Shown here in pieces: positions 1-64,000 of a stretch of 64,000 nucleotides of DNA. Source of the DNA: Cryomorphaceae bacterium 1068 (GTDB lineage Bacteria; Bacteroidota; Bacteroidia; Flavobacteriales_D; Cryomorphaceae); the NCBI GenBank assembly GCA_027214385.1, contig JAPVXR010000001.1:1-64000 (forward strand), read 5' to 3'. The stretch's first letter is position 1. Every line of letters starts with the position of its first letter. A program made the translations under genes and the position numbers. Below the pieces are notes generated by a model, which worked only from the letters and a program-made list of their open reading frames with translations, searched no databases and was not told the DNA's origin.

Positions 1-1
1 G

Positions 2-538
2 TACGCTTCTATGGCTTATTTTGAAATCTCTAAGAATGATGAGATGGCAGAAGATTATCCACGAGCCTTTAGAGATGCTATTAAATATGGTGGTAAGGCA
101 AGGAGATATGATAAAGAAAATGAATACATGCCTGATTTTGACCGATACTTAAGTGAGCTGAAGGCAGAGGTGATGCAAGAGGCTAAATTTTATTACGAAA
201 CGGAGAATTACCGAAAGAGCACGACCTTTGCTAAGAACGTTCAGCGACTTGATCCTAATGATGTGAGTGCCATATTGCTAAAGGCAACGGCAGAGTGGAG
301 GAGTAAGAATGTATACCAGGCAGAAACTACCATTGAAGAAGCAAAAGAAGCGCTTAAGGCTTTCACTCCTTCTTCGGTTTCCTCAGAAGGAAAGCCTGCT
401 TATCGATATGCCGTAATGGAGTTTGCCAAGCTTATGAAAGAAGAAGGCAGAAAAAGTGATGCTACGCCTTTCATAGATGCGATGGAGCCATTACTTGGAG
501 AAGACAAGGAGTTTGCAAATTTTGTGGCTTCGTATTAA
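2..538 (+). CDS. TPR-like hypothetical protein, 5'-truncated by the window edge
   Basis: The reading frame is open from base 2 (Tyr-Ala-Ser before the first Met at 11), so the gene very probably starts to the left of the window and only about 178 C-terminal residues are visible. The visible part is all-helical in character and contains a tetratricopeptide-like stretch around the segment ENYRKSTTFAKNVQRLDPND, followed by AILLKATAEWRSKN. Such repeats usually form protein-protein docking surfaces. No enzyme motif is seen. A specific function cannot be given. A weak hairpin with a T-run lies about 215 bases downstream, and no other gene follows on this strand until 1813. Confidence 0.7.
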   Translation, partial: YASMAYFEISKNDEMAEDYPRAFRDAIKYGGKARRYDKENEYMPDFDRYLSELKAEVMQEAKFYYETENYRKSTTFAKNVQRLDPNDVSAILLKATAEWRSKNVYQAETTIEEAKEALKAFTPSSVSSEGKPAYRYAVMEFAKLMKEEGRKSDATPFIDAMEPLLGEDKEFANFVASY

Positions 539-752
539 GAAATAGTTTATTGTGAAATTAAAGAGGATGATGACGGGAGCCGCTGTCCTTTTTTTACGAG
601 CAATTTTTCTTTAATGGATTGCGGGATAAAAACCTAATCGCAGTTTTCACATCGACTGTTTAAGGTTAGATCTGTAAAGTTCATTTTTCGAATGGGATTG
701 GTTTGGCTTTTCCCACCTAACCCATGCAGGGAATCAAACTCATGCCGCTTCT
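539..752. other. Intergenic stretch with no recognised gene
   Basis: No open frame with a convincing start, and no RNA gene, was recognised between the end of the TPR-like gene and the hairpins that flank tmRNA. Confidence 0.5.
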
Positions 753-772
753 ATCGCTTCGGCGATTTTTTA
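753..772 (+). terminator. Possible weak rightward terminator with TTCG loop
   Basis: ATCGC and GCGAT (753-757 and 762-766) pair around a TTCG tetraloop and are followed by a T-run. The stem is only 5 bp, so it is a weak candidate for ending transcription of the TPR-like gene. Confidence 0.35.
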
Positions 773-808
773 TTCAACCGCCTTGCCGCTTTCGGCCATT
801 CAGTTAAA

Positions 809-846
809 TAAAAAACCCTCTGAACGCATTTGCGTTCAGAGGGTTT
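809..846 (-). terminator. Rho-independent terminator of ssrA
   Basis: A perfect 16-bp inverted repeat (813-828 with 831-846) lies just past the 3' end of tmRNA. Read on the minus strand it is followed by TTTTTTATTT, the expected form of an intrinsic terminator. Confidence 0.85.
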
Positions 847-856
847 GATCATCAAG

Positions 857-1256
857 TGGAGCCGGAGGGATTCGAACCCTCGTCCAAGCATGGGACTATC
901 TAGCCTTCTACGTGTGTAGTCCAATATTATTTTTCGACGAAGAGCCGGCATCGAACAGCCTACTCAGCGCTTAGACCTAATTCAGCTTCGGGAGTGCATC
1001 AGGTCACTGCACCCCCTAGTCTTAAAGATTGATACCCAGATTTCAGCCTATATAAGACGGATAAGCTGAAGGGTACTCGTTCTGAGCTACTGTACTTCAC
1101 TTCAGAATTAAACTTTATAGTCTTAGACTATTAAGCTGCGAGAGCGTAATTGTTTTCGCCATTTATAGGCTTGGAAATTGATTTGTACGAGCAAACTTCC
1201 AACGCTCGACACGCTTACCAAACAACCAACTCATGTTGTCAAAACCGGTCGGCCCC
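857..1256 (-). ncRNA. ssrA: Transfer-messenger RNA (tmRNA)
   Basis: tmRNA rescues ribosomes stalled on broken mRNA: its alanyl-tRNA-like end enters the A site and its short reading frame adds a degradation tag. On the minus strand the RNA begins GGGGCCGACCGGTTTTGACA and ends in a T-arm (GGTTCGAATCC) followed by GGCTCCA. The first six bases pair with GGCTCC to form the acceptor stem, with a G-U at the third pair as in tRNA-Ala identity. The CCA end is not encoded. The length of 400 nt is normal for a one-piece tmRNA. A strong terminator follows directly. A frame on the same strand (751-951) crosses the tRNA-like end and is a shadow. Confidence 0.96.
1131..1160 (-). other. tmRNA tag reading frame (GENNYALAA)
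   Basis: Inside tmRNA the minus strand reads GGC GAA AAC AAT TAC GCT and then codons for L-A-A-stop, giving the tag GENNYALAA. The ALAA end is the usual signal for ClpXP-type proteases. The tag matches those known from Bacteroidota and supports the taxonomic call. Confidence 0.93.
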
Positions 1257-1348
1257 ATATTTCAAAGAATTACTTTGTTTAAGCAAAAACCATCCCAAAG
1301 GTTGATTTTATTGCGATCAGCAAAGGTATATGACATTTCGTCATTATC

Positions 1349-1633
1349 CTACCTTTTCTCGATACGTTCTATCTTGATTGGTCCAAGCTTAATTCGAACA
1401 CGTTTCACCTCTGCTTTCTCTTCAGGCTGTTCTTCATCGAATTGATCGCTCAGTCCGTCGTAAAGCTTTTTTCCCAAATATCCCGCAAATGCGAGCAGTC
1501 CATCAACCTCTTCCGTCGATTCTGTTACCTCTTGCTTAACGGGTATGGTATCCTTTTCAGCAAGGTTTTGCCCCTTGCTTAGCAAAGAGCAGAGCAGAGC
1601 GAAGCACAGAATAGTGAAGGTTCTCAAAAGCAT
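1349..1633 (-). CDS. Small exported hypothetical protein
   Basis: This encodes 94 aa. Residues 1-22 form a signal peptide (positive start, hydrophobic FTILCFALLCSLL, then SKGQ/N as a probable cleavage site). The mature part is acidic in the middle (DEEQPEEKAE) and basic at the end (KRVRIKLGPIKIERIEKR). No known domain is recognised. The coding character is convincing because of the signal peptide and the absence of a competing gene, but the function is unknown. It is transcribed toward ssrA, about 93 bases before the tmRNA 5' end, and lies divergent from the dehydrogenase gene that starts at 1813. Confidence 0.7.
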   Translation of the reverse strand: MLLRTFTILCFALLCSLLSKGQNLAEKDTIPVKQEVTESTEEVDGLLAFAGYLGKKLYDGLSDQFDEEQPEEKAEVKRVRIKLGPIKIERIEKR

Positions 1634-1761
1634 CTGATGGTGGAATTCAAAAGTTGGACGAATTACCGGATCAAAAGTTACTCTATTTTATGAAAGGTAT
1701 AAATTCATCTATAAGTTGTAGAGGGGAACGGTTAAGTTTTATCGACTATTTCAGAGGCTTT

Positions 1762-1789
1762 TTTGCCCGATGGGAAAAGCCTAAATTTG
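1762..1789 (+). promoter_or_regulatory. Bacteroidota-type promoter for the dehydrogenase gene
   Basis: TAAATTTG at 1782-1789 matches the TAnnTTTG -7 element exactly, and TTTG at 1762-1765 is a -33 candidate with a somewhat short 16-base spacer. Transcription would start near 1796, which supports the ATG at 1813 and not an upstream start. Confidence 0.6.
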
Positions 1790-1812
1790 CACCTCTCAAA
1801 AAATCGACCATT

Positions 1813-3027
1813 ATGACTAAAATCGGCATTATCAGAGAAGGAAAAACTCCACCGGACAAGAGGGTTCCGTTAACTCCTGCTCAGTGTAAGCTTTTAATGG
1901 AGAAGCATTCTGATATTGAGATTTTGGTAGAAACAAGTCCTATTCGCGCTTTTAAAGATGATGAATACAGAAGCGAGGGAATTGAAGTAGTGGAAGATTT
2001 GAGTGAGTGCTCAATTCTCCTTGGTGTAAAAGAGGTGCCATTCGATATGTTGATTCCCAATAGGACGTATTTCTTTTTCTCCCATACGTACAAGAAACAG
2101 CCATACAATCGAGATTTATTGAGAACGATATTGGATAAAAAAATCCGGTTAATTGACTACGAGGTATTGACTGATGAGAAAGGAAGACGACTGATCGGTT
2201 TCGGAAGATATGCGGGAATTGTTGGAGCGTACAATGCTCTCCTTGCTGCGGGTAAAAAATTTCAACGATATGACCTCAAGCCAGCATATGAATGTGAAGA
2301 CAGAAAAGAGGTAGAGCGCGAATTGAAAAAGATTGATCTTCCGAATGGGTTCAAAACAGTGATTACAGGAAAAGGTCGAGTGGCGGGCGGAGCAATGGAG
2401 ATTTTAGATTCTGCCGGGATTCGAAAGGTGTCGCCAAAAGCCTTTCTCGAGCAAACCTTTTCTGAGCCGGTATACACTCAACTGGGTGTGCAGGATTACA
2501 ATAAAACCAAAGACGGCTCAGAATTCAAAAAATCTGACTTTTACTCATTTCCCGAAAGATTTGATTCAGACTTCGCCAAATATTCAGAAGTAGCAGATAT
2601 GTATATATCTTGTCATTACTGGGACTCTAATGCCCCATTTATTTTTACACGCGAAGATGCTAAAGAAGACTCTTTCAATCTAAAGGTAGTAGCCGATATC
2701 AGTTGCGATATTGACGGACCAGTAGCAAGTACTTTAGAACCTTCAACCATAGCAGATCCGCTTTATGGCTATGATCCTTCAGAAGAAGAAGTAACTGATT
2801 TTATGGATGAGGCAGCCATAGGGGTAATGGCAGTCGATAATTTGCCCTGTGAGCTTCCGAAAGATGCTTCCGAAGATTTTGGACAAGAGCTGATCAACAA
2901 TATCTTTCCTGAATTATTGGAAAACAAGAATTCCTCTGTGATCAGAAGAGCAACTCAAACCAATTTGGAAGGAAGTCTGACCACTGAGTTCGAGTATCTA
3001 CAAGATTATGTCGAAGGGAAAGAGTGA
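1813..3027 (+). CDS. NAD(P)-dependent alanine/saccharopine dehydrogenase-family oxidoreductase
   Basis: This encodes 404 aa from the ATG at 1813. The frame is open from 1654, but the upstream part holds a promoter and lacks family similarity. The N-terminus (GIIREGKTPPDKRVPLTP) is the typical opening of the alanine dehydrogenase / transhydrogenase-alpha / LYS1 fold, with the substrate-site Arg and Lys. A second conserved block, GRYAGIVGAYNALLAAG, precedes a Rossmann motif, VITGKGRVAGGAMEIL. The overall form resembles lysine-forming saccharopine dehydrogenase more than classic alanine dehydrogenase, with a longer C-terminus (DISCDIDGPVASTLEPST). The true substrate cannot be settled from sequence. 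The gene stands alone and converges on rpe, with one base between the stop codons. Confidence 0.85.
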   Translation: MTKIGIIREGKTPPDKRVPLTPAQCKLLMEKHSDIEILVETSPIRAFKDDEYRSEGIEVVEDLSECSILLGVKEVPFDMLIPNRTYFFFSHTYKKQPYNRDLLRTILDKKIRLIDYEVLTDEKGRRLIGFGRYAGIVGAYNALLAAGKKFQRYDLKPAYECEDRKEVERELKKIDLPNGFKTVITGKGRVAGGAMEILDSAGIRKVSPKAFLEQTFSEPVYTQLGVQDYNKTKDGSEFKKSDFYSFPERFDSDFAKYSEVADMYISCHYWDSNAPFIFTREDAKEDSFNLKVVADISCDIDGPVASTLEPSTIADPLYGYDPSEEEVTDFMDEAAIGVMAVDNLPCELPKDASEDFGQELINNIFPELLENKNSSVIRRATQTNLEGSLTTEFEYLQDYVEGKE

Positions 3028-3028
3028 A

Positions 3029-3679
3029 TTAAACGTTTTTTAGATCGGAGATGGTCTGTGTTGGGTTATCTGATCCGAAAACGAAACTCCCGGCTACCAA
3101 TACATCTGCACCTGCTTCGATCAGCTTTGGCGCGTTGTCAAGATTCACGCCTCCATCAACTTCGATTTTAGCTTTCGATCCTGATTTTTCAATCAAGTTT
3201 CGGGTGCGTTCAATTTTGCGGTAGGTATTCTCTATAAATTTCTGCCCACCATATCCGGGATTTACAGACATGATCAAAACCAAATCAATGTCGGTAATGA
3301 TATCTTCGAGATCGTTGACCGCAGTGTGTGGATTGAGTGATACTCCTGCGCTCATTTCCTCTGCTTTGATGGCTTGAATGGTTCTGTGCAGGTGTGTACA
3401 AGCTTCCAAGTGAACAGTTAAGATATTGGCTCCGGCTTTCTTGAATTGGCTGATGTACTTGTCGGGATTGACGATCATCAAATGCACGTCCATTGGTTTG
3501 AGCGTGTGCTTATTGATCGCCTCCATTACAGGGAAACCGAAGGAAATATTTGGAACGAAGACTCCGTCCATCACATCAATGTGAAACCAGTCAGCCTCGC
3601 TCTCATTGAGCATTTCAATATCTGTTATGAGGTTGGCGAAATTTGCCGAAAGAACTGAAGGAGCTATCAAATGTCCCAT
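3029..3679 (-). CDS. rpe: Ribulose-phosphate 3-epimerase
   Basis: This TIM-barrel enzyme of 216 aa interconverts ribulose-5-phosphate and xylulose-5-phosphate in the pentose phosphate pathway. Family motifs are all present in order: APSVLSANFA, HIDVMDGVFVPNISFG (first catalytic Asp), DVHLMI, VNPGYGGQKF, EVDGGV (second catalytic Asp) and GADVLVAGSFVFG (phosphate binding). The length is normal. It lies downstream of rpoD, but a strong terminator separates the two, so it is probably transcribed on its own. Confidence 0.97.
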   Translation of the reverse strand: MGHLIAPSVLSANFANLITDIEMLNESEADWFHIDVMDGVFVPNISFGFPVMEAINKHTLKPMDVHLMIVNPDKYISQFKKAGANILTVHLEACTHLHRTIQAIKAEEMSAGVSLNPHTAVNDLEDIITDIDLVLIMSVNPGYGGQKFIENTYRKIERTRNLIEKSGSKAKIEVDGGVNLDNAPKLIEAGADVLVAGSFVFGSDNPTQTISDLKNV

Positions 3680-3699
3680 GCTGTTTTTTTTGCAAAGGA

Positions 3700-3727
3700 A
3701 ATAAAAAAGGGGGTGATGACACCCCCT
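3700..3727 (-). terminator. Intrinsic terminator of rpoD
   Basis: AGGGGGTG (3708-3715) pairs perfectly with CACCCCCT (3720-3727) around a 4-base loop. On the minus strand the stem is followed by TTTTTTATTT. It ends rpoD transcription just before rpe. Confidence 0.85.
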
Positions 3728-3750
3728 AATATTTGTTGTTTGATTGATTG

Positions 3751-4620
3751 CTATCCTAAGTATGAACGTAGCATTTGACTACGCGAATTGTGTTTGAGTC
3801 TTCTCAAACCTTTTTCTTTGATCTGTCTTACCCTTTCCCGAGTGAGATCAAACCGATGGCCTATTTCTTCCAGAGTTAGTGGATTCTCTCCTGTCAACCC
3901 GAAGTAGAGTCGAATTACATCCGCTTCTCTTGCTGTAAGGGTGTGAAGAGATCTTTCGATTTCCATTCCCAATGATTGCGAGATCAAATGATCGTCTGGT
4001 TTTGGATTGTCAGCGTCGTTATATACTTCGTACATATTTCCCGACGCATCATCATCAAATCCCAAAGGCGCATCCATACTGACCGCCTTATTGGCATTTT
4101 TCAAAGACTGCTGAACTTCTTCCAGAGTCATTTCCAGACATTCCGCAATTTCCTCACTCGTTGGGGGCCTTTCAAATTCTTGTTCCAACTTGGCAAAAGC
4201 CTTATTGATCTTGTTGACAGAACCTATTTTGTTCAATGGCAATCGAACAATTCTGGCCTGCTCGGCCAATGCTTGCAAGATTGATTGACGAATCCACCAT
4301 ACTGCGTATGAAATGAATTTGAATCCGCGAGTTTCGTCGAAGCGCTGAGCAGCTTTGATCAAACCGAGGTTGCCTTCATTGATCAAATCAGGAAGGGTTA
4401 AGCCTTGGTTTTGATATTGCTTCGAAACGGATACAACAAATCGCAAATTGGCCTTTGTTAGCCGTTCGAGTGCTTCGTGATCGCCCTTCTTTATTCGTCG
4501 TGCTAGTTCTACTTCCTCTTCAGCAGAGATCAGTTCTACACGGCCAATTTCTTGAAGGTATTTATCGAGAGAAGCGGTTTCGCGATTGGTGACTTGTTTC
4601 GTGATTTTAAGCTGTCTCAT
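3751..4620 (-). CDS. rpoD: Primary RNA polymerase sigma factor, Bacteroidota type
   Basis: This sigma-70 protein of 289 aa directs RNA polymerase to housekeeping promoters. It has region 1.2 (about residues 15-48), region 2 with the core-binding and -10-recognising helices ([20 protein letters not shown] and [15 protein letters not shown]), region 3, and region 4 with the helix-turn-helix [20 protein letters not shown] near the C-terminus. It lacks region 1.1 and the large non-conserved insert of proteobacterial RpoD, as is usual in Bacteroidota. This fits the TAnnTTTG promoters seen elsewhere in the window. The gene has its own terminator and a strongly structured leader region. Confidence 0.95.
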
Positions 4621-4669
4621 GAAAGTGTTCTACAAGTGTTTTATCAAAAAAAATATCGTCTGATATAAC

Positions 4670-4711
4670 GACACCCGCCGATTTTTAGTTACAAAAAATC
4701 AAGCGGGTGTC
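4670..4711 (-). repeat. Long two-part hairpin between pnp and rpoD
   Basis: GACACCCGC (4670-4678) pairs with GCGGGTGTC (4703-4711), and inside it GATTTTT (4680-4686) pairs with AAAAATC (4694-4700), leaving a small bulge and a short loop. On the minus strand no T-run follows immediately, so it is not a standard terminator. It may be a pnp mRNA 3' end or part of the rpoD leader. Confidence 0.6.
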
Positions 4712-4776
4712 AGAACTTGTAGTCGTAAGTCGCTCTATTTCAGAGCACTTTCGGAGAAATCTTAAAAACTTCTCTT

Positions 4777-6918
4777 TTAATCGTTTCTTTCCGGTTTTTC
4801 GAGTAATACTTTTCGAGAAAGTTTGAGTTTACCTGTCTTAGGATCCTTTCCGGTCACTTTAAATTTGACCATTTCACCCTCTTTCAAGACGTCTTCCACT
4901 CTCTCTACCCTTCCCCATTCCAGTTCAGATATGTGAAGTAATCCATCCACTCCGGGAACCACCTCAACAAATGCCCCATAAGGCATGATGGTTTTCACCT
5001 TTCCTTCATATTCTTCTCCTACTTCTACGGTCGGAGGGAATGCGATATCTCTCACGCGCTTTTCAGCTGCATCGATATCTTCTTTATTGCTGGAAACGAT
5101 GTCAACCTTTCCTCCTTCAGGAATCTCTTCAAGAACGATTTCAGTGTTGGTTTGCTTCTGGATATCCTGAATGATTTTACCACCGGGTCCGATTACAGCA
5201 CCTATCATATCCTTAGGAATGATAAACGATATGATGCGAGGAGCATGTGGTTTATAATCAGCATTTGGAGTATCAATGGTTTTAAGCATTTCACCAAGAA
5301 TATGTGCACGTCCGTCGCGAGCTTGGTAAAGAGCATTTTTCAATATTTCGAAACTTAACCCTTCCACCTTTATGTCCATTTGACATGCGGTCAATCCTTT
5401 AGAAGTACCTGTTACCTTAAAGTCCATGTCTCCCAAGTGATCTTCGTCTCCGAGAATATCAGAAAGCACTGCGTACTTGTCGCTGTCAGGATCCGTGATC
5501 AATCCCATGGCGATACCCGATACGGGTGCTTTGATTTGAACTCCACCATCCATCAATGCCATGGTTCCTGCACAAACAGTTGCCATAGAAGATGAACCAT
5601 TTGATTCGAGGATATCACTTACCAAACGGATAGTGTATGGATTTTCAGGTGGCTTTGGAAGCATACCTTTAAGTGCGCGCAAGGCCAAGTTTCCGTGTCC
5701 GATCTCCCTTCTTGAAGTACCGCGAATTGGGTAAGCCTCTCCCGTAGAGAATGGTGGGAAATTGTAGTGAAGCAAGAAATTTTCAGTCCCTTTAATCAAG
5801 GCTCCGTCAATCATTTGCTCATCCATTTTCGAACCAAGTGTAAGCGTAGTCAAAGACTGAGTCTCACCTCTGGTAAAAAGAGAAGAACCGTGTGTTCCAG
5901 GTAGGCAGTCAACTTCCGACCAAATAGGACGAATGTCAGTAGTAGCCCTTCCATCCAATCGAATTCCTTCGTTGAGGACTAAGTCTCGGATGGCTTTCTT
6001 TTGGGCTTTTTTGAAGTATTTCTTAATCAATTCACTTTTTTCCTCAAGTTCTTCTTCAGAGAACTTTGAAGTGAATTCTTCTTTTACTTCAGAGAAGGCA
6101 GCGCTTCGGTCTTCTTTACCGAGTTGCTTTTTAGCTATATCGTAGCATCCTTGGTAGCAAGCATCCATTACCTGCTTAGCCAATTCTTCGTCATTTGTTT
6201 CATGGCTGTACTCACGTTTTGGCTCAGACTTGGCTACCATCGCGCCAAATTCCTTAAGGGCTTGACAGTGAACTTTGATAGCGGCATGAGCAGCTTCGAT
6301 AGCGCTCACCATTTCGTCTTCAGACACTTCGTCCATCTCACCCTCTACCATTACGATACTTGATTCAGTACCTGCAATGATCATATCCATATCACTTCCT
6401 TCAAGCTCTTCGAAAGTAGGGTTGATAATGAATTTTCCATCTTTTCTTCCTACGCGCACCTCAGAAACGGGGCCGTTGAATGGAATATCAGAAACTGCTA
6501 GTGCAGCTGATGCCGCTAAACAAGCCAGTGCATCAGGCATATGTTTTTGATCAGATGACATCAAAGCCAACATAATCTGAGTTTCTGAGTGGTAGTCGTC
6601 ATTAAACAACGGGCGCAACGCACGGTCTACAAGACGCATGGTTAAAATTTCATTGTTGCTCGGACGAGCCTCTCTTTTGAAGAATCCACCAGGGAATCTT
6701 CCCGTCGAGGCGTACTTCTCGCGGTAATCAATTGTAAGGGGAAGGAAGTCAATTCCTTGCTTTGCTTCTTTGTTGGAAACAACAGTGGCAAGGAGCATAG
6801 TATCTCCTACTCGTAGCATCACAGAGCCATCGGCTTGTTTTGCTAGTTTACCTGTTTCCAGAGTAATGGCCTTTCCATCACCAAGGTCAATCGTTTTACT
6901 TTTTAAGTCGTAATTCAT
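4777..6918 (-). CDS. pnp: Polyribonucleotide nucleotidyltransferase (PNPase)
   Basis: This 3'-to-5' phosphorolytic exoribonuclease acts in mRNA decay and forms a trimer with a central RNA channel. The 713 aa show the full layout: a first RNase PH domain (from about residue 10), a helical linker, a second catalytic RNase PH domain ([41 protein letters not shown] with the metal-binding Asp), a KH domain ([17 protein letters not shown], about 560-625) and a C-terminal S1 domain (about 635-705). The gene follows rpsO, as in many bacteria, with a hairpin between them. Confidence 0.98.
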
Positions 6919-6945
6919 CTTTTGTTTGTGTGTATATATTTAAGC

Positions 6946-6983
6946 AAAAAGAGGCAATAGTCCCTTTGACATATTGCCTCTTT
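6946..6983 (-). terminator. rpsO-pnp intergenic hairpin/terminator
   Basis: AAAGAGGCAATA (6948-6959) pairs perfectly with TATTGCCTCTTT (6972-6983). On the minus strand the second arm runs into TTTTTGC. It probably ends part of the rpsO transcripts and may act as an RNA-processing site before pnp. Confidence 0.75.
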
Positions 6984-7014
6984 AAGTGTTTTATAATCGC
7001 TTCGTTAAGAACAA

Positions 7015-7284
7015 TTATTTTCGGATTCCAAGTTCCTTAATAATCGCACGGTAGCGAGTAATGTCTTTCTTGATTAGATAGTCAAGTAGGCTTCTTCTTT
7101 TTCCTACTAGCGCTACAAGAGCTCTTTCTGTATTGAAATCCTTTCGGTTTTTCTTCAAGTGCTCTGTTAGGTGATTAATTCGGTAAGTGAATAGAGCGAT
7201 CTGCCCTTCTGTTGAACCTGTATCAGATTCAGACTTACCGTGTTTTTTGAAGATTTCTGCCTTCTTTTCAGGTGCTAAATACAT
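7015..7284 (-). CDS. rpsO: 30S ribosomal protein S15
   Basis: This 89-aa small-subunit protein binds 16S rRNA early in assembly. The conserved core is clear: HGKSESDTGSTEGQIALFTYRI, LTEHLKKNRKDFNTERALV and VGKRRSLLDYL. The length is normal. It lies upstream of pnp with a terminator-like hairpin in between. A TATATTTG promoter element lies about 46 bases before its start. Confidence 0.98.
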   Translation of the reverse strand: MYLAPEKKAEIFKKHGKSESDTGSTEGQIALFTYRINHLTEHLKKNRKDFNTERALVALVGKRRSLLDYLIKKDITRYRAIIKELGIRK

Positions 7285-7329
7285 TCCTAAATTTCTTTAA
7301 ATGTTAGTTATGCGAATAAATTGCGGGTG

Positions 7330-7337
7330 CAAATATA
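7330..7337 (-). promoter_or_regulatory. -7 promoter element of rpsO
   Basis: The minus strand reads TATATTTG, an exact TAnnTTTG match, about 46 bases upstream of the rpsO start and next to the accD stop codon. No clear TTTG -33 element was found at the usual spacing. Confidence 0.5.
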
Positions 7338-7341
7338 GACT

Positions 7342-8205
7342 TTATTTTTGGCTTTCCTTCTGTTTCTCAAACATTGATAAGGTGAGCGATAACCTTTCTT
7401 TCAAGTTGTGTCGATGGATGATATAGTCCAGGAAGCCATGCTCTAAAAGGAATTCACTTCGTTGAAAACCTTCGGGGAGGTCCTTTCCGATGGTTTCTTT
7501 TACAACTCTTGGTCCCGCAAAGCCAATGAGAGCATTTGGTTCAGCAATGTTCAAGTCACCCAGCATGGCAAAACTAGCTGTGACTCCTCCTGTGGTTGGA
7601 TCCGTAAGTAAGGAAATATACGGTTGTTCTGCTTCACTAAGTAGGGTGAGCTTTGCAGAGGTTTTAGCCATTTGCATCAGTGAAAATCCTGCTTCCATCA
7701 TTCGGGCACCACCTGATTTTGAAATCAAGAGAAACGGACATTTTTTATCAATGGCTTTGTCAATGGCACGAGATATTTTCTCCCCCACGACTGAACCCAT
7801 TGAACCTCCGATGAAGGCAAAATCCATACAAGCAATCACCAAATCTCTTCCTTCAGACTTTCCATAAGCCGTTCTGATAGCATCTTTCAATCCCGTTTTC
7901 TTCTGCCCGGCCTTTATTCGATCAGGATACTTCTTGGTGTCTTGAAATTTCAGAGGATCTGCTGAAGACATGCTTCGATTGAATTCTGTGAACTTTCCAT
8001 GATCAAAGAGCAGAGCAAAATACTCGTTACTACCGATGCGATCGTGGTGATCACAATTGCTACACACGTAAGTGTTTTCAATGTGCTCATCCATGCTCAC
8101 CACAGTGCTACAATTGGGACATTTGTACCACAGACCTTCGGGGGTTTCCTTCTTGTCTTTGGTTGATGTCGTAATACCTTCTTTGATTCTTTTAAACCAA
8201 CCCAT
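7342..8205 (-). CDS. accD: Acetyl-CoA carboxylase carboxyltransferase subunit beta
   Basis: This 287-aa protein is the beta half of the carboxyltransferase that moves CO2 from biotin to acetyl-CoA, the committed step of fatty-acid synthesis; AccA is its partner and is not in this window. An N-terminal zinc ribbon is intact (CPNC at about residue 29 and CSNC about 19 residues later). The crotonase-like fold follows, with [17 protein letters not shown]-type sequence (here [18 protein letters not shown]) and [16 protein letters not shown]. The start at 8205 gives the normal length. A TAGTTTTG -7 element lies about 20 bases upstream. Confidence 0.97.
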
Positions 8206-8223
8206 GTTGTTCCAATCTTAGGA

Positions 8224-8231
8224 CAAAACTA
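8224..8231 (-). promoter_or_regulatory. -7 promoter element of accD
   Basis: TAGTTTTG on the minus strand fits TAnnTTTG and lies just upstream of the accD start, in the short gap after tamL. A TTTG candidate -33 lies 16 bases further up. Confidence 0.45.
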
Positions 8232-8253
8232 TAAAAAACTCGTTCGCCAAATA

Positions 8254-10776
8254 TTAAAATGGATAGCCGATACCAATATTCAGATTCCATTGCCAGCGGT
8301 AGTAGGAGAGTTGAGGTAAATCGTTGTCTCCTGCATTAAGGTCGTCAATGTACGCGTTGTATTTGTCTTTTGGCTGAATAAGCCATCGTTCACCGGGATC
8401 GAGCGAAGGATCTTTAATCTGAAGGCCCAAGTCAAGTCTGATCAGGAAAAAGTCAAAATTGAACCTGGTCCCCGCACCTGCACCCACTGCTATCTCACTG
8501 ACGAATCGATCAAACTCGAATAGCGCTCCAGGACGTTCAGTTTCATTTCCCATGATCCAAATGTTACCTGCATCAACGAATAATGCCCCTTCCAAAATAT
8601 CAGTAATGTCAAAGCGGTATTCGATATTGGCTTCGATCAAAATATCTCCGATTTTATCAAAGTTTTGGACAGGATCACGGTAACTACCCGGCCCTAATGT
8701 CCTTGCTTGCCAAGCGCGAATCCCATTAGCCCCACCAGCAAAAAAGCTCTTTTCAAAGGGTAGGACATCTAAGTTTTCTAGTGGAATTCCTACTCCAGCC
8801 GAGACGCGATAGGCAGTACTCATCTTTTCATTCGGGACATTATAATACCTGAAGTCGTGTACTGTTTTGACGTATTGAGCGAATGGAATCCCCAAGGCTT
8901 CATAACTTCCATTTTCATTCTTTGGTGCATTTGAAAGGTTGTAAAGCCCTCTGAGCATTGTTCCGGCTGATTCAATTTCTCCACGGTAGAAATAAAGATT
9001 CCTTTTGGGGTTGTCTCGTCTTTGCGTATTCAGAACAAACGCTACCCTTGTGCTTTGAATAAAGTGGTCTTGGAAACTATTTGTCAAAAAGGGATCATTA
9101 ATTTCCTCAAGTCGTTCGTCAAATTCGGCAGAACGATCAATCTTAATCAAGCTCAATTCCAACGGACTGATCTGCCATTCTTTCGTTACCGTTTCATTCC
9201 AGCGATATAAAATCGATCCGAACGATCTTGTTCGTATGTAGTCAGGTCTTCTTTGGTAAGAGAGGTTTGTGATCAGTGTCGTTCTTGGATTAGCTGACTT
9301 TGCGAATCTATCGGTGCTGAAGGGAACCAGGAACCTAGGGAAGGTGAGTGAGATTTGAGGACCGAATTCAAGGGTGTTGAAGGCAAGACCTTGTCCAACT
9401 TCATTGTCGGTTCCTGATTCTGTTAGTAGTTGCTGGGCTTCAACGCCTCCGCTTATTTCCATACTCAGCACCTCCGCTCCCCCAAAAATATTTCGATTTC
9501 GGTAGCCAACAGCTCCTGAAATTCCTAAAAAACCACCTTGGTTCGTCCCGTTCCATTCCAAGGAGAAATTCTGTTTTGCCGCAGGAGACAGACCTATATT
9601 GACATTCAATAAACGGTTTTCGATATCATCGCTTACCGGCTGAAATTCAATGGATGCGGCTCTTACTATAGGTAGTGTACTCAAGCGGCGGTAAGTCCTC
9701 GTTACCTTGTCCAGTTCGTAATATTCGTTCTGATCGAACATGATATTTTGGCCTATGATTTTAGGTTTGACCTTCAGCTGATTTTGATCTATTATGCGGT
9801 AGTTCCTTAAAATGATGGTGTCTGATGTAAAAACTTCTTTGCCCCTTAAGAAGGGACGGTCTATTACATTGATTTCATTCAGCTTGTACCGCTTGTAGGG
9901 TTCCACTATCAGTGAATCAGGATTATCTTCATACGGAACTTTTCTTGGTACGATACCCAACTGCAAGTGAACTGAATAACTACTTTGAGCCGAGTCCACA
10001 TCAAAATAGATAAGGTCTTTGTGGAAGTCATAATAACCTCTGTTTCTAAAAAAGGCAGTGATTTTTTTTCTCTCTTCATCCAGCTGCTCAATATCAAATC
10101 GGTCTCCTACTTTTACTTTTTTTCCTTTTGACCTTGACTCGATTGTCAATTGCATCAGATAATCATCAGGGATATTAAAGGAAAGACTGTCAATTAAATA
10201 AGGCTTTTTGGGCTCAATGAGGTATACTGCCGTTTTCATCTGTTTCTTCTCTTTTGTCTTTATTTGAGAGGAAACTTCTGCATTGAAATATCCATGCTTA
10301 ACCAAAAAGGTCTGGATTTGGGCAGTACTTTTGTCTACTAAGGTTGAGTCAAATACTATAGGTGGTTCTCCGACGGTTTCTCGCCACCAGGAGCCAAAAG
10401 GCTTGAGCTCTTTTGGGTCTTTTCCTTTTTCTATTCGCTTCTGATTCTTTTTTTGAAGTTTTTTCAGCCTTTTCTTATTCCTTTTTTCAAATTTATCGGG
10501 ATTGGGAACATTGTAGGCCCATAAATAAAACCGCGCTCCCAAGATTTTTCTGTTGGGATCCTGCCTGACTACTTCCTTTAAATCATCCTTATCTATCTTT
10601 GGCTCCTCTTCAAATTTAAATTCGTTCTTTTTTAAGAGGTATTCGTCGTTTGCCAGGCGCTTTGTGGGATTGCATCCAAAAAGGAGTGCCATACCAAAAA
10701 GCATGAGAATATTGATCGGCCTTCGCAGATGCTTAAGGAACAGAACAGAAAGGAAGCTGGAAATATGACCGACCAT
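8254..10776 (-). CDS. tamL: TamL-like BamA/TamA-family outer-membrane assembly lipoprotein
   Basis: This encodes 840 aa from the ATG at 10776. The N-terminal stretch has a positive patch (KHLRR), a hydrophobic core and a lipobox, LLFGC at about residues 31-35, so the mature protein is probably lipidated. A very basic region follows, then POTRA-like segments (about 140-370), and then a C-terminal Omp85 16-strand barrel with the typical FFAGGANGIRAWQARTLGPGSY motif and a final aromatic strand ending in YPF. In Bacteroidota the TamA homologue is a lipoprotein called TamL, which works with a TamB-type bridge to build the outer membrane. The start is uncertain, because the divergent methyltransferase ATG lies inside its first codons. 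Confidence 0.87.
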   Translation of the reverse strand: MVGHISSFLSVLFLKHLRRPINILMLFGMALLFGCNPTKRLANDEYLLKKNEFKFEEEPKIDKDDLKEVVRQDPNRKILGARFYLWAYNVPNPDKFEKRNKKRLKKLQKKNQKRIEKGKDPKELKPFGSWWRETVGEPPIVFDSTLVDKSTAQIQTFLVKHGYFNAEVSSQIKTKEKKQMKTAVYLIEPKKPYLIDSLSFNIPDDYLMQLTIESRSKGKKVKVGDRFDIEQLDEERKKITAFFRNRGYYDFHKDLIYFDVDSAQSSYSVHLQLGIVPRKVPYEDNPDSLIVEPYKRYKLNEINVIDRPFLRGKEVFTSDTIILRNYRIIDQNQLKVKPKIIGQNIMFDQNEYYELDKVTRTYRRLSTLPIVRAASIEFQPVSDDIENRLLNVNIGLSPAAKQNFSLEWNGTNQGGFLGISGAVGYRNRNIFGGAEVLSMEISGGVEAQQLLTESGTDNEVGQGLAFNTLEFGPQISLTFPRFLVPFSTDRFAKSANPRTTLITNLSYQRRPDYIRTRSFGSILYRWNETVTKEWQISPLELSLIKIDRSAEFDERLEEINDPFLTNSFQDHFIQSTRVAFVLNTQRRDNPKRNLYFYRGEIESAGTMLRGLYNLSNAPKNENGSYEALGIPFAQYVKTVHDFRYYNVPNEKMSTAYRVSAGVGIPLENLDVLPFEKSFFAGGANGIRAWQARTLGPGSYRDPVQNFDKIGDILIEANIEYRFDITDILEGALFVDAGNIWIMGNETERPGALFEFDRFVSEIAVGAGAGTRFNFDFFLIRLDLGLQIKDPSLDPGERWLIQPKDKYNAYIDDLNAGDNDLPQLSYYRWQWNLNIGIGYPF

Positions 10777-11496
10777 TTATCGAATAACCGCATGAAGTTG
10801 GTGAAATCGCTTCAACAAAAAAAATACCGCGATGAACATGGGCTTTTTTTAGCGGAAGGAGTCAAGCTGGTGAATGAAGCCATTCACTCGTTGGCAAAGT
10901 TAGAAATGATTGTTTATGCCTGCGATGAGGAAGAGCTTCCATTTGAAATACCTGCCAACAGTTGGAGAGTTTCGTCAAAAGATTTGGGAAGAATGTCAGC
11001 TCTTAAAACGCCTAATCGAGTTTTGGCAGTTTGTCACCAAGACTGGCCTCGGAAGGAGGTGGCTGAAGGTTGGATAGTGGCGCTCGATCAAATTTCTGAT
11101 CCTGGAAACCTGGGGACTATCATTCGTATTTGTGACTGGATGGGTGTTGATCAGATCGTCTGCGCTATGGATAGTGTCGATGTTTTTAATCCCAAAGTGG
11201 TGCAGGCCAGCATGGGAAGTATATTCCGAGTAAACGTATCCTACGCTCAACTTGAAGAGTATCTTGAAAAGAGTGATTTGGAGACTATTCTGGAAGCCGA
11301 TATGTCAGGTGATTCCGTTTACAAATTTAATTTTCCTGAAAAAGGAATTTTGGTGATGGGATCAGAATCTCACGGTTTGCGATCTGAGATTGCCGCCAAG
11401 TGTACCGGGAAAATCAGCATTCCTCAATTCGGGGGTGGTGAGTCATTGAATGTGGCAGTTTCTACCGGGATCCTATTATCTCACCTTAGGAAGTAG
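10765..11496 (+). CDS. TrmH/SpoU-family (SPOUT) RNA 2'-O-methyltransferase
   Basis: This 243-aa enzyme methylates a ribose in rRNA or tRNA using S-adenosylmethionine. The N-terminal substrate-binding region has KKYRDEHGLFLAEGVKLVNE. The three SPOUT motifs follow: DQISDPGNLGTIIRICDWMG, ILVMGSESHGL and ISIPQFGGGESLNVAVSTGI, which form the trefoil knot. The ATG at 10765 is chosen because similarity begins there; an in-frame ATG at 10729 would place 12 unrelated residues in front. The exact RNA site cannot be told. Its 5' end overlaps the divergent tamL start, and its 3' end overlaps the convergent FAD protein by 11 bases. Confidence 0.92.
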   Translation: MTDHLSNNRMKLVKSLQQKKYRDEHGLFLAEGVKLVNEAIHSLAKLEMIVYACDEEELPFEIPANSWRVSSKDLGRMSALKTPNRVLAVCHQDWPRKEVAEGWIVALDQISDPGNLGTIIRICDWMGVDQIVCAMDSVDVFNPKVVQASMGSIFRVNVSYAQLEEYLEKSDLETILEADMSGDSVYKFNFPEKGILVMGSESHGLRSEIAAKCTGKISIPQFGGGESLNVAVSTGILLSHLRK

Positions 11497-13027
11497 CATT
11501 TACTTTGGCTGCGATGTTCTCGGCGATATTCATTCCGTCAATGGCCGCCGATACGATTCCACCTGCATAACCTGCACCTTCACCTCCGGGAAAAAGTCCT
11601 TTTATCTGCGGGTGCTCCAGGAATTCATTTCTGGGAATTCGAACGGGAGATGAGGTTCTCGATTCAGTTGCTACTAATACTGCTTCGTTGGTGCCGTAGC
11701 CTCTCATCTTTTTGCTGAAAGCTTTCATGGCTTCCGCCAAACGTCGGTGAACTGTAGCTGGCAAAAACTCGCGTAGATCAGTAGAATTCAAGCCTGGTTG
11801 ATAACTGCACTTGGGCAGATCCTTAGAGACTTTTTTACTAGTGAAATCCATCATACGCTGAGCGGGAGCCACTTGCCCGCCACCTCCTGCTATCCAAGCG
11901 GACCGTTCTACCTTTTGTTGGTATTCAAGGGCTAGTAAAGGGTTGTTTGTGGCCTTTGGGTCATACTCTGCTTGAGTAATGCTTACTACCATTCCGGAGT
12001 TTGCGTACGGATTATTCCGTTTTGAGGGCGACCAGCCGTTGGTGACGATTTCTTCGGGAGCAGTGGCACAGGGAGCGATAATTCCTCCTGGACACATACA
12101 AAATGAATACACCCCTAATCCATCCACTTGATGCGTGAGAGAATAGGATGCAGGAGGCAGAAATTGACCTCTGTCTGCACATTTGTATTGAGCTTGATCG
12201 ATAATGGCCTGCGGATGTTCAATTCGCACTCCTAAGGCGAATGGCTTGGATTCAATTAGAATATTTCTGCGATAGAGTAGCTTGAATATATCTCTCGCCG
12301 AATGGCCTGTTGCTAAAATCAGTCGGTTACAATTCACCCATTCGTCGCCGTTGAGGCAAATGCTTTTTAAGGTGCCATCTGCTGTTTTCAAGTCGGTCAG
12401 CTTGGTGTTAAACCGAACTTCTCCGCCGCAATCCTCAATGAATTCGCGAACCTTCGTGATCAGCTGAGGTAACTTGTTCGTTCCGATATGTGGATGAGCT
12501 TTGACCAAAATATCGGGAGATGCACCAAAAGCTACCAAGAAGTTCAGCACTTCGTTTACACTGCCGCGTTTCTTTGACCGTGTGTATAGTTTGCCGTCGC
12601 TGTAGGTCCCGGCTCCACCTTCACCAAAGCAGTAATTCGATTCGGGGTTTACGATTTGCTCCTTATTGAGTTTTGCCAAATCTCGCCTTCGTGTTCTCAC
12701 GTCTTTGCCACGCTCTATAATGATGGGTTTCAAGCCGCGCTCTATGAGTCTAATCGCAGCAAATAGGCCGCATGGCCCGCTACCGATAACGAAGACTTCG
12801 GTAGCATTTTTGACATTCTTGGCTATCGGTTTTTGCACCTCCGGCGGATGGTCTCCCACGACACATCGCAATCGAATAACGACTTGACGTTTTCTGGCGT
12901 CAATGGATTCTTTCAATACATAGAACGGATCGCCTGGTTTCTTCCCGCTTTTTACAAGCTCCCGTTCTAAAACGTCATGATCATTGACCTCATGAGGAAA
13001 AACTGAAATATCGTAGATGTCGGACAT
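11486..13027 (-). CDS. COG2509-type FAD-dependent dehydrogenase-like protein
   Basis: This encodes 513 aa. An N-terminal domain of about 90 residues (DPFYVLKESIDARKRQ) precedes a dinucleotide-binding motif, VFVIGSGPCGLFAAIRLIERG, followed by the FAD-site ERG motif (IIIERGKDVRTRRRD) and GEGGAGTYSDGKLYTR. The C-terminal block LFPGGEGAGYAGGIVSAAIDG completes the flavin site. This is the layout of the widely conserved but poorly characterised COG2509 family. The reaction is not known. It is the last gene of the six-gene run, two bases after porT. Confidence 0.88.
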   Translation of the reverse strand: MSDIYDISVFPHEVNDHDVLERELVKSGKKPGDPFYVLKESIDARKRQVVIRLRCVVGDHPPEVQKPIAKNVKNATEVFVIGSGPCGLFAAIRLIERGLKPIIIERGKDVRTRRRDLAKLNKEQIVNPESNYCFGEGGAGTYSDGKLYTRSKKRGSVNEVLNFLVAFGASPDILVKAHPHIGTNKLPQLITKVREFIEDCGGEVRFNTKLTDLKTADGTLKSICLNGDEWVNCNRLILATGHSARDIFKLLYRRNILIESKPFALGVRIEHPQAIIDQAQYKCADRGQFLPPASYSLTHQVDGLGVYSFCMCPGGIIAPCATAPEEIVTNGWSPSKRNNPYANSGMVVSITQAEYDPKATNNPLLALEYQQKVERSAWIAGGGGQVAPAQRMMDFTSKKVSKDLPKCSYQPGLNSTDLREFLPATVHRRLAEAMKAFSKKMRGYGTNEAVLVATESRTSSPVRIPRNEFLEHPQIKGLFPGGEGAGYAGGIVSAAIDGMNIAENIAAKVNATS

Positions 13028-13029
13028 GA

Positions 13030-13743
13030 TTAACCTTCGAAGGTGAAAGAAATCATGAAGGTCCGGCTTCGCAGACCTTGAAGAGGAGCTGAGAATTGCG
13101 TATCTTCTTCTACCAAAATATTTGGGATTCCTACAGCCATTTTGAGTTCTATTCCAAATTTAAAATAGGGAAGAAAAAAGTCCATACCACCGCCAAATTC
13201 CATCATAAAGTCATCACGACGAGCTTTTACGATGATTTCTTCAGCTATGGCATTTTTCACATCTTTCTCAGATTGCATATTCAGCCGGTAGCGGCCACCC
13301 ACCAAGACGTACGGCGCAATGTTATTCAGTCGATCCGTTCTGAATTTAAAATTTACAGGAAAATCAATATAGGTGAATTCGATCCGTTTTTCGTAAAAGG
13401 TGCTGCTGTCGGCATTGGCATAAAAATCATACTCCAATACACGGTCTTCAAAGCTCAACGTAGGTAAAAAACGAAGGCTGATATTCTTTGTGAAATTTAC
13501 CGAAGTGATGATCCCTAAATTAAAGCCTGGAGCATTTCGACTATTGACCGCGAGAAGAGAATCTTTAAAGCCCGTGTAAGCCTTTCTATCAATGTAAACA
13601 TCGGCAGTGTTGAAGCCTAGCATGAAGCCAAAGTGGTACTTCTTCTTATCAAAGCTTCCCAGATTTTTTGGCTTGTAGCCTTTCTGGGCTAATACTGCTG
13701 TCGCAGTTGAAAGTAAGATAAGTATGAGTAGGCCTTTTTTCAT
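13030..13743 (-). CDS. porT: PorT family type IX secretion component
   Basis: This encodes 237 aa with a clear signal peptide (MKKGLLILILLSTATAVLAQ) and a predicted eight-strand outer-membrane barrel ending in an aromatic/hydrophobic strand (FMISFTFEG). Features typical of PorT are KKYHFGFMLGFN near the start, TYIDFPVNFKFRT in the middle and the GGGMDFFLPYFKFGIELKMAVG segment. PorT is needed for T9SS, the Bacteroidota route that exports proteins with C-terminal sorting domains; four such proteins are encoded in this window. It sits directly behind ubiE, a gene order known from other Bacteroidota. Confidence 0.88.
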   Translation of the reverse strand: MKKGLLILILLSTATAVLAQKGYKPKNLGSFDKKKYHFGFMLGFNTADVYIDRKAYTGFKDSLLAVNSRNAPGFNLGIITSVNFTKNISLRFLPTLSFEDRVLEYDFYANADSSTFYEKRIEFTYIDFPVNFKFRTDRLNNIAPYVLVGGRYRLNMQSEKDVKNAIAEEIIVKARRDDFMMEFGGGMDFFLPYFKFGIELKMAVGIPNILVEEDTQFSAPLQGLRSRTFMISFTFEG

Positions 13744-13775
13744 ATCAACGAATCCAGAACGAAATTAGGCAAATA

Positions 13776-14507
13776 TTATTTCCAAGCCGTATAGATGGAT
13801 GCTATTCCGCCTGTCACAGTCTTTTGATTCGACTTTGTAAATCCAGCCTCGGCCAGCACTGCTTCAAACTCTTTTCCTTCCGGGAAAGCGAGCACTGACT
13901 TCGGTAGGTATGAGTATGCTGCCTTATCCTTGGAAATCGCCTTTCCGAAAAGGGGCATAATGTATTTGAAGTAACCGAAATAAATTTGTTTCAAAGGGAA
14001 ATGCTTAGGTTTTGAAAACTCCAAAACAATGGCTTTTCCGCCTGGGCGAAGAACGCGTTGGATTTCTTTTAAACCCGCAAGTAAGTCCTGGAAGTTTCTT
14101 ACACCAAAACTCACTGTTACTGCGTCGAAACTGGCGTCTTCGAACGGAAGATTCTCCGAATCGGCATTGAGAAATGTCATTTTATCAGACATTCCCCTTT
14201 TGTTGATCTTCTTCCTGCCGATTTCCAACATGCCATCTGAGATATCAATCCCAACGATCTTATTGGGATTCAATTTCATTGCCTCAAATGCAAAATCACC
14301 CGTTCCTGTGGCAACATCCAGAATTTCTTTGGGTTGATCTTCCTTCAGGATTTTGATGGCTTTTTTTCTCCACTGCTTGTCAATTCCTAATGAAAAGAAG
14401 TGATTCAAAAAGTCATAGCTACCCGAGATATTGTTGAACATCTCTGCGACTTGTTGCTTCTTCGAGTCGGACGTTTCGTAGGGAGTAACCGTATCGTGCT
14501 TCATCAT
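13776..14507 (-). CDS. ubiE: Demethylmenaquinone / 2-polyprenyl-benzoquinol methyltransferase
   Basis: This 243-aa SAM-dependent methylase carries out the last step of menaquinone synthesis (MenG/UbiE); menaquinone is the usual quinone of this phylum. Family motifs are intact: FNNISGSYDFLNHFFSLGIDKQWR, the SAM loop ILDVATGTGDFAFEA, NADSENLPFEDASFDAVTVSFGVRNF, and the C-terminal VTGGIASIYTAWK. Two adjacent ATG codons open the gene. It lies 32 bases upstream of porT and 26 bases downstream of the heptose kinase gene. Confidence 0.96.
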   Translation of the reverse strand: MMKHDTVTPYETSDSKKQQVAEMFNNISGSYDFLNHFFSLGIDKQWRKKAIKILKEDQPKEILDVATGTGDFAFEAMKLNPNKIVGIDISDGMLEIGRKKINKRGMSDKMTFLNADSENLPFEDASFDAVTVSFGVRNFQDLLAGLKEIQRVLRPGGKAIVLEFSKPKHFPLKQIYFGYFKYIMPLFGKAISKDKAAYSYLPKSVLAFPEGKEFEAVLAEAGFTKSNQKTVTGGIASIYTAWK

Positions 14508-14533
14508 AACGTTTCCATAACAAAGGGAGAGGA

Positions 14534-15535
14534 TTAAAGTTTCTGCAAATGGAGCTTTGCCTCTCTCAGCAACTGATTGCGATCGATAGGTACTACACCT
14601 ACACGCTCACAAACAAGGCCACCGGCCAAATTGGCCAAAGCCGCTAAGAAAGCCGAGTCAGTGTTTTGGGCTAAGCAAAGGGCCGCCACAGAAATCACAG
14701 TGTCGCCTGCTCCCGACACATCCGAAATGTTTCTGATATGCGCAGGAATGCGGTTTTCCTTATCGCCATCCTTTACGTAGACACCCTCTTCGCTTAGCGT
14801 GATAAGTGAAATTCTATTGTTGATTTCAGCTTCTAGTTGATCGACTGCTTGGCGAAGAGCTATTTGGTCTTTTTTGTCAAATTCTACTTTAAGGCCTTCT
14901 CTAAGTTCTTTTAAGTTTGGCTTATAAAGTGTCACTCCTTTATAGCTGAAGAAATTGGCTTTCTTAGGATCTACGGCAGTTGGAATGCCGGCATTCGAGC
15001 TAAGTGCTATGGCACGAGAGATGACATTCGGTGTAAGTAAACCTTTGTTGTAATCCTCAAAAATCACCACGTCGGGTTTCTCCACGCGAATAATGACTTC
15101 GAGGTTCTCTAAGAATGCACGTTCTTCTTCTGCCTCCAATGCTCTCGTTGATTCTTCATCCACGCGCACAATGTGTTGATGCCCGCTGATTACTCTTGAC
15201 TTTACTGTAGTAGGTCGAGCAGAAGAGTAGACAACACCTTTTGAAGAAAGTCCACGTTTCTCAAGAAGTTCAGCAAGTATTTCTCCTTTGGCATCTTTTC
15301 CCGCAATGGCACATACAATAGGGTGTGCGCCCATCGCGGCAACGTTCAAAGCGACATTTGCCGCACCTCCCAATCTATCCTCTCGCTCGGTTACCGTAAT
15401 TACGGGGACGGGAGCTTCAGGTGAGATTCGATCAACCTTTCCCCAGAGGTAAGCATCGATCATGACATCGCCTATTACCAAGACTCTTAAGTCGTTGAAA
15501 CTCTCGAATAGTTGATCGATACCTTGAGAAGTCAT
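14534..15535 (-). CDS. rfaE1: D-glycero-beta-D-manno-heptose-7-phosphate kinase (RfaE1/HldE kinase domain)
   Basis: This 333-aa PfkB-family sugar kinase makes heptose-1,7-bisphosphate for the ADP-heptose used in lipopolysaccharide. VIGDVMIDAYLWGKVDRISPEAPVPV near the start is the signature of the RfaE/HldE kinase domain. GGAANVALN (residues 56-64) and DVSGAGDTV with the catalytic Asp278 are the two PfkB motifs. The nucleotidyltransferase half found in fused HldE is absent, so a separate RfaE2 would be needed; none is seen here. One base separates it from the upstream aminotransferase gene. Confidence 0.9.
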   Translation of the reverse strand: MTSQGIDQLFESFNDLRVLVIGDVMIDAYLWGKVDRISPEAPVPVITVTEREDRLGGAANVALNVAAMGAHPIVCAIAGKDAKGEILAELLEKRGLSSKGVVYSSARPTTVKSRVISGHQHIVRVDEESTRALEAEEERAFLENLEVIIRVEKPDVVIFEDYNKGLLTPNVISRAIALSSNAGIPTAVDPKKANFFSYKGVTLYKPNLKELREGLKVEFDKKDQIALRQAVDQLEAEINNRISLITLSEEGVYVKDGDKENRIPAHIRNISDVSGAGDTVISVAALCLAQNTDSAFLAALANLAGGLVCERVGVVPIDRNQLLREAKLHLQKL

Positions 15536-15536
15536 A

Positions 15537-16739
15537 CTAGCTAAGTTTGTTCAATGCTTCATTCATGCGTTTCGCTGCCTCTTCCAGCTCGGCTTGAGAT
15601 GCAGCATAAGATAGACGCAAGCATTCAGGAGAACCGAATGCACCGCCGCTTACAGTAGCTACGTGAGCTTCACTCAAAATGTATTCGGCTAGATCATCAC
15701 TGTTGTTAATCATTGTTCCGTTATGGCTTTTGCCAAAGAAGTTTGATACACGAGGGAACATGTAAAATGCGCCTTTCGGTTGATTTATCTCAACTCCATC
15801 GATCTCGGAAAGGAGTTTTCCAAATAACTCACGTCGCTTTAGAAAAGTTGCCTTCATTTCGCCTGCCACAGAAGGATCTGCATCAATGGCAGCTTTTGCG
15901 GCACGCTGAGATATTCCCGAAGCACCGGAAGTGAACTGACCTTGAAGCTTGTTACACGCTTTGGCAATCCATAGTGGTGCGCCGATGTAGCCTATTCTCC
16001 AGCCCGTCATGGCAAACGATTTTGAAACTCCGTTTACAGTTACAGTCTGGTCGTAGATCTCGGCAATTGAACCCAGGCTAAAGTGATTTTCCGTGTAATT
16101 GATGTGTTCGTAAATCTCATCGCTTATCGCGATCAGGTTCGGGAAGTCTTTGATCACATCGGCCCAAGCTCTCAATTCAGCTTCGCTATAGACCGAACCA
16201 CTTGGGTTGCAGGGTGAGCTAAAAATTAGCATCCGCGTTTTATCGTTCAGATTCTTCCTTAGAGTCTCCGCCGAAATCTTGTAATCATCTTCAATCGAAG
16301 TCTCAACCACGACAGGAGTAGCCCCTGCCATTTTTACCATCTCAATGTACGAAACCCAATAGGGAGCGGGTAGCAAGACTTCATCACCTGGATTTACTGT
16401 AGCTAAAATTACATTGATCAACGACTGTTTAGCCCCCGTTGAAACAACAATTTGATCAGGGCTATAATTGAGGTGATTGTCTCTTTTGAATTTCTTGCTG
16501 ATCGATTCGCGGAAGTCGGCGTATCCCGGGACAGGCATATAATGCGTGTAATTCTGATCAATACCTTCTTTCGCCGCGTCTTTTATGAAAACGGGAGTGT
16601 CGAAATCGGGTTCACCCAAACTCAGGCTAATTACAGATACACCTGATTCTTTTAATTCTCGGCTCTTGCGGGCCATCGCCAGCGTAGCTGATTCGCTAAG
16701 GCGCTGTAGAAGGTTAGAAACGTTTTGGTTCAGACTCAT
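15537..16739 (-). CDS. PLP-dependent aminotransferase, class I (aspartate-type)
   Basis: This 400-aa fold-type I aminotransferase has LGEPDFDTP near residue 41, the NPSG loop (SSPCNPSGSVYS), Asp207 in SDEIYE, the PLP-binding Lys240 in NGVSKSFAMTGWRIGY, and a C-terminal substrate Arg region (CLRLSYAAS). This pattern is typical of the bacterial AspB-like 1-gamma group that uses aspartate or aromatic amino acids. The substrate is not proved. It is the second of two class I aminotransferases in tandem, 22 bases after the first. Confidence 0.93.
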   Translation of the reverse strand: MSLNQNVSNLLQRLSESATLAMARKSRELKESGVSVISLSLGEPDFDTPVFIKDAAKEGIDQNYTHYMPVPGYADFRESISKKFKRDNHLNYSPDQIVVSTGAKQSLINVILATVNPGDEVLLPAPYWVSYIEMVKMAGATPVVVETSIEDDYKISAETLRKNLNDKTRMLIFSSPCNPSGSVYSEAELRAWADVIKDFPNLIAISDEIYEHINYTENHFSLGSIAEIYDQTVTVNGVSKSFAMTGWRIGYIGAPLWIAKACNKLQGQFTSGASGISQRAAKAAIDADPSVAGEMKATFLKRRELFGKLLSEIDGVEINQPKGAFYMFPRVSNFFGKSHNGTMINNSDDLAEYILSEAHVATVSGGAFGSPECLRLSYAASQAELEEAAKRMNEALNKLS

Positions 16740-16761
16740 AGTTTTGAATGCTTTTAAGGGG

Positions 16762-17964
16762 TCAAACTGATGTTTTCGCTGTGTAAACCACGAGCGCTTC
16801 TTTTATAATATTGATGGCCTTTTTCAAGTCCGATTCATTGAGTACATAGGCTATGCGCACCTCTTGCTTTCCCAATCCTTTGGTGATGTAGAATCCCGTT
16901 CCGGGCGCCAGCATAACGGTTTCCCCATCTATGCTGAAGGACTCTAATAGCCAACGGCAAAAATCGTCAGAATCTTCAATGGGTAACTTAGCTATACAGT
17001 AGAATGCACCTCCAGGCTTAGGGCAAATCACTCCTGGAATCGCATTCATTCCTTCTACCAAAATATCTCTTCGCTTTTGGTATTCTTCAATCACATCCTC
17101 AAAATAGGAGTGCGGGGTTTCCAACGCAGCCTCGGCAGCAACTTGACCTAGTGTGGGAGGGCTAAGTCTGGCCTGGGCAAATTTCATAGCGAGCCTTCTT
17201 ACTTCGCTATTTCGTGTGATCATCGCTCCAATTCGAGCTCCACACATAGAGTAACGTTTTGATACACTATCGATGAGGATCACGTTTTCGTCCATGCCTT
17301 CCAGATTGTATACGCTAAAAGGAGTTGATCCTTCATAGCAAAATTCACGGTACACCTCATCGGCGATGAGATAAAGGTCATGACTCTTTGCCAAATTGGC
17401 AATCGCCTGAATGTCTTCCCGACTGTAAACGGCTCCCGTTGGATTACCCGGATTGCACAGAACAATTCCCTTTGTGTGCTCGTTGATGAGTTTTTCAAAT
17501 TCAGAAACGGGAGGAGGAGCAAAATTGTCCTCAATTTTGGCTGTGATCGGCTTCACATGAACACTTGCCATTGTGGCAAAACCGCTATAGTTTGCGTAAT
17601 AAGGTTCAGGAATAATTACTTCGTCTCCTGGGTCAAAGCAGGTCATCATGGCAAAAACCAATGCTTCGGAGCCTCCTGTTGTGATTAAGATTTCTTCTGT
17701 CTTCACAGGAATACCTTGGCTTTGGTAATAGGTTGCTAGTTTTTCGCGGTAGCTCGCGAAGCCTTCTGAGCTGGAATACTCAATTACATCTCTTTTGATG
17801 TTTCGAAGTCGATCCATAACCACCTCAGGCGTTTTAATGTCGGGCTGTCCGATATTGAGGTGAATGACTTTCTTCCCTTCAGCTCTGGCCTTTTCGGCAA
17901 AGGGCATTAGCTTCCGAATAGGTGATTCGGGCATCTCAAAAGCTTTCTGCGATAACTTCGGCAT
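16762..17964 (-). CDS. PLP-dependent aminotransferase, class I/II
   Basis: This encodes 400 aa with LNIGQPDIKTP near residue 36, LCNPGNPTGAVYS, Asp202 in IADEVYREF, PLP-Lys236 in DSVSKRYSMCGARIG, and QEVRIAYVL near the end. It differs clearly from its neighbour (for example the C-A-R-I-G variant of the GWRIG motif), so the two are not a recent duplication and probably act on different substrates. It is the first gene of the leftward run. The segment just upstream carries a terminator (18009-18042) that isolates the run from the DUF1573 gene. Confidence 0.92.
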   Translation of the reverse strand: MPKLSQKAFEMPESPIRKLMPFAEKARAEGKKVIHLNIGQPDIKTPEVVMDRLRNIKRDVIEYSSSEGFASYREKLATYYQSQGIPVKTEEILITTGGSEALVFAMMTCFDPGDEVIIPEPYYANYSGFATMASVHVKPITAKIEDNFAPPPVSEFEKLINEHTKGIVLCNPGNPTGAVYSREDIQAIANLAKSHDLYLIADEVYREFCYEGSTPFSVYNLEGMDENVILIDSVSKRYSMCGARIGAMITRNSEVRRLAMKFAQARLSPPTLGQVAAEAALETPHSYFEDVIEEYQKRRDILVEGMNAIPGVICPKPGGAFYCIAKLPIEDSDDFCRWLLESFSIDGETVMLAPGTGFYITKGLGKQEVRIAYVLNESDLKKAINIIKEALVVYTAKTSV

Positions 17965-18008
17965 TGTTTAGTGATTTAGGGGCACAAAAATCCGAAAAAT
18001 TCGGGCAT

Positions 18009-18042
18009 AAAAAAACCGCCTTGGACAATCTATCCAAGGCGG
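18009..18042 (-). terminator. Intrinsic terminator, left copy
   Basis: CCGCCTTGGA (18016-18025) pairs perfectly with TCCAAGGCGG (18033-18042) around 7 bases. The minus strand then runs into seven T. It resembles the terminator at 18123-18159. Confidence 0.85.
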
Positions 18043-18122
18043 CTATCTATGGTCTATGTATTTGACTGGTATTTGGCATTCGTCAGCAGGGCTTTCGGCT
18101 AAAGCTGACTGCCTTTAATTGT

Positions 18123-18159
18123 AAAAAAACCTCCTCGGACTTTTATCCAAGGAGGTTTT
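18123..18159 (-). terminator. Intrinsic terminator of the DUF1573 gene, right copy
   Basis: CCTCCTCGGA (18130-18139) pairs with TCCAAGGAGG (18146-18155) with one mismatch, extended by A/T pairs, and the minus strand then has seven T. It lies about 140 bases past the DUF1573 stop. Confidence 0.8.
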
Positions 18160-18296
18160 GCGTTTCTAGTAATTGTCTCGTCTGAAAATTTCGTTAGCAA
18201 GGAGCATGCAATTTTGAAAATCAAGGAGTTGACAAGTGTCAGAGACTGTTCTCAAAATAAGTGCAACGCCGATAACGGGCTTTATTGGTAGACAAT

Positions 18297-18749
18297 TTAG
18301 TTTGCCATTGGAGCACCTTCCTGCTTTTTCACAGGCATACTCTCTGTATTCTCAGAAGCCAATACTTTACCTTTAATACGTACTACTGTAGTCGGGTTAG
18401 TTACTGCATTAGAAGTAATTGTAACTGATTTGTTGATGGCTCCAACACGCTTGGTGTCGTAACGTACAGTCATTACTGCTGACTCTCCCGGCATGATTGG
18501 TTCTTTTGGCCACTCAGGTACAGTACATCCACATGATCCCTTGGCACGTGAGATAATCAAAGGCTCACTACCTGTGTTGGTGATTGCGAATTCGCAACTC
18601 CCATTGGCACCTTGTTTAATCGTTCCGTAGTCATGAACTTCTTTGTCAATAGAAATTTCAGGTCCACCTGTTACCGCTTTCGCGTCTTGAGCGTATCCTC
18701 CCATTACTGTGAAGGCAACTACTGCGAGTGATAGTAAGAATTTTTTCAT
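18297..18749 (-). CDS. DUF1573 exported protein
   Basis: This encodes 150 aa with a signal peptide (MKKFLLSLAVVAFTVMGGYAQ). The rest is a single immunoglobulin-like DUF1573 domain: EVHDYGTIKQGANGSCEFAITNTGSEPLII, the conserved SCGCTVPEWPKEPI with two Cys, and MTVRYDTKRVGAINKSVTITSN. DUF1573 proteins are abundant in Bacteroidota envelopes; their role is not established. It is divergent from valS, and a perfect palindrome lies between the two genes. Confidence 0.9.
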   Translation of the reverse strand: MKKFLLSLAVVAFTVMGGYAQDAKAVTGGPEISIDKEVHDYGTIKQGANGSCEFAITNTGSEPLIISRAKGSCGCTVPEWPKEPIMPGESAVMTVRYDTKRVGAINKSVTITSNAVTNPTTVVRIKGKVLASENTESMPVKKQEGAPMAN

Positions 18750-18799
18750 TTGTCTGTATTTTTATTGTTTGCCTGATAAAAGTAGATGAAGTACTCTCA

Positions 18800-18820
18800 T
18801 TTGTTAATTAGCTTAACAAA
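18800..18820. promoter_or_regulatory. Perfect palindrome between DUF1573 gene and valS (possible operator)
   Basis: TTTGTTAA (18800-18807) and TTAACAAA (18813-18820) flank TTAGC. A further partial half-site, TTAACAAG, lies 4 bases to the right. The position 50 bases upstream of the DUF1573 start and about 35 bases before the valS -33 element would suit a shared regulator. Confidence 0.45.
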
Positions 18821-18853
18821 ACATTAACAAGATTTCTTTGATGGTCAATTGGC

Positions 18854-18885
18854 TTGACTCAGCACCATCCATTTTTCTAACTTTG
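18854..18885 (+). promoter_or_regulatory. Promoter of valS
   Basis: TTG at 18854-18856 and TAACTTTG at 18878-18885 are separated by 21 bases and fit the Bacteroidota -33/-7 pattern. The start of valS lies 28 bases downstream. Confidence 0.6.
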
Positions 18886-18913
18886 CCGACTTATTGTTTT
18901 CGACCTTATTCTC

Positions 18914-21538
18914 ATGGAAATTAGCAAGCTGTACGACCCGATCAAAGTAGAATCCAAATGGTATTCTTATTGGTTGGAAAACCGCTTTTTCAATTCAACC
19001 CCAGACGATCGCGAGCCTTACACTGTAGTGATTCCACCGCCCAATGTGACGGGAGTATTGCATATGGGACATATGCTCAATAATACGCTGCAAGATGTTT
19101 TGGTCAGAAAAGCCAGAATGGAAGGCAAGAACGCTTGTTGGGTGCCCGGAGTCGATCATGCATCCATTGCAACTGAGGCAAAGGTGGTTCAGCGCCTGCG
19201 CGCAAAAGGAATAAAAAAGAGCGACCTCAGTAGGGAAGACTTTTTGAAGCACGCTTGGGAATGGAAGAACGAGCACGGAGGGATAATCCTCGAGCAGCTC
19301 AAAAAGCTGGGTGCCAGTTGCGATTGGGATCGGGAATCTTTTACAATGGATCCCAATTATTCCAAGAGCGTAATCGACACCTTTATAGATCTTTATAATA
19401 AAGGATATATCTATCGCGGCAAGCGCATGATCAATTGGGATCCTGCTGCAAAAACGGCCCTGAGCGACGAAGAGGTAATCCACAAAGAAGTAAATTCAAA
19501 GCTCTACCACGTTCGCTACCAAATAGCCGGAACGGATGAGTATCTCACCATTGCTACCACACGTCCCGAGACGATTTTAGGTGATTCTGCCATTTGCGTT
19601 CACCCGGATGATGAGCGTTACAAGCACCTTCACGGAAAGAAGGCCATCGTGCCGATGGCAAACCGCGAAGTACCCATCATTACCGATGAGTATGTAGATA
19701 TGGAGTTCGGAACGGGGTGTTTGAAAATTACTCCTGCTCATGACGTGAATGACTACGAACTGGGTGGAAAGCACAATCTGGAAACAATCGACATCCTTAA
19801 CGATGATGGAACCATGAGTGAGGCTGCTGGCTTCTACGTGGGTGAAGATCGTTTTGATGTTCGGAAGAAAATAGCAGCAGACCTCAAAAAGAGCGGCGAT
19901 TTGGTGAAAGAAGAGGCCTATCAAAATAAGGTAGGCTACTCCGAAAGAACCGATGTTCCGATTGAACCGAGAATTTCATTGCAGTGGTTTGTGAGCATGA
20001 AGGAGCTGAGCAAACCCGCACTTGAGCACGTGATGAACGACGATGTGAAGTTTTGGCCTCCGAAGTTCAAAAACTCCTATCGCCACTGGATGGAGAATGT
20101 GAAGGACTGGTGTATCTCACGTCAACTTTGGTGGGGACACCAAATACCGGCGTATTATTATGGCACGGGTGAAAATGATTTTGTGATTGCAGAAACCCTT
20201 GACGAAGCCGCATCCAAAGCATCTGAGAAAGCGGGGATACCGATTACCAAAGATCATCTTCGGCAAGACGAGGACGTATTGGATACCTGGTTTTCTTCTT
20301 GGCTATGGCCGATATCTGTATTTGATGGGTTCTATTCTAAAGAAGAAATAGACTATTACTATCCGACCAATGATCTGGTGACAGCCCCTGAAATTATGTT
20401 TTTCTGGGTGGCTCGAATGATTATTGCAGGTTATGAATACAGAGGAGAGAAGCCTTTCAAAAATGTATACTACACTGGTATCGTTCGCGATAAGCAGGGT
20501 AGAAAAATGAGTAAATCACTAGGGAATTCTCCTGATCCGATAGAGTTGATGAAGCAATATGGAGCAGATGGTGTTCGAGCAGGTATGCTTTTCTCATCTC
20601 CTGCCGGGAATGACCTGCTCTTCGATGAAGCGCTTTGCGAACAGGGAAGAAATTTTTCAAATAAGATTTGGAATGCACTTCGACTAGTAAAGAGCTGGGA
20701 GCCCCAGAAACGCGAGCAGCCCAAGGCGGCAAAAATCGCCTTGAAATGGATGGATGAGCGCATCGCTGAGGTGATGAACGAAATTAACGATCACTATTCG
20801 AAATTTCGAATTTCCGACGTTTTGATGACTGCTTATAAATTTACCTGGAACGACTTCTGCAGCTGGTACCTCGAAGCGGTAAAGCCCGTTTATGGAGAGC
20901 AAATTGATGAGGTGACACACGCTGCCGTGATCAATCATTTTGAAACGGTAGTAAAGATTCTTCACCCTTTGATGCCTTTTATTTCGGAAGAGATTTGGCA
21001 CTTGCTGAAAGAACGAACTTCTCCTGAAGAGAGTCTGGTGGTAGCGCAATGGCCCGAAGCAATTGCTCCCGATGAGGAGTTTCTTAAGGCTTTTTCACGC
21101 AGCACCGAGGTGATTACTTCGGTTAGAAATATTCGGAAACAGAATAATATTCCCAACAAAGAGAAGCTCAAGCTAGAAGTGCGAGGTGAGGATGAGCGTG
21201 AAAAAGAATTCCACTGCTTAATCGAAAAGCTCTGCAATCTGGAGAGTATCGACAAAGTAGCTGAACTGCCTTCACAAGCTTTTACTTTCGTGATGGGTGG
21301 TGCTGAGTATGGGGTTCCTTTTGAGGGAACTGTAGATGCCGTTGAGCAAGCAGATAAAATAAAAGAAGAACTCAACTACACTAAAGGGTTCTTAAAATCG
21401 GTGCAAAAGAAGCTTTCGAATGAGCGATTTGTGGCTGGTGCTCCTGAACAAGTAGTGGCCAATGAGCGCAAGAAAGAAGCAGATGCGGTAGCAAAGATCG
21501 CCGTGCTTGAAGAGCAACTGAAAGGCATGATATCTTGA
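18914..21538 (+). CDS. valS: Valyl-tRNA synthetase
   Basis: This 874-aa class I synthetase charges tRNA-Val. The HIGH-type motif is [15 protein letters not shown] near residue 41. The editing (CP1) domain includes [13 protein letters not shown]. The KMSKS loop is [18 protein letters not shown] near residue 530. An anticodon-binding domain and a C-terminal coiled coil (from about residue 810) complete the normal form. The last codons overlap the start of the Ppx/GppA gene by four bases, so the two are probably co-translated. Confidence 0.98.
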
Positions 21539-22422
21539 AATTTGGAGCGATTGACATAGGGTCCAATGCGGTTCGATTGCTCATTGCTGATGTGATCGAG
21601 ACCGAAGAAGATTTGATTATAAAGAAGCTATCGCTGACACGTGTCCCCATCCGATTGGGAGCCTCAGTGTTCGAAAAAGGCTATATCAGTTCTAGTAAGG
21701 CCAAGCGTCTGGCAAAAACGATGAAGGCTTTCCGCTACCTCTTGGATGTATACGACGTTAAGGGATTCAGAGCATGCGCCACTTCTGCTATGCGTGAGGC
21801 TATCAACTCGGACGAGGTCATTGCCAGGGTAAAGTATTACGCCAATGTGGAGATTGAAGTGATCAATGGCCGCACCGAGGCGGATTTGATTTTTTCCACT
21901 TTCAAGACTCAGAAGTTAGATCCTTTAGGGACTTATTTGTACATCGATGTTGGGGGAGGAAGCACAGAGATCACCTTACTGAAAAATGGCAAACGTGTCC
22001 ATGCGCGTTCTTTCAAAATTGGAACTGTGCGGATACTGAAGAGCAATATCAAGCCATCCATTTGGACGGATATGGAGAAATGGGTAGCTGAAATTACCGA
22101 GGATGAGAAGGATATGGTGGCTATCGGAACGGGTGGTAATATCAACCGACTCTTCAAAATGAGTAAGCTCAATTACGGAGAGTTGATGGGGTTGGATGAA
22201 CTAATCGAAATGCATGAATACATCAAGTCCCTCACGTTCAGGGAGAGAATGATTAAATTGAACCTACGCTCAGATCGGGCGGATGTGATTGTTCCCGCAG
22301 GTGAAATATTTTGCCGTGTAATGGCTAAGGCGAACGTTCACCGAATTAGTGTTCCCAAAATTGGTCTTTCAGATGGAATCGCCTTGTATCTCTATCGCCA
22401 ACATCTTAAAGAGACTGTCTAA
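21535..22422 (+). CDS. Ppx/GppA-family exopolyphosphatase/phosphatase (TTG start)
   Basis: This encodes 295 aa of the actin-like ASKHA fold. [16 protein letters not shown] at the start and [14 protein letters not shown] near residue 140 are the two phosphate-binding motifs of the Ppx/GppA family, which hydrolyses polyphosphate or pppGpp. It is the short two-domain form without a C-terminal HD domain. The only in-frame start that keeps the conserved N-terminus is TTG at 21535, overlapping the valS stop as TTGA. This suggests translational coupling with valS. Confidence 0.9.
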
Positions 22423-22508
22423 CCGATCATACGGCACATTTTCCATTTGCGTAGATTTATTTGTTGAATAGAGGTGAGTTGCACACCTTGTTATCAAATC
22501 AATTGATC

Positions 22509-23207
22509 ATGAAAAAAATCTATCCACTACTTCTGATTTGCCTGATAGCAGTTATGTCGTCGTGCAATTTAAAAACATACAAGGGAGATCCGACTAATGA
22601 AAAACGCTCCGTGAGCGAGTATAGCAAAATCAAAGTGAAAGGTCCGTTTGATGTGATAATCGATCCAAATAAGGAAAGTGGGCTTACCATAACTGCTCCT
22701 AGTGACGCTATTGCAGATATCGAAACGAGAGTAGAGAATGGCGAATTGATTCTTGATCTGGATAATTCAGGATATATGAGTCCCGATATTGAAGTTGTGA
22801 TAGCCAACAGTCAACTCGAGGGGATTTCCATTTCAGGCTCGGGAAGCTTTGAAGGAGCTTTAGAAACTAAGAAAGATTTAGACTTAAAAATTGGTGGCTC
22901 TGGTAATATTGATGTCCAGTCAAATGCGAACAGGGTATACGCCAACATATCAGGTTCTGGAAATATCAATGCTTCGGGTACATGTGAAATGTTAGAAGCG
23001 AGTATTTCGGGTAGCGGAAATATGAATTTCGGTAAGATGGAGGCCCAAGATGTGGATGTTAGTATTTCAGGATCAGGAGGGATGAAAGTAAACGTGACGA
23101 GAAATCTCGAAGCAAGCGTTTCAGGTTCCGGGAGTATAACTTACACAGGCAGTCCTGTTAGTGTGGATAAGAACGTGTCGGGTTCAGGGAGTATTCGAAA
23201 AAACTAG
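22509..23207 (+). CDS. DUF2807 (head-GIN type) lipoprotein with glycine/serine repeat helix
   Basis: This encodes 232 aa from the ATG at 22509. An upstream in-frame start at 22461 would bury the signal peptide. MKKIYPLLLICLIAVMSSC ends in a lipobox, so it is probably anchored in a membrane. The body is a DUF2807 domain: FDVIIDPNKESGLTITAP, then at least six repeats of the type I-S-G-S-G-N/S spaced about 18-21 residues, consistent with a beta-helix. Such adhesin-like proteins are common in Bacteroidota; no specific function is known. It converges closely (4 bases) with the MORN-type gene. Confidence 0.87.
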   Translation: MKKIYPLLLICLIAVMSSCNLKTYKGDPTNEKRSVSEYSKIKVKGPFDVIIDPNKESGLTITAPSDAIADIETRVENGELILDLDNSGYMSPDIEVVIANSQLEGISISGSGSFEGALETKKDLDLKIGGSGNIDVQSNANRVYANISGSGNINASGTCEMLEASISGSGNMNFGKMEAQDVDVSISGSGGMKVNVTRNLEASVSGSGSITYTGSPVSVDKNVSGSGSIRKN

Positions 23208-23211
23208 ATGC

Positions 23212-23784
23212 TTACTCTTTAAAATGCATCTGACTGTTCATCAGTCGGCCATTTACATAATCGTATTCTTTGGCCAGCTTTCCGCTCTCGTCCCAAACCA
23301 ATACTTTTCCGTTGAGCTCATCGTTTTCAAAGTGCCTTTCGGTGTAGCGGGTGCCATCTTCGTACCAACTTTTCCAAACGTCTACTTTCTTTCCCAAGTC
23401 ATAGTGGTATTCGTATTTCAGCTCACCATTGGTATACCATTCACGGTAAAGACCGTCGTCCTTACCTTGGCGGGTAAACCCCGATTTTTCTCTTTGGCCG
23501 TTCGCAAAGAAAACCTCCCATAATCCATTCTTTTTTCCTTCTCGATAGGATGTTAGCGTGTGGATTTCTCCATTAGAGTGATAGGAACAGACTGTCCCGG
23601 TAAAAGGTGTTTCGTTGCGGTAGGCTAAGCCATTGGCATAGCTAATTTCTTGCATCGGGACACAATCAGATCCTTGCTCGTCTTCTTGCGGTTCCGTTCT
23701 TACTTCTTTCGCCGGGACATCTTCGACCGAGCATGACACAAAAAAGGCTAAAACCAAGGTTGGAAGAAATACTCGGACACTCAT
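23212..23784 (-). CDS. MORN/YwqK-repeat lipoprotein
   Basis: This encodes 190 aa from the ATG at 23784, chosen because MSVRVFLPTLVLAFFVSC is a compact lipoprotein signal; an ATG at 23835 is also in frame. The mature protein is made of MORN-like repeats: SYHSNGEIHTLTSYREGKKNGLW, FFANGQREKSGF, WYTNGELKYEYHYDLGKKVDVW, WYEDGTRYTERHF and WDESGKLAKEYDY. Database annotation often labels this family as a YwqK antitoxin, but no toxin is adjacent and the lipid anchor argues for an envelope role. Confidence 0.83.
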   Translation of the reverse strand: MSVRVFLPTLVLAFFVSCSVEDVPAKEVRTEPQEDEQGSDCVPMQEISYANGLAYRNETPFTGTVCSYHSNGEIHTLTSYREGKKNGLWEVFFANGQREKSGFTRQGKDDGLYREWYTNGELKYEYHYDLGKKVDVWKSWYEDGTRYTERHFENDELNGKVLVWDESGKLAKEYDYVNGRLMNSQMHFKE

Positions 23785-23917
23785 TTCGAAAGTTTTTTGC
23801 AAGGTAAGTTCATAAAATCGAGAGAGAAAATTCATGGAGTACTACTTCTTGCTAATGTCTTTGTCGATTAAAGGAAGTGATTGAGTATTTGAAAGAATGC
23901 CATTCGTTTTAAGTCTT

Positions 23918-24916
23918 TTAATCATTCCCATAGATGCTGACTTTCGATTCATTGCCTTTCTTGAAGCCGCGGTACATGCCTTCGGTATTGAAGTCCATCA
24001 CGATATTACCATCTTTGTCGATTGCAATTACGCCTCCACCCGCATTCATTCCCGAAAGCCTTTCGTGTAAAGTGAAATTGACGGATTCTTCCAGCGATTT
24101 ATCTCCGAACTCCATTTGAGCAGAAATTTCTTTCGCTACGCCCACGCGGATGAAATACTCGCCATGACCCGTACAAGAAACTCCGCATGTGGCATTATCG
24201 GCGTAAGTTCCTGCTCCAATAATGGGGCTGTCGCCAATACGATTGTATTGCTTATTCATCATTCCGCCCGTTGACGTTCCCGCAGCTATGTTGCCTTCCT
24301 TGTCGATGGCTACGGCACCGACAGTTCCGAATTTTGAGAATTCAGAATTCGAAACATCGCTTTGGGATCTCTCCCATTTCGATTTAATTCTCTCAGTCGT
24401 GAAATAGGAGTTCTCGACTTGTTCGAGCCCGATTTCTTTGGCAAGCAAATCAGCCCCATCACCTGCCAACAAAACATGTGGTGTATTTTCCATCACGGCT
24501 ATTGCGCCAAGAATGGGATTTTTAATGGTAGTAGCCCCAGCTATTGCTCCCGCATTTTTTTCACTTCCAATCATAATCGAAGCATCGAGTTCATGATTTC
24601 CTTCGGCATTCATTACAGCACCTTTCCCTGCGTTAAAATGTGGTGCGTTTTCCAGAACTATAATAGCCTTGACTACGGCATCTTTAGCAGATCCACCTCG
24701 ATCCAACACAGCATACCCGGAGTCAAGTGCCGCTTGCAAACTTGAGCGGATTTCAAGTTCTAGGCTATCACTCAAAAGACCTTTTTTTATGGTTCCTGCA
24801 CCTCCGTGAATGACTATCGCAGGAATTCTTTCTTGCGCCGAACAATTTAATGGAACACATAAAATTGAACATAACTGAACTAGGATACCAATTCTCAAAA
24901 GGGAATAACGATTCAT
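23918..24916 (-). CDS. Isoaspartyl peptidase / plant-type L-asparaginase (exported)
   Basis: This 332-aa Ntn-hydrolase cleaves isoaspartyl dipeptides and asparagine. The N-terminal signal peptide (about residues 1-27, ending NCSAQ) points to the periplasm. The motif VIHGGAG lies at residues 35-41. The precursor is expected to cut itself before Thr198 in KFGTVGAVAID, making this Thr the nucleophile of the beta chain. STGGMMNKQYNRIGDSPIIGAGTYAD and GHGEYFIRVGVAKEI are further family blocks. The gene stands alone and is divergent from the VTT-like gene. Confidence 0.94.
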   Translation of the reverse strand: MNRYSLLRIGILVQLCSILCVPLNCSAQERIPAIVIHGGAGTIKKGLLSDSLELEIRSSLQAALDSGYAVLDRGGSAKDAVVKAIIVLENAPHFNAGKGAVMNAEGNHELDASIMIGSEKNAGAIAGATTIKNPILGAIAVMENTPHVLLAGDGADLLAKEIGLEQVENSYFTTERIKSKWERSQSDVSNSEFSKFGTVGAVAIDKEGNIAAGTSTGGMMNKQYNRIGDSPIIGAGTYADNATCGVSCTGHGEYFIRVGVAKEISAQMEFGDKSLEESVNFTLHERLSGMNAGGGVIAIDKDGNIVMDFNTEGMYRGFKKGNESKVSIYGND

Positions 24917-24988
24917 TGCAAAGATTTATGAGTATTACTAGAACAATAGAATCAATTTCAGCGTATTATTGTTCCGAATTTAAAACAT

Positions 24989-25582
24989 ATGTGGAAATCG
25001 ATCAGGCGTTATCACTTTTTTTACCATAGAAAAGGCTTCTATAAGTTTTTGAGGTCAATCACGGTAAAATTTGGTTTGATCATGGCTGTGATTCTTTTAG
25101 CCCTATATATGTTTGAGTTATTTACCCCTGGCATCTCTCATTACTTCGAAGTGTATTCTACTGCTTTTTCGAAGGAATTGGTGCTGACTTTTTTCTTCAT
25201 TAGCGAAACGCTCCTCGGTCTTATTCCTCCCGATCTTTTTATTGTTTGGGCTAAGCAGTTTGCCTCACCTTATGCAGTAGTAACCGTTTTGGCTGTATTG
25301 AGTTATCTGGCGGGTTTACTAGCCTACTATCTAGGTGTAAGATTGGTAGCTGTGAATAAAATGAGGCAATACATCCACGTTAAATTCGAAAAGCAATTTG
25401 CCATGCTTCGTTCGTGGGGTGGACTGATCATCGTTATTGCAGCTCTTTTGCCTCTCCCTTTCAGTACCATGTGTTTGGGAGCCGGGATGTTGAAATTCTC
25501 ATTTAGAACGCTTGCCATTCTAGGCATTTTTAGAATCGCTCGATTCTTTGCCTATGCTGCAGTTCTTTATCAAGTAGTCTAA
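24989..25582 (+). CDS. VTT/DedA-like membrane protein
   Basis: This encodes 197 aa with several hydrophobic segments. After a basic N-terminus comes a membrane span (about 28-45), then LTFFFISETLLGLIPPDLFIVWAKQF, which resembles the re-entrant E-x-x-x-G-x-x-x-P motif of VTT (DedA/SNARE-associated) proteins, and GGLIIVIAALLPLPFSTMCLGAG, which resembles the second re-entrant loop. VTT proteins are linked to lipid-carrier movement across membranes. The assignment is by motif only and the protein is at the short end of the family. Confidence 0.65.
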   Translation: MWKSIRRYHFFYHRKGFYKFLRSITVKFGLIMAVILLALYMFELFTPGISHYFEVYSTAFSKELVLTFFFISETLLGLIPPDLFIVWAKQFASPYAVVTVLAVLSYLAGLLAYYLGVRLVAVNKMRQYIHVKFEKQFAMLRSWGGLIIVIAALLPLPFSTMCLGAGMLKFSFRTLAILGIFRIARFFAYAAVLYQVV

Positions 25583-25706
25583 GCATACTTTTTCACTCCA
25601 ACTATCTGATTCACGCGAATAAGTCCTTTATTTGCGGCTGATTTTGAGACTTGTTAAGATTAGATTAAATCCAATCTTCCGAAGTACTTATTGTCACATT
25701 AACACT

Positions 25707-25714
25707 TATATTTG
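25707..25714 (+). promoter_or_regulatory. -7 promoter element of the glucan phosphorylase gene
   Basis: TATATTTG is an exact TAnnTTTG match 27 bases before the start codon. A TTG 13 bases upstream is too close for a normal -33 element, so that part is unclear. Confidence 0.5.
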
Positions 25715-25740
25715 TCGCCAAATAATTTAACTGAATACAA

Positions 25741-27348
25741 ATGCCTGAATCAAAGCCAAGAATAGCCTATTTCTGCATGGAATATGGCCTCGATGATAAA
25801 TTGAAAACATACGCAGGTGGTCTCGGAATATTAGCGGGAGACTACATGAAAGGAGCCAAAGACCACAATTTTCCAATTGTGGGTTTGGGGCTTAAATGGA
25901 AGCAAGGTTATACCGATCAATACATTGACAAAGACGGTCAACCGTACGATAGCTACAAGAATCAAAACTATGATTTCTTGGAAGATACCGGAGTTACGGT
26001 TTCTGTTACTATTCGTCAGCGCGAAGTTTTCGTGAAGGTTTGGAAATGTGATTCATTTGGAAATGCGCCACTTTATCTACTTGATACCGACATTCCTGAA
26101 AACGAAGACGCATGGATTACCGGTCAACTTTACGGTTGGTTTGGTGAAGAGCGTATTGCTCAGGAAATGGTTCTCGGTGTAGCAGGTGTTAGAGCCTTGC
26201 GCGCACTAGGAATTGACGTAGATCTTTATCACTTTAACGAAGGACACGCTCTTTTTGCCGGATTTGAACTCGTTCGCGAAAAGCGTGATGCAGGTAAGTC
26301 ATTTGACGAAGCACTGGATGCGAGCCGCGAAGAAATCGTTTTCACAACGCACACACCTGTTGTACAAGGAAACGAATCACACACCATTGATCGCCTCATG
26401 TACATGGGTGCGAATATGGGAATGACAGTTGAACAAATGGTGAGCCTCGGTGGTGCACCTTTCAATATGACCGTAGGAGCACTTAGAATGTCTAAGAAAG
26501 CAAATGCCGTTGCACAACTTCACGGAGAAACAGCTCAGAAAATGTGGGCACACGTTGAAGGTGGTTCTGAAATAGTTCCCATTACCAATGCCATCCACCG
26601 GCCAACGTGGGTAGATTCTGCAATGACAGATGCCGCCGAAGGAAAGGGCGATATTTGGGAAAGCCACATGAAGAATAAGCGAGCGCTTGTTGATTTTGTG
26701 AAAGAACGAACAGGAGCTGAGTTGAAGGAAGATGTTCTGACTTTAGGGTTTTCAAGAAGAGCGGTAGCTTATAAAAGAGCCAATTTGCTTTTCCGCGATC
26801 CTGAGGTAATAGATCCGCTTTTGAAAGAGGGAAAATTACAAATCGTGTATTCAGGAAAAGCGCACCCATTGGATGATGGCGGAAAGCAATTGATTGCTGA
26901 GATTGTTGGTTTTTCTAAAAAATACCCTCACGCTGTTGTCTACATTCCAAATTACGATATGGCAACGGGGTCAGCCCTCACCAGAGGATCTGATGTTTGG
27001 TTAAACAATCCGCGTCGCCCGAAAGAAGCGAGTGGAACTTCAGGAATGAAGGCAGCGATCAACGGTGTGCTGAACTGCAGTATTCTAGATGGATGGTGGC
27101 CTGAGGCTTGCGATCATGGTAAGAACGGATGGCAATTCGGAGATGCCTTTGTGGGAGTAACTGAGGCTGAGCACGACAAGCATGATGGTGATGCACTTTA
27201 CAAAGTCCTTTTGGATGAAGTAATCCCTACTTTTTATAACGACCGCGATAAGTGGGTAAGCATGATGAAGCAGAGTATTCTTGACTGTAAAGATCAATTT
27301 GCCGTTAAGAGGATGCTCGAAGAGTATTACGATCTTTTGTACGTATAG
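25741..27348 (+). CDS. glgP: Alpha-glucan phosphorylase, short form
   Basis: This 535-aa GT35 enzyme releases glucose-1-phosphate from glycogen or maltodextrin. It is of the short type known from thermophiles and Bacteroidota (classical GlgP exceeds 800 aa). Visible motifs are FCMEYGLDDKLKTYAGGLGILAGDYMK at the start, HFNEGHALFAGFEL, THTPVVQGNESH, YKRANLLFRDP and, near residue 430, EASGTSGMKAAINGVLNCSILDGWW, which holds the PLP-binding Lys. No other glycogen gene is present. It ends in a strong terminator. Confidence 0.93.
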   Translation: MPESKPRIAYFCMEYGLDDKLKTYAGGLGILAGDYMKGAKDHNFPIVGLGLKWKQGYTDQYIDKDGQPYDSYKNQNYDFLEDTGVTVSVTIRQREVFVKVWKCDSFGNAPLYLLDTDIPENEDAWITGQLYGWFGEERIAQEMVLGVAGVRALRALGIDVDLYHFNEGHALFAGFELVREKRDAGKSFDEALDASREEIVFTTHTPVVQGNESHTIDRLMYMGANMGMTVEQMVSLGGAPFNMTVGALRMSKKANAVAQLHGETAQKMWAHVEGGSEIVPITNAIHRPTWVDSAMTDAAEGKGDIWESHMKNKRALVDFVKERTGAELKEDVLTLGFSRRAVAYKRANLLFRDPEVIDPLLKEGKLQIVYSGKAHPLDDGGKQLIAEIVGFSKKYPHAVVYIPNYDMATGSALTRGSDVWLNNPRRPKEASGTSGMKAAINGVLNCSILDGWWPEACDHGKNGWQFGDAFVGVTEAEHDKHDGDALYKVLLDEVIPTFYNDRDKWVSMMKQSILDCKDQFAVKRMLEEYYDLLYV

Positions 27349-27371
27349 TTAGAGAGCAACCATTAATGTTT

Positions 27372-27404
27372 AAAGCCGTTTCCCTCAGGAAGCGGCTTTT
27401 TTAT
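27372..27404 (+). terminator. Intrinsic terminator of the glucan phosphorylase gene
   Basis: AAGCCG-TTCC pairs with GGAA-GCGGCTT around CTCA, with one bulged base, and is followed by TTTTTTATTT. Confidence 0.85.
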
Positions 27405-27702
27405 TTCCTACTTGATTCCAGAATAGACCTCAATTATTGACTGTAGACTAAAATACTTCTGATTGGTAAGCGAATTTCGCTGCAGACAGGAGTGAATATT
27501 TTTATCAGAAATAATGCTAGTGAACAAAAAAATTCGATGAATACAGATTTTCGATCGATGAATTTTTTGAGTGTGATTTTTAGAAACAAGCTTTTTGCAT
27601 TTTCCAGATCTATAATTTGCTTCAACAATATTGATTATCATGGTAATATGACTTTTTCTCCCATGCAGTTGTTGTTGAAAAAAAAAGAACTTTGAATAAT
27701 TG
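27405..27702. other. AT-rich intergenic stretch with nothing recognised
   Basis: No coding frame with family similarity and no RNA gene were seen here. The control elements of the next gene begin at about 27703. Confidence 0.5.
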
Positions 27703-27738
27703 CGTTTCGACAAAACATAAAATAATGTCGACGAAACG
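27703..27738. promoter_or_regulatory. Inverted repeat over the -33 region (possible operator)
   Basis: CGTTTCG (27703-27709) and CGAAACG (27732-27738) form a 7-bp inverted repeat with 22 bases between; TCGAC and GTCGA lie inside it. The right arm touches the -33 TTG of the following promoter, so a bound protein would affect initiation. Confidence 0.4.
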
Positions 27739-27768
27739 TTGAAAAGCGATTAATAATGGGTAAATTTG
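27739..27768 (+). promoter_or_regulatory. Promoter of the 2135-aa T9SS cargo gene
   Basis: TTG (27739-27741), 19 bases, then TAAATTTG (27761-27768) is a textbook Bacteroidota -33/-7 promoter. Transcription should begin near 27775, about 98 bases before the ATG. Confidence 0.75.
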
Positions 27769-27776
27769 ATTATTCG

Positions 27777-27812
27777 TAAGCCTAAGAAGTTATTAACATA
27801 TCGATAGGCTTA
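27777..27812 (+). repeat. Stem-loop at the extreme 5' end of the cargo mRNA
   Basis: TAAGCCTA (27777-27784) pairs perfectly with TAGGCTTA (27805-27812). It would begin within a few bases of the predicted transcription start, the position of known 5' mRNA-stabilising hairpins. Confidence 0.5.
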
Positions 27813-27872
27813 GAAAAGTTTTGTGATCGAAATTTCAAATTAACATTAATTCTAAATCTAAAATTTAACCAA

Positions 27873-30800
27873 ATGAAAACAGATGCTACACTTAAGTCGG
27901 ATGTGCTGACTAAGGTGATGAATCGAGCGGTTAATTGTAGTCTTTTCCTAACCAAAGGAATGTTGATTGCAATGACTTTGCTTTTCTCATCTACCTTTAT
28001 TTTCGCCCAATCCGGTTCTAATGGTGATGAACCATTAGTAATTGTTAAAAAGGGATACTATCCGGGAGATGGAGTTGTTCCTGCTGAGGTTCAGGCACTC
28101 ATATCTGAGTATGCTGCCCAGCAGTCGTCCATCGGTACTTTGGGCGATACAGAGCCCACAGGAACACCACCTACAATTGAAAATTGTCCTGCAGATCAAA
28201 CAGTAGAATGTTTTGGTGATGTTGGTCATACTGCTTCAGAATTGGAGTATACAATCAATTGTGGTCCTAACGGTATCATTATTATATATGAGCCGCCTGG
28301 AGTGCTTATTACCGGTTCTTGCCCCGGAACAGAATATGTAGTGACATATGATGTTTGGGACCAGTGTGGCAATAATGTGACTTGTGATCAAATCTTTACC
28401 ATTGATAATCCTGGTCCTGAGATTACATCTTGTCCGGAAGGTGGGATAATTGAAACGCCTGATCAAGCGGTTTCTGATGTAGATGCAGTTGAGTTTACAT
28501 TCTCATGTCCTGATGATCCTCTTTGCTCTGAAATCACCGTGGATGTTGAATACACTGAGGATAATGATCCTTGCATGGGCGACATGTACATCTACACTTA
28601 CACCGTCACTGATGGTTGTGGAAGAACAGATGAGTGTCAGCAGATTTTTACAATACCACCGCCCGAGCTGGAAATAGTATGTAGCGATTCTGAAGTTGTA
28701 GAATGTGCTTCAGATATTACTCCATCTGAAGATGATGTGGAAGTAATTGGAGCTATTGAAGGAGTTGAAACCAACGTAATGGTTGGAATTCCAATGTTAG
28801 TGAGCGGAGATGCAGGCTGTTCAGGAGCTGTTTATGAAGTTTCATATATGGTGACTGACGAATGTGACCGCACTGCGTCTTGCACCAGAACATATACATT
28901 AGACAATGATGGTCCGACTATCACGGCTCCTGATGATGTGACAATAGAATGTGCATCTGATGCTGCTGAAAATATTGATGGAGTTTCTTTTACTACATCA
29001 TGCGAGCTTGGCGGAGTTGTTACGGCTTCAGAAATTATTCTAGTTGAAGGCAACGGAACCTGTGTTGGTTCGGTTTGGAAGTATATTTATACTGTAACAG
29101 ATGCTTGCGAACGTACGGCTACTGATGAGCAGTTTGTAACTATTTTCAATGAAGGCCCATCTATAGTAGTACCTGACGATGCTGATCTTGAATGTGGTGA
29201 CTCAACTGATCCCTCAGAAACAGGAACAGCAACAGCTTCTGACCCTTGTGAGGGAGAATTGGAAGTGTTCTTTGAAGATGCGGTTGTTTCTGAGTCGTGC
29301 CCTCAAGTGATTGAGAGAACTTGGTCGGCGATGAACGGATGTGAAGTAATGGTAAGTGGTGTTCAAACCATCACAATTGTAGATGAAGAGGCTCCCGTGT
29401 TTGATTTAGATTGTCAGTTTGACTTTGATTTATTGACGAGCGAGGGTGCAGATTGCCCCGCAGAAGCTGGATTCAGCTTTGAAGAAGGCGATGAGTTCCC
29501 TGTTACTCAAGGATACAGCATAGCTGGAGTTGATATTCTTCCGTTGTTTGGTTGCGTAACAGATAATTGCACTTCAGATGAGGACATTGTGATTCGTGTA
29601 GCGTCAATCACCGAAGAAGGTGATGGGTGCAGCAAGAGCTTTACTGTGGACTTCGAGGCTCTTGATGAATGTGAAAATGTAGGTGGTGGTTTTTCTTGTA
29701 ACTACACTGTTACAGATGATGAAGCTCCTGTATTGAATATGCCTGATGTAACGGAAGCAGATGTAACTTGTTCTGATCTTCCAGTGGAAGATGCAATTGG
29801 TTTTGCAGAAGGGACTCTTAGTCCTGAAGAAGAGGCTGCATTCTTGGCGCAGGCATCAGCACTTTTTGTAGACTTAGGATTGATTCCTGAAGGAGCTGAA
29901 GATAGCTGCGGAGATGCAGAGTGGAATGAAATTGATATTTCTGCTGTCGTTCCTGATCAAACATGCCCGACTCTAGTGGTTTTATCCTGTGTATTTGTAG
30001 CAGAGGATGAGTGTGGTAATGTTTCGGAGCCAGCAAGCACGAGCATTGCTATTGTAGATAATACCCCTCCGGTTATTTCTTGTCCAATGAACATTTCTGT
30101 ATCCTGTGAAGATGGAGATTCTCCTGATGTAACGGGAATGGCAATGGCTACCGATGATTGCTCAGAAGCAGAAATTACATTTGAGGATGTTGTTGTATCA
30201 GACGGATGTCCTACGATTATTGAAAGAACATTTACAGCAACAGACGGGTGTGGACTTACTTCATCTTGTGTGCAGGAAATCACTATCACCTTCGATGTAC
30301 CAACTATCACAGCACCTGAAGATGTAATCATCGAATGTGCTGCGGATGCAGCTGCTGATATTGAAGGAGTAACCTTTACCACCGTGTGCGAACTCGGTGG
30401 AGAGGTAACCGCAGAAGGTCCGATCCTATTAGAAGGTGATGGACTCTGTGACGGTTCACTTTGGGAGTTTGTGTACACGGTAACTGATGATTGCGGAAAT
30501 ACGGCAAGTGCTTCACAACAAGTGACGATTTCTAACGAAGGTCCCACTATCATGGCTCCTGAAGACGTAATCATCGAATGTGCTGCAGATGCAGCTGCTG
30601 ATATCGAAGGAGTTTCATTTACAACTTCTTGCGATTTTGGTGGAGAAGTAACGGCAGAAGGCCCGATTCTATTAGAAGGAGACGGGTTCTGTGACGGTTC
30701 ACTTTGGGAGTTTGTATACACGGTAACCGATGACTGCGGCCGCACAGCAAGTGCTTCCCAGATGGTAACGATTGAAAACGACGGTGCTTCCATTATGGTA

Positions 30801-33800
30801 CCGGAAGATGTTACGATCAGTTGTGAAGAGTCCACCCTTCCTGAGAATACTGGAATGGCCGTGGCCTCAGAGGCATGTGCAGGAGAACTTGACGTAACTT
30901 ATGAAGATGAAATACTGGAAGAATCCTGTCCATTAGTGATCCAGCGAACCTGGTCATCAGAGTCAGAGTGTGGCGGAACGTTAACAGGAGTTCAGATCAT
31001 CACGGTAGAGGATAACATTCCTCCCGTTTTGAACATGCCTGATGTAACGGAAGCAGATGTAACTTGTTCTGATCTTCCGTTGGAAGATGCAATTGCTTTT
31101 GCAGAAGGGACACTTAGCCCGGAAGATGAAGCTGAATTCTTGGCAGAAGCAGCGGCACTCTTTGTTGAACTAGGTTTGATTCCTGAAGGCGCAGAAGACA
31201 CTTGTGGTGATGCTCAAGTTGTAGAAGTAGGTATTGAAGCAGTCGTGTCCGAAGATTGTCCGGTTCTTGTAGAACTTACATGCATCTTTGTAGCAGTTGA
31301 CGATTGTGAAAATGTATCGGAACCTGCGGCTACAAGTATTTTCATCATCGATAATACTGCGCCCGTAATCACTTGTCCAGACGATATTTCCGTTGCATGT
31401 GAGGAAGGAACTTCTCCAGACGTAACGGGGATGGCTACAGCCACTGACGATTGTTCAGATGCAGAGGTTACATATGAAGATGTAGTCGTTTCTGAAGGAT
31501 GTCCTATGATTATCGAACGAACGTTTACCGCGACAGATGGTTGTGGGTATACTTCGACTTGTACACAGATAATTACCGTTACTTATGAGATGCCGACGAT
31601 AGTGGCACCTGAAGATGTGATCATCGAGTGTGCGGCTGATGCTGCTGCAGATATTGAAGGTGTAATAAGCACAACTGCTTGTGACCTTGGTGGAACAGTT
31701 ACTGCAGAAGGTCCGATTCTTTTAGAAGGAGACGGTTTCTGTGATGGCTCACTTTGGGAATTTGTTTACACAGTGACTGATGGTTGCGGAAGATCTGTTT
31801 CGGATTCGCAATTGGTAACGATCGAGAACGCAGGACCATCTATTGAAGCTCCGGATGATATAGAGGTGATCTGTATAGACGATTATGTAGCAAATGCAGA
31901 TGATGCAACAGTGATGGTTGCTTGTGACTTTACATCAGAGGTAGTTGTTAGCGACCCTGTTCTCATCGAAGGACAAGGTTCGTGTAATTTGACTCAGTAT
32001 GAGGTGACTTATACGGTTACTGATCAATGTGATAGAGAATCGTCAGATGTACAAATCGTTACTTGTGTGAATGATGGTCTCGACATTTTTGAAACCCCTG
32101 ATGATGGTATCGTAACTTGTTATGAAGATATCGTTCCTGACCCATGGGGTATCGAGTACTTCTCTCCTTGTAGTTCTGATGTATTTATCCAGGTTACGCC
32201 TCCTACGCAGCTTTGCTGTACTGAGGATTGCCCTGGAGCACAATATGTTGTTGTCTACACCATCACAAATGATTGTGGTGATGAAGAAGTGATTGAGCAG
32301 ATCTTTACGATTGAAAATGAAGGTCCGACAATTATCACTTGTGGTGAGAATGAAATGGTAGAATCAGTTGAAGATATCGTAGTTTCTGTTGACGATGTTG
32401 AGTATGTAACTGCTTGCGGAATCGACTGTGATGTCGCAGTGGTATCTGAACCCGAAGTAGTCGACAACGGCTGTTCAGGAACAGATTACATCTATACTTA
32501 CACTATCACGGATAATTGTGGAAGAACAGCAACTTGTGAAAGAGTGTTCACTATTCCTAGTGATGATCCGACATGTGATCTTGATGATGACTGTAACTCC
32601 TTCACGACTTACTATGCTGACATAAGCGGTGGTCAAACTACGCTCTACAGTGTGGAATTCACTGCTACAGAAGCATTGCTGACATACGAAACAGATGTGG
32701 ACTTCAGTGCACACATTGCTTTTGATGCTGTGAATGACGTTGTTTACTTAGTGAACTCTAATGGTTCCTCAATTCTGGCATATGATCCATCTACGGATAC
32801 AGAATTGTTTGAGCTTACAATTGGTGGAAGCATTAACCAGTTGTTTGCTGTGGTATACAACCCGATGGATCAATTGATCTATGTAGGAGATGCGAACGAT
32901 GACGAAATTTACACGATTGATCCTTTGGGATTAGGTGATGCGAATTTCTTTGCCGAAGGACCTGTTGAAGGTGGAGATCTCGCGATTCAAGACGGTACCT
33001 TGTACTTGGTGAATCGTGGAAATACAAACCTTTATGAATTCGTTGATAACGGAGGAGGGCCTGAAGCAGTTCTAGTCGCGGCTACAGATAGTCCTGAAAT
33101 CAGTGGTATGGCACAGGCCAACAACTCAACCGACCTGATTCTTTCGAATGCAGGTTCAGCGAACTTTACGAAAGTGAATGCCTCTAATGGTATGACTGAG
33201 AAAGTATATATCGCGATGTTGGGTGAAGACATGTTTGAGTTGGCTGATGGTGGTGATATGGCTGCAGGTTGTGCAAACAACTTCGGTATTGAGCCTTGCA
33301 GCTACCGTTTGTACTACACGCACAACCCAGAGGGTTCAAGCGACTACAGCTTGCTTCAGGTTGAGTTAGATGCATTAGGAAATGCGACCTACACAACTTT
33401 GTTGGAAGACTTGGGTAGTTCTCATATCGGTTTATCGAATGATGGTTCTGAAATCTACATGGTTGGAGGAAGCAATGTTCAGACTTACAATGTCGAGTCA
33501 GGGTTAATCACTAATAATGTGAATATCTTCAACGGAGCGAACCAGTCCAACTTGTCGAGCTTCCCTGCTGCTGTAGTTGGTCCGGACAATCAATTGTTCA
33601 TTGCCGGTGCAGGAAACAACGTTTGGGAATGTGATCCTGTAACGGGAGAAGCTACGAACGTTGCGACGGGCATCAATGTGAATGGAGGAGACTTGATCTT
33701 CGCACCTACGGGAGAAGAAGGAGCTGAAGAGCTTTGGATTATCACCCGTAATAATGGAACCTTCACAAGAGTTCTTGACCCTGGTAATGGAGCCTTTAGT

Positions 33801-34280
33801 GTAGATGTTCCGGAAATCAATGGTGCGGCAGTACTAGAGAACGGAAATGTGCTTCTAGCTGATGGAGATGGTAATAGCCTGCTTAAAGAAGTGAGCTTAG
33901 CCACTCAGGAAGTTGTAGCAACATATGACATAGACCTACCATTGTACAATGGAGATCTAGCTGGTGGATGCACAGGAGAAGAAGAGACGGTTTCAATTGC
34001 CGTTGCTGACGAGCTGTTGTCATTCCCATCTCAAGTATACCCTAATCCTTCTGTGGATAATGCTGTGATTACTTTCGAGCCTGTAGAAAATGTACGGACT
34101 CAGGTTGATCTATTTGACTTGTCAGGTAGACCATTAGAATCACTCTTCAATGCAGAAGTGAAGTCAGGATTGGAATACCGAGTGAATGTGAATACAAGCG
34201 CATTCGAAAACGGTATCTATATCTACAGAATCACAAACGGTTCACACCAAGTGACCAAGAAGTTGATGGTTGTAGATTAA
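27873..34280 (+). CDS. Giant T9SS-exported cysteine-rich repeat protein with probable beta-propeller
   Basis: This encodes 2135 aa. The signal sequence has a long polar start and the core GMLIAMTLLFSSTFIFAQ (about 29-46). Residues about 100-1570 are a string of roughly 80-residue immunoglobulin-like modules with paired Cys and phrases such as YTVTDDCGRTAS and ATDDCS, close to HYR/PKD-type repeats. The modules fall into classes A, B, C and D that recur in a higher-order pattern. Residues about 1575-2040 look like a beta-propeller (HIAFDAVNDVVYLVNSNG, LIYVGDANDDEIYTIDP). From about 2052 a type A sorting domain begins with VYPNPSVDNAVITF and ends KKLMVVD. The protein is strongly acidic and probably a cell-surface or released adhesin-like structure. 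Its binding partner is unknown. Confidence 0.88.
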   Translation: MKTDATLKSDVLTKVMNRAVNCSLFLTKGMLIAMTLLFSSTFIFAQSGSNGDEPLVIVKKGYYPGDGVVPAEVQALISEYAAQQSSIGTLGDTEPTGTPPTIENCPADQTVECFGDVGHTASELEYTINCGPNGIIIIYEPPGVLITGSCPGTEYVVTYDVWDQCGNNVTCDQIFTIDNPGPEITSCPEGGIIETPDQAVSDVDAVEFTFSCPDDPLCSEITVDVEYTEDNDPCMGDMYIYTYTVTDGCGRTDECQQIFTIPPPELEIVCSDSEVVECASDITPSEDDVEVIGAIEGVETNVMVGIPMLVSGDAGCSGAVYEVSYMVTDECDRTASCTRTYTLDNDGPTITAPDDVTIECASDAAENIDGVSFTTSCELGGVVTASEIILVEGNGTCVGSVWKYIYTVTDACERTATDEQFVTIFNEGPSIVVPDDADLECGDSTDPSETGTATASDPCEGELEVFFEDAVVSESCPQVIERTWSAMNGCEVMVSGVQTITIVDEEAPVFDLDCQFDFDLLTSEGADCPAEAGFSFEEGDEFPVTQGYSIAGVDILPLFGCVTDNCTSDEDIVIRVASITEEGDGCSKSFTVDFEALDECENVGGGFSCNYTVTDDEAPVLNMPDVTEADVTCSDLPVEDAIGFAEGTLSPEEEAAFLAQASALFVDLGLIPEGAEDSCGDAEWNEIDISAVVPDQTCPTLVVLSCVFVAEDECGNVSEPASTSIAIVDNTPPVISCPMNISVSCEDGDSPDVTGMAMATDDCSEAEITFEDVVVSDGCPTIIERTFTATDGCGLTSSCVQEITITFDVPTITAPEDVIIECAADAAADIEGVTFTTVCELGGEVTAEGPILLEGDGLCDGSLWEFVYTVTDDCGNTASASQQVTISNEGPTIMAPEDVIIECAADAAADIEGVSFTTSCDFGGEVTAEGPILLEGDGFCDGSLWEFVYTVTDDCGRTASASQMVTIENDGASIMVPEDVTISCEESTLPENTGMAVASEACAGELDVTYEDEILEESCPLVIQRTWSSESECGGTLTGVQIITVEDNIPPVLNMPDVTEADVTCSDLPLEDAIAFAEGTLSPEDEAEFLAEAAALFVELGLIPEGAEDTCGDAQVVEVGIEAVVSEDCPVLVELTCIFVAVDDCENVSEPAATSIFIIDNTAPVITCPDDISVACEEGTSPDVTGMATATDDCSDAEVTYEDVVVSEGCPMIIERTFTATDGCGYTSTCTQIITVTYEMPTIVAPEDVIIECAADAAADIEGVISTTACDLGGTVTAEGPILLEGDGFCDGSLWEFVYTVTDGCGRSVSDSQLVTIENAGPSIEAPDDIEVICIDDYVANADDATVMVACDFTSEVVVSDPVLIEGQGSCNLTQYEVTYTVTDQCDRESSDVQIVTCVNDGLDIFETPDDGIVTCYEDIVPDPWGIEYFSPCSSDVFIQVTPPTQLCCTEDCPGAQYVVVYTITNDCGDEEVIEQIFTIENEGPTIITCGENEMVESVEDIVVSVDDVEYVTACGIDCDVAVVSEPEVVDNGCSGTDYIYTYTITDNCGRTATCERVFTIPSDDPTCDLDDDCNSFTTYYADISGGQTTLYSVEFTATEALLTYETDVDFSAHIAFDAVNDVVYLVNSNGSSILAYDPSTDTELFELTIGGSINQLFAVVYNPMDQLIYVGDANDDEIYTIDPLGLGDANFFAEGPVEGGDLAIQDGTLYLVNRGNTNLYEFVDNGGGPEAVLVAATDSPEISGMAQANNSTDLILSNAGSANFTKVNASNGMTEKVYIAMLGEDMFELADGGDMAAGCANNFGIEPCSYRLYYTHNPEGSSDYSLLQVELDALGNATYTTLLEDLGSSHIGLSNDGSEIYMVGGSNVQTYNVESGLITNNVNIFNGANQSNLSSFPAAVVGPDNQLFIAGAGNNVWECDPVTGEATNVATGINVNGGDLIFAPTGEEGAEELWIITRNNGTFTRVLDPGNGAFSVDVPEINGAAVLENGNVLLADGDGNSLLKEVSLATQEVVATYDIDLPLYNGDLAGGCTGEEETVSIAVADELLSFPSQVYPNPSVDNAVITFEPVENVRTQVDLFDLSGRPLESLFNAEVKSGLEYRVNVNTSAFENGIYIYRITNGSHQVTKKLMVVD
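29725..31850 (+). repeat. Internal segmental repeat with 431-432-codon offset
   Basis: Block B-C-A (about 29725-30540) recurs at about 31021-31835. A shared 42-base stretch begins at 29741 and 31037 (offset 1296 bases), and the start of module A recurs at 30312, 30555 and 31605 (offsets 243 and 1293 bases). All offsets are whole codons. Confidence 0.8.
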
Positions 34281-34298
34281 GCTGATTAATTTATCTTG

Positions 34299-34337
34299 AA
34301 AAACCCCGTCTCAAATATTTTGAGACGGGGTTTTTTA
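34299..34337. terminator. Bidirectional-looking terminator after the 2135-aa gene
   Basis: AAAACCCCGTCTCAAA pairs with TTTGAGACGGGGTTTT around a 3-base loop, with a T-run on the plus strand and A-run on the other side. It separates the giant gene from the carboxypeptidase gene. Confidence 0.85.
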
Positions 34338-34386
34338 TTGGACACGTGTGAAAATTAGCTCTACTTTTAGATCCTAATTCTAGTTC

Positions 34387-36714
34387 ATGCTTAAAAGAAT
34401 ACTTTTAATTCTATCCCTGGTTCCCGCCGCGCTTTTTTCTCAGAGTTCAATAAATGAAGCAGTTCTCTACAATGGTGAAGCTCATGTTTCAATTCTCAAA
34501 TCAGAGATTAAAGATTTAGAGAAATTAGAGAATGTACTTTATATCGATGAGCACTTCTCGGATGAAGAGACATTTCAAGCAATTGTAACTCTCCCACAGC
34601 TTCAAGATTTCATTGACTTGGGCGTTAACTACACCGTTTTGGATCACCCCAATAAAGCTGTTGAGATTGAAATGATCGATCTCAAAACTTACAATCAAGC
34701 AAAGAGCACAGACTGTGGTACTTTTTTGACAGGATACCCATCCTATGACTTATACGAGCAAATGATGTTCGATTTTGCAATTGACTATCCTGAAATATGT
34801 CGCTATGAAGAAATAGAAACGCTTCCGAGTGGAAGAAAGCTATTAGCTGTAGTAATCTCAGATAATCCAGACGAAGTCGAAGATGAACCTCGATTTCTGT
34901 ACACCTCTAGTATTCATGGAGATGAAACTGCCGGTTATATGTTGATGATGCGAATGATTCAAGATATTCTTTGCAATTATTCGTCTGATGCTCAAGTAGC
35001 GAATCTGGTTGATAATGTTGAGATTTGGATAAATCCTTTGGCAAATCCAGACGGTACTTATGCTTTGGGAAACAATACATTAAACGGGGCGAGGAGAACC
35101 AATTCTAATTTTGTCGATCTCAACCGAAATTACCTCGATCCCGACGATGGTGCTAATCCGGACGGCAATCCCTATCAGGACGAGACTATCGCTTTTATGG
35201 AGCTTGCAGAAGATGTTCATTTCGATATGAGCAGCAATATGCATGGGGGAGTGGAAGTGGCAAATTATCCTTGGGATACTTGGTCATTTCTGCATGCAGA
35301 TGATGATTGGTGGGTACACGTTTGTCGGCAGTACGCCGATACCGCTCAGGAAAATTCACCATCGGGCTATTTCAATTTTCTCGACAATGGAATAACAAAT
35401 GGATATGCTTGGTATTCTGTGGCAGGAGGTCGTCAAGACTTTATGACCTATTTTCATCATGGTCGAGAATTGACTTTAGAGCTGAGCGATCAGAAATTAC
35501 TCTCTACTTCTCAATTTGACAATTTTTGGAATTATAACAGGAGCGCTCTTTACAATTATATGGAGCAATCTCTTTTCGGATTAAGGGGCATCGTGACCGA
35601 TGCGAACACCGGCGAGCCTATTGTCGCCAATGCCTATATCTTCAATCATGATATGGAGAATTCCGATGTTTATTCAAGATTGCCAAATGGAAATTATCAC
35701 CGCTATTTGCATGAAGGTTCTTACGACGTTACCTTTTCTGCTGATGGTTATCAGTCGCAAACCATCACCGTAAGCATTGAAAATGATGAATCGACTTTAC
35801 TAAATGTGGCTTTGATGCCTGATAACGTCTGCGATGTAGTGGCAGGGTCAATCTCTACTTTCAGTGCTCTTTCAAATCTTTGTGCAGGGGATAATTCACC
35901 TGATTTAATAGAGGTCGATGTTCAGGGAAACGTTGGTTTCGCTGGTGTTTTTGGTATTGTAGATCAAGCAAACAATGTGATGGGCTCTTCGCAGTCGGGA
36001 AATTTTAATGTCAACAACCTGTCGTCGGGTACGTATAGAATCAAGCATATGACTTATGCTCAAGGGGTTAATCCTTCCGTTTCGAATGCATCAGAGTTAG
36101 AAGGATGTTATGCACTTTCTAATAGTATCTTTTTCAGTGTGAATAGGGTAGAAGGTGGAGTGATTTCAACCAATGAGTCGACACAGGTATGTGGTGACGA
36201 TGGCCAGCCATCCACGATCAACTTTGTGTTAGTCGGTGCAGAAGGAGCAAATTCAAAGTGGGCCGTTCTCAACTCCGGTTTTACCGAAGTCATTTCGTCT
36301 GCGAATAGCCCCGAATTCAACTTTGATAATTTTGGATCAGGTGTTTATCGCGTCGTTCATGTTTCCTATTCAAATGGTGTTAATCTCGGCGAAGTAGATC
36401 CGCAGAATATCCAAGGCTGTTTGGACGTTTCTAACACGCTTACGATTACAGTCCAAAACTGTGCCTCAAACCTTACCCAATATACTTCCGGCCCTAATGC
36501 GTCGATACTCTTTACACCTGAAGTGCACGGAGATTATCAAGTGCAACTTTTGGATTTGAACGGACGTGTTTTGATGGATCTTTATTCAGGTGTATCAGAG
36601 GCAAACCGAGAGTTGCGATTGGACTTGAATACGACCCGTTTGGCGGCAGGAATTTATCTGATTCGAGCCATTGGAGGGGAGTCTTCAGAGATGAAGAAAA
36701 TTATGATTGAATAG
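34387..36714 (+). CDS. T9SS-exported M14 zinc carboxypeptidase
   Basis: This encodes 775 aa with a signal peptide (RILLILSLVPAALFSQ). The M14 catalytic domain spans about 110-390: zinc ligands in SSIHGDETAGY (His and Glu near 177-180), the NPDGT and RRTNSNFVDLNRNY substrate blocks, the third zinc His in SSNMHGG (about 284) and the catalytic Glu in TLELSDQK (about 364). A carboxypeptidase regulatory-like domain (LRGIVTDANTGEPIVANAYI) follows at about 395-475, then two Cys-containing repeats of about 100 residues, and a T9SS sorting-type C-terminus (VQLLDLNGRVLMDLYSG ... KKIMIE). It should act outside the cell on peptides. Its stop overlaps the convergent transporter gene by 14 bases. Confidence 0.92.
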   Translation: MLKRILLILSLVPAALFSQSSINEAVLYNGEAHVSILKSEIKDLEKLENVLYIDEHFSDEETFQAIVTLPQLQDFIDLGVNYTVLDHPNKAVEIEMIDLKTYNQAKSTDCGTFLTGYPSYDLYEQMMFDFAIDYPEICRYEEIETLPSGRKLLAVVISDNPDEVEDEPRFLYTSSIHGDETAGYMLMMRMIQDILCNYSSDAQVANLVDNVEIWINPLANPDGTYALGNNTLNGARRTNSNFVDLNRNYLDPDDGANPDGNPYQDETIAFMELAEDVHFDMSSNMHGGVEVANYPWDTWSFLHADDDWWVHVCRQYADTAQENSPSGYFNFLDNGITNGYAWYSVAGGRQDFMTYFHHGRELTLELSDQKLLSTSQFDNFWNYNRSALYNYMEQSLFGLRGIVTDANTGEPIVANAYIFNHDMENSDVYSRLPNGNYHRYLHEGSYDVTFSADGYQSQTITVSIENDESTLLNVALMPDNVCDVVAGSISTFSALSNLCAGDNSPDLIEVDVQGNVGFAGVFGIVDQANNVMGSSQSGNFNVNNLSSGTYRIKHMTYAQGVNPSVSNASELEGCYALSNSIFFSVNRVEGGVISTNESTQVCGDDGQPSTINFVLVGAEGANSKWAVLNSGFTEVISSANSPEFNFDNFGSGVYRVVHVSYSNGVNLGEVDPQNIQGCLDVSNTLTITVQNCASNLTQYTSGPNASILFTPEVHGDYQVQLLDLNGRVLMDLYSGVSEANRELRLDLNTTRLAAGIYLIRAIGGESSEMKKIMIE

Positions 36715-38014
36715 ATTCTTCTTTCGGCACTGCCAAAAGAAAAATAATACCAACTACGAAGATGGCTCCAATCGCCAGCACGGAATGGCGCAGATTACCG
36801 GTTAATTCAAAGATTAATCCGAAAGCCAATGTGCCGACTACGGTTCCTATTTTATCAGAAACATCGTAAAAGCTGAAATAAGAAGCATGGTCCAATGTGG
36901 TTTGAGGTAAGAACTTTGAGTAAGTACTGCGGCTTAAAGCTTGAATTCCTCCCATTACAAACCCTACGATTCCTGCAAGTACATAAAATTCGACGGGGGT
37001 AGTGATTTTGAAAGCCATCACACAAATTCCTATCCAGATGGTTACAGCTGTTAACAGGGCTTTTAGATTGCCATATTTAGAACTCAGCCAAGAGTGAAAG
37101 TAAGCGCCTATTATCGCGATGAATTGGATAATGAGAATGCTGATGATTAATCCCTCATCGGGCATTCCGGCAATTTCATTTTTAGCAAATCCAACCGCCA
37201 TGTACATCACTGTTTGGACACCCATGTTGAAGACGAAAAATGAAATCAGGTAGCGTTTCAATCTGGTAGTTTTTTTAAGCTCGTTCCAAACCTTTCTTAA
37301 TTCCACATAACCGCGGTAGAGATACTCCCCTTTTACTTTTTTGCCATACACATTGCCAGGCAAGCGGCTGAATGTGACTTGTGCAAAGCCAATCCACCAA
37401 ATACCAACCATCGCAAAAGAAACACGCGCAGGCATATCTCCATCGCTAAAACCGAATACTTCGGGATTCATAATCATGAATAGATTGACGATAAGCAATA
37501 TGATGCTACCGATGTATCCGAGTGAAAAGCCCTTAGCGCTCACGCTGTCTTGTCGGCCGATGGACGCTATTTCAGGTAAATAGGCATTGTAAAAAACCTG
37601 GCTCCCCGAATAGCCGATTCCCGCCATCATAGTCATCAGCAAGCCAAAGCCCAAAAAATTTGCATCGAAGAAGAAAAGCCCAACACAGGCCAGGCCTCCC
37701 AAGTAGCAGAAGAACTGCATAAATCGCTTTTTCTGCCCTGAATAGTCGGCTATACCCGAAAGTAGGGGCGAGATCAACGCGACAATCAGAAAAGATGCGG
37801 AAAGAGTGTAGGAATAGAGTGCCGTGTTTTTAAATGTACGACCAAGTAACTCCACTTCAGAGGTGGTGTTATTCTCAAAAAAAATGGGGAAGATAGACGA
37901 AGTGATGACAAGTGAATAGACCGAATTGGCCCAGTCGTACATGGCCCATCCATTTATTGTTTTCTCGTCATCTTTGGTTATGGCACTGTTAAGCGCCCCT
38001 TCGGCCATTTGCAT
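36701..38014 (-). CDS. UMF1-family MFS transporter (Atg22-like)
   Basis: This 437-aa membrane protein has about 12 hydrophobic spans. The N-terminus GWAMYDWANSVYSLVITSSIFP is the hallmark of the UMF1/Atg22-like group of the major facilitator superfamily. GIADYSGQKKRFM in the first loop corresponds to the MFS loop 2-3 motif. The substrate is unknown; yeast Atg22 exports amino acids from the vacuole. An ATG two codons further in (38008) is an equally good start. No transport partner lies nearby. Confidence 0.88.
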   Translation of the reverse strand: MQMAEGALNSAITKDDEKTINGWAMYDWANSVYSLVITSSIFPIFFENNTTSEVELLGRTFKNTALYSYTLSASFLIVALISPLLSGIADYSGQKKRFMQFFCYLGGLACVGLFFFDANFLGFGLLMTMMAGIGYSGSQVFYNAYLPEIASIGRQDSVSAKGFSLGYIGSIILLIVNLFMIMNPEVFGFSDGDMPARVSFAMVGIWWIGFAQVTFSRLPGNVYGKKVKGEYLYRGYVELRKVWNELKKTTRLKRYLISFFVFNMGVQTVMYMAVGFAKNEIAGMPDEGLIISILIIQFIAIIGAYFHSWLSSKYGNLKALLTAVTIWIGICVMAFKITTPVEFYVLAGIVGFVMGGIQALSRSTYSKFLPQTTLDHASYFSFYDVSDKIGTVVGTLAFGLIFELTGNLRHSVLAIGAIFVVGIIFLLAVPKEESIQS

Positions 38015-38061
38015 TTGTGAAAAATAGAAAAATCAATTGAACGGTAGTGTTCTTCTCACAA

Positions 38062-39285
38062 TCACATATTCACAATGAAAAACTCAACTCTTCTGTTTCG
38101 GGCTCTGCCTGCCTCTGTAGAATTGATTTCAATAGGATCTTTTTCCCCAAACCCTTTTGCACTTATCCTGTTTTCAGAAAGACCTTGTTCCAATAGCCAC
38201 GTCTTAACCGACTGTGCCCGCCTCTCACTTAAGACCAGGTTATACTCATCTTCACCACGGTCGTCTGTGTAACCGCGAAGCTCAATACTCATCTCAGGGT
38301 AGTCTTTCAGAATTCTATTCAGGGCGTTCAGCTGGACCAATGATTCGTCTAGGAGCTTGGCTTCATTCGTTTCGAAGAATACATTGCGCAAAGCGATGCT
38401 CTTACCTTTTTCAAGTATCAACGGTGGAGTGGAAGGGGCGCAGTCAATTTCGCCACTTTCATCAATACGTGTCAAACAGAAATCATCAAAGTAATACCGA
38501 ACCATGAAGTAGAGTGAACTCGGGTCTCGTCCTGTCTCGGGTATATTATTCCAATCTGATTCGGGTTTTGAGAAGTTCGGTATAGCTTCGGAACTCTTGT
38601 CTCCTTTCTTTCTCTTTTTGGCTTTTTTCTTTTGGGCTTTAATGTACTTTTTCTGTTCGTCGGGAGGAAGGTACAGCCAGCTGTTATCCACTTCATCTTT
38701 GTCCGATTTCTTTACGGGTACAATATTGTTCCATGACTCAGCTCTTCTTATCTCCTCTGTTTGAGTCGCGGCAAAGTAACCTATGGTTAAAAACTTCTCA
38801 CCTCCTTTGGCCGCGTAGGTGCCACTGAGCTCAAACCAGTCAAAGCGACTGCTGTCGGGGAGCTCAAGGCTGAGTTGTGGTTGCAAATAGAGATCGCCCG
38901 GTATATGGGTGTCCAATCTTACTTCTCCAAAATGCACCCCGATTAGTGTCTGCAAGTTATCATTGAAGCACTTTGCACGCATCAGTCGAGCCATCACCTT
39001 TAATTCGTAAGTCACTCCTGCTTTGAGTGGTTCAAGCAGCTTTACGTGTAGAAATTCATTCTCACGATTGTTATACATGCAAAGCCCGTTCACGTAATCA
39101 CCATTGTGGGCTTTGTGTAGACTAGACGAGTCAGCCTTTTCATAATGATAATATGGTCCCTGAGGCTGTACCCATTGGTATTCGATTTCGCTAAACACTT
39201 CCTCAAAGCCGGGATTGGGAATGAGGTTTTGGCTTTGAGCCAAATAAGAAATGAATACAAAACCAAAAGCAGACCACCACTTCAT
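38062..39285 (-). CDS. OmpA-family protein with N-terminal jelly-roll-like domain (second of a pair)
   Basis: This encodes 407 aa from the ATG at 39285, which gives a clean signal peptide (MKWWSAFGFVFISYLAQSQ); the frame is open to 39351. The mature start NLIPNPGFEE and the following beta-rich region (about 20-250) look like a carbohydrate-binding-type jelly roll. A basic, lysine-rich segment (KKYIKAQKKKAKKRKKG) follows. The last 115 residues are an OmpA peptidoglycan-binding domain: VFFETNEAKLLDES, IELRGYTDDRGEDEYNLVLSERRAQSV and NRRVEFFIV. It is related to the upstream gene and probably in the same operon. Confidence 0.87.
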   Translation of the reverse strand: MKWWSAFGFVFISYLAQSQNLIPNPGFEEVFSEIEYQWVQPQGPYYHYEKADSSSLHKAHNGDYVNGLCMYNNRENEFLHVKLLEPLKAGVTYELKVMARLMRAKCFNDNLQTLIGVHFGEVRLDTHIPGDLYLQPQLSLELPDSSRFDWFELSGTYAAKGGEKFLTIGYFAATQTEEIRRAESWNNIVPVKKSDKDEVDNSWLYLPPDEQKKYIKAQKKKAKKRKKGDKSSEAIPNFSKPESDWNNIPETGRDPSSLYFMVRYYFDDFCLTRIDESGEIDCAPSTPPLILEKGKSIALRNVFFETNEAKLLDESLVQLNALNRILKDYPEMSIELRGYTDDRGEDEYNLVLSERRAQSVKTWLLEQGLSENRISAKGFGEKDPIEINSTEAGRARNRRVEFFIVNM

Positions 39286-39351
39286 AAGGTGAATATAAGG
39301 CAAAAGAAAAGCGCTTCGATGAGCGCCTTTCTTTAGCATTGACAGGGTCAA

Positions 39352-40536
39352 TTAAAATACAATTTTAAACTCTACTCTTCGGTTTTTGGCTAGTGAAAGT
39401 GGAGTTGTCATTGTAGAGACAGGTTGCTTATCATCCATAGACTTTGTGACAATCCTACCTCGGTCTATACCTTTTTCAGCCATATATTCTCTCGTATTTT
39501 TTGCTCTGTTCTCGGCCAGAGATTTCAAACTCATTTCACTCTTTGCCAATTCGACCTCTTCTTTGTCTGAGTGACCAATTACTTCTACGCGCATTGCCGG
39601 ATTCACTTCCATAAGCGCTACTATCTCATCGATTGTGCGCTTTGCAGAAGAGACCAACTCATCTTTATACTGATAGAAATAAGCATCGATTGCCTCCACT
39701 TTTTCCCCCACAGGCATATCGTCAGGAATTTGAACACTGGCAGAGTATATGATCTTGCTATCGGGAATTTTTGTATTGCTGCATCCACAATTTTCTGTCG
39801 CTTCAACTTGTCTTACCTCAACTGCATCGATGTAGTAATAAGCTGCCGGTTCGCTTCCATCTTCATATTCAGAAGATACTTCCATGGTTTCGTAAGCGGT
39901 TTTTTCGTCGCTAGAAAAGTTTCCAATGGCCAAATAGCGTTCACCACCTTTGGCATTGTAGCGCTTGCAGTATTCCCACCAACCTTCAGAAATGGTTACG
40001 ACCTCATTCTTGTCTGTCAAGATCGCATCATCTCTTGTGATCGACGTTTCCCCTTTCTTTGAGACTTCTTTGCTTGATATCACTACTCCCAAGTTGTTTG
40101 CAGCGTAAAGACTTCTTTCTGCTAATGAAGCTCTGAATTTAATGCAATAGAGGGCGTTCTCATCCATTTTTTCTTTGAGCTGCACACCTATGTAGGTCCT
40201 TGGCTCACGGCTTCGAGGACTGTAGGCGTGAATCCCTGCATAGTTTTCTCCATCGAAAGGCATTTCAGTACCGTACATATTGTCAGGGGCTTTCACGTAT
40301 CGACTTCTCGTTTGACTTGAGAATAACTCTGATAAAGCTGAAGTAGGATCGTACCATCCTTCAGCCAGATTGAATTCGTCATATCTGCGGAGATCTTCAT
40401 CTTCAACCATGGTTTCAAAGCTCCAGTTGGGCACCAGGTTGTCTTTGTCTTCTTCTTGTTCTATTTCCTCTTGAGCCCAGCCAATATTGGCAAGAGCCAT
40501 TAAGGCAAAAAACAGACTAATGTTGAATTTATTCAT
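39352..40536 (-). CDS. OmpA-family protein with N-terminal jelly-roll-like domain (first of a pair)
   Basis: This encodes 394 aa. A signal peptide ([19 protein letters not shown]) is followed by an acidic linker and [11 protein letters not shown], the same opening as its neighbour. Residues about 35-260 form the jelly-roll-like region ([32 protein letters not shown]). The OmpA C-terminal domain (about 275-394) has [33 protein letters not shown] and [13 protein letters not shown], a somewhat divergent version of the peptidoglycan-binding site. Its start overlaps the hemE stop by 8 bases, pointing to coupled translation. Confidence 0.87.
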
Positions 40537-41560
40537 GTCGGTATTCTTTAACTGTATTTATAAAGGTTCGAACAGCCTCGGGTTTCATGTCGGGGTATAC
40601 TCCGTGACCGAGATTGGCAATATGAAGATGACTGCCGAATGCTGCCATCATTGTTGTGGTATGTTTTACAATATCCTTGCCGGATGAATAAAGCACCGCA
40701 GGGTCCAAGTTACCTTGAAGTGTTTTGCCCCTTGATTGTTCTTTAGCAAATTCGACAGGTACGTTCCAGTCCAATCCAATGGTATTGCAAGAGAGTTCGG
40801 CTAGGTCAGATATACTGAAATTAGCCCCCTTGGCAAATAAGGTAATTGGAACGAGGCCAGTCAAAGCATCCGTTATCTGCTTCATATAAGGCAAGGCAAA
40901 ACTCTTATAGAGCTCAGGACTTAGAACACTTGCCCACGAATCGAATATCTGCAATAGATTAGCACCGGCATCTACCTGACCTTTCAAATAAGCGATGGTA
41001 GAGTCGGTAATCATTTGCATCAATTTATTGGCAAGCTCAGGCTCGGAGTAGAGCATAGCTCTCGCTTTAGAAAATGTCTTGGAGCCGCTTCCTTCTACCA
41101 TGTAGCAGAAAATGGTAAATGGTGCTCCTGCAAAACCTATCAAGGGAACACGTCCGTCTAATTCTTTTACCGTAAGGGTTATGGCATCGTAAACATAGGA
41201 GAGCTCGGCAGGGTCAGAAACCTTGATTTTGTCTAAGTCAGCTTTTGAGGCGATCGTATTTCTGAAGATGGGTCCTTTTTTTTCCACCATTTCATACGGA
41301 AGGCCCATGGCTTCAGGGATAACCAAAATATCGGAAAAGATGATCGCTGCATCTACATCGAGGATATCAACGGGTTGTATAGTCACTTCAGCAGCCCGCT
41401 CGGGTGTCTCTACCAATTCCTTAAATCCTGAAAGGCTGGACCTGACGGCTCGGTATTCGGGCAGAATTCTTCCTGCTTGCCTCATTAACCAAACGGGTGT
41501 TCTTTCCGTTTTTTCGCCGCGTGCAGCTCTGAGTAGTAAATCGTTTTTAAGTGTCGTCAT
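40529..41560 (-). CDS. hemE: Uroporphyrinogen decarboxylase
   Basis: This 343-aa enzyme converts uroporphyrinogen III to coproporphyrinogen III in haem synthesis. The ATG at 41560 is chosen because it gives the family N-terminus [33 protein letters not shown]; the frame stays open upstream to 41614. The conserved Asp of the active site lies in [32 protein letters not shown] and [12 protein letters not shown] are further conserved blocks. No other haem gene is adjacent. It overlaps the OmpA-family gene that follows. Confidence 0.96.
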
Positions 41561-41601
41561 TGTTAGAAGCGCCAAAAATAATCGATTTCCAGAGACAAGA
41601 C

Positions 41602-42171
41602 TTAAAACCGGCAACCAAACCGAACGGAAAAGAATCGTCCGATCACTTCTCTTGTACCCGCAATATTGGAAAAGCCGCCACCGGGCAGCCTCACAGGCTC
41701 ATTAGGTACTTGGTATTCTTTATAAGTTATTCCAAGGGATACGGTGAAATGAATATTCTCAAAAGCCTGATTAGAAAACCCCATGAACGGATTAATGTAG
41801 CGATCCCAGCTATTATCGTCACCTCCGTAGTAGGCGCCTATTGAACCACCCAACATAATTCTGGTGGAGCCATTTCCCGGCAAATACCTGAACTCGCCGA
41901 ATAATGGAAGAAACCGTTCTGATTCGTAAAGATGTAAGCCTGTACCCGCACCAACTGTTAATTGATCGCCTAATTCAATTCCGTAAGAAGTTTGGAGTCC
42001 AGCCATGGTCACACTCTCCACATCAAGAATGCCGAAGGCCATGTTGAACTCTACGGTGAACAGGGAGTTGAGCTTTTTTTCTTTCGTGTATTTCCTTTCC
42101 TCAAAATCTGAGTCCTGAGCACATATGCCTAGCGAGATAAGGGTAAGAAGAAGAGAAAAGACAAACCGCAT
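41602..42171 (-). CDS. Exported beta-barrel-like hypothetical protein
   Basis: This encodes 189 aa from the ATG at 42171, giving a signal peptide [19 protein letters not shown]; the frame is open further to 42270. The rest alternates hydrophobic and polar residues with Gly turns ([50 protein letters not shown]) and ends in an aromatic Phe, as outer-membrane barrels do. No named family was recognised. It lies 41 bases upstream of hemE on the same strand. Confidence 0.72.
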
Positions 42172-42324
42172 TAAACCGTTTAGAATTTTAAATATAGATC
42201 GATCACCGAAGAATATAAAACAGAGAGGAATTAACAAGTCAAAAAACATCTTTAATTCTATACCTGTCAAAGGGTTTTACGTTAATCAAAACAGGCAAAG
42301 CATTGCGTAGGTTCCCCTCCAAAC

Positions 42325-42358
42325 AAAAAAACCGCACTGGGATAACAGTGCGGTTTTT
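42325..42358 (-). terminator. Intrinsic terminator of the barrel gene at 42378
   Basis: AAAAACCGCACTG pairs perfectly with CAGTGCGGTTTTT around GGATAA. The arrangement could work in both directions but fits the leftward gene that ends at 42378. Confidence 0.85.
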
Positions 42359-42377
42359 AAAATAGTGTATTGATTTT

Positions 42378-42938
42378 TTAGAAGTTGTAAGCGGCTCGTA
42401 TACCTAAATAATCGGCATTCGCGTCATCACCGGTAACGATTTGGTATTTCAGACCAACTGAAATCGCCTCAGTGACGAAGTAACCTACTTCAGGAGCAAT
42501 ACTGAAGTCAGTAGAACTGTCGGATTCATCTCCAATGCTCACACTGGTAATGTGAAAACCAAGAAGTGCAGATAGGAATAGTCCTTCTTTTTGTTCAGAT
42601 AAGTAGTAACGCCCACCTACTTGCAGCGGAATCTGAGTTACGCTGTAATCCAGGGTCTCTGTTCCAATCGTAAAATCAGGATTGATCACAGGTACCTCAA
42701 TGTCATCAGTAGCATAAAAAATTACTCCTGCATGAGCGAGTACTGCAAAATTATCAGATAGACCGATTTCGTAGGTTCCCGATCCACCGATTCCGAAATT
42801 CACACCTGCATCAGCCCAGTCTCCAAGAGGAATTGCTATTTCAAGACCTGCTGAACCGAAGCTCTCCTGAGCATTCGCATTGTTCATAGCAAAAGTAAAA
42901 GCAGCAACGAGTGCCAATAGACTAAATACCTTTTTCAT
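42378..42938 (-). CDS. Outer-membrane beta-barrel protein
   Basis: This encodes 186 aa with a signal peptide (MKKVFSLLALVAAFTFAMNNANAQ) and a predicted small 8-strand barrel: GLEIAIPLGDWADAG, GIGGSGTYEIGLSDNFAVLAHAG, IPLQVGGRYYLS, PEVGYFVTEAISVGLKYQIV and a terminal aromatic strand IRAAYNF. It belongs to the broad porin-like outer-membrane-barrel group of Bacteroidota; a specific role cannot be given. It has its own promoter and terminator. Confidence 0.85.
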   Translation of the reverse strand: MKKVFSLLALVAAFTFAMNNANAQESFGSAGLEIAIPLGDWADAGVNFGIGGSGTYEIGLSDNFAVLAHAGVIFYATDDIEVPVINPDFTIGTETLDYSVTQIPLQVGGRYYLSEQKEGLFLSALLGFHITSVSIGDESDSSTDFSIAPEVGYFVTEAISVGLKYQIVTGDDANADYLGIRAAYNF

Positions 42939-42963
42939 TGTTTTATGGTTTATTGTTTCGGGG

Positions 42964-42993
42964 CGAATTTAGTTATGGATATTGATTTGCAAA
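42964..42993 (-). promoter_or_regulatory. Promoter of the barrel gene at 42378
   Basis: On the minus strand TTTG (42993-42990), 18 bases, then TAAATTCG (42971-42964), one mismatch from TAnnTTTG. It lies about 26 bases upstream of the start codon. Confidence 0.5.
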
Positions 42994-43007
42994 CTGACTT
43001 TTATCAC

Positions 43008-43019
43008 ATTGTATACAAT
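43008..43019. promoter_or_regulatory. 12-bp palindrome upstream of the barrel-gene promoter
   Basis: ATTGTATACAAT is a perfect palindrome about 15 bases upstream of the -33 element, a position suited to an activator or repressor. It could also be chance in AT-rich DNA. Confidence 0.3.
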
Positions 43020-43102
43020 AATTGTGTTAATGCGTTGATATTCAAATTGTAAATTTTTTAATTAGATGAGCCTTGACAAGGGCAGTAGATACAATTGGTA
43101 TC

Positions 43103-43132
43103 AAAAAAGCCATCGTATGAAACGATGGCTTT
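43103..43132 (-). terminator. Intrinsic terminator of the aconitase gene
   Basis: AAAGCCATCGT pairs with ACGATGGCTTT around ATGA; the minus strand continues with a T-run. It lies about 30 bases past the aconitase stop codon. Confidence 0.8.
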
Positions 43133-43160
43133 GGAATTTTAATAGAGGAAATATACCCGA

Positions 43161-45431
43161 TTAACTCTGAGCTTCTTGCATTTTTATCAAGTTCAGGGCT
43201 GACCCAGCTTTAAACCACTCTATTTGATTTTCATTATAAGTGTGATTCGCCATAATGGTTTCTTCAGAACCGTCTGCATGTCTCAACCGAAGTTTTATCG
43301 GACGATCAGGTGCGAATTGATCTAGGTCCACGGTGTCAATGGTGTCATCTTCTTGAACTTTGTCATAATCTGCTTCGTTGGCAAACGTCAAACCGAGCAT
43401 ACCTTGTTTCTTGAGATTGGTCTCATGGATTCGAGCGAATGACTTTACCAGAACAATCATGACTCCCAAATGACGTGGCTGCATCGCAGCGTGTTCTCTT
43501 GACGATCCTTCACCATAGTTGTGGTCTCCTACAACAATGGATGAAATTCCAGCAGCTTTGTATGCGCGAGCTGTATCAGGTACAGCCCCGTACTCACCTG
43601 TGAGTTGATTCTTCACCTTATCGGTTTCTTTATTGAAAGCGTTCACCGCTCCCGTCAAGGTATTGTTTGAGATATTGTCCAAGTGTCCGCGGAAACGCAA
43701 CCACGGTCCTGCCATCGAAATATGGTCAGTCGTACATTTTCCAAACGCTTTGATTAAAAGCTTCATACCTTCTATGTTCTTTCCATTCCATGGAGAGAAA
43801 GGAGATAGCAATTGAAGTCTTTTGGAATCTTCAGAAACAATGATGTCCACTTCACTACCGTCTTTTGCCGGAGCTTTAAAGCCGGCATCTTTTACGTCAA
43901 AACCTTTTGGAGGTAGCTCAAAGCCTGATGGCTCTGCTAGTTTTACCTCTTCACCCTTGTCATTGATCAAGGTGTCGGTAATGGGATTGAAGGTCAAGTC
44001 ACCCGAAATTGCGATAGCCGCTACCATTTCAGGAGAGGCTACAAAGGCATGTGTATTTGGATTTCCGTCCGCTCTTTTTGAGAAGTTTCTGTTGAACGAA
44101 TGGATGATAGAGTTCTTTTCGCCCTTTTCTGCTCCTGTTCTGGCCCATTGACCAATACAAGGTCCGCATGCATTGGTGAAAATATTTGCACCTAGTTTTT
44201 CAAAAGTATCGATGAAACCATCTCTTTCGATGGTAAATCTCACTTGTTCTGATCCTGGATTAATTCCAAACTCGGCTTTTGGCTTAAGTCCCTTTGCCAA
44301 TGCATCTTCAGCAATGGAGCAGGCCCGAGAAATATCTTCGTAAGATGAGTTGGTACAGGATCCAATCAATCCCCACTCAATTTCAGTCGGCCAGTCAGTT
44401 GTTGCTGCCTTTGCTTTCATATCAGCAACAGGAGTTGCCAAATCCGGCGTAAACGGACCGTTAATATGCGGAGTGAGTTCAGAAAGATTGATCTCAATCA
44501 CTTGGTCAAAGTACTGCTCAGGATTGGCGTAAACTTCGCTATCTCCCGTGAGATGCTCGCGAATTCCGTTTGCCGCGTCGGCTACTTCAGCTCTGCCTGT
44601 GGCTCTCAAGTAACGCTCCATAGAGTCATCGTAACCGAAAGTTGAGGTCGTTGCACCTATTTCGGCACCCATATTACATATGGTTCCTTTTCCTGTACAA
44701 GACAGGTTCTGTGCTCCTTCGCCAAAGTATTCAACGATACAGCCAGTTCCACCTTTCACAGTAAGAATGCCCGCTACTTTAAGAATGACATCTTTTGGCG
44801 CAGTCCAGCCGTTTAATTTTCCGGTGAGTTTTACACCGATTAATTTCGGGAATTTTAGCTCCCAAGGCATTCCGGCCATTACGTCTACGGCATCTGCTCC
44901 ACCTACTCCTACTGCTACCATTCCCAAACCTCCGGCGTTTACTGTATGAGAGTCGGTTCCGATCATCATTCCTCCGGGGAATGCATAATTCTCAAGAACT
45001 ACTTGGTGAATGATTCCTGCTCCGGGCTTCCAAAAGCCAATACCATATTTGCTCGAAACAGAATCGAGGAAATTAAAGACTTCAGAGCTGGTATTTATGG
45101 CATTTTGAAGATCTGCGTCGGCTCCAACTTTGGCTTGAATAAGGTGGTCGCAGTGAACAGTTGAGGGAACCGCAGTTTGTTTTTTACCAGCCTGCATAAA
45201 TTGCAAAAGAGCCATCTGAGCAGTGGCATCTTGCATCGCTACTCGGTCGGGTGCAAAATCTACATATGACTTGCCTCTTTCGAATGCCGTTTTGGCTTCG
45301 CCTTCCGAGAGGTGAGTGTAAAGAATTTTTTCACTTAATGTGAGCGGTTTGTTAAGTAATTTTCGAGCAGCTGCCACGCGCTCGGGGTACTTCTGATATA
45401 CCGCTTTAATCATATCTAAATCAAAGACCAT
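43161..45431 (-). CDS. acn: Aconitate hydratase
   Basis: This 756-aa [4Fe-4S] enzyme isomerises citrate to isocitrate in the TCA cycle. It is of the mitochondrial-like type, by length and by sequences such as [19 protein letters not shown] and [34 protein letters not shown]. The cluster Cys residues lie in [10 protein letters not shown] and ACGPCIGQW. The swivel domain contains [15 protein letters not shown] with active-site Arg and Ser. The gene is transcribed alone, with a terminator after it. Confidence 0.97.
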
Positions 45432-45502
45432 AGGTGGGTATTTTTGAGTTTTTTTTCAAGAGTCGCGAAAATATCAAATTATGATGAGCGGTTGAAGCTT
45501 TG

Positions 45503-46798
45503 ATGGCTCGATTTGTACTTTTATCGCATCTATTTAGCCCGATTCTGCAAAAGTTGAAAGATTTACATTTTGAGAACATAAAAGTTGCCTTGCGCTCCAT
45601 TCGAGGACAAGCACTTCGTACCACCCTAACTGCTCTGATTATAGCTGTTGGGATCATGGCCTTAGTAGGAATACTGACGGCTATAGATGCCTTGCAGGCA
45701 AAGATTGAGAGCGATTTCTCACGAATGGGTTCCAATACTTTCAATATTCGTTCAAATGCCGGCAATATTTCCGGGAGAAGCAGGGGAGAGCGTAAAATCA
45801 GGAACGAGATTATTACTTACGATCAGGCCAATAGTTTTTTAGAACGGTACGAATTTCCAGCTACGGTATCGCTCTCTTCTATGGTGAGTTTCACAGCCAC
45901 TATCAAGCATCGCTCAGAAGAAACAAATCCGAATGTCCAAGTCATAGCGGGTACTGAAAATTACTTGAGTACGGCAGGATATCAATTGGAATTAGGTCGA
46001 AATTTTACCGAGACAGAAGCCGTCGATGGTGCTAATGTTGCTATAATAGGCACTGACGTCGAAGCAAAACTGTTCAATGACGGATTGGTGTTTCCATTGG
46101 ATCAAAGCATTTTTGTTGGCTCCAAGAGATTTACCGTTGTCGGCGTATTAAGGAGCAAAGGAAACAGCATAGGTTTTAGCGGAGACAATCAAGTGATCAT
46201 ACCTCTAAACAATGCCAAATTGAATTTTAGCGGCTCCAATACCAATTACGTCATCAATGTACAGACCGGTCGGGCAGAAGAACTTCCCGCGGCAACAGTT
46301 GCCGCAACAGGACTCATGAGAAACATCAGGGGGGATAGACCCGGTGAAGACAGTACTTTTGGAACAACACAGAGCGATAGCTTAGCCAACCTGGTCTTGG
46401 AACAAATAGGTATTATCGCATTGATCGCAACCTTGATCGGTGGAATAACGCTGCTCGGTGCTGCAATCGGCTTGATGAATATTATGCTTGTTTCTGTAAC
46501 CGAGCGCACCAAAGAAATTGGTGTTAGAAAAGCCATTGGCGCTGCTTCGAGTACCATCCGAAATCAGTTCTTGGTAGAAGCAATCGTCATTGGTCAAATA
46601 GGGGGAATCCTTGGAATCATCTTAGGGATCTCAGTTGGAAATATTATTTCCTATTTCATTGGTAGTAGTTTCATTATTCCTTGGGTTTGGATTATAAGCG
46701 GAGTCGTGCTTTGCTTTTTCGTGGGTTTAGTTAGTGGTTATTATCCGGCAAAGAAAGCGGCTGCTCTGGATCCGATTGATGCCTTGAGGTATGAATAA
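45503..46798 (+). CDS. MacB/FtsX-type ABC transporter permease
   Basis: This encodes 431 aa from the ATG at 45503; a TTG directly before it is in frame. A membrane span at about residues 38-60 ([25 protein letters not shown]) precedes a periplasmic MacB core domain (about 65-290), then three more spans at about 300-430, with the conserved [16 protein letters not shown] coupling motif and the end [19 protein letters not shown]. This is the four-span topology of MacB/LolC-like mechanotransmission permeases. No ATP-binding subunit lies beside it, so its partner must be encoded elsewhere. The next gene begins 7 bases downstream. Confidence 0.92.
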
Positions 46799-46805
46799 TT
46801 GATCA

Positions 46806-47399
46806 ATGAATTTCGAAAAGGCCATCAGTCACCTGAAAGATGTCGATTCAGAATTCGCAACCATTCTGAATAAAACAGGACCAATTAATCTGCCCCCGCC
46901 CCGAGCAAATTTCGAGTCATTGATAGACAGTATCGTCTCTCAGCAACTATCGGTAAAGGCTGCATCTACCATCTTTCAGCGCGTCAGTCTTATCTTGGAA
47001 AACGATATGACTCCCCCCAAAGTATTATCTATTCCTTCAGAAGAATTGCGCAGCGCAGGGCTATCAGGTCAAAAGACTACCTATTTATACGCTCTGGCGG
47101 AAGCCTTTTCGAGAAAACCTGAAGTGTACAATCAACTTCATGAATTGCCTGATGAGGAAGTCATCAATACCCTTACAGAAATTAAGGGTATAGGCGTCTG
47201 GACGGCTCAAATGTTCTTGATGTTCACTCTCCTTCGAGAAGATGTTTTCCCGATCGGAGATTTGGGGATACGACGCGGAATGGAAAACCTGATCTTCGAA
47301 GGAGAAAAACAATCACACGAAAAGCTCATCCAACGAGCCGAGATTTGGTCTCCCTACCGCAGTATAGCGAGTCTCTATCTCTGGAAAGCCCAAGACTAA
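46806..47399 (+). CDS. AlkA-like DNA-3-methyladenine glycosylase (HhH-GPD family)
   Basis: This 197-aa base-excision repair enzyme removes alkylated purines. It has SIVSQQLSVKAASTIFQRV near residue 40, the helix-hairpin-helix LTEIKGIGVWTAQMFLMFTL, and the catalytic Asp in FPIGDLGIRRGM. It matches the short AlkA form without the N-terminal TBP-like domain. It begins 7 bases after the ABC permease stop, so the two are likely co-transcribed, though no functional link is obvious. Confidence 0.93.
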   Translation: MNFEKAISHLKDVDSEFATILNKTGPINLPPPRANFESLIDSIVSQQLSVKAASTIFQRVSLILENDMTPPKVLSIPSEELRSAGLSGQKTTYLYALAEAFSRKPEVYNQLHELPDEEVINTLTEIKGIGVWTAQMFLMFTLLREDVFPIGDLGIRRGMENLIFEGEKQSHEKLIQRAEIWSPYRSIASLYLWKAQD

Positions 47400-47441
47400 T
47401 TTTTATTTTGGCCACGCGCTACGCACAACGACGTACGAGTC

Positions 47442-48191
47442 TCACTGCGCCAAGTATCCGCCGTCAACCGGATAGTATGACCCATTTACAAAAGTGGATT
47501 TATCTCCCGCTAACCAAAGGCAGAGTTCTGCCACTTCTTCGGGTTTTCCCAGTCTTCCTATCGGGTGCAGCTGTTTGAGTTGCTCTTGCTCTTCTTCGGG
47601 AAGATTGTCATCGATTAGTGGAGTTTTGATAAAGCCCGGCCCTATGGCATTCACGCGAATTCCTTCTGCGGCATATTCCAAGGCACCGTTTTTTGTCATA
47701 CCGACTACTCCGTGTTTCGCCGATACGTATCCCGCACTGGTGGCAAAACCGACTTGGCCAAGTATGGAGGCCATATTGATAATCGAACCTCCATTGTTCT
47801 TTTGCATCGCGGGAATTTGATAGCGCATTCCGTAGAAAACACCGTTGAGATTGATGTCAATAACTTTGTTCCACTCGTCGATATCTGTTTCGCCGATCTT
47901 AGACTGTGGTCCGCCAACGCCGGCATTATTTACGGCAATGTCCAATTTCCCGAATTCTTTCAACGCGGCATCCACGGTTTTTTTCGAATCTTCGTGGTTT
48001 GAAGTGTCGGCCTTCATGAATAAGGCAGCTCCACCTTTGTCTTTGATTTCACTTACTACTCGATTTCCACCTTCCTCATTGATATCGCTCACAACTACCT
48101 TTGCACCGTGTCGAGCAAAAAGTTTGGCAGTGTGCTCTCCGATTCCTGATCCGCCACCGGTTACGATGGCTACTTTGTCTTTTAAGTCCAT
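47442..48191 (-). CDS. Short-chain dehydrogenase/reductase (SDR)
   Basis: This 249-aa classical SDR has the cofactor motif VTGGGSGIGEHTAKLF at the start, NNAGVGG at about residue 90, the catalytic Ser and Tyr-x-x-x-Lys in MASILGQVGFATSAGYVSAKHG, and IGPGFIKTPL. Asp37 in VVSDINEEGG suggests NAD rather than NADP. The length is normal. The substrate is not predictable. It converges on the glycosylase gene and follows icmF on the same strand after about 285 bases. Confidence 0.92.
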   Translation of the reverse strand: MDLKDKVAIVTGGGSGIGEHTAKLFARHGAKVVVSDINEEGGNRVVSEIKDKGGAALFMKADTSNHEDSKKTVDAALKEFGKLDIAVNNAGVGGPQSKIGETDIDEWNKVIDINLNGVFYGMRYQIPAMQKNNGGSIINMASILGQVGFATSAGYVSAKHGVVGMTKNGALEYAAEGIRVNAIGPGFIKTPLIDDNLPEEEQEQLKQLHPIGRLGKPEEVAELCLWLAGDKSTFVNGSYYPVDGGYLAQ

Positions 48192-48476
48192 GATGTTAAG
48201 TTTTGCTTTTCAATTGCAAAAACCGTACGAATTTTTTTTAACGATGTAATGAACTTAAGTATTTGGATTACAAGAAAATGACTTTTTGTGCGGTGGTTCT
48301 GATGTGCAGATAAATCTACGAACTGTGGAATTGTGTTTTTACCCCGATTAACCCAAAAATTCGCCAAAAGAAATTGGCGACCCAAAAAGAACTTGCGAAC
48401 GTGTGATTTCTGAATGAACACCAGCTAATAGCTAACAGCCATCGCAATACTCAATACCCTATACGCAATACCAGTT

Positions 48477-51400
48477 CTACATATTCCTCCTGTACTGTCC
48501 ACCCACCTCAAACAGGGCATTGGTAATCTGCCCCAAGGAAGAAACCTTGGTGGCTTCCATCAGCGCTTCGAAGAGATTTTCGTTTTTGAGTGCAGCGTCC
48601 TGAACTCTTTTCAAAGCAGAGGGGCCATCATTGGCATTTCGTTTATGAAGCATGTCGCGCGTATTGATCTGCGCTTCTTTTTCCTCATTCGTGGCGCGAA
48701 TTACCTCTCCCGGAGTTAAGGTGGGGGAGCCACTTTTACTCAAGTAAGTGTTCACTCCGATAAGGGGCAATTCTCCGTTGTGTTTTAACGTCTCATAGTA
48801 CATGCTCTCCTCTTGAATCTGACTACGCTGGTACATGGTCTCCATGGCGCCAAGCACACCGCCCCTTTCGGTAATGCGGTCAAACTCTGTCAAGACTGCC
48901 TCCTCAACCAAATCGGTCAGCTCTTCGATGATGAATGAACCTTGAATCGGATTTTCGTTTTTGGTCAAACCCAATTCCTTGTTGATGATAAGCTGGATCG
49001 CGATGGCACGCCTTACCGAAGCTTCCGTTGGAGTGGTAATCGCCTCATCGTAAGCATTCGTATGCAGCGAGTTGCAGTTGTCGTAAATCGCGTAAAGTGC
49101 CTGAAGCGTGGTTCGTATGTCGTTGAAGTCGATTTCCTGCGCGTGAAGCGAGCGTCCTGAAGTTTGAATATGGTACTTCAGCATTTGCGCACGGGCGTTA
49201 GCTCCGTACTTTTCTTTCATGGCTTTCGCCCAAATTTTTCGAGCTACGCGACCAATCACAGCGTATTCGGGATCGATTCCGTTCGAGAAGAAGAAAGAAA
49301 GGTTGGGCCCGAACTTATTGATGTCCATTCCTCGACTCAAGTAGTATTCCACGTAAGTGAACCCATTGGCCAGTGTAAACGCCAGCTGAGTAATCGGATT
49401 GGCTCCTGCCTCGGCAATATGATATCCGGAGATAGAAACACTGTAGAAATTTCTGATTTGCTGATCGATGAAATATTGCTGCACATCACCCATCAGTCTC
49501 AAGGCAAATTCTGTTGAAAAAATACACGTGTTCTGCGCTTGATCTTCCTTTAGAATATCGGCTTGAACAGTTCCACGAACAACGTTAAGCGTGCGGGCTT
49601 TGATGTCATTATAAACATCAGTCGGCAAAACTTCATCTCCCGTTATTCCCAAAAGCATCAGGCCTAAGCCATCATTGGTTTCGGGTAATTCGCCGTGGTA
49701 CTCGGGGCGTGGAAAACCTAATTCTTTGTACTTGGCATTAATCTTTTTTTCTACTTCTTTCTCCAGGCCGTTTTCTTTGATGTAAATCTCACATTGCTGA
49801 TCGATGGCGGCATTCATGAAGAAGCCTAGTAGCATTGGGGCAGGGCCGTTGATGGTCATACTCACGGAAGTGGTCGGATCACAGAGATTAAATCCCGAGT
49901 AGAGCTTTTTGGCATCATCGAGACAACAAATGCTTACCCCGGAGTTTCCAATTTTACCATAGATGTCTGGGCGATGATCGGGATCATTTCCGTAAAGGGT
50001 CACAGAATCGAAGGCCGTACTCAAACGAGCTGCTGGCATTCCTACACTTACGTAGTGAAAACGACGATTCGTTCTTTCGGGGCCACCTTCACCCGCAAAC
50101 ATTCTGGTCGGATCTTCGCCCACCCGCTTGAAAGGATAAATTCCTGCAGTGTAGGGAAATGAGCCCGGCACGTTTTCTTGCAAAGTCCATCTTAGGATAT
50201 CTCCCCAACTGCGGTATTTAGGCGTAACGATTTTGGGTATTTTAGAGTGAGAAAGGGATTCGGTATGTGTGGGAACACGGATTTCCTTGTCGCGCACCTT
50301 GAAGACAAACTCGTCAGCTTTGTAGCTTTCTTTCATGTCGTTCCACCCTACGATTGTATCCCAATTGTGGGGGTCCAGATCCTTTTTGATGGTTTCAAAT
50401 CGCTCGTCCAATTGCTTCACCAGTTCGTCGGCATCTGAAGCTATTGATTCACCATTTAGTTTGTTAGGGCCGCCCATCAAGAGCAGTGATTGAGCTAAGC
50501 TGTAAAGTTTATCGGCCGTATCGGCTTGTTGATTTGCGCGACTGTCATAGCCTCGGTTGTTTTCAGAAATCTCCGACAGGTACCTAGTTCGGTTTGGCGG
50601 AATGATGTAAATCTTCTCCGACATTTCGCTGGAAACACCAAAGGTCGTTTGCAGATCAGCTTTGGTCTCTTCAGTGATTTTCGTCATCACCGATCGGTAG
50701 AGCGCATTCATTCCCGGATCGTTGAATTGCGATGCGATTGTTCCGTGTACGGGAAGTTCTTCGTCTGGAGTTTCCCAAAGTTGATGGTTGCGCTTGTATT
50801 GCTTTTTCACATCGCGAAGCGCATCGAGTGCCCCGCGTTTGTCAAATTTGTTCAGGGCGATGAGGTCGGCAAAATCGAGCATGTCGATCTTTTCCAGTTG
50901 AGTGGCCGCTCCATATTCGGGAGTCATTACGTATAGGGATACATCGCTGTGATCGAGTATTTCGGTATCGCTTTGACCGATTCCGGAGGTCTCTAAAATG
51001 ATGAGGTCAAACTCGGCCGCCTTAAGAATAGATAGCGCATCGGCCACGTGTTTGCTTAACGCCAGATTGCTTTGGCGAGTAGCCAAAGACCGCATGTAGA
51101 CACGATCGTTATTCACCGAATTCATTCGGATTCGATCTCCCAAAAGGGCTCCTCCTGTCTTTCTCTTAGAAGGATCTACGGATACGATGGCCAGCGTTTT
51201 CTCTTCAAAATCAACCAAAAATCGTCGGATCAGCTCATCTACCAATGATGACTTTCCTGCTCCTCCTGTTCCTGTAATTCCAAGAATCGGAGTGTCGACT
51301 TTTTTGGCAATTTCCTTGATCCGTCCAAGTTCTTCTTTAAAAGAGTCGGGGTAATTCTCAGCTGCCGAAATCATTCGAGCTATGCTGAGCTTGTCCTTGC

Positions 51401-51878
51401 TTTTAAACGCTTTTACTTCTCCGTTCAGATTCTGGCCCGTTGGAAAATCAGACTTCTCAACCATGTCGTTGATCATTCCTTGGAGGCCCATCTTGCGGCC
51501 ATCATCGGGATGGTACACGCGGGTGATGCCATATGCTTGAAGTTCGGCGATTTCTTCAGGAAGAATGGTTCCTCCGCCACCACCGAAAATCTTGATGTGA
51601 CCCGCACCTTTCTCCTTCAAAAGGTCATACATGTACTTGAAGTATTCATTGTGTCCTCCTTGGTAAGAGGTCATGGCAATGGCCTGAGCATCTTCTTGAA
51701 TCGCGGTGTTCACGACTTCTTCTACACTGCGGTCGTGACCGAGGTGTATCACTTCGCAACCAGTCGATTGAATAATGCGACGCATAATGTTGATAGCAGC
51801 ATCATGGCCGTCAAATAGCGAAGCAGCGGTTACTATTCTAACCTTGTTCTTGGGCTTATAAGGAGCAATGGTTTCCAT
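48477..51878 (-). CDS. icmF: Fused coenzyme B12-dependent isobutyryl-CoA mutase (IcmF)
   Basis: This 1133-aa protein joins three units in one chain: an N-terminal B12-binding domain (about 12-140, [15 protein letters not shown] with the cobalt-ligand His), a MeaB-type G-protein chaperone (about 195-460, P-loop [13 protein letters not shown]), and the TIM-barrel mutase with substrate site (about 540-1133; [29 protein letters not shown]). This is the IcmF layout, which rearranges isobutyryl-CoA to butyryl-CoA and loads its own cofactor with GTP. Some relatives act on isovaleryl or pivalyl-CoA, so the substrate is not certain. It differs from methylmalonyl-CoA mutase, whose subunits are separate. 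Confidence 0.95.
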
Positions 51879-52042
51879 AATCTTCGAGTTGGTGGTTTTC
51901 TAACCGACATAGCGTTTAGAGCCGCAAAAATACGAAGATCAGTCGGGTTTTTCAGGCTCTTTGTGCCCGCTCATCGCCAAAGAAACCTTTATGAGCTGTT
52001 TACCGCCTATTTATAAGTCCCGAAAACCAGAACCATTCCTTC

Positions 52043-52576
52043 CTAAAGCTTTTTCGAAAGGGATAAGCCGAAAGTAATGGAGTCGTACACTTCTACTTTC
52101 GCATCGAAGGTGGCATTAGCACCAACTTCCCAGCCCTTTCCGAATTCAACTCCGTATTCCAATCCCAGTTGAAGGAGTGCCAGCTGATCTTCGTCATCAA
52201 TTTCTACACCTAAACCTACTACAGGAGTTAAGCCGAACTTAAGTTTGTAGAGAAAAACACCGATGACTGCTACCGGTCTTTTTCGTTCAAGGATTTGTTT
52301 GTCATCGAAGCGAGTCACTGCAAACGATGCCCCGACCAAGTCTGTATGCAGCCCAATAGCGATGTTTTCTTTAATCCAGTAGTCATAATTCAGTCCGTAA
52401 GAAGCGAAAGACTTCCACTTCTGCTTATTGTCAACATCAACTTTTACATAGGTATGACTCGGCATGAAAGTAATGCGGTGCCTTCTTTCTTTTTCCTCCG
52501 AGTTGCCTTCTGTTTCTTGACTAAAACCAGTCGATGCTGTTAGACTGAATATGAGTATTAAGATGGTCCGAATCAT
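52043..52576 (-). CDS. Exported beta-barrel-like hypothetical protein (third gene of the FGE operon)
   Basis: This encodes 177 aa with a signal peptide (MIRTILILIFSLTASTGFSQ). The remainder has alternating strands (ENIAIGLHTDLVGASFAV, LKFGLTPVVGLGVEI, LLQLGLEYGVEFGKGWEVGANATF, SITFGLSLSKKL) as in a small outer-membrane barrel. No named family is recognised. Its ATG overlaps the stop of the FGE-like gene as ATGA, so translation is probably coupled and the three genes likely serve one envelope function. Confidence 0.75.
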   Translation of the reverse strand: MIRTILILIFSLTASTGFSQETEGNSEEKERRHRITFMPSHTYVKVDVDNKQKWKSFASYGLNYDYWIKENIAIGLHTDLVGASFAVTRFDDKQILERKRPVAVIGVFLYKLKFGLTPVVGLGVEIDDEDQLALLQLGLEYGVEFGKGWEVGANATFDAKVEVYDSITFGLSLSKKL

Positions 52577-53661
52577 AGTTCGACCTTATCCATAACACAC
52601 CGAAACCCCAAGTGATTTTGACCTGAGTCAAAGCTGGTAGCCATGCGAGAGGTGGGACGATAATTTGCGCAGTACTGTTCGCTGCAGAGAAACGACCCTC
52701 CTTTTATAACACGTTTTTCCGTGGCGTAAGGATCATTTGGGTCATAGCTGGTAGAAGGCCCGCGCGGATCGCGGCATACTTGCACATTCATGGCAACGTA
52801 TTGCTTTTTTATGTCGGGTCGGTAGTAGTCTGAAGTCCATTCCCATACATTCCCAATCATGTCGTAAAGTCCATAAGAGTTTGGTGGAAAGGTTCCAACC
52901 GGAGCCGAATACTCAAACCCATCTTCAGCTCTCAATTCGTAAGGGAACTCCCCTTGAAAAAAGTTGGCCAAGTATTTTCCGTCGGGTGTCAACTCTTCGC
53001 CCCATTGAAATTGGGAATCACCGGATTCACCTCTTGCAGCAAACTCCCACTCCGCCTCCGTGGGCAGTCTTTTTCCCGCCCAATCGCAATAAGCGACAGC
53101 GTCTTCATAAGCTATGTGAACAACAGGGTGATCATCTTTGCCCTTCAGGTCTGAGTCGGGACCGTACGGGTGCCGCCAATTGGCACCTTCTTGCCATCGC
53201 CACCATCGCCTGATATCGTCAAACGGAACAGGGCCTGAGGGAGGAGTAAAAACAAGCGACCCTGCGGCCAGTAAACTATCTGCAGGTTTGGGAGTGCCGG
53301 CAGGCAACTCTTTGGAAATTTGATCCCAGTCCACATCTTTCTCTGCAAGGGTGATATAGCCTGTCTCTTCCGCAAATTTGCGGTATTGCCCGTTGGTGAC
53401 TTCTTTGGTGTCGATGTAAAACCCAGACACTTCCACCGTGACTTCGGGACCTTCGTGGTTTTCGGCGTAGTCTCCATCGCTACCCATGACGTAGACTCCA
53501 CCTTCTATCCAGACCATCCCGTCTGTATTCACCGTTTTTTGGGGTGACTCAACTTCGGCTACCTTCACTTCTGGGGATTGATCCGGAGCAGGTTCGGAAC
53601 AGGAAACTGATGCAACCAATATGGTCAGGCAAAGAATGTACTTCGGATAAATTTTAGTCAT
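52573..53661 (-). CDS. Formylglycine-generating enzyme-family lipoprotein with both active-site Cys
   Basis: This encodes 362 aa. MTKIYPKYILCLTILVASVSC is a lipoprotein signal with Cys21. The rest is a full SUMF1/FGE domain: WIEGGVYVMGSDGDYAENHEGP, FYIDTKEVTNGQYRKFAEETGY, RLPTEAEWEFAARG, NVWEWTSDYY and IKGGSFLCSEQYCANYRPTSR. Cys326 and Cys331 are spaced as in active FGE, which turns a sulfatase Cys into formylglycine with copper and oxygen; most bacterial SUMF1-domain proteins lack this pair. No sulfatase is in the window. It overlaps both neighbours (8 and 4 bases). Confidence 0.9.
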   Translation of the reverse strand: MTKIYPKYILCLTILVASVSCSEPAPDQSPEVKVAEVESPQKTVNTDGMVWIEGGVYVMGSDGDYAENHEGPEVTVEVSGFYIDTKEVTNGQYRKFAEETGYITLAEKDVDWDQISKELPAGTPKPADSLLAAGSLVFTPPSGPVPFDDIRRWWRWQEGANWRHPYGPDSDLKGKDDHPVVHIAYEDAVAYCDWAGKRLPTEAEWEFAARGESGDSQFQWGEELTPDGKYLANFFQGEFPYELRAEDGFEYSAPVGTFPPNSYGLYDMIGNVWEWTSDYYRPDIKKQYVAMNVQVCRDPRGPSTSYDPNDPYATEKRVIKGGSFLCSEQYCANYRPTSRMATSFDSGQNHLGFRCVMDKVEL

Positions 53662-54670
53662 TCGGATAAATGGTTTTCCAGTCTTCAGCCATGTCTACGA
53701 CTAGCCAATTTTTTTCTATGGCTTCATCCAATCCTTTGTCCAATCGTCCAATATGGGAGTCTCTATCATAGGCATATTCGCGAATGCTATCGGTATGGTG
53801 AACGTATCCCATGAGCCTGTTCGATCCGCCACTTGCGGTATATTGAAGCATGGCTAAGTCGCCGTCACTGTTTCCAAAAGCAATAGCCGGAATCTTGCCG
53901 ATGATTCTTTCGATGTTCACGGCTTTACCTTCTTTATCGTCAATGAATTCGATTTCGGGCATCCGAACGATTTCACCATCTACAAATTCTCTTTTGATCG
54001 TCGATCCAATAATTTGCTCAGCAGGAATTCCATACGTGTCCAATAGGGCTGCTCGCATAAAAGCTACGCCCCCTCCACTCACGATGTATGTTTTGAATTC
54101 GTTCTCTCTCAAATAGTCGAGGAGTTCGAGCATCGGCTCGTAGATCATTTCGACATATCTTTTTCCGGTTAAAGGGTTAGTAGCAGTATCCGCCCAAGCT
54201 TTTACGGAATTGGCAAACTCCGTTTCAGTCATCCCTGCGTGCGTCGACATGACCACTTTTATGAGTCCCCTTTCACCTTCAGCTAAAACGCCCTTTATGT
54301 CTCCTTCTGCTGCGGCTTTCATCGTTTCATCTTCCATCCATTCAGGATGGTCCGTGGCCATAAACTTGGCCTGATCCATGGCGTATGCCAGTTGAAAATA
54401 ATAAGGCTGTTCAGCCCAGAGGGTGCCGTCATTGTCAAAAACGGCTATGCGGTCCTCTGTTTTGAGGAAGTCTGCATGAGAAGAGTCTACACTATTTGTA
54501 ACGAAAGAGATGAGGCGATCGCGTGTTTCATCATCATTCCAAGAAAGCAGAACCGAGGAGGATTCTACGAAACTTGATTTTGTTCCTTCTTCTTCCGTTT
54601 TGTTCTCTGTATTGGCACAACTAAAAAGCAATGTGCAGAGGAGGGTAACGCAGGTAATTCTGTTCAACAT
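53654..54670 (-). CDS. HAD-superfamily phosphatase lipoprotein
   Basis: This encodes 338 aa. The signal MLNRITCVTLLCTLLFSC ends in a lipobox Cys18. The HAD nucleophile motif is AVFDNDGTLW (Asp79, with Asp81 as acid/base), YIVSGGGVAFMRAAL is motif II, and IPAIAFGNSDGDLAMLQYT is motif IV with the metal-binding Asp. It resembles phosphoserine-phosphatase-like HAD enzymes but is exported. It is the first gene of a coupled trio with the FGE-like lipoprotein and a barrel protein. The substrate is unknown. Confidence 0.88.
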   Translation of the reverse strand: MLNRITCVTLLCTLLFSCANTENKTEEEGTKSSFVESSSVLLSWNDDETRDRLISFVTNSVDSSHADFLKTEDRIAVFDNDGTLWAEQPYYFQLAYAMDQAKFMATDHPEWMEDETMKAAAEGDIKGVLAEGERGLIKVVMSTHAGMTETEFANSVKAWADTATNPLTGKRYVEMIYEPMLELLDYLRENEFKTYIVSGGGVAFMRAALLDTYGIPAEQIIGSTIKREFVDGEIVRMPEIEFIDDKEGKAVNIERIIGKIPAIAFGNSDGDLAMLQYTASGGSNRLMGYVHHTDSIREYAYDRDSHIGRLDKGLDEAIEKNWLVVDMAEDWKTIYPND

Positions 54671-54761
54671 AAGAGTGATTTTTAAAGTCTTTCAACTTCC
54701 AAAGATAGCCTTTCATTTTACTAAATAGTCCTTCGGTAGCAGAGCTAATTCTTTGCGCAAG

Positions 54762-56213
54762 CTATTTTTTCAAAAGCTTTACCAAGATAGGCGGGGTGAT
54801 GACTGTAGTAAGGAGAACGACTAGAATTACGGCTGCAAACAGCTTGTTGTCCAAGACGCCAATGCTTTTTCCTATTCCGGCGAATATTAAACCAACCTCC
54901 CCGCGGGGAACCATACCAAATCCGATGACATTTTTGTTTAAACCTTTCCGCAGAGGCAATCCTGCAAGCCATTTACCCAAAATAGCTGCAACTGTCAGAA
55001 TTCCTCCTAACATAAGTACATCCCAAGTAAAAAGCAGTGAAGTGTCGACTTGTAGACCCATGACCACGAAGAAAACAGGAGCGAAAATACCTTCGAGAGG
55101 TGTTAGAATCACTTCAAGAGATTCCTTTGAACTAATACCAATAGTATCACTCAATTGAAATGCCTCTTCGCGTATGATCAGTCCGGCTGCAAATGCTCCG
55201 ACTATTGTCGCGAGCCCAACCAAATCTGCCAAATAAGCGCAGATCATGAGCAAAGCAAAGGGATAAAGAAGTTTTACTTGGGCGCGATCAAAACGAGCAA
55301 AGAGTTTGACGGTTCTCTTCAATAAGGCGGATCCAAACCATAAAATGGCAGCAAAAAATACGATTGCTTTTACGAATATGATAATGACCTCAGAAACGCT
55401 TATGGCACCTGTGGTAACAACACCTGTGACTACTGCCAGAATAATAAGTCCCAGTATATCGTCCAGTACGGCCGCACCCAATACAATTTTGGCTTCGGGT
55501 AGATACAACTTGTGCAGGTCTTTGAAAACTCGAGCTGTGATTCCAATGCTTGTGGCACACAATGTAGCAGCGACGAAAATATGAGCGCCATCATCTAGTT
55601 GTGGCAATAGCCAAAGGCTAACAAAATATCCAAAAGCGAATGGCAGAATAACACCCAATACGGCAACGATGAAGGAATTGCGTCCGCTTTTCTTCATATC
55701 GCTGATGCTGATCTCCAAACCGACCATAAATAGAAGGAGGATGATCCCTAAACTCGATATAAATCGGATTGAATTAGCGATGATGAGATACTCCCTCAAA
55801 TCGGGCTCTATAAACAAGTTGCGTAATTTTGAGGCAGCTTCAGGTTTTAGATCTGCGTCGGTCAAAATGATATCAATGGCGGCGGTATAGTTGACATTCT
55901 CTTGGGTAACCATTCGCCCTACTTCTTCAATCACTTCAAAGTTTCGGAATACCGTGAGTACCGGAGTATCCAATGGATATAAAATGGCTCCGGCGATAAT
56001 TCCTATCAGTAGTTCTCCCAAAACTGCCGACTGATTCAGCTTTTTCGAAGCGAATCGACCGATCAAGGCTAAGAATAAGATGAGGAAAAAGAATTCGAAG
56101 ACACGAGCGAAAGGATCATGATGACCCGAATCTGCTCCTGAAGTATCACCCGAAGCAAATAGCGTAATGGAACAAATCGCCATTACAAAAAGGAGAACCG
56201 ACTTAATGCGCAT
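54762..56213 (-). CDS. Cation:proton antiporter, CPA2 family
   Basis: This encodes 483 aa from the ATG at 56213 (MRIKSVLLFVMAICSITLFASG); a TTG three codons upstream is also in frame. After a short exported N-terminal segment come about 12 spans with GELLIGIIAGAILYPL, LGIILLLFMVGLEISISDMKKSG, AATLCATSIGITARVF, LGAAVLDDILGLIILAVV (the DD-type ion-binding pair) and FAAGLIIREE. This matches Na+(K+)/H+ exchangers of the KefB/NapA group. There is an insertion of about 60 residues between the first spans. No regulatory TrkA domain follows. Confidence 0.92.
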   Translation of the reverse strand: MRIKSVLLFVMAICSITLFASGDTSGADSGHHDPFARVFEFFFLILFLALIGRFASKKLNQSAVLGELLIGIIAGAILYPLDTPVLTVFRNFEVIEEVGRMVTQENVNYTAAIDIILTDADLKPEAASKLRNLFIEPDLREYLIIANSIRFISSLGIILLLFMVGLEISISDMKKSGRNSFIVAVLGVILPFAFGYFVSLWLLPQLDDGAHIFVAATLCATSIGITARVFKDLHKLYLPEAKIVLGAAVLDDILGLIILAVVTGVVTTGAISVSEVIIIFVKAIVFFAAILWFGSALLKRTVKLFARFDRAQVKLLYPFALLMICAYLADLVGLATIVGAFAAGLIIREEAFQLSDTIGISSKESLEVILTPLEGIFAPVFFVVMGLQVDTSLLFTWDVLMLGGILTVAAILGKWLAGLPLRKGLNKNVIGFGMVPRGEVGLIFAGIGKSIGVLDNKLFAAVILVVLLTTVITPPILVKLLKK

Positions 56214-56445
56214 CGTTTGCAATATAAGTCAAGATTATTTGAATGGGAATCGACTAACCTATTAAGAAAATCTTAAATTTTCTCGCTGTACTGAGGTGTG
56301 AACTTCTCGGACTAGGTATACTTTAAATTCGAGGCGTCTTTGTTTGGCCTCACTCATTTTTGGTAGAATTAGTCAGAAGAAAGAATTTACCTCTTTACAG
56401 CAATCATTTGCACGGTAAAATAGTAAAAGAGGCTATCTTTCGCCC

Positions 56446-57261
56446 ATGAGATTTTTATTTTTCTTCGTTCTGCTGATTTTTTCGGCAAGTCTTAACGGAC
56501 AGGGCTATATCAGCCCTGAGGGAGATACCGTATCTACCCGTGCATATGCCAGTGTAGGTTTGTTTTTCCCCAATTTGACGACTTCGCTTAGAGTGGATTC
56601 AAAAAATGGATTGGGAACTGATCTGGGGTTAGAAGATGACTTTAATTTTGATGAGCGCATTGCCGTGTTTTATGCACAAGCCGTTGTGAGAGTGAAGAAT
56701 CGCTCGCAATTCGTTTTGGCATTTGAAAACATGTCTCGCAATAGCAGCCTTGAAATAGACCGAGATATAGAAATCGGTGATACAAGTTTCTACATCGGGG
56801 CCCGGTTAGATTTAAAATTTGATGTCAATTATTACGCGCTCACTTGGAGGTACTCATTCTTCAACCATCCCAATTGGAATGCGGGTGTCTCCTTCGGGCT
56901 TCGGGCAGCTGAATTTGTGGTCAAAGCAGACGCCACCTTCAATGGGTCGGAGTATGGCGAATCTTCCAGTGTTATCGCTCCTTCAGTACTCTTTGGTCTT
57001 CATGGTTCGGGTTACCTTACAGATCGTCTATTGGCCAGATATAGCATAGAATATTTTGCACTGAGTGTTGAAGATCTTACTATTAATGTTCTTGAAACAA
57101 GGGCCTCATTGGAGTATTTTATTCTTAAAAATGTAGGAGTTGGTGCAGCTTATTCGACTTCACAGTACGTTGTAGAGGATTTTCCTTTAAGCAATGATTT
57201 TGAGGGACGCGTTTTGTTCGACTTTAGTGGAGGCAATTTGTTTTTGTCGGCGAGGTTTTAA
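56446..57261 (+). CDS. Exported outer-membrane beta-barrel-like protein
   Basis: This encodes 271 aa with a signal peptide (MRFLFFFVLLIFSASLNGQ) and a strand-rich body (FDVNYYALTWRYSFFNHPNWNAG, VSFGLRAAEFVVKADATF, LLARYSIEYFALSVEDLTI) that ends in LFLSARF, a typical final barrel strand. No named family was recognised. A TATCTTTC sequence ends only four bases before the ATG, with TTTG 23 bases further upstream, which would make an almost leaderless mRNA if it is the promoter. The next gene follows closely on the same strand. Confidence 0.78.
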   Translation: MRFLFFFVLLIFSASLNGQGYISPEGDTVSTRAYASVGLFFPNLTTSLRVDSKNGLGTDLGLEDDFNFDERIAVFYAQAVVRVKNRSQFVLAFENMSRNSSLEIDRDIEIGDTSFYIGARLDLKFDVNYYALTWRYSFFNHPNWNAGVSFGLRAAEFVVKADATFNGSEYGESSSVIAPSVLFGLHGSGYLTDRLLARYSIEYFALSVEDLTINVLETRASLEYFILKNVGVGAAYSTSQYVVEDFPLSNDFEGRVLFDFSGGNLFLSARF

Positions 57262-57317
57262 GCATGCTCTTATTTTACTGCCCAAATTCGTTTTGGAAAA
57301 GACCCTCGAATACTCCG

Positions 57318-58067
57318 ATGAATGATTTGATTTACCGAGCGGTTCTTTATCCCTTTCTTTTGATGGGTCTATTCTTTTTCTCAACTCAAAAATTGAGTGG
57401 TCAAAAAGATCAAGACTTCAACTCTTGGGTTGATTTCAATTACTCGTACATCGCTTCACCTAAGTGGACTTTTGGCGGCGATGGTGGAACGAGAGGTATC
57501 TTGACATCAGATGAGTTTAGCACCATCTATCTGCGTCCTTCGGCAAGCTTTAAGGTGAATAAGGATATCAGTTTAAATGCTGCGATAGCGGGTTTCCAAA
57601 CGTTTCGTTCAGGTACTTCTGATCTTTTTGAATTTAGGCTAGCTCAGCAAGTTCAAGCTACGTGGCCGCGATTGGATCGCATCTACTTTACACATCGACT
57701 GCGCAACGAAGAGCGTTTTTACTTCGAAGATCGATTTGAAGATGCTCCCGAGAACGATTCGAATTTTGAGAATAGATTGCGTTACCGTTTAGGGGTAGAA
57801 ACCAATTATTTCAATGTGACTTCAAAAATTGGTAATGTGAAATTACTCGCTGGGGCGGAATATTTTGAAACCTTTCAAAGCCGGACGGATTCACGCCGGT
57901 TCAATGATAGCCGTATAAGCGCAGGATTTGGTCAATTGCTGAAAAAAGGTTGGAGCTATTCGCTCCTATTTATATGGCAGCGCTCACGTGATGTTTTCGG
58001 TGATGAATTTACCACTGATCAACTCGTATTGAGGTTGCGGGTCTATTTGAAGAGAAGCACAAACTGA
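57318..58067 (+). CDS. DUF2490-family exported protein
   Basis: This encodes 249 aa from the ATG at 57318, which gives a signal peptide (IYRAVLYPFLLMGLFFFSTQKLSGQ); the frame is open to 57264. The body matches the DUF2490 pattern: DFNSWVDFNYSYIASPKWTFGGDGG, IYLRPSASFKVNKDISLNAAIAGF, RIYFTHRLRNEERFYF and NRLRYRLGVETNYF, ending with an LRLRVYLKR strand. DUF2490 proteins are predicted outer-membrane barrels of unknown role. It is likely co-transcribed with the preceding barrel gene. Confidence 0.83.
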   Translation: MNDLIYRAVLYPFLLMGLFFFSTQKLSGQKDQDFNSWVDFNYSYIASPKWTFGGDGGTRGILTSDEFSTIYLRPSASFKVNKDISLNAAIAGFQTFRSGTSDLFEFRLAQQVQATWPRLDRIYFTHRLRNEERFYFEDRFEDAPENDSNFENRLRYRLGVETNYFNVTSKIGNVKLLAGAEYFETFQSRTDSRRFNDSRISAGFGQLLKKGWSYSLLFIWQRSRDVFGDEFTTDQLVLRLRVYLKRSTN

Positions 58068-58072
58068 AGGTT

Positions 58073-58105
58073 AAAAAAAAGCGACGCCGAATTACCGACG
58101 TCGCT
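58073..58105 (-). terminator. Intrinsic terminator of the 1302-aa gene
   Basis: AGCGACG (58080-58086) pairs with CGTCGCT (58099-58105). The minus strand continues with eight T. It sits between two convergent genes and may serve both. Confidence 0.8.
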
Positions 58106-58159
58106 CTTATTCAAACCAAAAAGAGGATTAGTGACTTGCACTTATCCTTTCTTTCACTA

Positions 58160-61100
58160 CTACTGCATTAAAAGTCTTACTGACTCACGGCTTTCACCTT
58201 TCAGCACTTCTACCACGTAGATGCCGTTTCCAAGTTCATTCAAGTTCAGGTTAACATTGTTGAAGCCTTTATTGAAAGTGATTGCTTTCTCAAAGGCTAG
58301 TTTTCCTTGTGCATCAAATACTCGGATGAAGGCTTGTCCTTCAGACAATGAGTTGTAAGACAAGCTTACATTATCCTGTGCAGGGTTTGGAGCTACACGT
58401 ACCCAAGATCCGGAAGATGCCATATCGAATAATTGGCCAACGATATTTTCGCTGAGATTGCTGTTATTCCATTGTGCATCAGGATCAACTTGAGAAAGAG
58501 GGGTGTCAGTATAACCCGTACCCATTTCTTCAGTGATCACTGGCGGAGCATAGAATGCTTGAGCGTAGTTAGTGTAAGGTCCTACAACAAGTGGGCCTTG
58601 TGAACATCCACATCTTACTCTAAAGTTGTACGTGGTAAATGGAACTAGCTGACCTAGAGGAGCCGTAAATGAACTCGCTGAAGCTCCTGCTCTTACGACA
58701 GTGGCTTGCTGAGGTCCTGTTCCAACAACGATATTGATCTGGCAACCAATTTGTCCTGGTACTGGCTCCCATTCAAAACGAAGTTTTCCATTCGGAAGCA
58801 CAGTCGACGTAAGGCTCGATTGATCAACAGCAGGGAATGGATTTGCACAACCAGACTCGCAGTCTAGAGAAACGGTGATGTCACCAGCGTCAAAATAGGC
58901 GAATGTGCGTACATAGTAAGTTCCTGCAGCAGGAGCTTCCAAAGTTATACCTTCTCCGGAACCAGCACTTAAACCAGTGTCTGAACAAGCGACTTCCGTT
59001 AAGCTTCCACAATCTCCGGAGTAGATAAAAAGGACTCCATCAATTAGAGACCCTTCAGCAGGTAAAACAGTTACTGTATAATTGTCAGAACCGTTAGCTT
59101 GGAATGTATACCATACATCTTCAGGAGTAGTCGATGCAAAACCGTTACAAAGATTATTTAGGCCTTCCGTAGCGCTGGCGCCTACTGTAGTGCCTTCGAT
59201 TGTAGTTCCGCAAGCAATATCAGTCGCTCCTTCGCAGTTGTCATTAGCTGGCACTACTATGCCACCACCACAAGAACAGTCTTCTTGGATCGTCTCTCCT
59301 TCTGTCAATGGGTCTCCATCGTCACAAGGGTCACCAATGTTTCCATCAGGACAGTCAGTACCGCAAGTGAGGCATTGAACGGTTGTTTCAACACAATCTG
59401 TAGCTTGACCACAAGCTGCGTCTGTATTCCAGTGTGCAAAGAGGTCTGAACCACTTGCACCTGATACCGTAACCGGAGACGTTCCTTGAGCTACAACAGC
59501 TCCGTTTGCAGAGTCAGATCTTACTGTAATGTAACCTCCTTCTACAATAGAAAACTCAATGTCTTCACCCGCAGAAACTCCGGTAATCGTAGAATACTCA
59601 GTTTGGAATGAACAAGTGCTGATTGTTACCAGATTATTTGCTTCAGTACTTAAATCAGCAGAACCGAAAGCATCTTCATTCAAACAGTCACCCGTAAGCG
59701 GCTGACCTGCACAAACGCAGTCTTCACCAATCACATCTCCAACGGTATTCTCGTCACCATCATCGCAAGCATCACCGATGTTTCCATCAGGACATTCAGT
59801 TTCGCAAGAAACACACTGAACTGTTGTTACAACACATTCAGCAAGAGTGCCACACGAGTCGTCCGTATTCCAGTGAGGATAGAGATCAGCACCGCTTGCG
59901 CTTGCTACCGTCAATGGACTAGGGCCTTCCGCTACGATAGGACCAGTTGCTGAATCACTGCGCACAGTGATGTACCCTCCATCGCCATCTGCATCAAGAG
60001 TGAATTCGATGTCTTCTCCTACAGGAACTCCTGTAATGGTAGAATACTCTTCTTCGTAAGAACAGGTAGAGATAGTGATCAACTGACCGTTCGGTCCTTC
60101 AACGCTAATGTCAGCGCTACCGAAAGCAGCGTCATTCAGACAATCAGAAGAAGGTATACCTCCAAAGGCTACATCATCCCAAAGGTAAATCTGCTCAGGA
60201 GCTGGGTTTACCTGGTCAACATTAAAGTTGAAGAAAAGACTTACGATGTTGAAATCAGCATTTACGTCAACAGGAACAAGCGCATCAACACTAAAGTCAA
60301 AAAAGATGGTTTCCCATTCTCCTGAAGTTGTAGTTGTGAGCTCTTTCTCAGCTACCAATCCCGGTGATCCTGTTGCCTCGAGTTTCATGCGAACGGGAAT
60401 TCCCACTTCAGGAGACCACACTCTCACACTCATAGTCGTTTCACCTGCTTCAAATGGAATGCGATTGGTTAATCCACCAGCCGGAACCGTAGTCCCCGCA
60501 AAGAATGCAGCACCTTCCGTACGAATGGACTGAACTACATTGTTTCCTGCATCTTCAGGATCAGGAATGATGGTAGATTCGTTTCCACCAAAATCAATCA
60601 AACCAAAAGTTACATCCGGTGTATCAAAATCGATAGGAAGTGCGGTAGGAATGAATCCTCCTACGCCTGGCGCGAAGTCCACATCATCCCAGAAGTACGT
60701 CTGTTCGGGTGTAAGACCGGGATCAGCTCCGAAATTGAAGAAGATCGTTGGCAAGTTGTAAACTAAATCCAAATTCAAACTACCGGCTGTCGGCTGAGCA
60801 AAGTCAAATTCCAACGTTTCCCAAGCACCACTAGTCGTGGTAAGAACATCTTTTTCTACAAATATTCCAGGGTTTCCAACTTGTTCTATTTTAAGTTTCA
60901 CGATAACACCTGCTTCAGGTGACCACACTCTTGCAGACATTCCTGTATTGTCAAAGTCAAACGGAATAGGCTCTTCAAGCCCCAAGGGCTGGCCAACTGT
61001 AGTTCCTGCAAAAACTGCAGCACCTGCTGTTCTGATTGTCTGAACAGCGGTATTTCCGGCATCCTCCGGATCAGCAACGATCGAAGAGACAGTTCCTCCG

Positions 61101-62068
61101 AAATCAGTCAAACCGTAATCCAACGTTTCATCTTCAAAGTCAATCGGAAGAGCGACTTGTGAAGGAGGCTCAATATCACTCATCACAAGCTCGATGTCGT
61201 CAAACTGGAAAGTGAAGTTTGGTGTTCCATCACCCACTACACCAAGGTCCCAAATCAAAACGATTCTGGAATACTCGTTGCCTGTATTGATTGCACTGAA
61301 ATCAAATTCAAGTGTTTCCCATTCGTTTGCAACTGTTGATGTGTCTTCCTTCTCGAAGAAGATCCCGGAATTACTTGCATTTTCAACCTTTAGAAGCACA
61401 CGTGCGCCAGATCTTGGAGAGTAAACTTTCATTTTGAAAAGTTTATTCTCTGAAAAGTCGATAGGGCTATCCAATGGAAGGACACTTCCACCAAAGACAT
61501 CTCCTGGCCCTTTTACCATTTGCGCTACGGTAGCACTTGTGTTTATTCCCGAAGGAGTAGGGTTCGGAATTACAGAAGAAAATCCACCTGCGAAGTTTTC
61601 AAAGGCATAATCTGCTGTCGTTGATTCGAAATCAACCGGCAATACCACCGGATCGGGAGGTATGATACCACAGTTTTCTCCTACAGTATAGGTCAATTCC
61701 TCACCTCTGGAAAATCCACCCGCAAAATTCCATTGGATTCTGCACGTAAATGTATCTCCATCGGTGAAACCTGGAAAGTCTGCGCTTACTTCTTGCGAAC
61801 CACCCATTGCCACAACTGTTGTTTCGGAAAAATCAGGGTTGAACGTTTGGAAAATACCTACTAAACCTATCTGTGGGTCAAGTAGTTCGAAAGTAGCAGT
61901 TACAACTCCGCCACTTGTGGAAAAGTTGTAATTGTAGCCATTGACGAATGGGGTTCCCCCGTCGATGGCATTATTTGCGGTTAGTGTTCCGGAACACTCT
62001 GTGTTCTGGGCCCAGCTGAATGATGCCACAAGGAGCAACATCGCTGATAGTAATGATCTAATTTTCAT
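58160..62068 (-). CDS. Modular T9SS-exported protein with three jelly-roll-like domains (long paralog)
   Basis: This encodes 1302 aa with a signal peptide (SLLSAMLLLVASFSWAQ). After an N-terminal domain with two Cys, three related modules of about 160 residues start near 143, 307 and 476 (pattern LPIDFE...DYGLTDFGG...FAGTTV...RVWSPEAG...TSGEWETLEFDF), like carbohydrate-binding jelly rolls. Two Cys-rich repeats of 154 residues start near 638 and 792, with the linker CPDGNIGDACDDGD. Next comes a pre-peptidase-like domain (NDNCEGATDIACGTTIEG, about 939), a fibronectin-like domain (about 1073-1170), and a type A sorting domain from about 1222 (VRVAPNPAQDN). No catalytic site was seen. It probably binds surface glycans. 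Confidence 0.88.
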   Translation of the reverse strand: MKIRSLLSAMLLLVASFSWAQNTECSGTLTANNAIDGGTPFVNGYNYNFSTSGGVVTATFELLDPQIGLVGIFQTFNPDFSETTVVAMGGSQEVSADFPGFTDGDTFTCRIQWNFAGGFSRGEELTYTVGENCGIIPPDPVVLPVDFESTTADYAFENFAGGFSSVIPNPTPSGINTSATVAQMVKGPGDVFGGSVLPLDSPIDFSENKLFKMKVYSPRSGARVLLKVENASNSGIFFEKEDTSTVANEWETLEFDFSAINTGNEYSRIVLIWDLGVVGDGTPNFTFQFDDIELVMSDIEPPSQVALPIDFEDETLDYGLTDFGGTVSSIVADPEDAGNTAVQTIRTAGAAVFAGTTVGQPLGLEEPIPFDFDNTGMSARVWSPEAGVIVKLKIEQVGNPGIFVEKDVLTTTSGAWETLEFDFAQPTAGSLNLDLVYNLPTIFFNFGADPGLTPEQTYFWDDVDFAPGVGGFIPTALPIDFDTPDVTFGLIDFGGNESTIIPDPEDAGNNVVQSIRTEGAAFFAGTTVPAGGLTNRIPFEAGETTMSVRVWSPEVGIPVRMKLEATGSPGLVAEKELTTTTSGEWETIFFDFSVDALVPVDVNADFNIVSLFFNFNVDQVNPAPEQIYLWDDVAFGGIPSSDCLNDAAFGSADISVEGPNGQLITISTCSYEEEYSTITGVPVGEDIEFTLDADGDGGYITVRSDSATGPIVAEGPSPLTVASASGADLYPHWNTDDSCGTLAECVVTTVQCVSCETECPDGNIGDACDDGDENTVGDVIGEDCVCAGQPLTGDCLNEDAFGSADLSTEANNLVTISTCSFQTEYSTITGVSAGEDIEFSIVEGGYITVRSDSANGAVVAQGTSPVTVSGASGSDLFAHWNTDAACGQATDCVETTVQCLTCGTDCPDGNIGDPCDDGDPLTEGETIQEDCSCGGGIVVPANDNCEGATDIACGTTIEGTTVGASATEGLNNLCNGFASTTPEDVWYTFQANGSDNYTVTVLPAEGSLIDGVLFIYSGDCGSLTEVACSDTGLSAGSGEGITLEAPAAGTYYVRTFAYFDAGDITVSLDCESGCANPFPAVDQSSLTSTVLPNGKLRFEWEPVPGQIGCQINIVVGTGPQQATVVRAGASASSFTAPLGQLVPFTTYNFRVRCGCSQGPLVVGPYTNYAQAFYAPPVITEEMGTGYTDTPLSQVDPDAQWNNSNLSENIVGQLFDMASSGSWVRVAPNPAQDNVSLSYNSLSEGQAFIRVFDAQGKLAFEKAITFNKGFNNVNLNLNELGNGIYVVEVLKGESRESVRLLMQ

Positions 62069-62322
62069 GAGATTTGATTTTAAAAGATTGATTGGATTTA
62101 ATTATTTATTTCACTGGCTGTTCTTTTTGAACAATAGTTCTTGGGGAGAATTCTATTGTGTCTTAATTGTTTCTGCTGCTTTGTCTAATACATGTTTACG
62201 AGAAATTACTCGTTCACTCATTGGACTATTTTCGCTGATGACAGTATCTGTAGGGTTTAACTCAAAGTCAATAACAGCAATCAGACAATTTTTACCGTCT
62301 GATGATCACACTAAATTTAGTT
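62069..62322. other. Intergenic stretch between the two paralogs
   Basis: No gene with a convincing start was found. A minus-strand frame of about 50 codons ending at 62153 is open but lacks an ATG except 22 codons before its stop, and shows no family similarity. It presumably holds the promoter of the 1302-aa gene, which could not be placed with confidence. Confidence 0.4.
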
Positions 62323-62362
62323 AAAATAGGAGTGATATAGGAAAACCTACATCACTCCTTTT
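62323..62362 (-). terminator. Intrinsic terminator of the right-edge paralog
   Basis: AGGAGTGATATAGG (62328-62341) pairs with CCTACATCACTCCT (62346-62359), one wobble, around AAAA. The minus strand continues ATTTTAAC. Confidence 0.75.
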
Positions 62363-62410
62363 CAAACCAAAAAAATGATTAGCGACATGCACTAACCCTC
62401 TCTTTTACTA

Positions 62411-64000
62411 CTACTGCACTAAAAGTCTTACTGACTCGCGGCTTTCACCTTTTAGAACTTCTACCACGTAGATTCCGTTTCCAAGTTCATTCAAGTTAAG
62501 GTTAACATTGTTCAGACCTTCATTGAAAGTAACTACTCTTTCTAAGGCTAGTTTTCCTTGAGCATCGAATACTTGGATCAATCCTGTTCCTTCTTCCAAA
62601 GAGTTGTAAGACAAGTTTACATTGTCTTGTGCAGGATTTGGAGCTACACGTACCCAAGATTCAGAAGTTTTCATCGCGAATAGATCGCCGATTGCGTCTG
62701 AACTAAGATTCGTATTGTTCCATTGTGCATCACCCTGTACTTGAGAAAGTGGAGTGTCAGCATATGCTTCTCCCGTTTCCTCAGTGATTCCCGGAGGAAA
62801 GTAGAATACCGGTGCAAATGCCGTGTAGGCTCCTGCGATAATCGGGCTTTGCTGACAACCACATCTTACTCTGAAGTTATAAGTAGTAAATGGAACCAAT
62901 TGGCCCACAGGCGCTGTAAATGAACTTGCGTTTGCACCCCCTACAACTTTAGTTGCTTGTTGAGGTCCGTCACCTACGACGATATTAATCTGACATCCGA
63001 TTTGTCCTGCGATAGGCTCCCACTCAAATCTGAGTTTTCCGTTGGGAAGAATAACACCATTCAAGCTATTGAAGTCAACCTGTGGATAAGGATTTTGACA
63101 TGGAGCTATAACACTTCCAAATGCGATGTCATCCCAAAGATAAGTCTGCTCAGGAGCAGGATTCACTTGATCAACGTCAAAGTTGAAGAAAAGGCTCACA
63201 ACATTGTAATCTGCATTTACATCAACGGCGACCAAAGCATCAACACTGAAGTCGAATTCGATCGTTTCCCATTGTCCTGAGGTAGTAGTAGCTATTTCTT
63301 TTTCAGCTACTAACCCGGGAGTGTTCGTTGATTCAAGTTTCATGCGCACAGGCACTCCTACTTCAGGAGACCAAACTCTCACACTCATAGTAGTACTTCC
63401 TGCTTCAAATGGAATGCGGTCAGTCAATCCACCGGCTGGAACTGTTGTTCCGGCAAAGAAGTCAGCTCCTTCCGTTCGTACTGATTGTACGACGTTGTTT
63501 CCGGCATCTTCCGGATCAGGAATGATAGTAGAAACGTTTCCACCAAAATCGATCAAACCAAAAGTCACATCAGGTGTATCAAAATCAATAGGAAGTTCAA
63601 CAGGAATAAATCCTCCGACACCTGGAGCAAAGTCTATGTCATCGAAGAAGTAAGTCTGCTCAGGTGTGGTACCCGGGTCTGCTCCGAAGTTGAAGAAGAT
63701 AGTAACTAAATTGTAATCAAGATCTAAGTTCAATCCACCTGCTACAGGAGTAGCAAAATTAAATTCCAAAGTTTCCCAAGCGCCACTAGTCGATGTAAGT
63801 ACATCTTGTTCTACAAAGATTCCCGGATTTCCAACTTGCTCTACTTTGAGTTTCACGATAACACCTGCTTCAGGAGACCATACTCTGGCTTTCATTCCTG
63901 TATTGTCGAAGTCAAATGGAATAGGCTCTTCAAGCCCCAAAGGCTGGCCAACTGTCGTTCCCGCAAAAACTGCAGCACCTGCTGTTCTGATTGTTTGAAC
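62411..64000 (-). CDS. Modular T9SS-exported protein (short paralog), 5'-truncated by the window edge
   Basis: The frame is open through base 64000, so about 530 C-terminal residues are visible and the start lies to the right. The internal TTG near 63940 is not the start, because the conserved sequence VQTIRTAGAAVFAGTTV continues upstream in the same frame. Visible parts are most of one jelly-roll-like module, a second complete one (IDFDTPDVTFGLIDFGGN), a fibronectin-like domain (PNGKLRFEWEPIAGQIGCQI) and a type A sorting domain (VRVAPNPAQDN ... RLLVQ). It is very close to the 1302-aa paralog but lacks its Cys-rich repeats and pre-peptidase-like insert of about 430 residues. Confidence 0.88.
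   Translation of the reverse strand, partial: VQTIRTAGAAVFAGTTVGQPLGLEEPIPFDFDNTGMKARVWSPEAGVIVKLKVEQVGNPGIFVEQDVLTSTSGAWETLEFNFATPVAGGLNLDLDYNLVTIFFNFGADPGTTPEQTYFFDDIDFAPGVGGFIPVELPIDFDTPDVTFGLIDFGGNVSTIIPDPEDAGNNVVQSVRTEGADFFAGTTVPAGGLTDRIPFEAGSTTMSVRVWSPEVGVPVRMKLESTNTPGLVAEKEIATTTSGQWETIEFDFSVDALVAVDVNADYNVVSLFFNFDVDQVNPAPEQTYLWDDIAFGSVIAPCQNPYPQVDFNSLNGVILPNGKLRFEWEPIAGQIGCQINIVVGDGPQQATKVVGGANASSFTAPVGQLVPFTTYNFRVRCGCQQSPIIAGAYTAFAPVFYFPPGITEETGEAYADTPLSQVQGDAQWNNTNLSSDAIGDLFAMKTSESWVRVAPNPAQDNVNLSYNSLEEGTGLIQVFDAQGKLALERVVTFNEGLNNVNLNLNELGNGIYVVEVLKGESRESVRLLVQ

What the first reader, a model, noticed from the sequence alone, without database searches (positions are those of the whole stretch)
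27873..34280. Higher-order A-D-B-C module repeats in a 2135-aa T9SS cargo protein
The protein is not a simple tandem array. Module classes recur in order: A (about residue 352), D (432), a linker, B (618), C (729), then A, A (814, 895), D (976), B (1050), C (1160), A (1245). The B-C-A block is repeated at an offset of 431-432 codons, with a 42-base identical stretch at 29741 and 31037. This implies unequal recombination of multi-domain units, and points to copy-number variation between strains and to a long fibre-like surface structure. B modules (MPDVTEADVTCSDLP... with SPEEEAAFLAQ) do not resemble known HYR or PKD repeats.
Basis: partly seen in the sequence, partly recalled or inferred. Interest (0 to 1): 0.65.

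Follow-up and report, generated by a model that had tools for sequence, protein, structure and literature searches.

The report
Shuffled Ig-module rod, type IX-secreted
This gene encodes a long, probably rod-shaped protein that the bacterium likely displays on or releases from its surface; it is built from 17 immunoglobulin-like modules in a partly repeated order, and the odd "B" module looks like the same fold with an extra helical hairpin.

Summary
The 2135-aa ORF at 27873-34280 has a B-C-A block repeated at 431-432 codons (64-76% aa identity; score 989 against at most 59 in five shuffles), with a 44-bp identical stretch (29739/31035). Two interpretations change. First, B matches no Pfam model, but its C-terminal half aligns with C/D and an AlphaFold2 model of D-B-C (pLDDT 92) gives B its neighbours' strand layout plus a two-helix hairpin where they have a short helical turn. 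Second, the block duplication is old (dS 1.4-2 for B and C pairs), so strain-level copy-number variation is not implied; the collections hold one genome per species, so it could not be tested. Between species the middle of the stalk differs (17 against 24 modules), N1-N3 stay orthologous, and the C-terminal domains change (two propeller-like domains here). Most likely a type IX-secreted, cysteine-rich, acidic, fibrillar-adhesin-like rod. New variant of a known kind; function inferred only.

The parts
27873..28172 (+). N-terminal 100 residues: signal-peptide-like region (by eye) and a short conserved leader (..IV...YPG...)
   Evidence: leader aligned in 3 relatives
28173..28418 (+). module N1 (82 aa, 6 Cys)
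   Evidence: one clade over 4 genomes, 100/98
28419..28664 (+). module N2 (82 aa, 6 Cys)
   Evidence: one clade over 4 genomes, 100/99
28665..28916 (+). module N3 (84 aa, 5 Cys)
   Evidence: one clade over 4 genomes, 100/98
28917..29159 (+). module A, first copy (81 aa, 4 Cys)
29160..29396 (+). module D, first copy (79 aa)
29730..30071 (+). module B, first copy (114 aa); hairpin expected at 29784-29810 and 29823-29873 by position against the modelled second copy
30072..30302 (+). module C, first copy (77 aa)
30303..30545 (+). module A, second copy
30546..30788 (+). module A, third copy (86% aa identical to the one before)
30789..31025 (+). module D, second copy (49% identical to the first)
31026..31364 (+). 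module B, second copy (113 aa, 75% identical to the first); modelled helices at 31080-31106 and 31119-31169
31365..31595 (+). module C, second copy (74% identical to the first)
31596..31838 (+). module A, fourth copy
31839..32081 (+). module A2
   Evidence: counterpart in G003 by place (44% identity), not resolved in the tree
32082..32327 (+). module A3 (6 Cys)
   Evidence: pairs with G003 A3, 97/86
32328..32570 (+). module A4, last before the C-terminal domains
   Evidence: pairs with G003 A4, 91/82, below the tool's star level
32598..33281 (+). beta-propeller-like domain 1
   Evidence: model
33291..33974 (+). beta-propeller-like domain 2 (26% identical to domain 1)
34035..34271 (+). type IX secretion C-terminal sorting domain (PF18962 / TIGR04183)
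29739..29782 (+). 44-bp stretch identical to 31035-31078, at the start of B
31035..31078 (+). 44-bp stretch identical to 29739-29782
34387..36714 (+). downstream M14 carboxypeptidase with the same kind of C-terminal signal; a neighbour, link to the rod not shown

Best explanation
A T9SS-exported, cysteine-rich, strongly acidic rod of 17 HYR/Ig-like modules that ends in two beta-propeller-like domains and a C-terminal sorting signal, working like a fibrillar adhesin. Shown by computation: the tiling, the T9SS signal, the machinery genes, the predicted Ig-like fold of D, B and C, the propeller-like C-terminus, and a between-species difference in number and order of the middle modules with conserved N-terminal modules. 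Inferred: that the protein is exported by the T9SS; that cysteines pair within modules; that its C-terminal end sits at the membrane (as in Porphyromonas gingivalis, where the mature C-terminus is modified and attached), so that N1-N3 are the outer end; that it binds a surface or another cell; and that B modules are protruding knobs five modules (432 residues) apart. The block arose by an old duplication, with later single-module gain (A-A) and gain or loss of L.
For: Por_Secre_tail 1.2e-10 and TIGR04183 1.3e-11; T9SS sortase 1288 bits and SprA 2554 bits in the genome, both over cut-off; exact tiling and 4-7 Cys per module; net charge -17.1 per 100 aa and 4.4% Cys, against -3.0 net charges per 100 aa over the other 32 ORFs that I picked out of the window (range -10.8 to +7.1); D-B-C model pLDDT 92, pTM 0.71, PDB matches are Ig-like, cadherin and bacterial adhesin domains, such as SraP at Z 7.9, 189 aligned, rmsd 7.2; propeller matches Z 14.9, 209 aligned, rmsd 3.5; G003 homologue of 2615 aa with 24 modules and a C-terminus in which only the sorting domain matches this one.
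Against: No known adhesive domain was matched; binding is untested. All but the best few Z values of the D-B-C matches lie below 8, where the tool warns that a common arrangement may be all. Anchoring was not tested; the protein may be released. The D-B-C model rests on 13 sequences and covers 3 of 17 modules. Foldseek TM-scores are low (query-normalised 0.19-0.40 in the 50 rows listed). Conservation within B is not concentrated in the hairpin: 11 of 35 invariant columns fall in 35 of 115 columns.
Confidence: 0.6

Rival explanations
1. A periscope-type protein whose repeat number changes quickly between strains by recombination, to tune how far the outer end reaches.
For: Between-species counts differ: A modules between N3 and the first D or D2 module are 1, 4, 2 and 1 in G000, G003, G007, G006; one adjacent pair here is 86% identical and 2 of 8 adjacent pairs in the G007 fragment reach 80%; a 44-bp identical stretch is longer than nearly all shuffles give; the G007 fragment has exact repeats up to 78 bp.
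Against: Only 1 of 16 adjacent pairs here, 0 of 23 in G003 and 0 of 4 in G006 reach the 80% identity used to find periscope proteins (threshold from PMC8201768 passages); B and C pairs have dS 1.4 and 2.0; the longest exact repeat here is 44 bp.
Confidence: 0.15
2. A soluble secreted protein (for example one that binds polysaccharide with its propellers), not a surface fibre.
For: Two propeller-like domains close to the C-terminus; related propeller domains in 1-4 copies in other proteins of the family; not all T9SS cargo stays on the cell (established knowledge).
Against: Length and tiling by 17 cysteine-rich Ig-like modules are typical of spacers; nothing here tests release.
Confidence: 0.3
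3. Module B is an unrelated fold inserted into the array.
For: No Pfam match at E up to 10 for either copy; no convincing PDB sequence match, best E 0.056 to an unrelated cytochrome; profile comparison with A modules is weak (E 0.005, probability 7%).
Against: Same strand order as D and C in a confident model; profile alignment of its C-terminal half with C/D (E 1.8e-4, probability 49%); a B-like module in G224 lacks about 20 residues of the insertion.
Confidence: 0.05

Closest known systems
HYR_4C (Pfam PF23237), HYR-like domain with 4 cysteines
   Same: Five stretches of this protein match it; A modules have four cysteines
   Different: Of the nine modules scanned alone, both B, L, N3 and the first D give no HYR_4C match, and A, C, N1 and N2 stay below its cut-off; B carries a predicted two-helix insertion and a fifth Cys
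Fibrillar-adhesin-like proteins (stalk plus adhesive domain)
   Same: Long array of stalk-like modules with an export or anchor signal; 124 such proteins with Por_Secre_tail are reported, mostly in Bacteroidetes (PMC8286594, passages)
   Different: No recognised adhesive domain; stalk of several module classes in a partly repeated order
Periscope proteins (SasG, Rib, Sgo_0707)
   Same: Tandem domains forming a probable rod
   Different: They have highly identical repeats and strain-level length variation (PMC8201768, passages); here 1 of 16 adjacent pairs reaches 80%
SraP ligand-binding region of Staphylococcus aureus (PDB 4m00)
   Same: Array of small beta domains; Z 7.9 over 189 residues, rmsd 7.2
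   Different: 17% identity, Gram-positive; the match is of general arrangement and says nothing about the hairpin

Membership tests
T9SS type A cargo | C-terminal Por_Secre_tail domain above the curated cut-off | tested here: met
   41.9 bits against cut-off 27; 44.3 against 23
T9SS type A cargo | T9SS machinery in the same genome | tested here: met
   T9SS sortase 1288 bits, SprA 2554 bits, both over cut-off; other components not searched
T9SS type A cargo | secretion by the system, signal cleavage and C-terminal modification | not testable with these tools
   reported for Porphyromonas gingivalis (PMC4560394, abstract)
HYR_4C (PF23237) | whole protein above curated cut-off | tested here: met
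   29.8 bits against 27, five stretches; G003 homologue 174.3 bits, 12 stretches
HYR_4C (PF23237), module B | match of the isolated module to the model | tested here: not met
   0 families at E up to 10 for both copies
Ig-like/HYR fold, module B | beta-sandwich strand order shared with neighbouring modules | tested here: met
   AlphaFold2 model, B at model residues 80-192: E80-82, E88-91, helices 98-106 and 111-127, E134-137, E142-153, E159-171, E180-187, against D and C with a like run of strands and a 4-residue helix; predicted, not solved
Periscope protein | tandem repeats over 50 residues with at least 80% identity | tested here: inconclusive
   1 of 16 adjacent pairs, A-A at 86%
Periscope protein | repeat number differs between strains | not testable with these tools
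   one genome per species held; between-species difference seen
Fibrillar adhesin | known adhesive domain | tested here: inconclusive
   only HYR_4C and Por_Secre_tail are over cut-off; the propellers give a sub-threshold SGL match

The most novel reading that the evidence does not exclude
B is an HYR derivative, found mainly in this family, whose helical hairpin is the working part: a sticky or ligand-binding knob placed at a fixed five-module spacing along a rod, with its neighbours (D before, C or D after) acting as its fixed socket, so that the higher-order arrangement exists to space the knobs and not just to add length.
Probability: 0.2. Interest if true: 0.5.

Novelty: new variant of a known kind. 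Interest (0 to 1): 0.33.

Why it matters
It gives a concrete case in which the N-terminal end of a T9SS rod is kept while its middle is reshuffled and its C-terminal domains are changed between species, and it names an Ig-like module (B) with a predicted helical-hairpin insertion that matches no Pfam model. That makes module B and the N1-N3 head testable pieces for asking what these very long Bacteroidota proteins bind.

Tried and rejected
Idea that the mixed order exists to keep neighbouring modules unlike each other: rejected. Mean neighbour identity is 0.348 against 0.343 in 5000 shuffles of module order (3007 as low) in G000, and 0.380 against 0.367 (3801 as low) in G003.

Idea that modules cluster by genome (concerted evolution) over the array: not supported; 17 label changes against a shuffled mean of 18.5, as low in 45 of 200. 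That count includes N1-N3, which sort by place. Two G003-only A subtypes do form clades (100/100 and 99/97).

Idea that the hairpin is the best conserved part of B: not supported; 11 of 35 invariant columns in 35 of 115 columns.

B as a known family: no Pfam for either copy, no convincing PDB sequence; NCBIfam on the whole protein gave the sorting domain and two families that match through it. A-module profile against PDB sequences: three weak matches, E 0.024-0.085. Viral structure library: many Ig-like and tail proteins with low TM-scores, not informative. PHROGs and PADLOC were not scanned.

Promoter and terminator scans of 27300-36800 gave no more sites than shuffles (18 against 21.8; 7 against 5.8).

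Paper searches: 'HYR domain' + type IX + Bacteroidetes 0 papers; 'HYR domain' + Bacteroidetes 3 papers; HYR_4C 0 papers; searches showed nothing on these proteins in the titles and abstract starts listed. PMC9210967 was searched by six terms only, 0 hits. The library holds open-licence papers only.

Ortholog in the sister species G001: one contig ends inside the phosphorylase gene and another starts inside the M14 gene, so absence there cannot be read as loss.

The trees are of short domains; the bootstrap had not settled for the first. and its like score only a capped number of candidates per genome.
Full report
Observation. The ORF and the repeat are real. The ORF at 27873-34280 (+) has 2135 codons before its stop. 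The DNA shows direct repeats at 1293-1296 bases (193 nt at 85%, 300 nt at 71%) and a tandem 243-bp pair. The protein has an offset-431 diagonal over residues 693-979 at 64% identity and an offset-432 diagonal over 612-695 at 76%; five shuffles reach at most 59 against 989. The identical stretch is 44 bp, at 29739 and 31035.

Anatomy. Cutting the protein at its recurrent junctions gives, without gaps: leader, N1, N2, N3, A, D, L, B, C, A, A, D, B, C, A, A2, A3, A4, then 569 residues of C-terminal domains. Every module here has 4 to 7 cysteines. The protein carries -17.1 net charges per 100 residues and 4.4% cysteine; the other 32 ORFs that I picked out of the 57 listed for the window average -3.0, with a range of -10.8 to +7.1.

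What the modules are. Pfam HYR_4C matches five stretches. A and C/D are homologous by profile comparison (E 1.3e-8, probability 96%). Its C-terminal half aligns with C/D (E 1.8e-4, probability 49%) and only weakly with A (E 0.005, probability 7%). An AlphaFold2 model of D-B-C, residues 973-1241, from 13 sequences has mean pLDDT 92.2 and pTM 0.71. D and C each show a 4-residue helix after the first strands (model residues 18-21 and 210-213); B has two helices at the same place (98-106, 111-127), then a like run of strands. So B is best read as an HYR/Ig-like module with a helical-hairpin insertion. A B-like module in G224 lacks about 20 residues of the insertion. Conservation is not concentrated in the hairpin: 11 of 35 invariant columns lie in 35 of 115 columns. 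Foldseek and VIA-align find Ig-like, cadherin and bacterial adhesin domains; the best VIA Z is 8.5 over 71 residues of D (rmsd 2.8), and SraP gives Z 7.9 over 189 residues, rmsd 7.2. The tool warns that Z under 8 may mean only a common arrangement.

C-terminal part. Residues 1567-2036 were modelled with 11 sequences (pLDDT 87.2, pTM 0.54): two all-beta domains of about 230 residues with a weak hinge at model residues 237-242. Domain 2 aligns to Keap1 kelch (Z 14.9, 209 aligned, rmsd 3.5) and domain 1 to TRIM2 NHL (Z 14.7, 188 aligned, rmsd 3.7). Related domains occur in one to four copies in other proteins of the family. The protein ends in a T9SS sorting domain, and the genome has T9SS sortase and SprA genes above cut-off.

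Relatives. G007 is split: one contig has N1-N2-N3-A-A-D-B-A-A and breaks off in a further A; another begins just before A4 and has one propeller domain followed by domains that look by eye like those of G003. That the two pieces are one gene is inferred. G006 breaks off in L. N1, N2 and N3 each form one clade over four genomes (100/98, 100/99, 100/98); A3 pairs between G000 and G003 (97/86), A4 less firmly (91/82), and A2 is unresolved. The A modules of the middle are mostly unresolved; exceptions are two G003-only subtypes and a clade of the A that follows B, twice in G003 and once in G007 (96/94), which suggests that B and the A after it were inherited together there. The number of A modules between N3 and the first D or D2 is 1, 4, 2 and 1 in G000, G003, G007 and G006. 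So the N-terminal end is kept, the middle is reshuffled and the C-terminal domains are changed between species.

Age of the duplication. Between the two B copies dS is 1.4, between the C copies 2.0, the D pair is saturated, and the adjacent A-A pair is younger at 0.80. The B copies here are 75% identical to each other; against G003 the three comparisons made (of four possible) give 49, 42 and 37%. The duplication is therefore younger than that split or has been homogenised. The 14-codon identical run at the start of B is reached in 10 of 20000 codon shuffles, and in 14 of 20000 when only same-residue codons are shuffled. That fits a short conversion or crossover tract at the junction, but selection on this stretch is not excluded. 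Only 1 of 16 adjacent module pairs reaches 80% identity, the threshold used for periscope proteins (PMC8201768, passages).

Spread of B. Of 399 genomes of the order searched with the B alignment, 32 matched at E 1e-4. Seven had a match below 1e-13 (G000, G001, G003, G007 in the family; G013, G165, G224 outside); G006, also in the family, adds a truncated one (7.6e-7). The other 24 were weaker (4.3e-7 to 9.4e-5), and 23 of their 24 best matches start at column 43 or later of 115, that is in the part shared with ordinary HYR-like modules. G002, G004 and G005 of the family had none. In 395 genomes drawn evenly over the phylum only the window's own matched at 1e-6. In the paralogues at G000:C17, G000:C23, G001:C67 and G003:C220 (the last read from L116), B lies between two D/C-type modules. 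The N-terminal block with its leader gave E below 1e-170 in 4 of 399 genomes; 7 others matched more weakly (9.3e-30 to 7.8e-11).

Mechanism. The most likely reading is a rod that works like a fibrillar adhesin. If, as in Porphyromonas gingivalis (PMC4560394, abstract), the mature C-terminus is attached to the envelope, the propellers lie near the membrane and N1-N3 form the outer end. At about 4 nm per Ig-like module (general knowledge, not computed) 17 modules would span some 60-70 nm. B hairpins would stick out of the rod every five modules. Export by T9SS is well supported by sequence; anchoring, binding and the role of B are inference.

Verdict. Observation confirmed; the interpretation needs two corrections (B is HYR-like by predicted fold; the duplication is old and strain variation is not shown). 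A new variant of a known kind, of moderate interest.

Noticed in passing
L123 (G000:C17), L088 (G001:C67), L093 (G006:C186), L091 (G165:C6): Proteins that carry B-like modules outside this gene also carry one or two copies of a ~150-aa domain with a DWDYFIFD-like motif (seen by eye); in L123 and L088 no Pfam family over its cut-off covers it. It co-occurs with B even in another family (G165).
   Followed up: no
window 58160-62068 and 62411-63940 (-): Two neighbouring ORFs end in nearly the same peptide (VLKGESRESVRLL), a likely shared C-terminal domain or local duplication.
   Followed up: no
G000:C1:645500-661500 (L124): An open frame reported as 5172 aa ends with three tandem propeller domains of the same kind.
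   Followed up: partly
G001:C45 end and G001:C78 start (L119, L120): In the sister species' assembly one contig ends inside the phosphorylase gene and another starts inside the M14 gene, so the rod gene's expected place is missing from it.
   Followed up: yes
window 29957-30835 (-): A 292-aa antisense ORF across the B-C-A-A-D modules, probably a shadow of the repeat's codon use.
   Followed up: no
window 27372-27399 and 34281-34386: A terminator-like hairpin follows the phosphorylase gene, and none was listed on the + strand between the rod gene and the M14 carboxypeptidase gene, so the two may be co-transcribed; the scan as a whole gave no more sites than shuffles.
   Followed up: no
L046 3259-4161 (-): An ORF that looks like an IS1595-type transposase (label recalled, not searched) lies upstream of the G007 homologue.
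   Followed up: no
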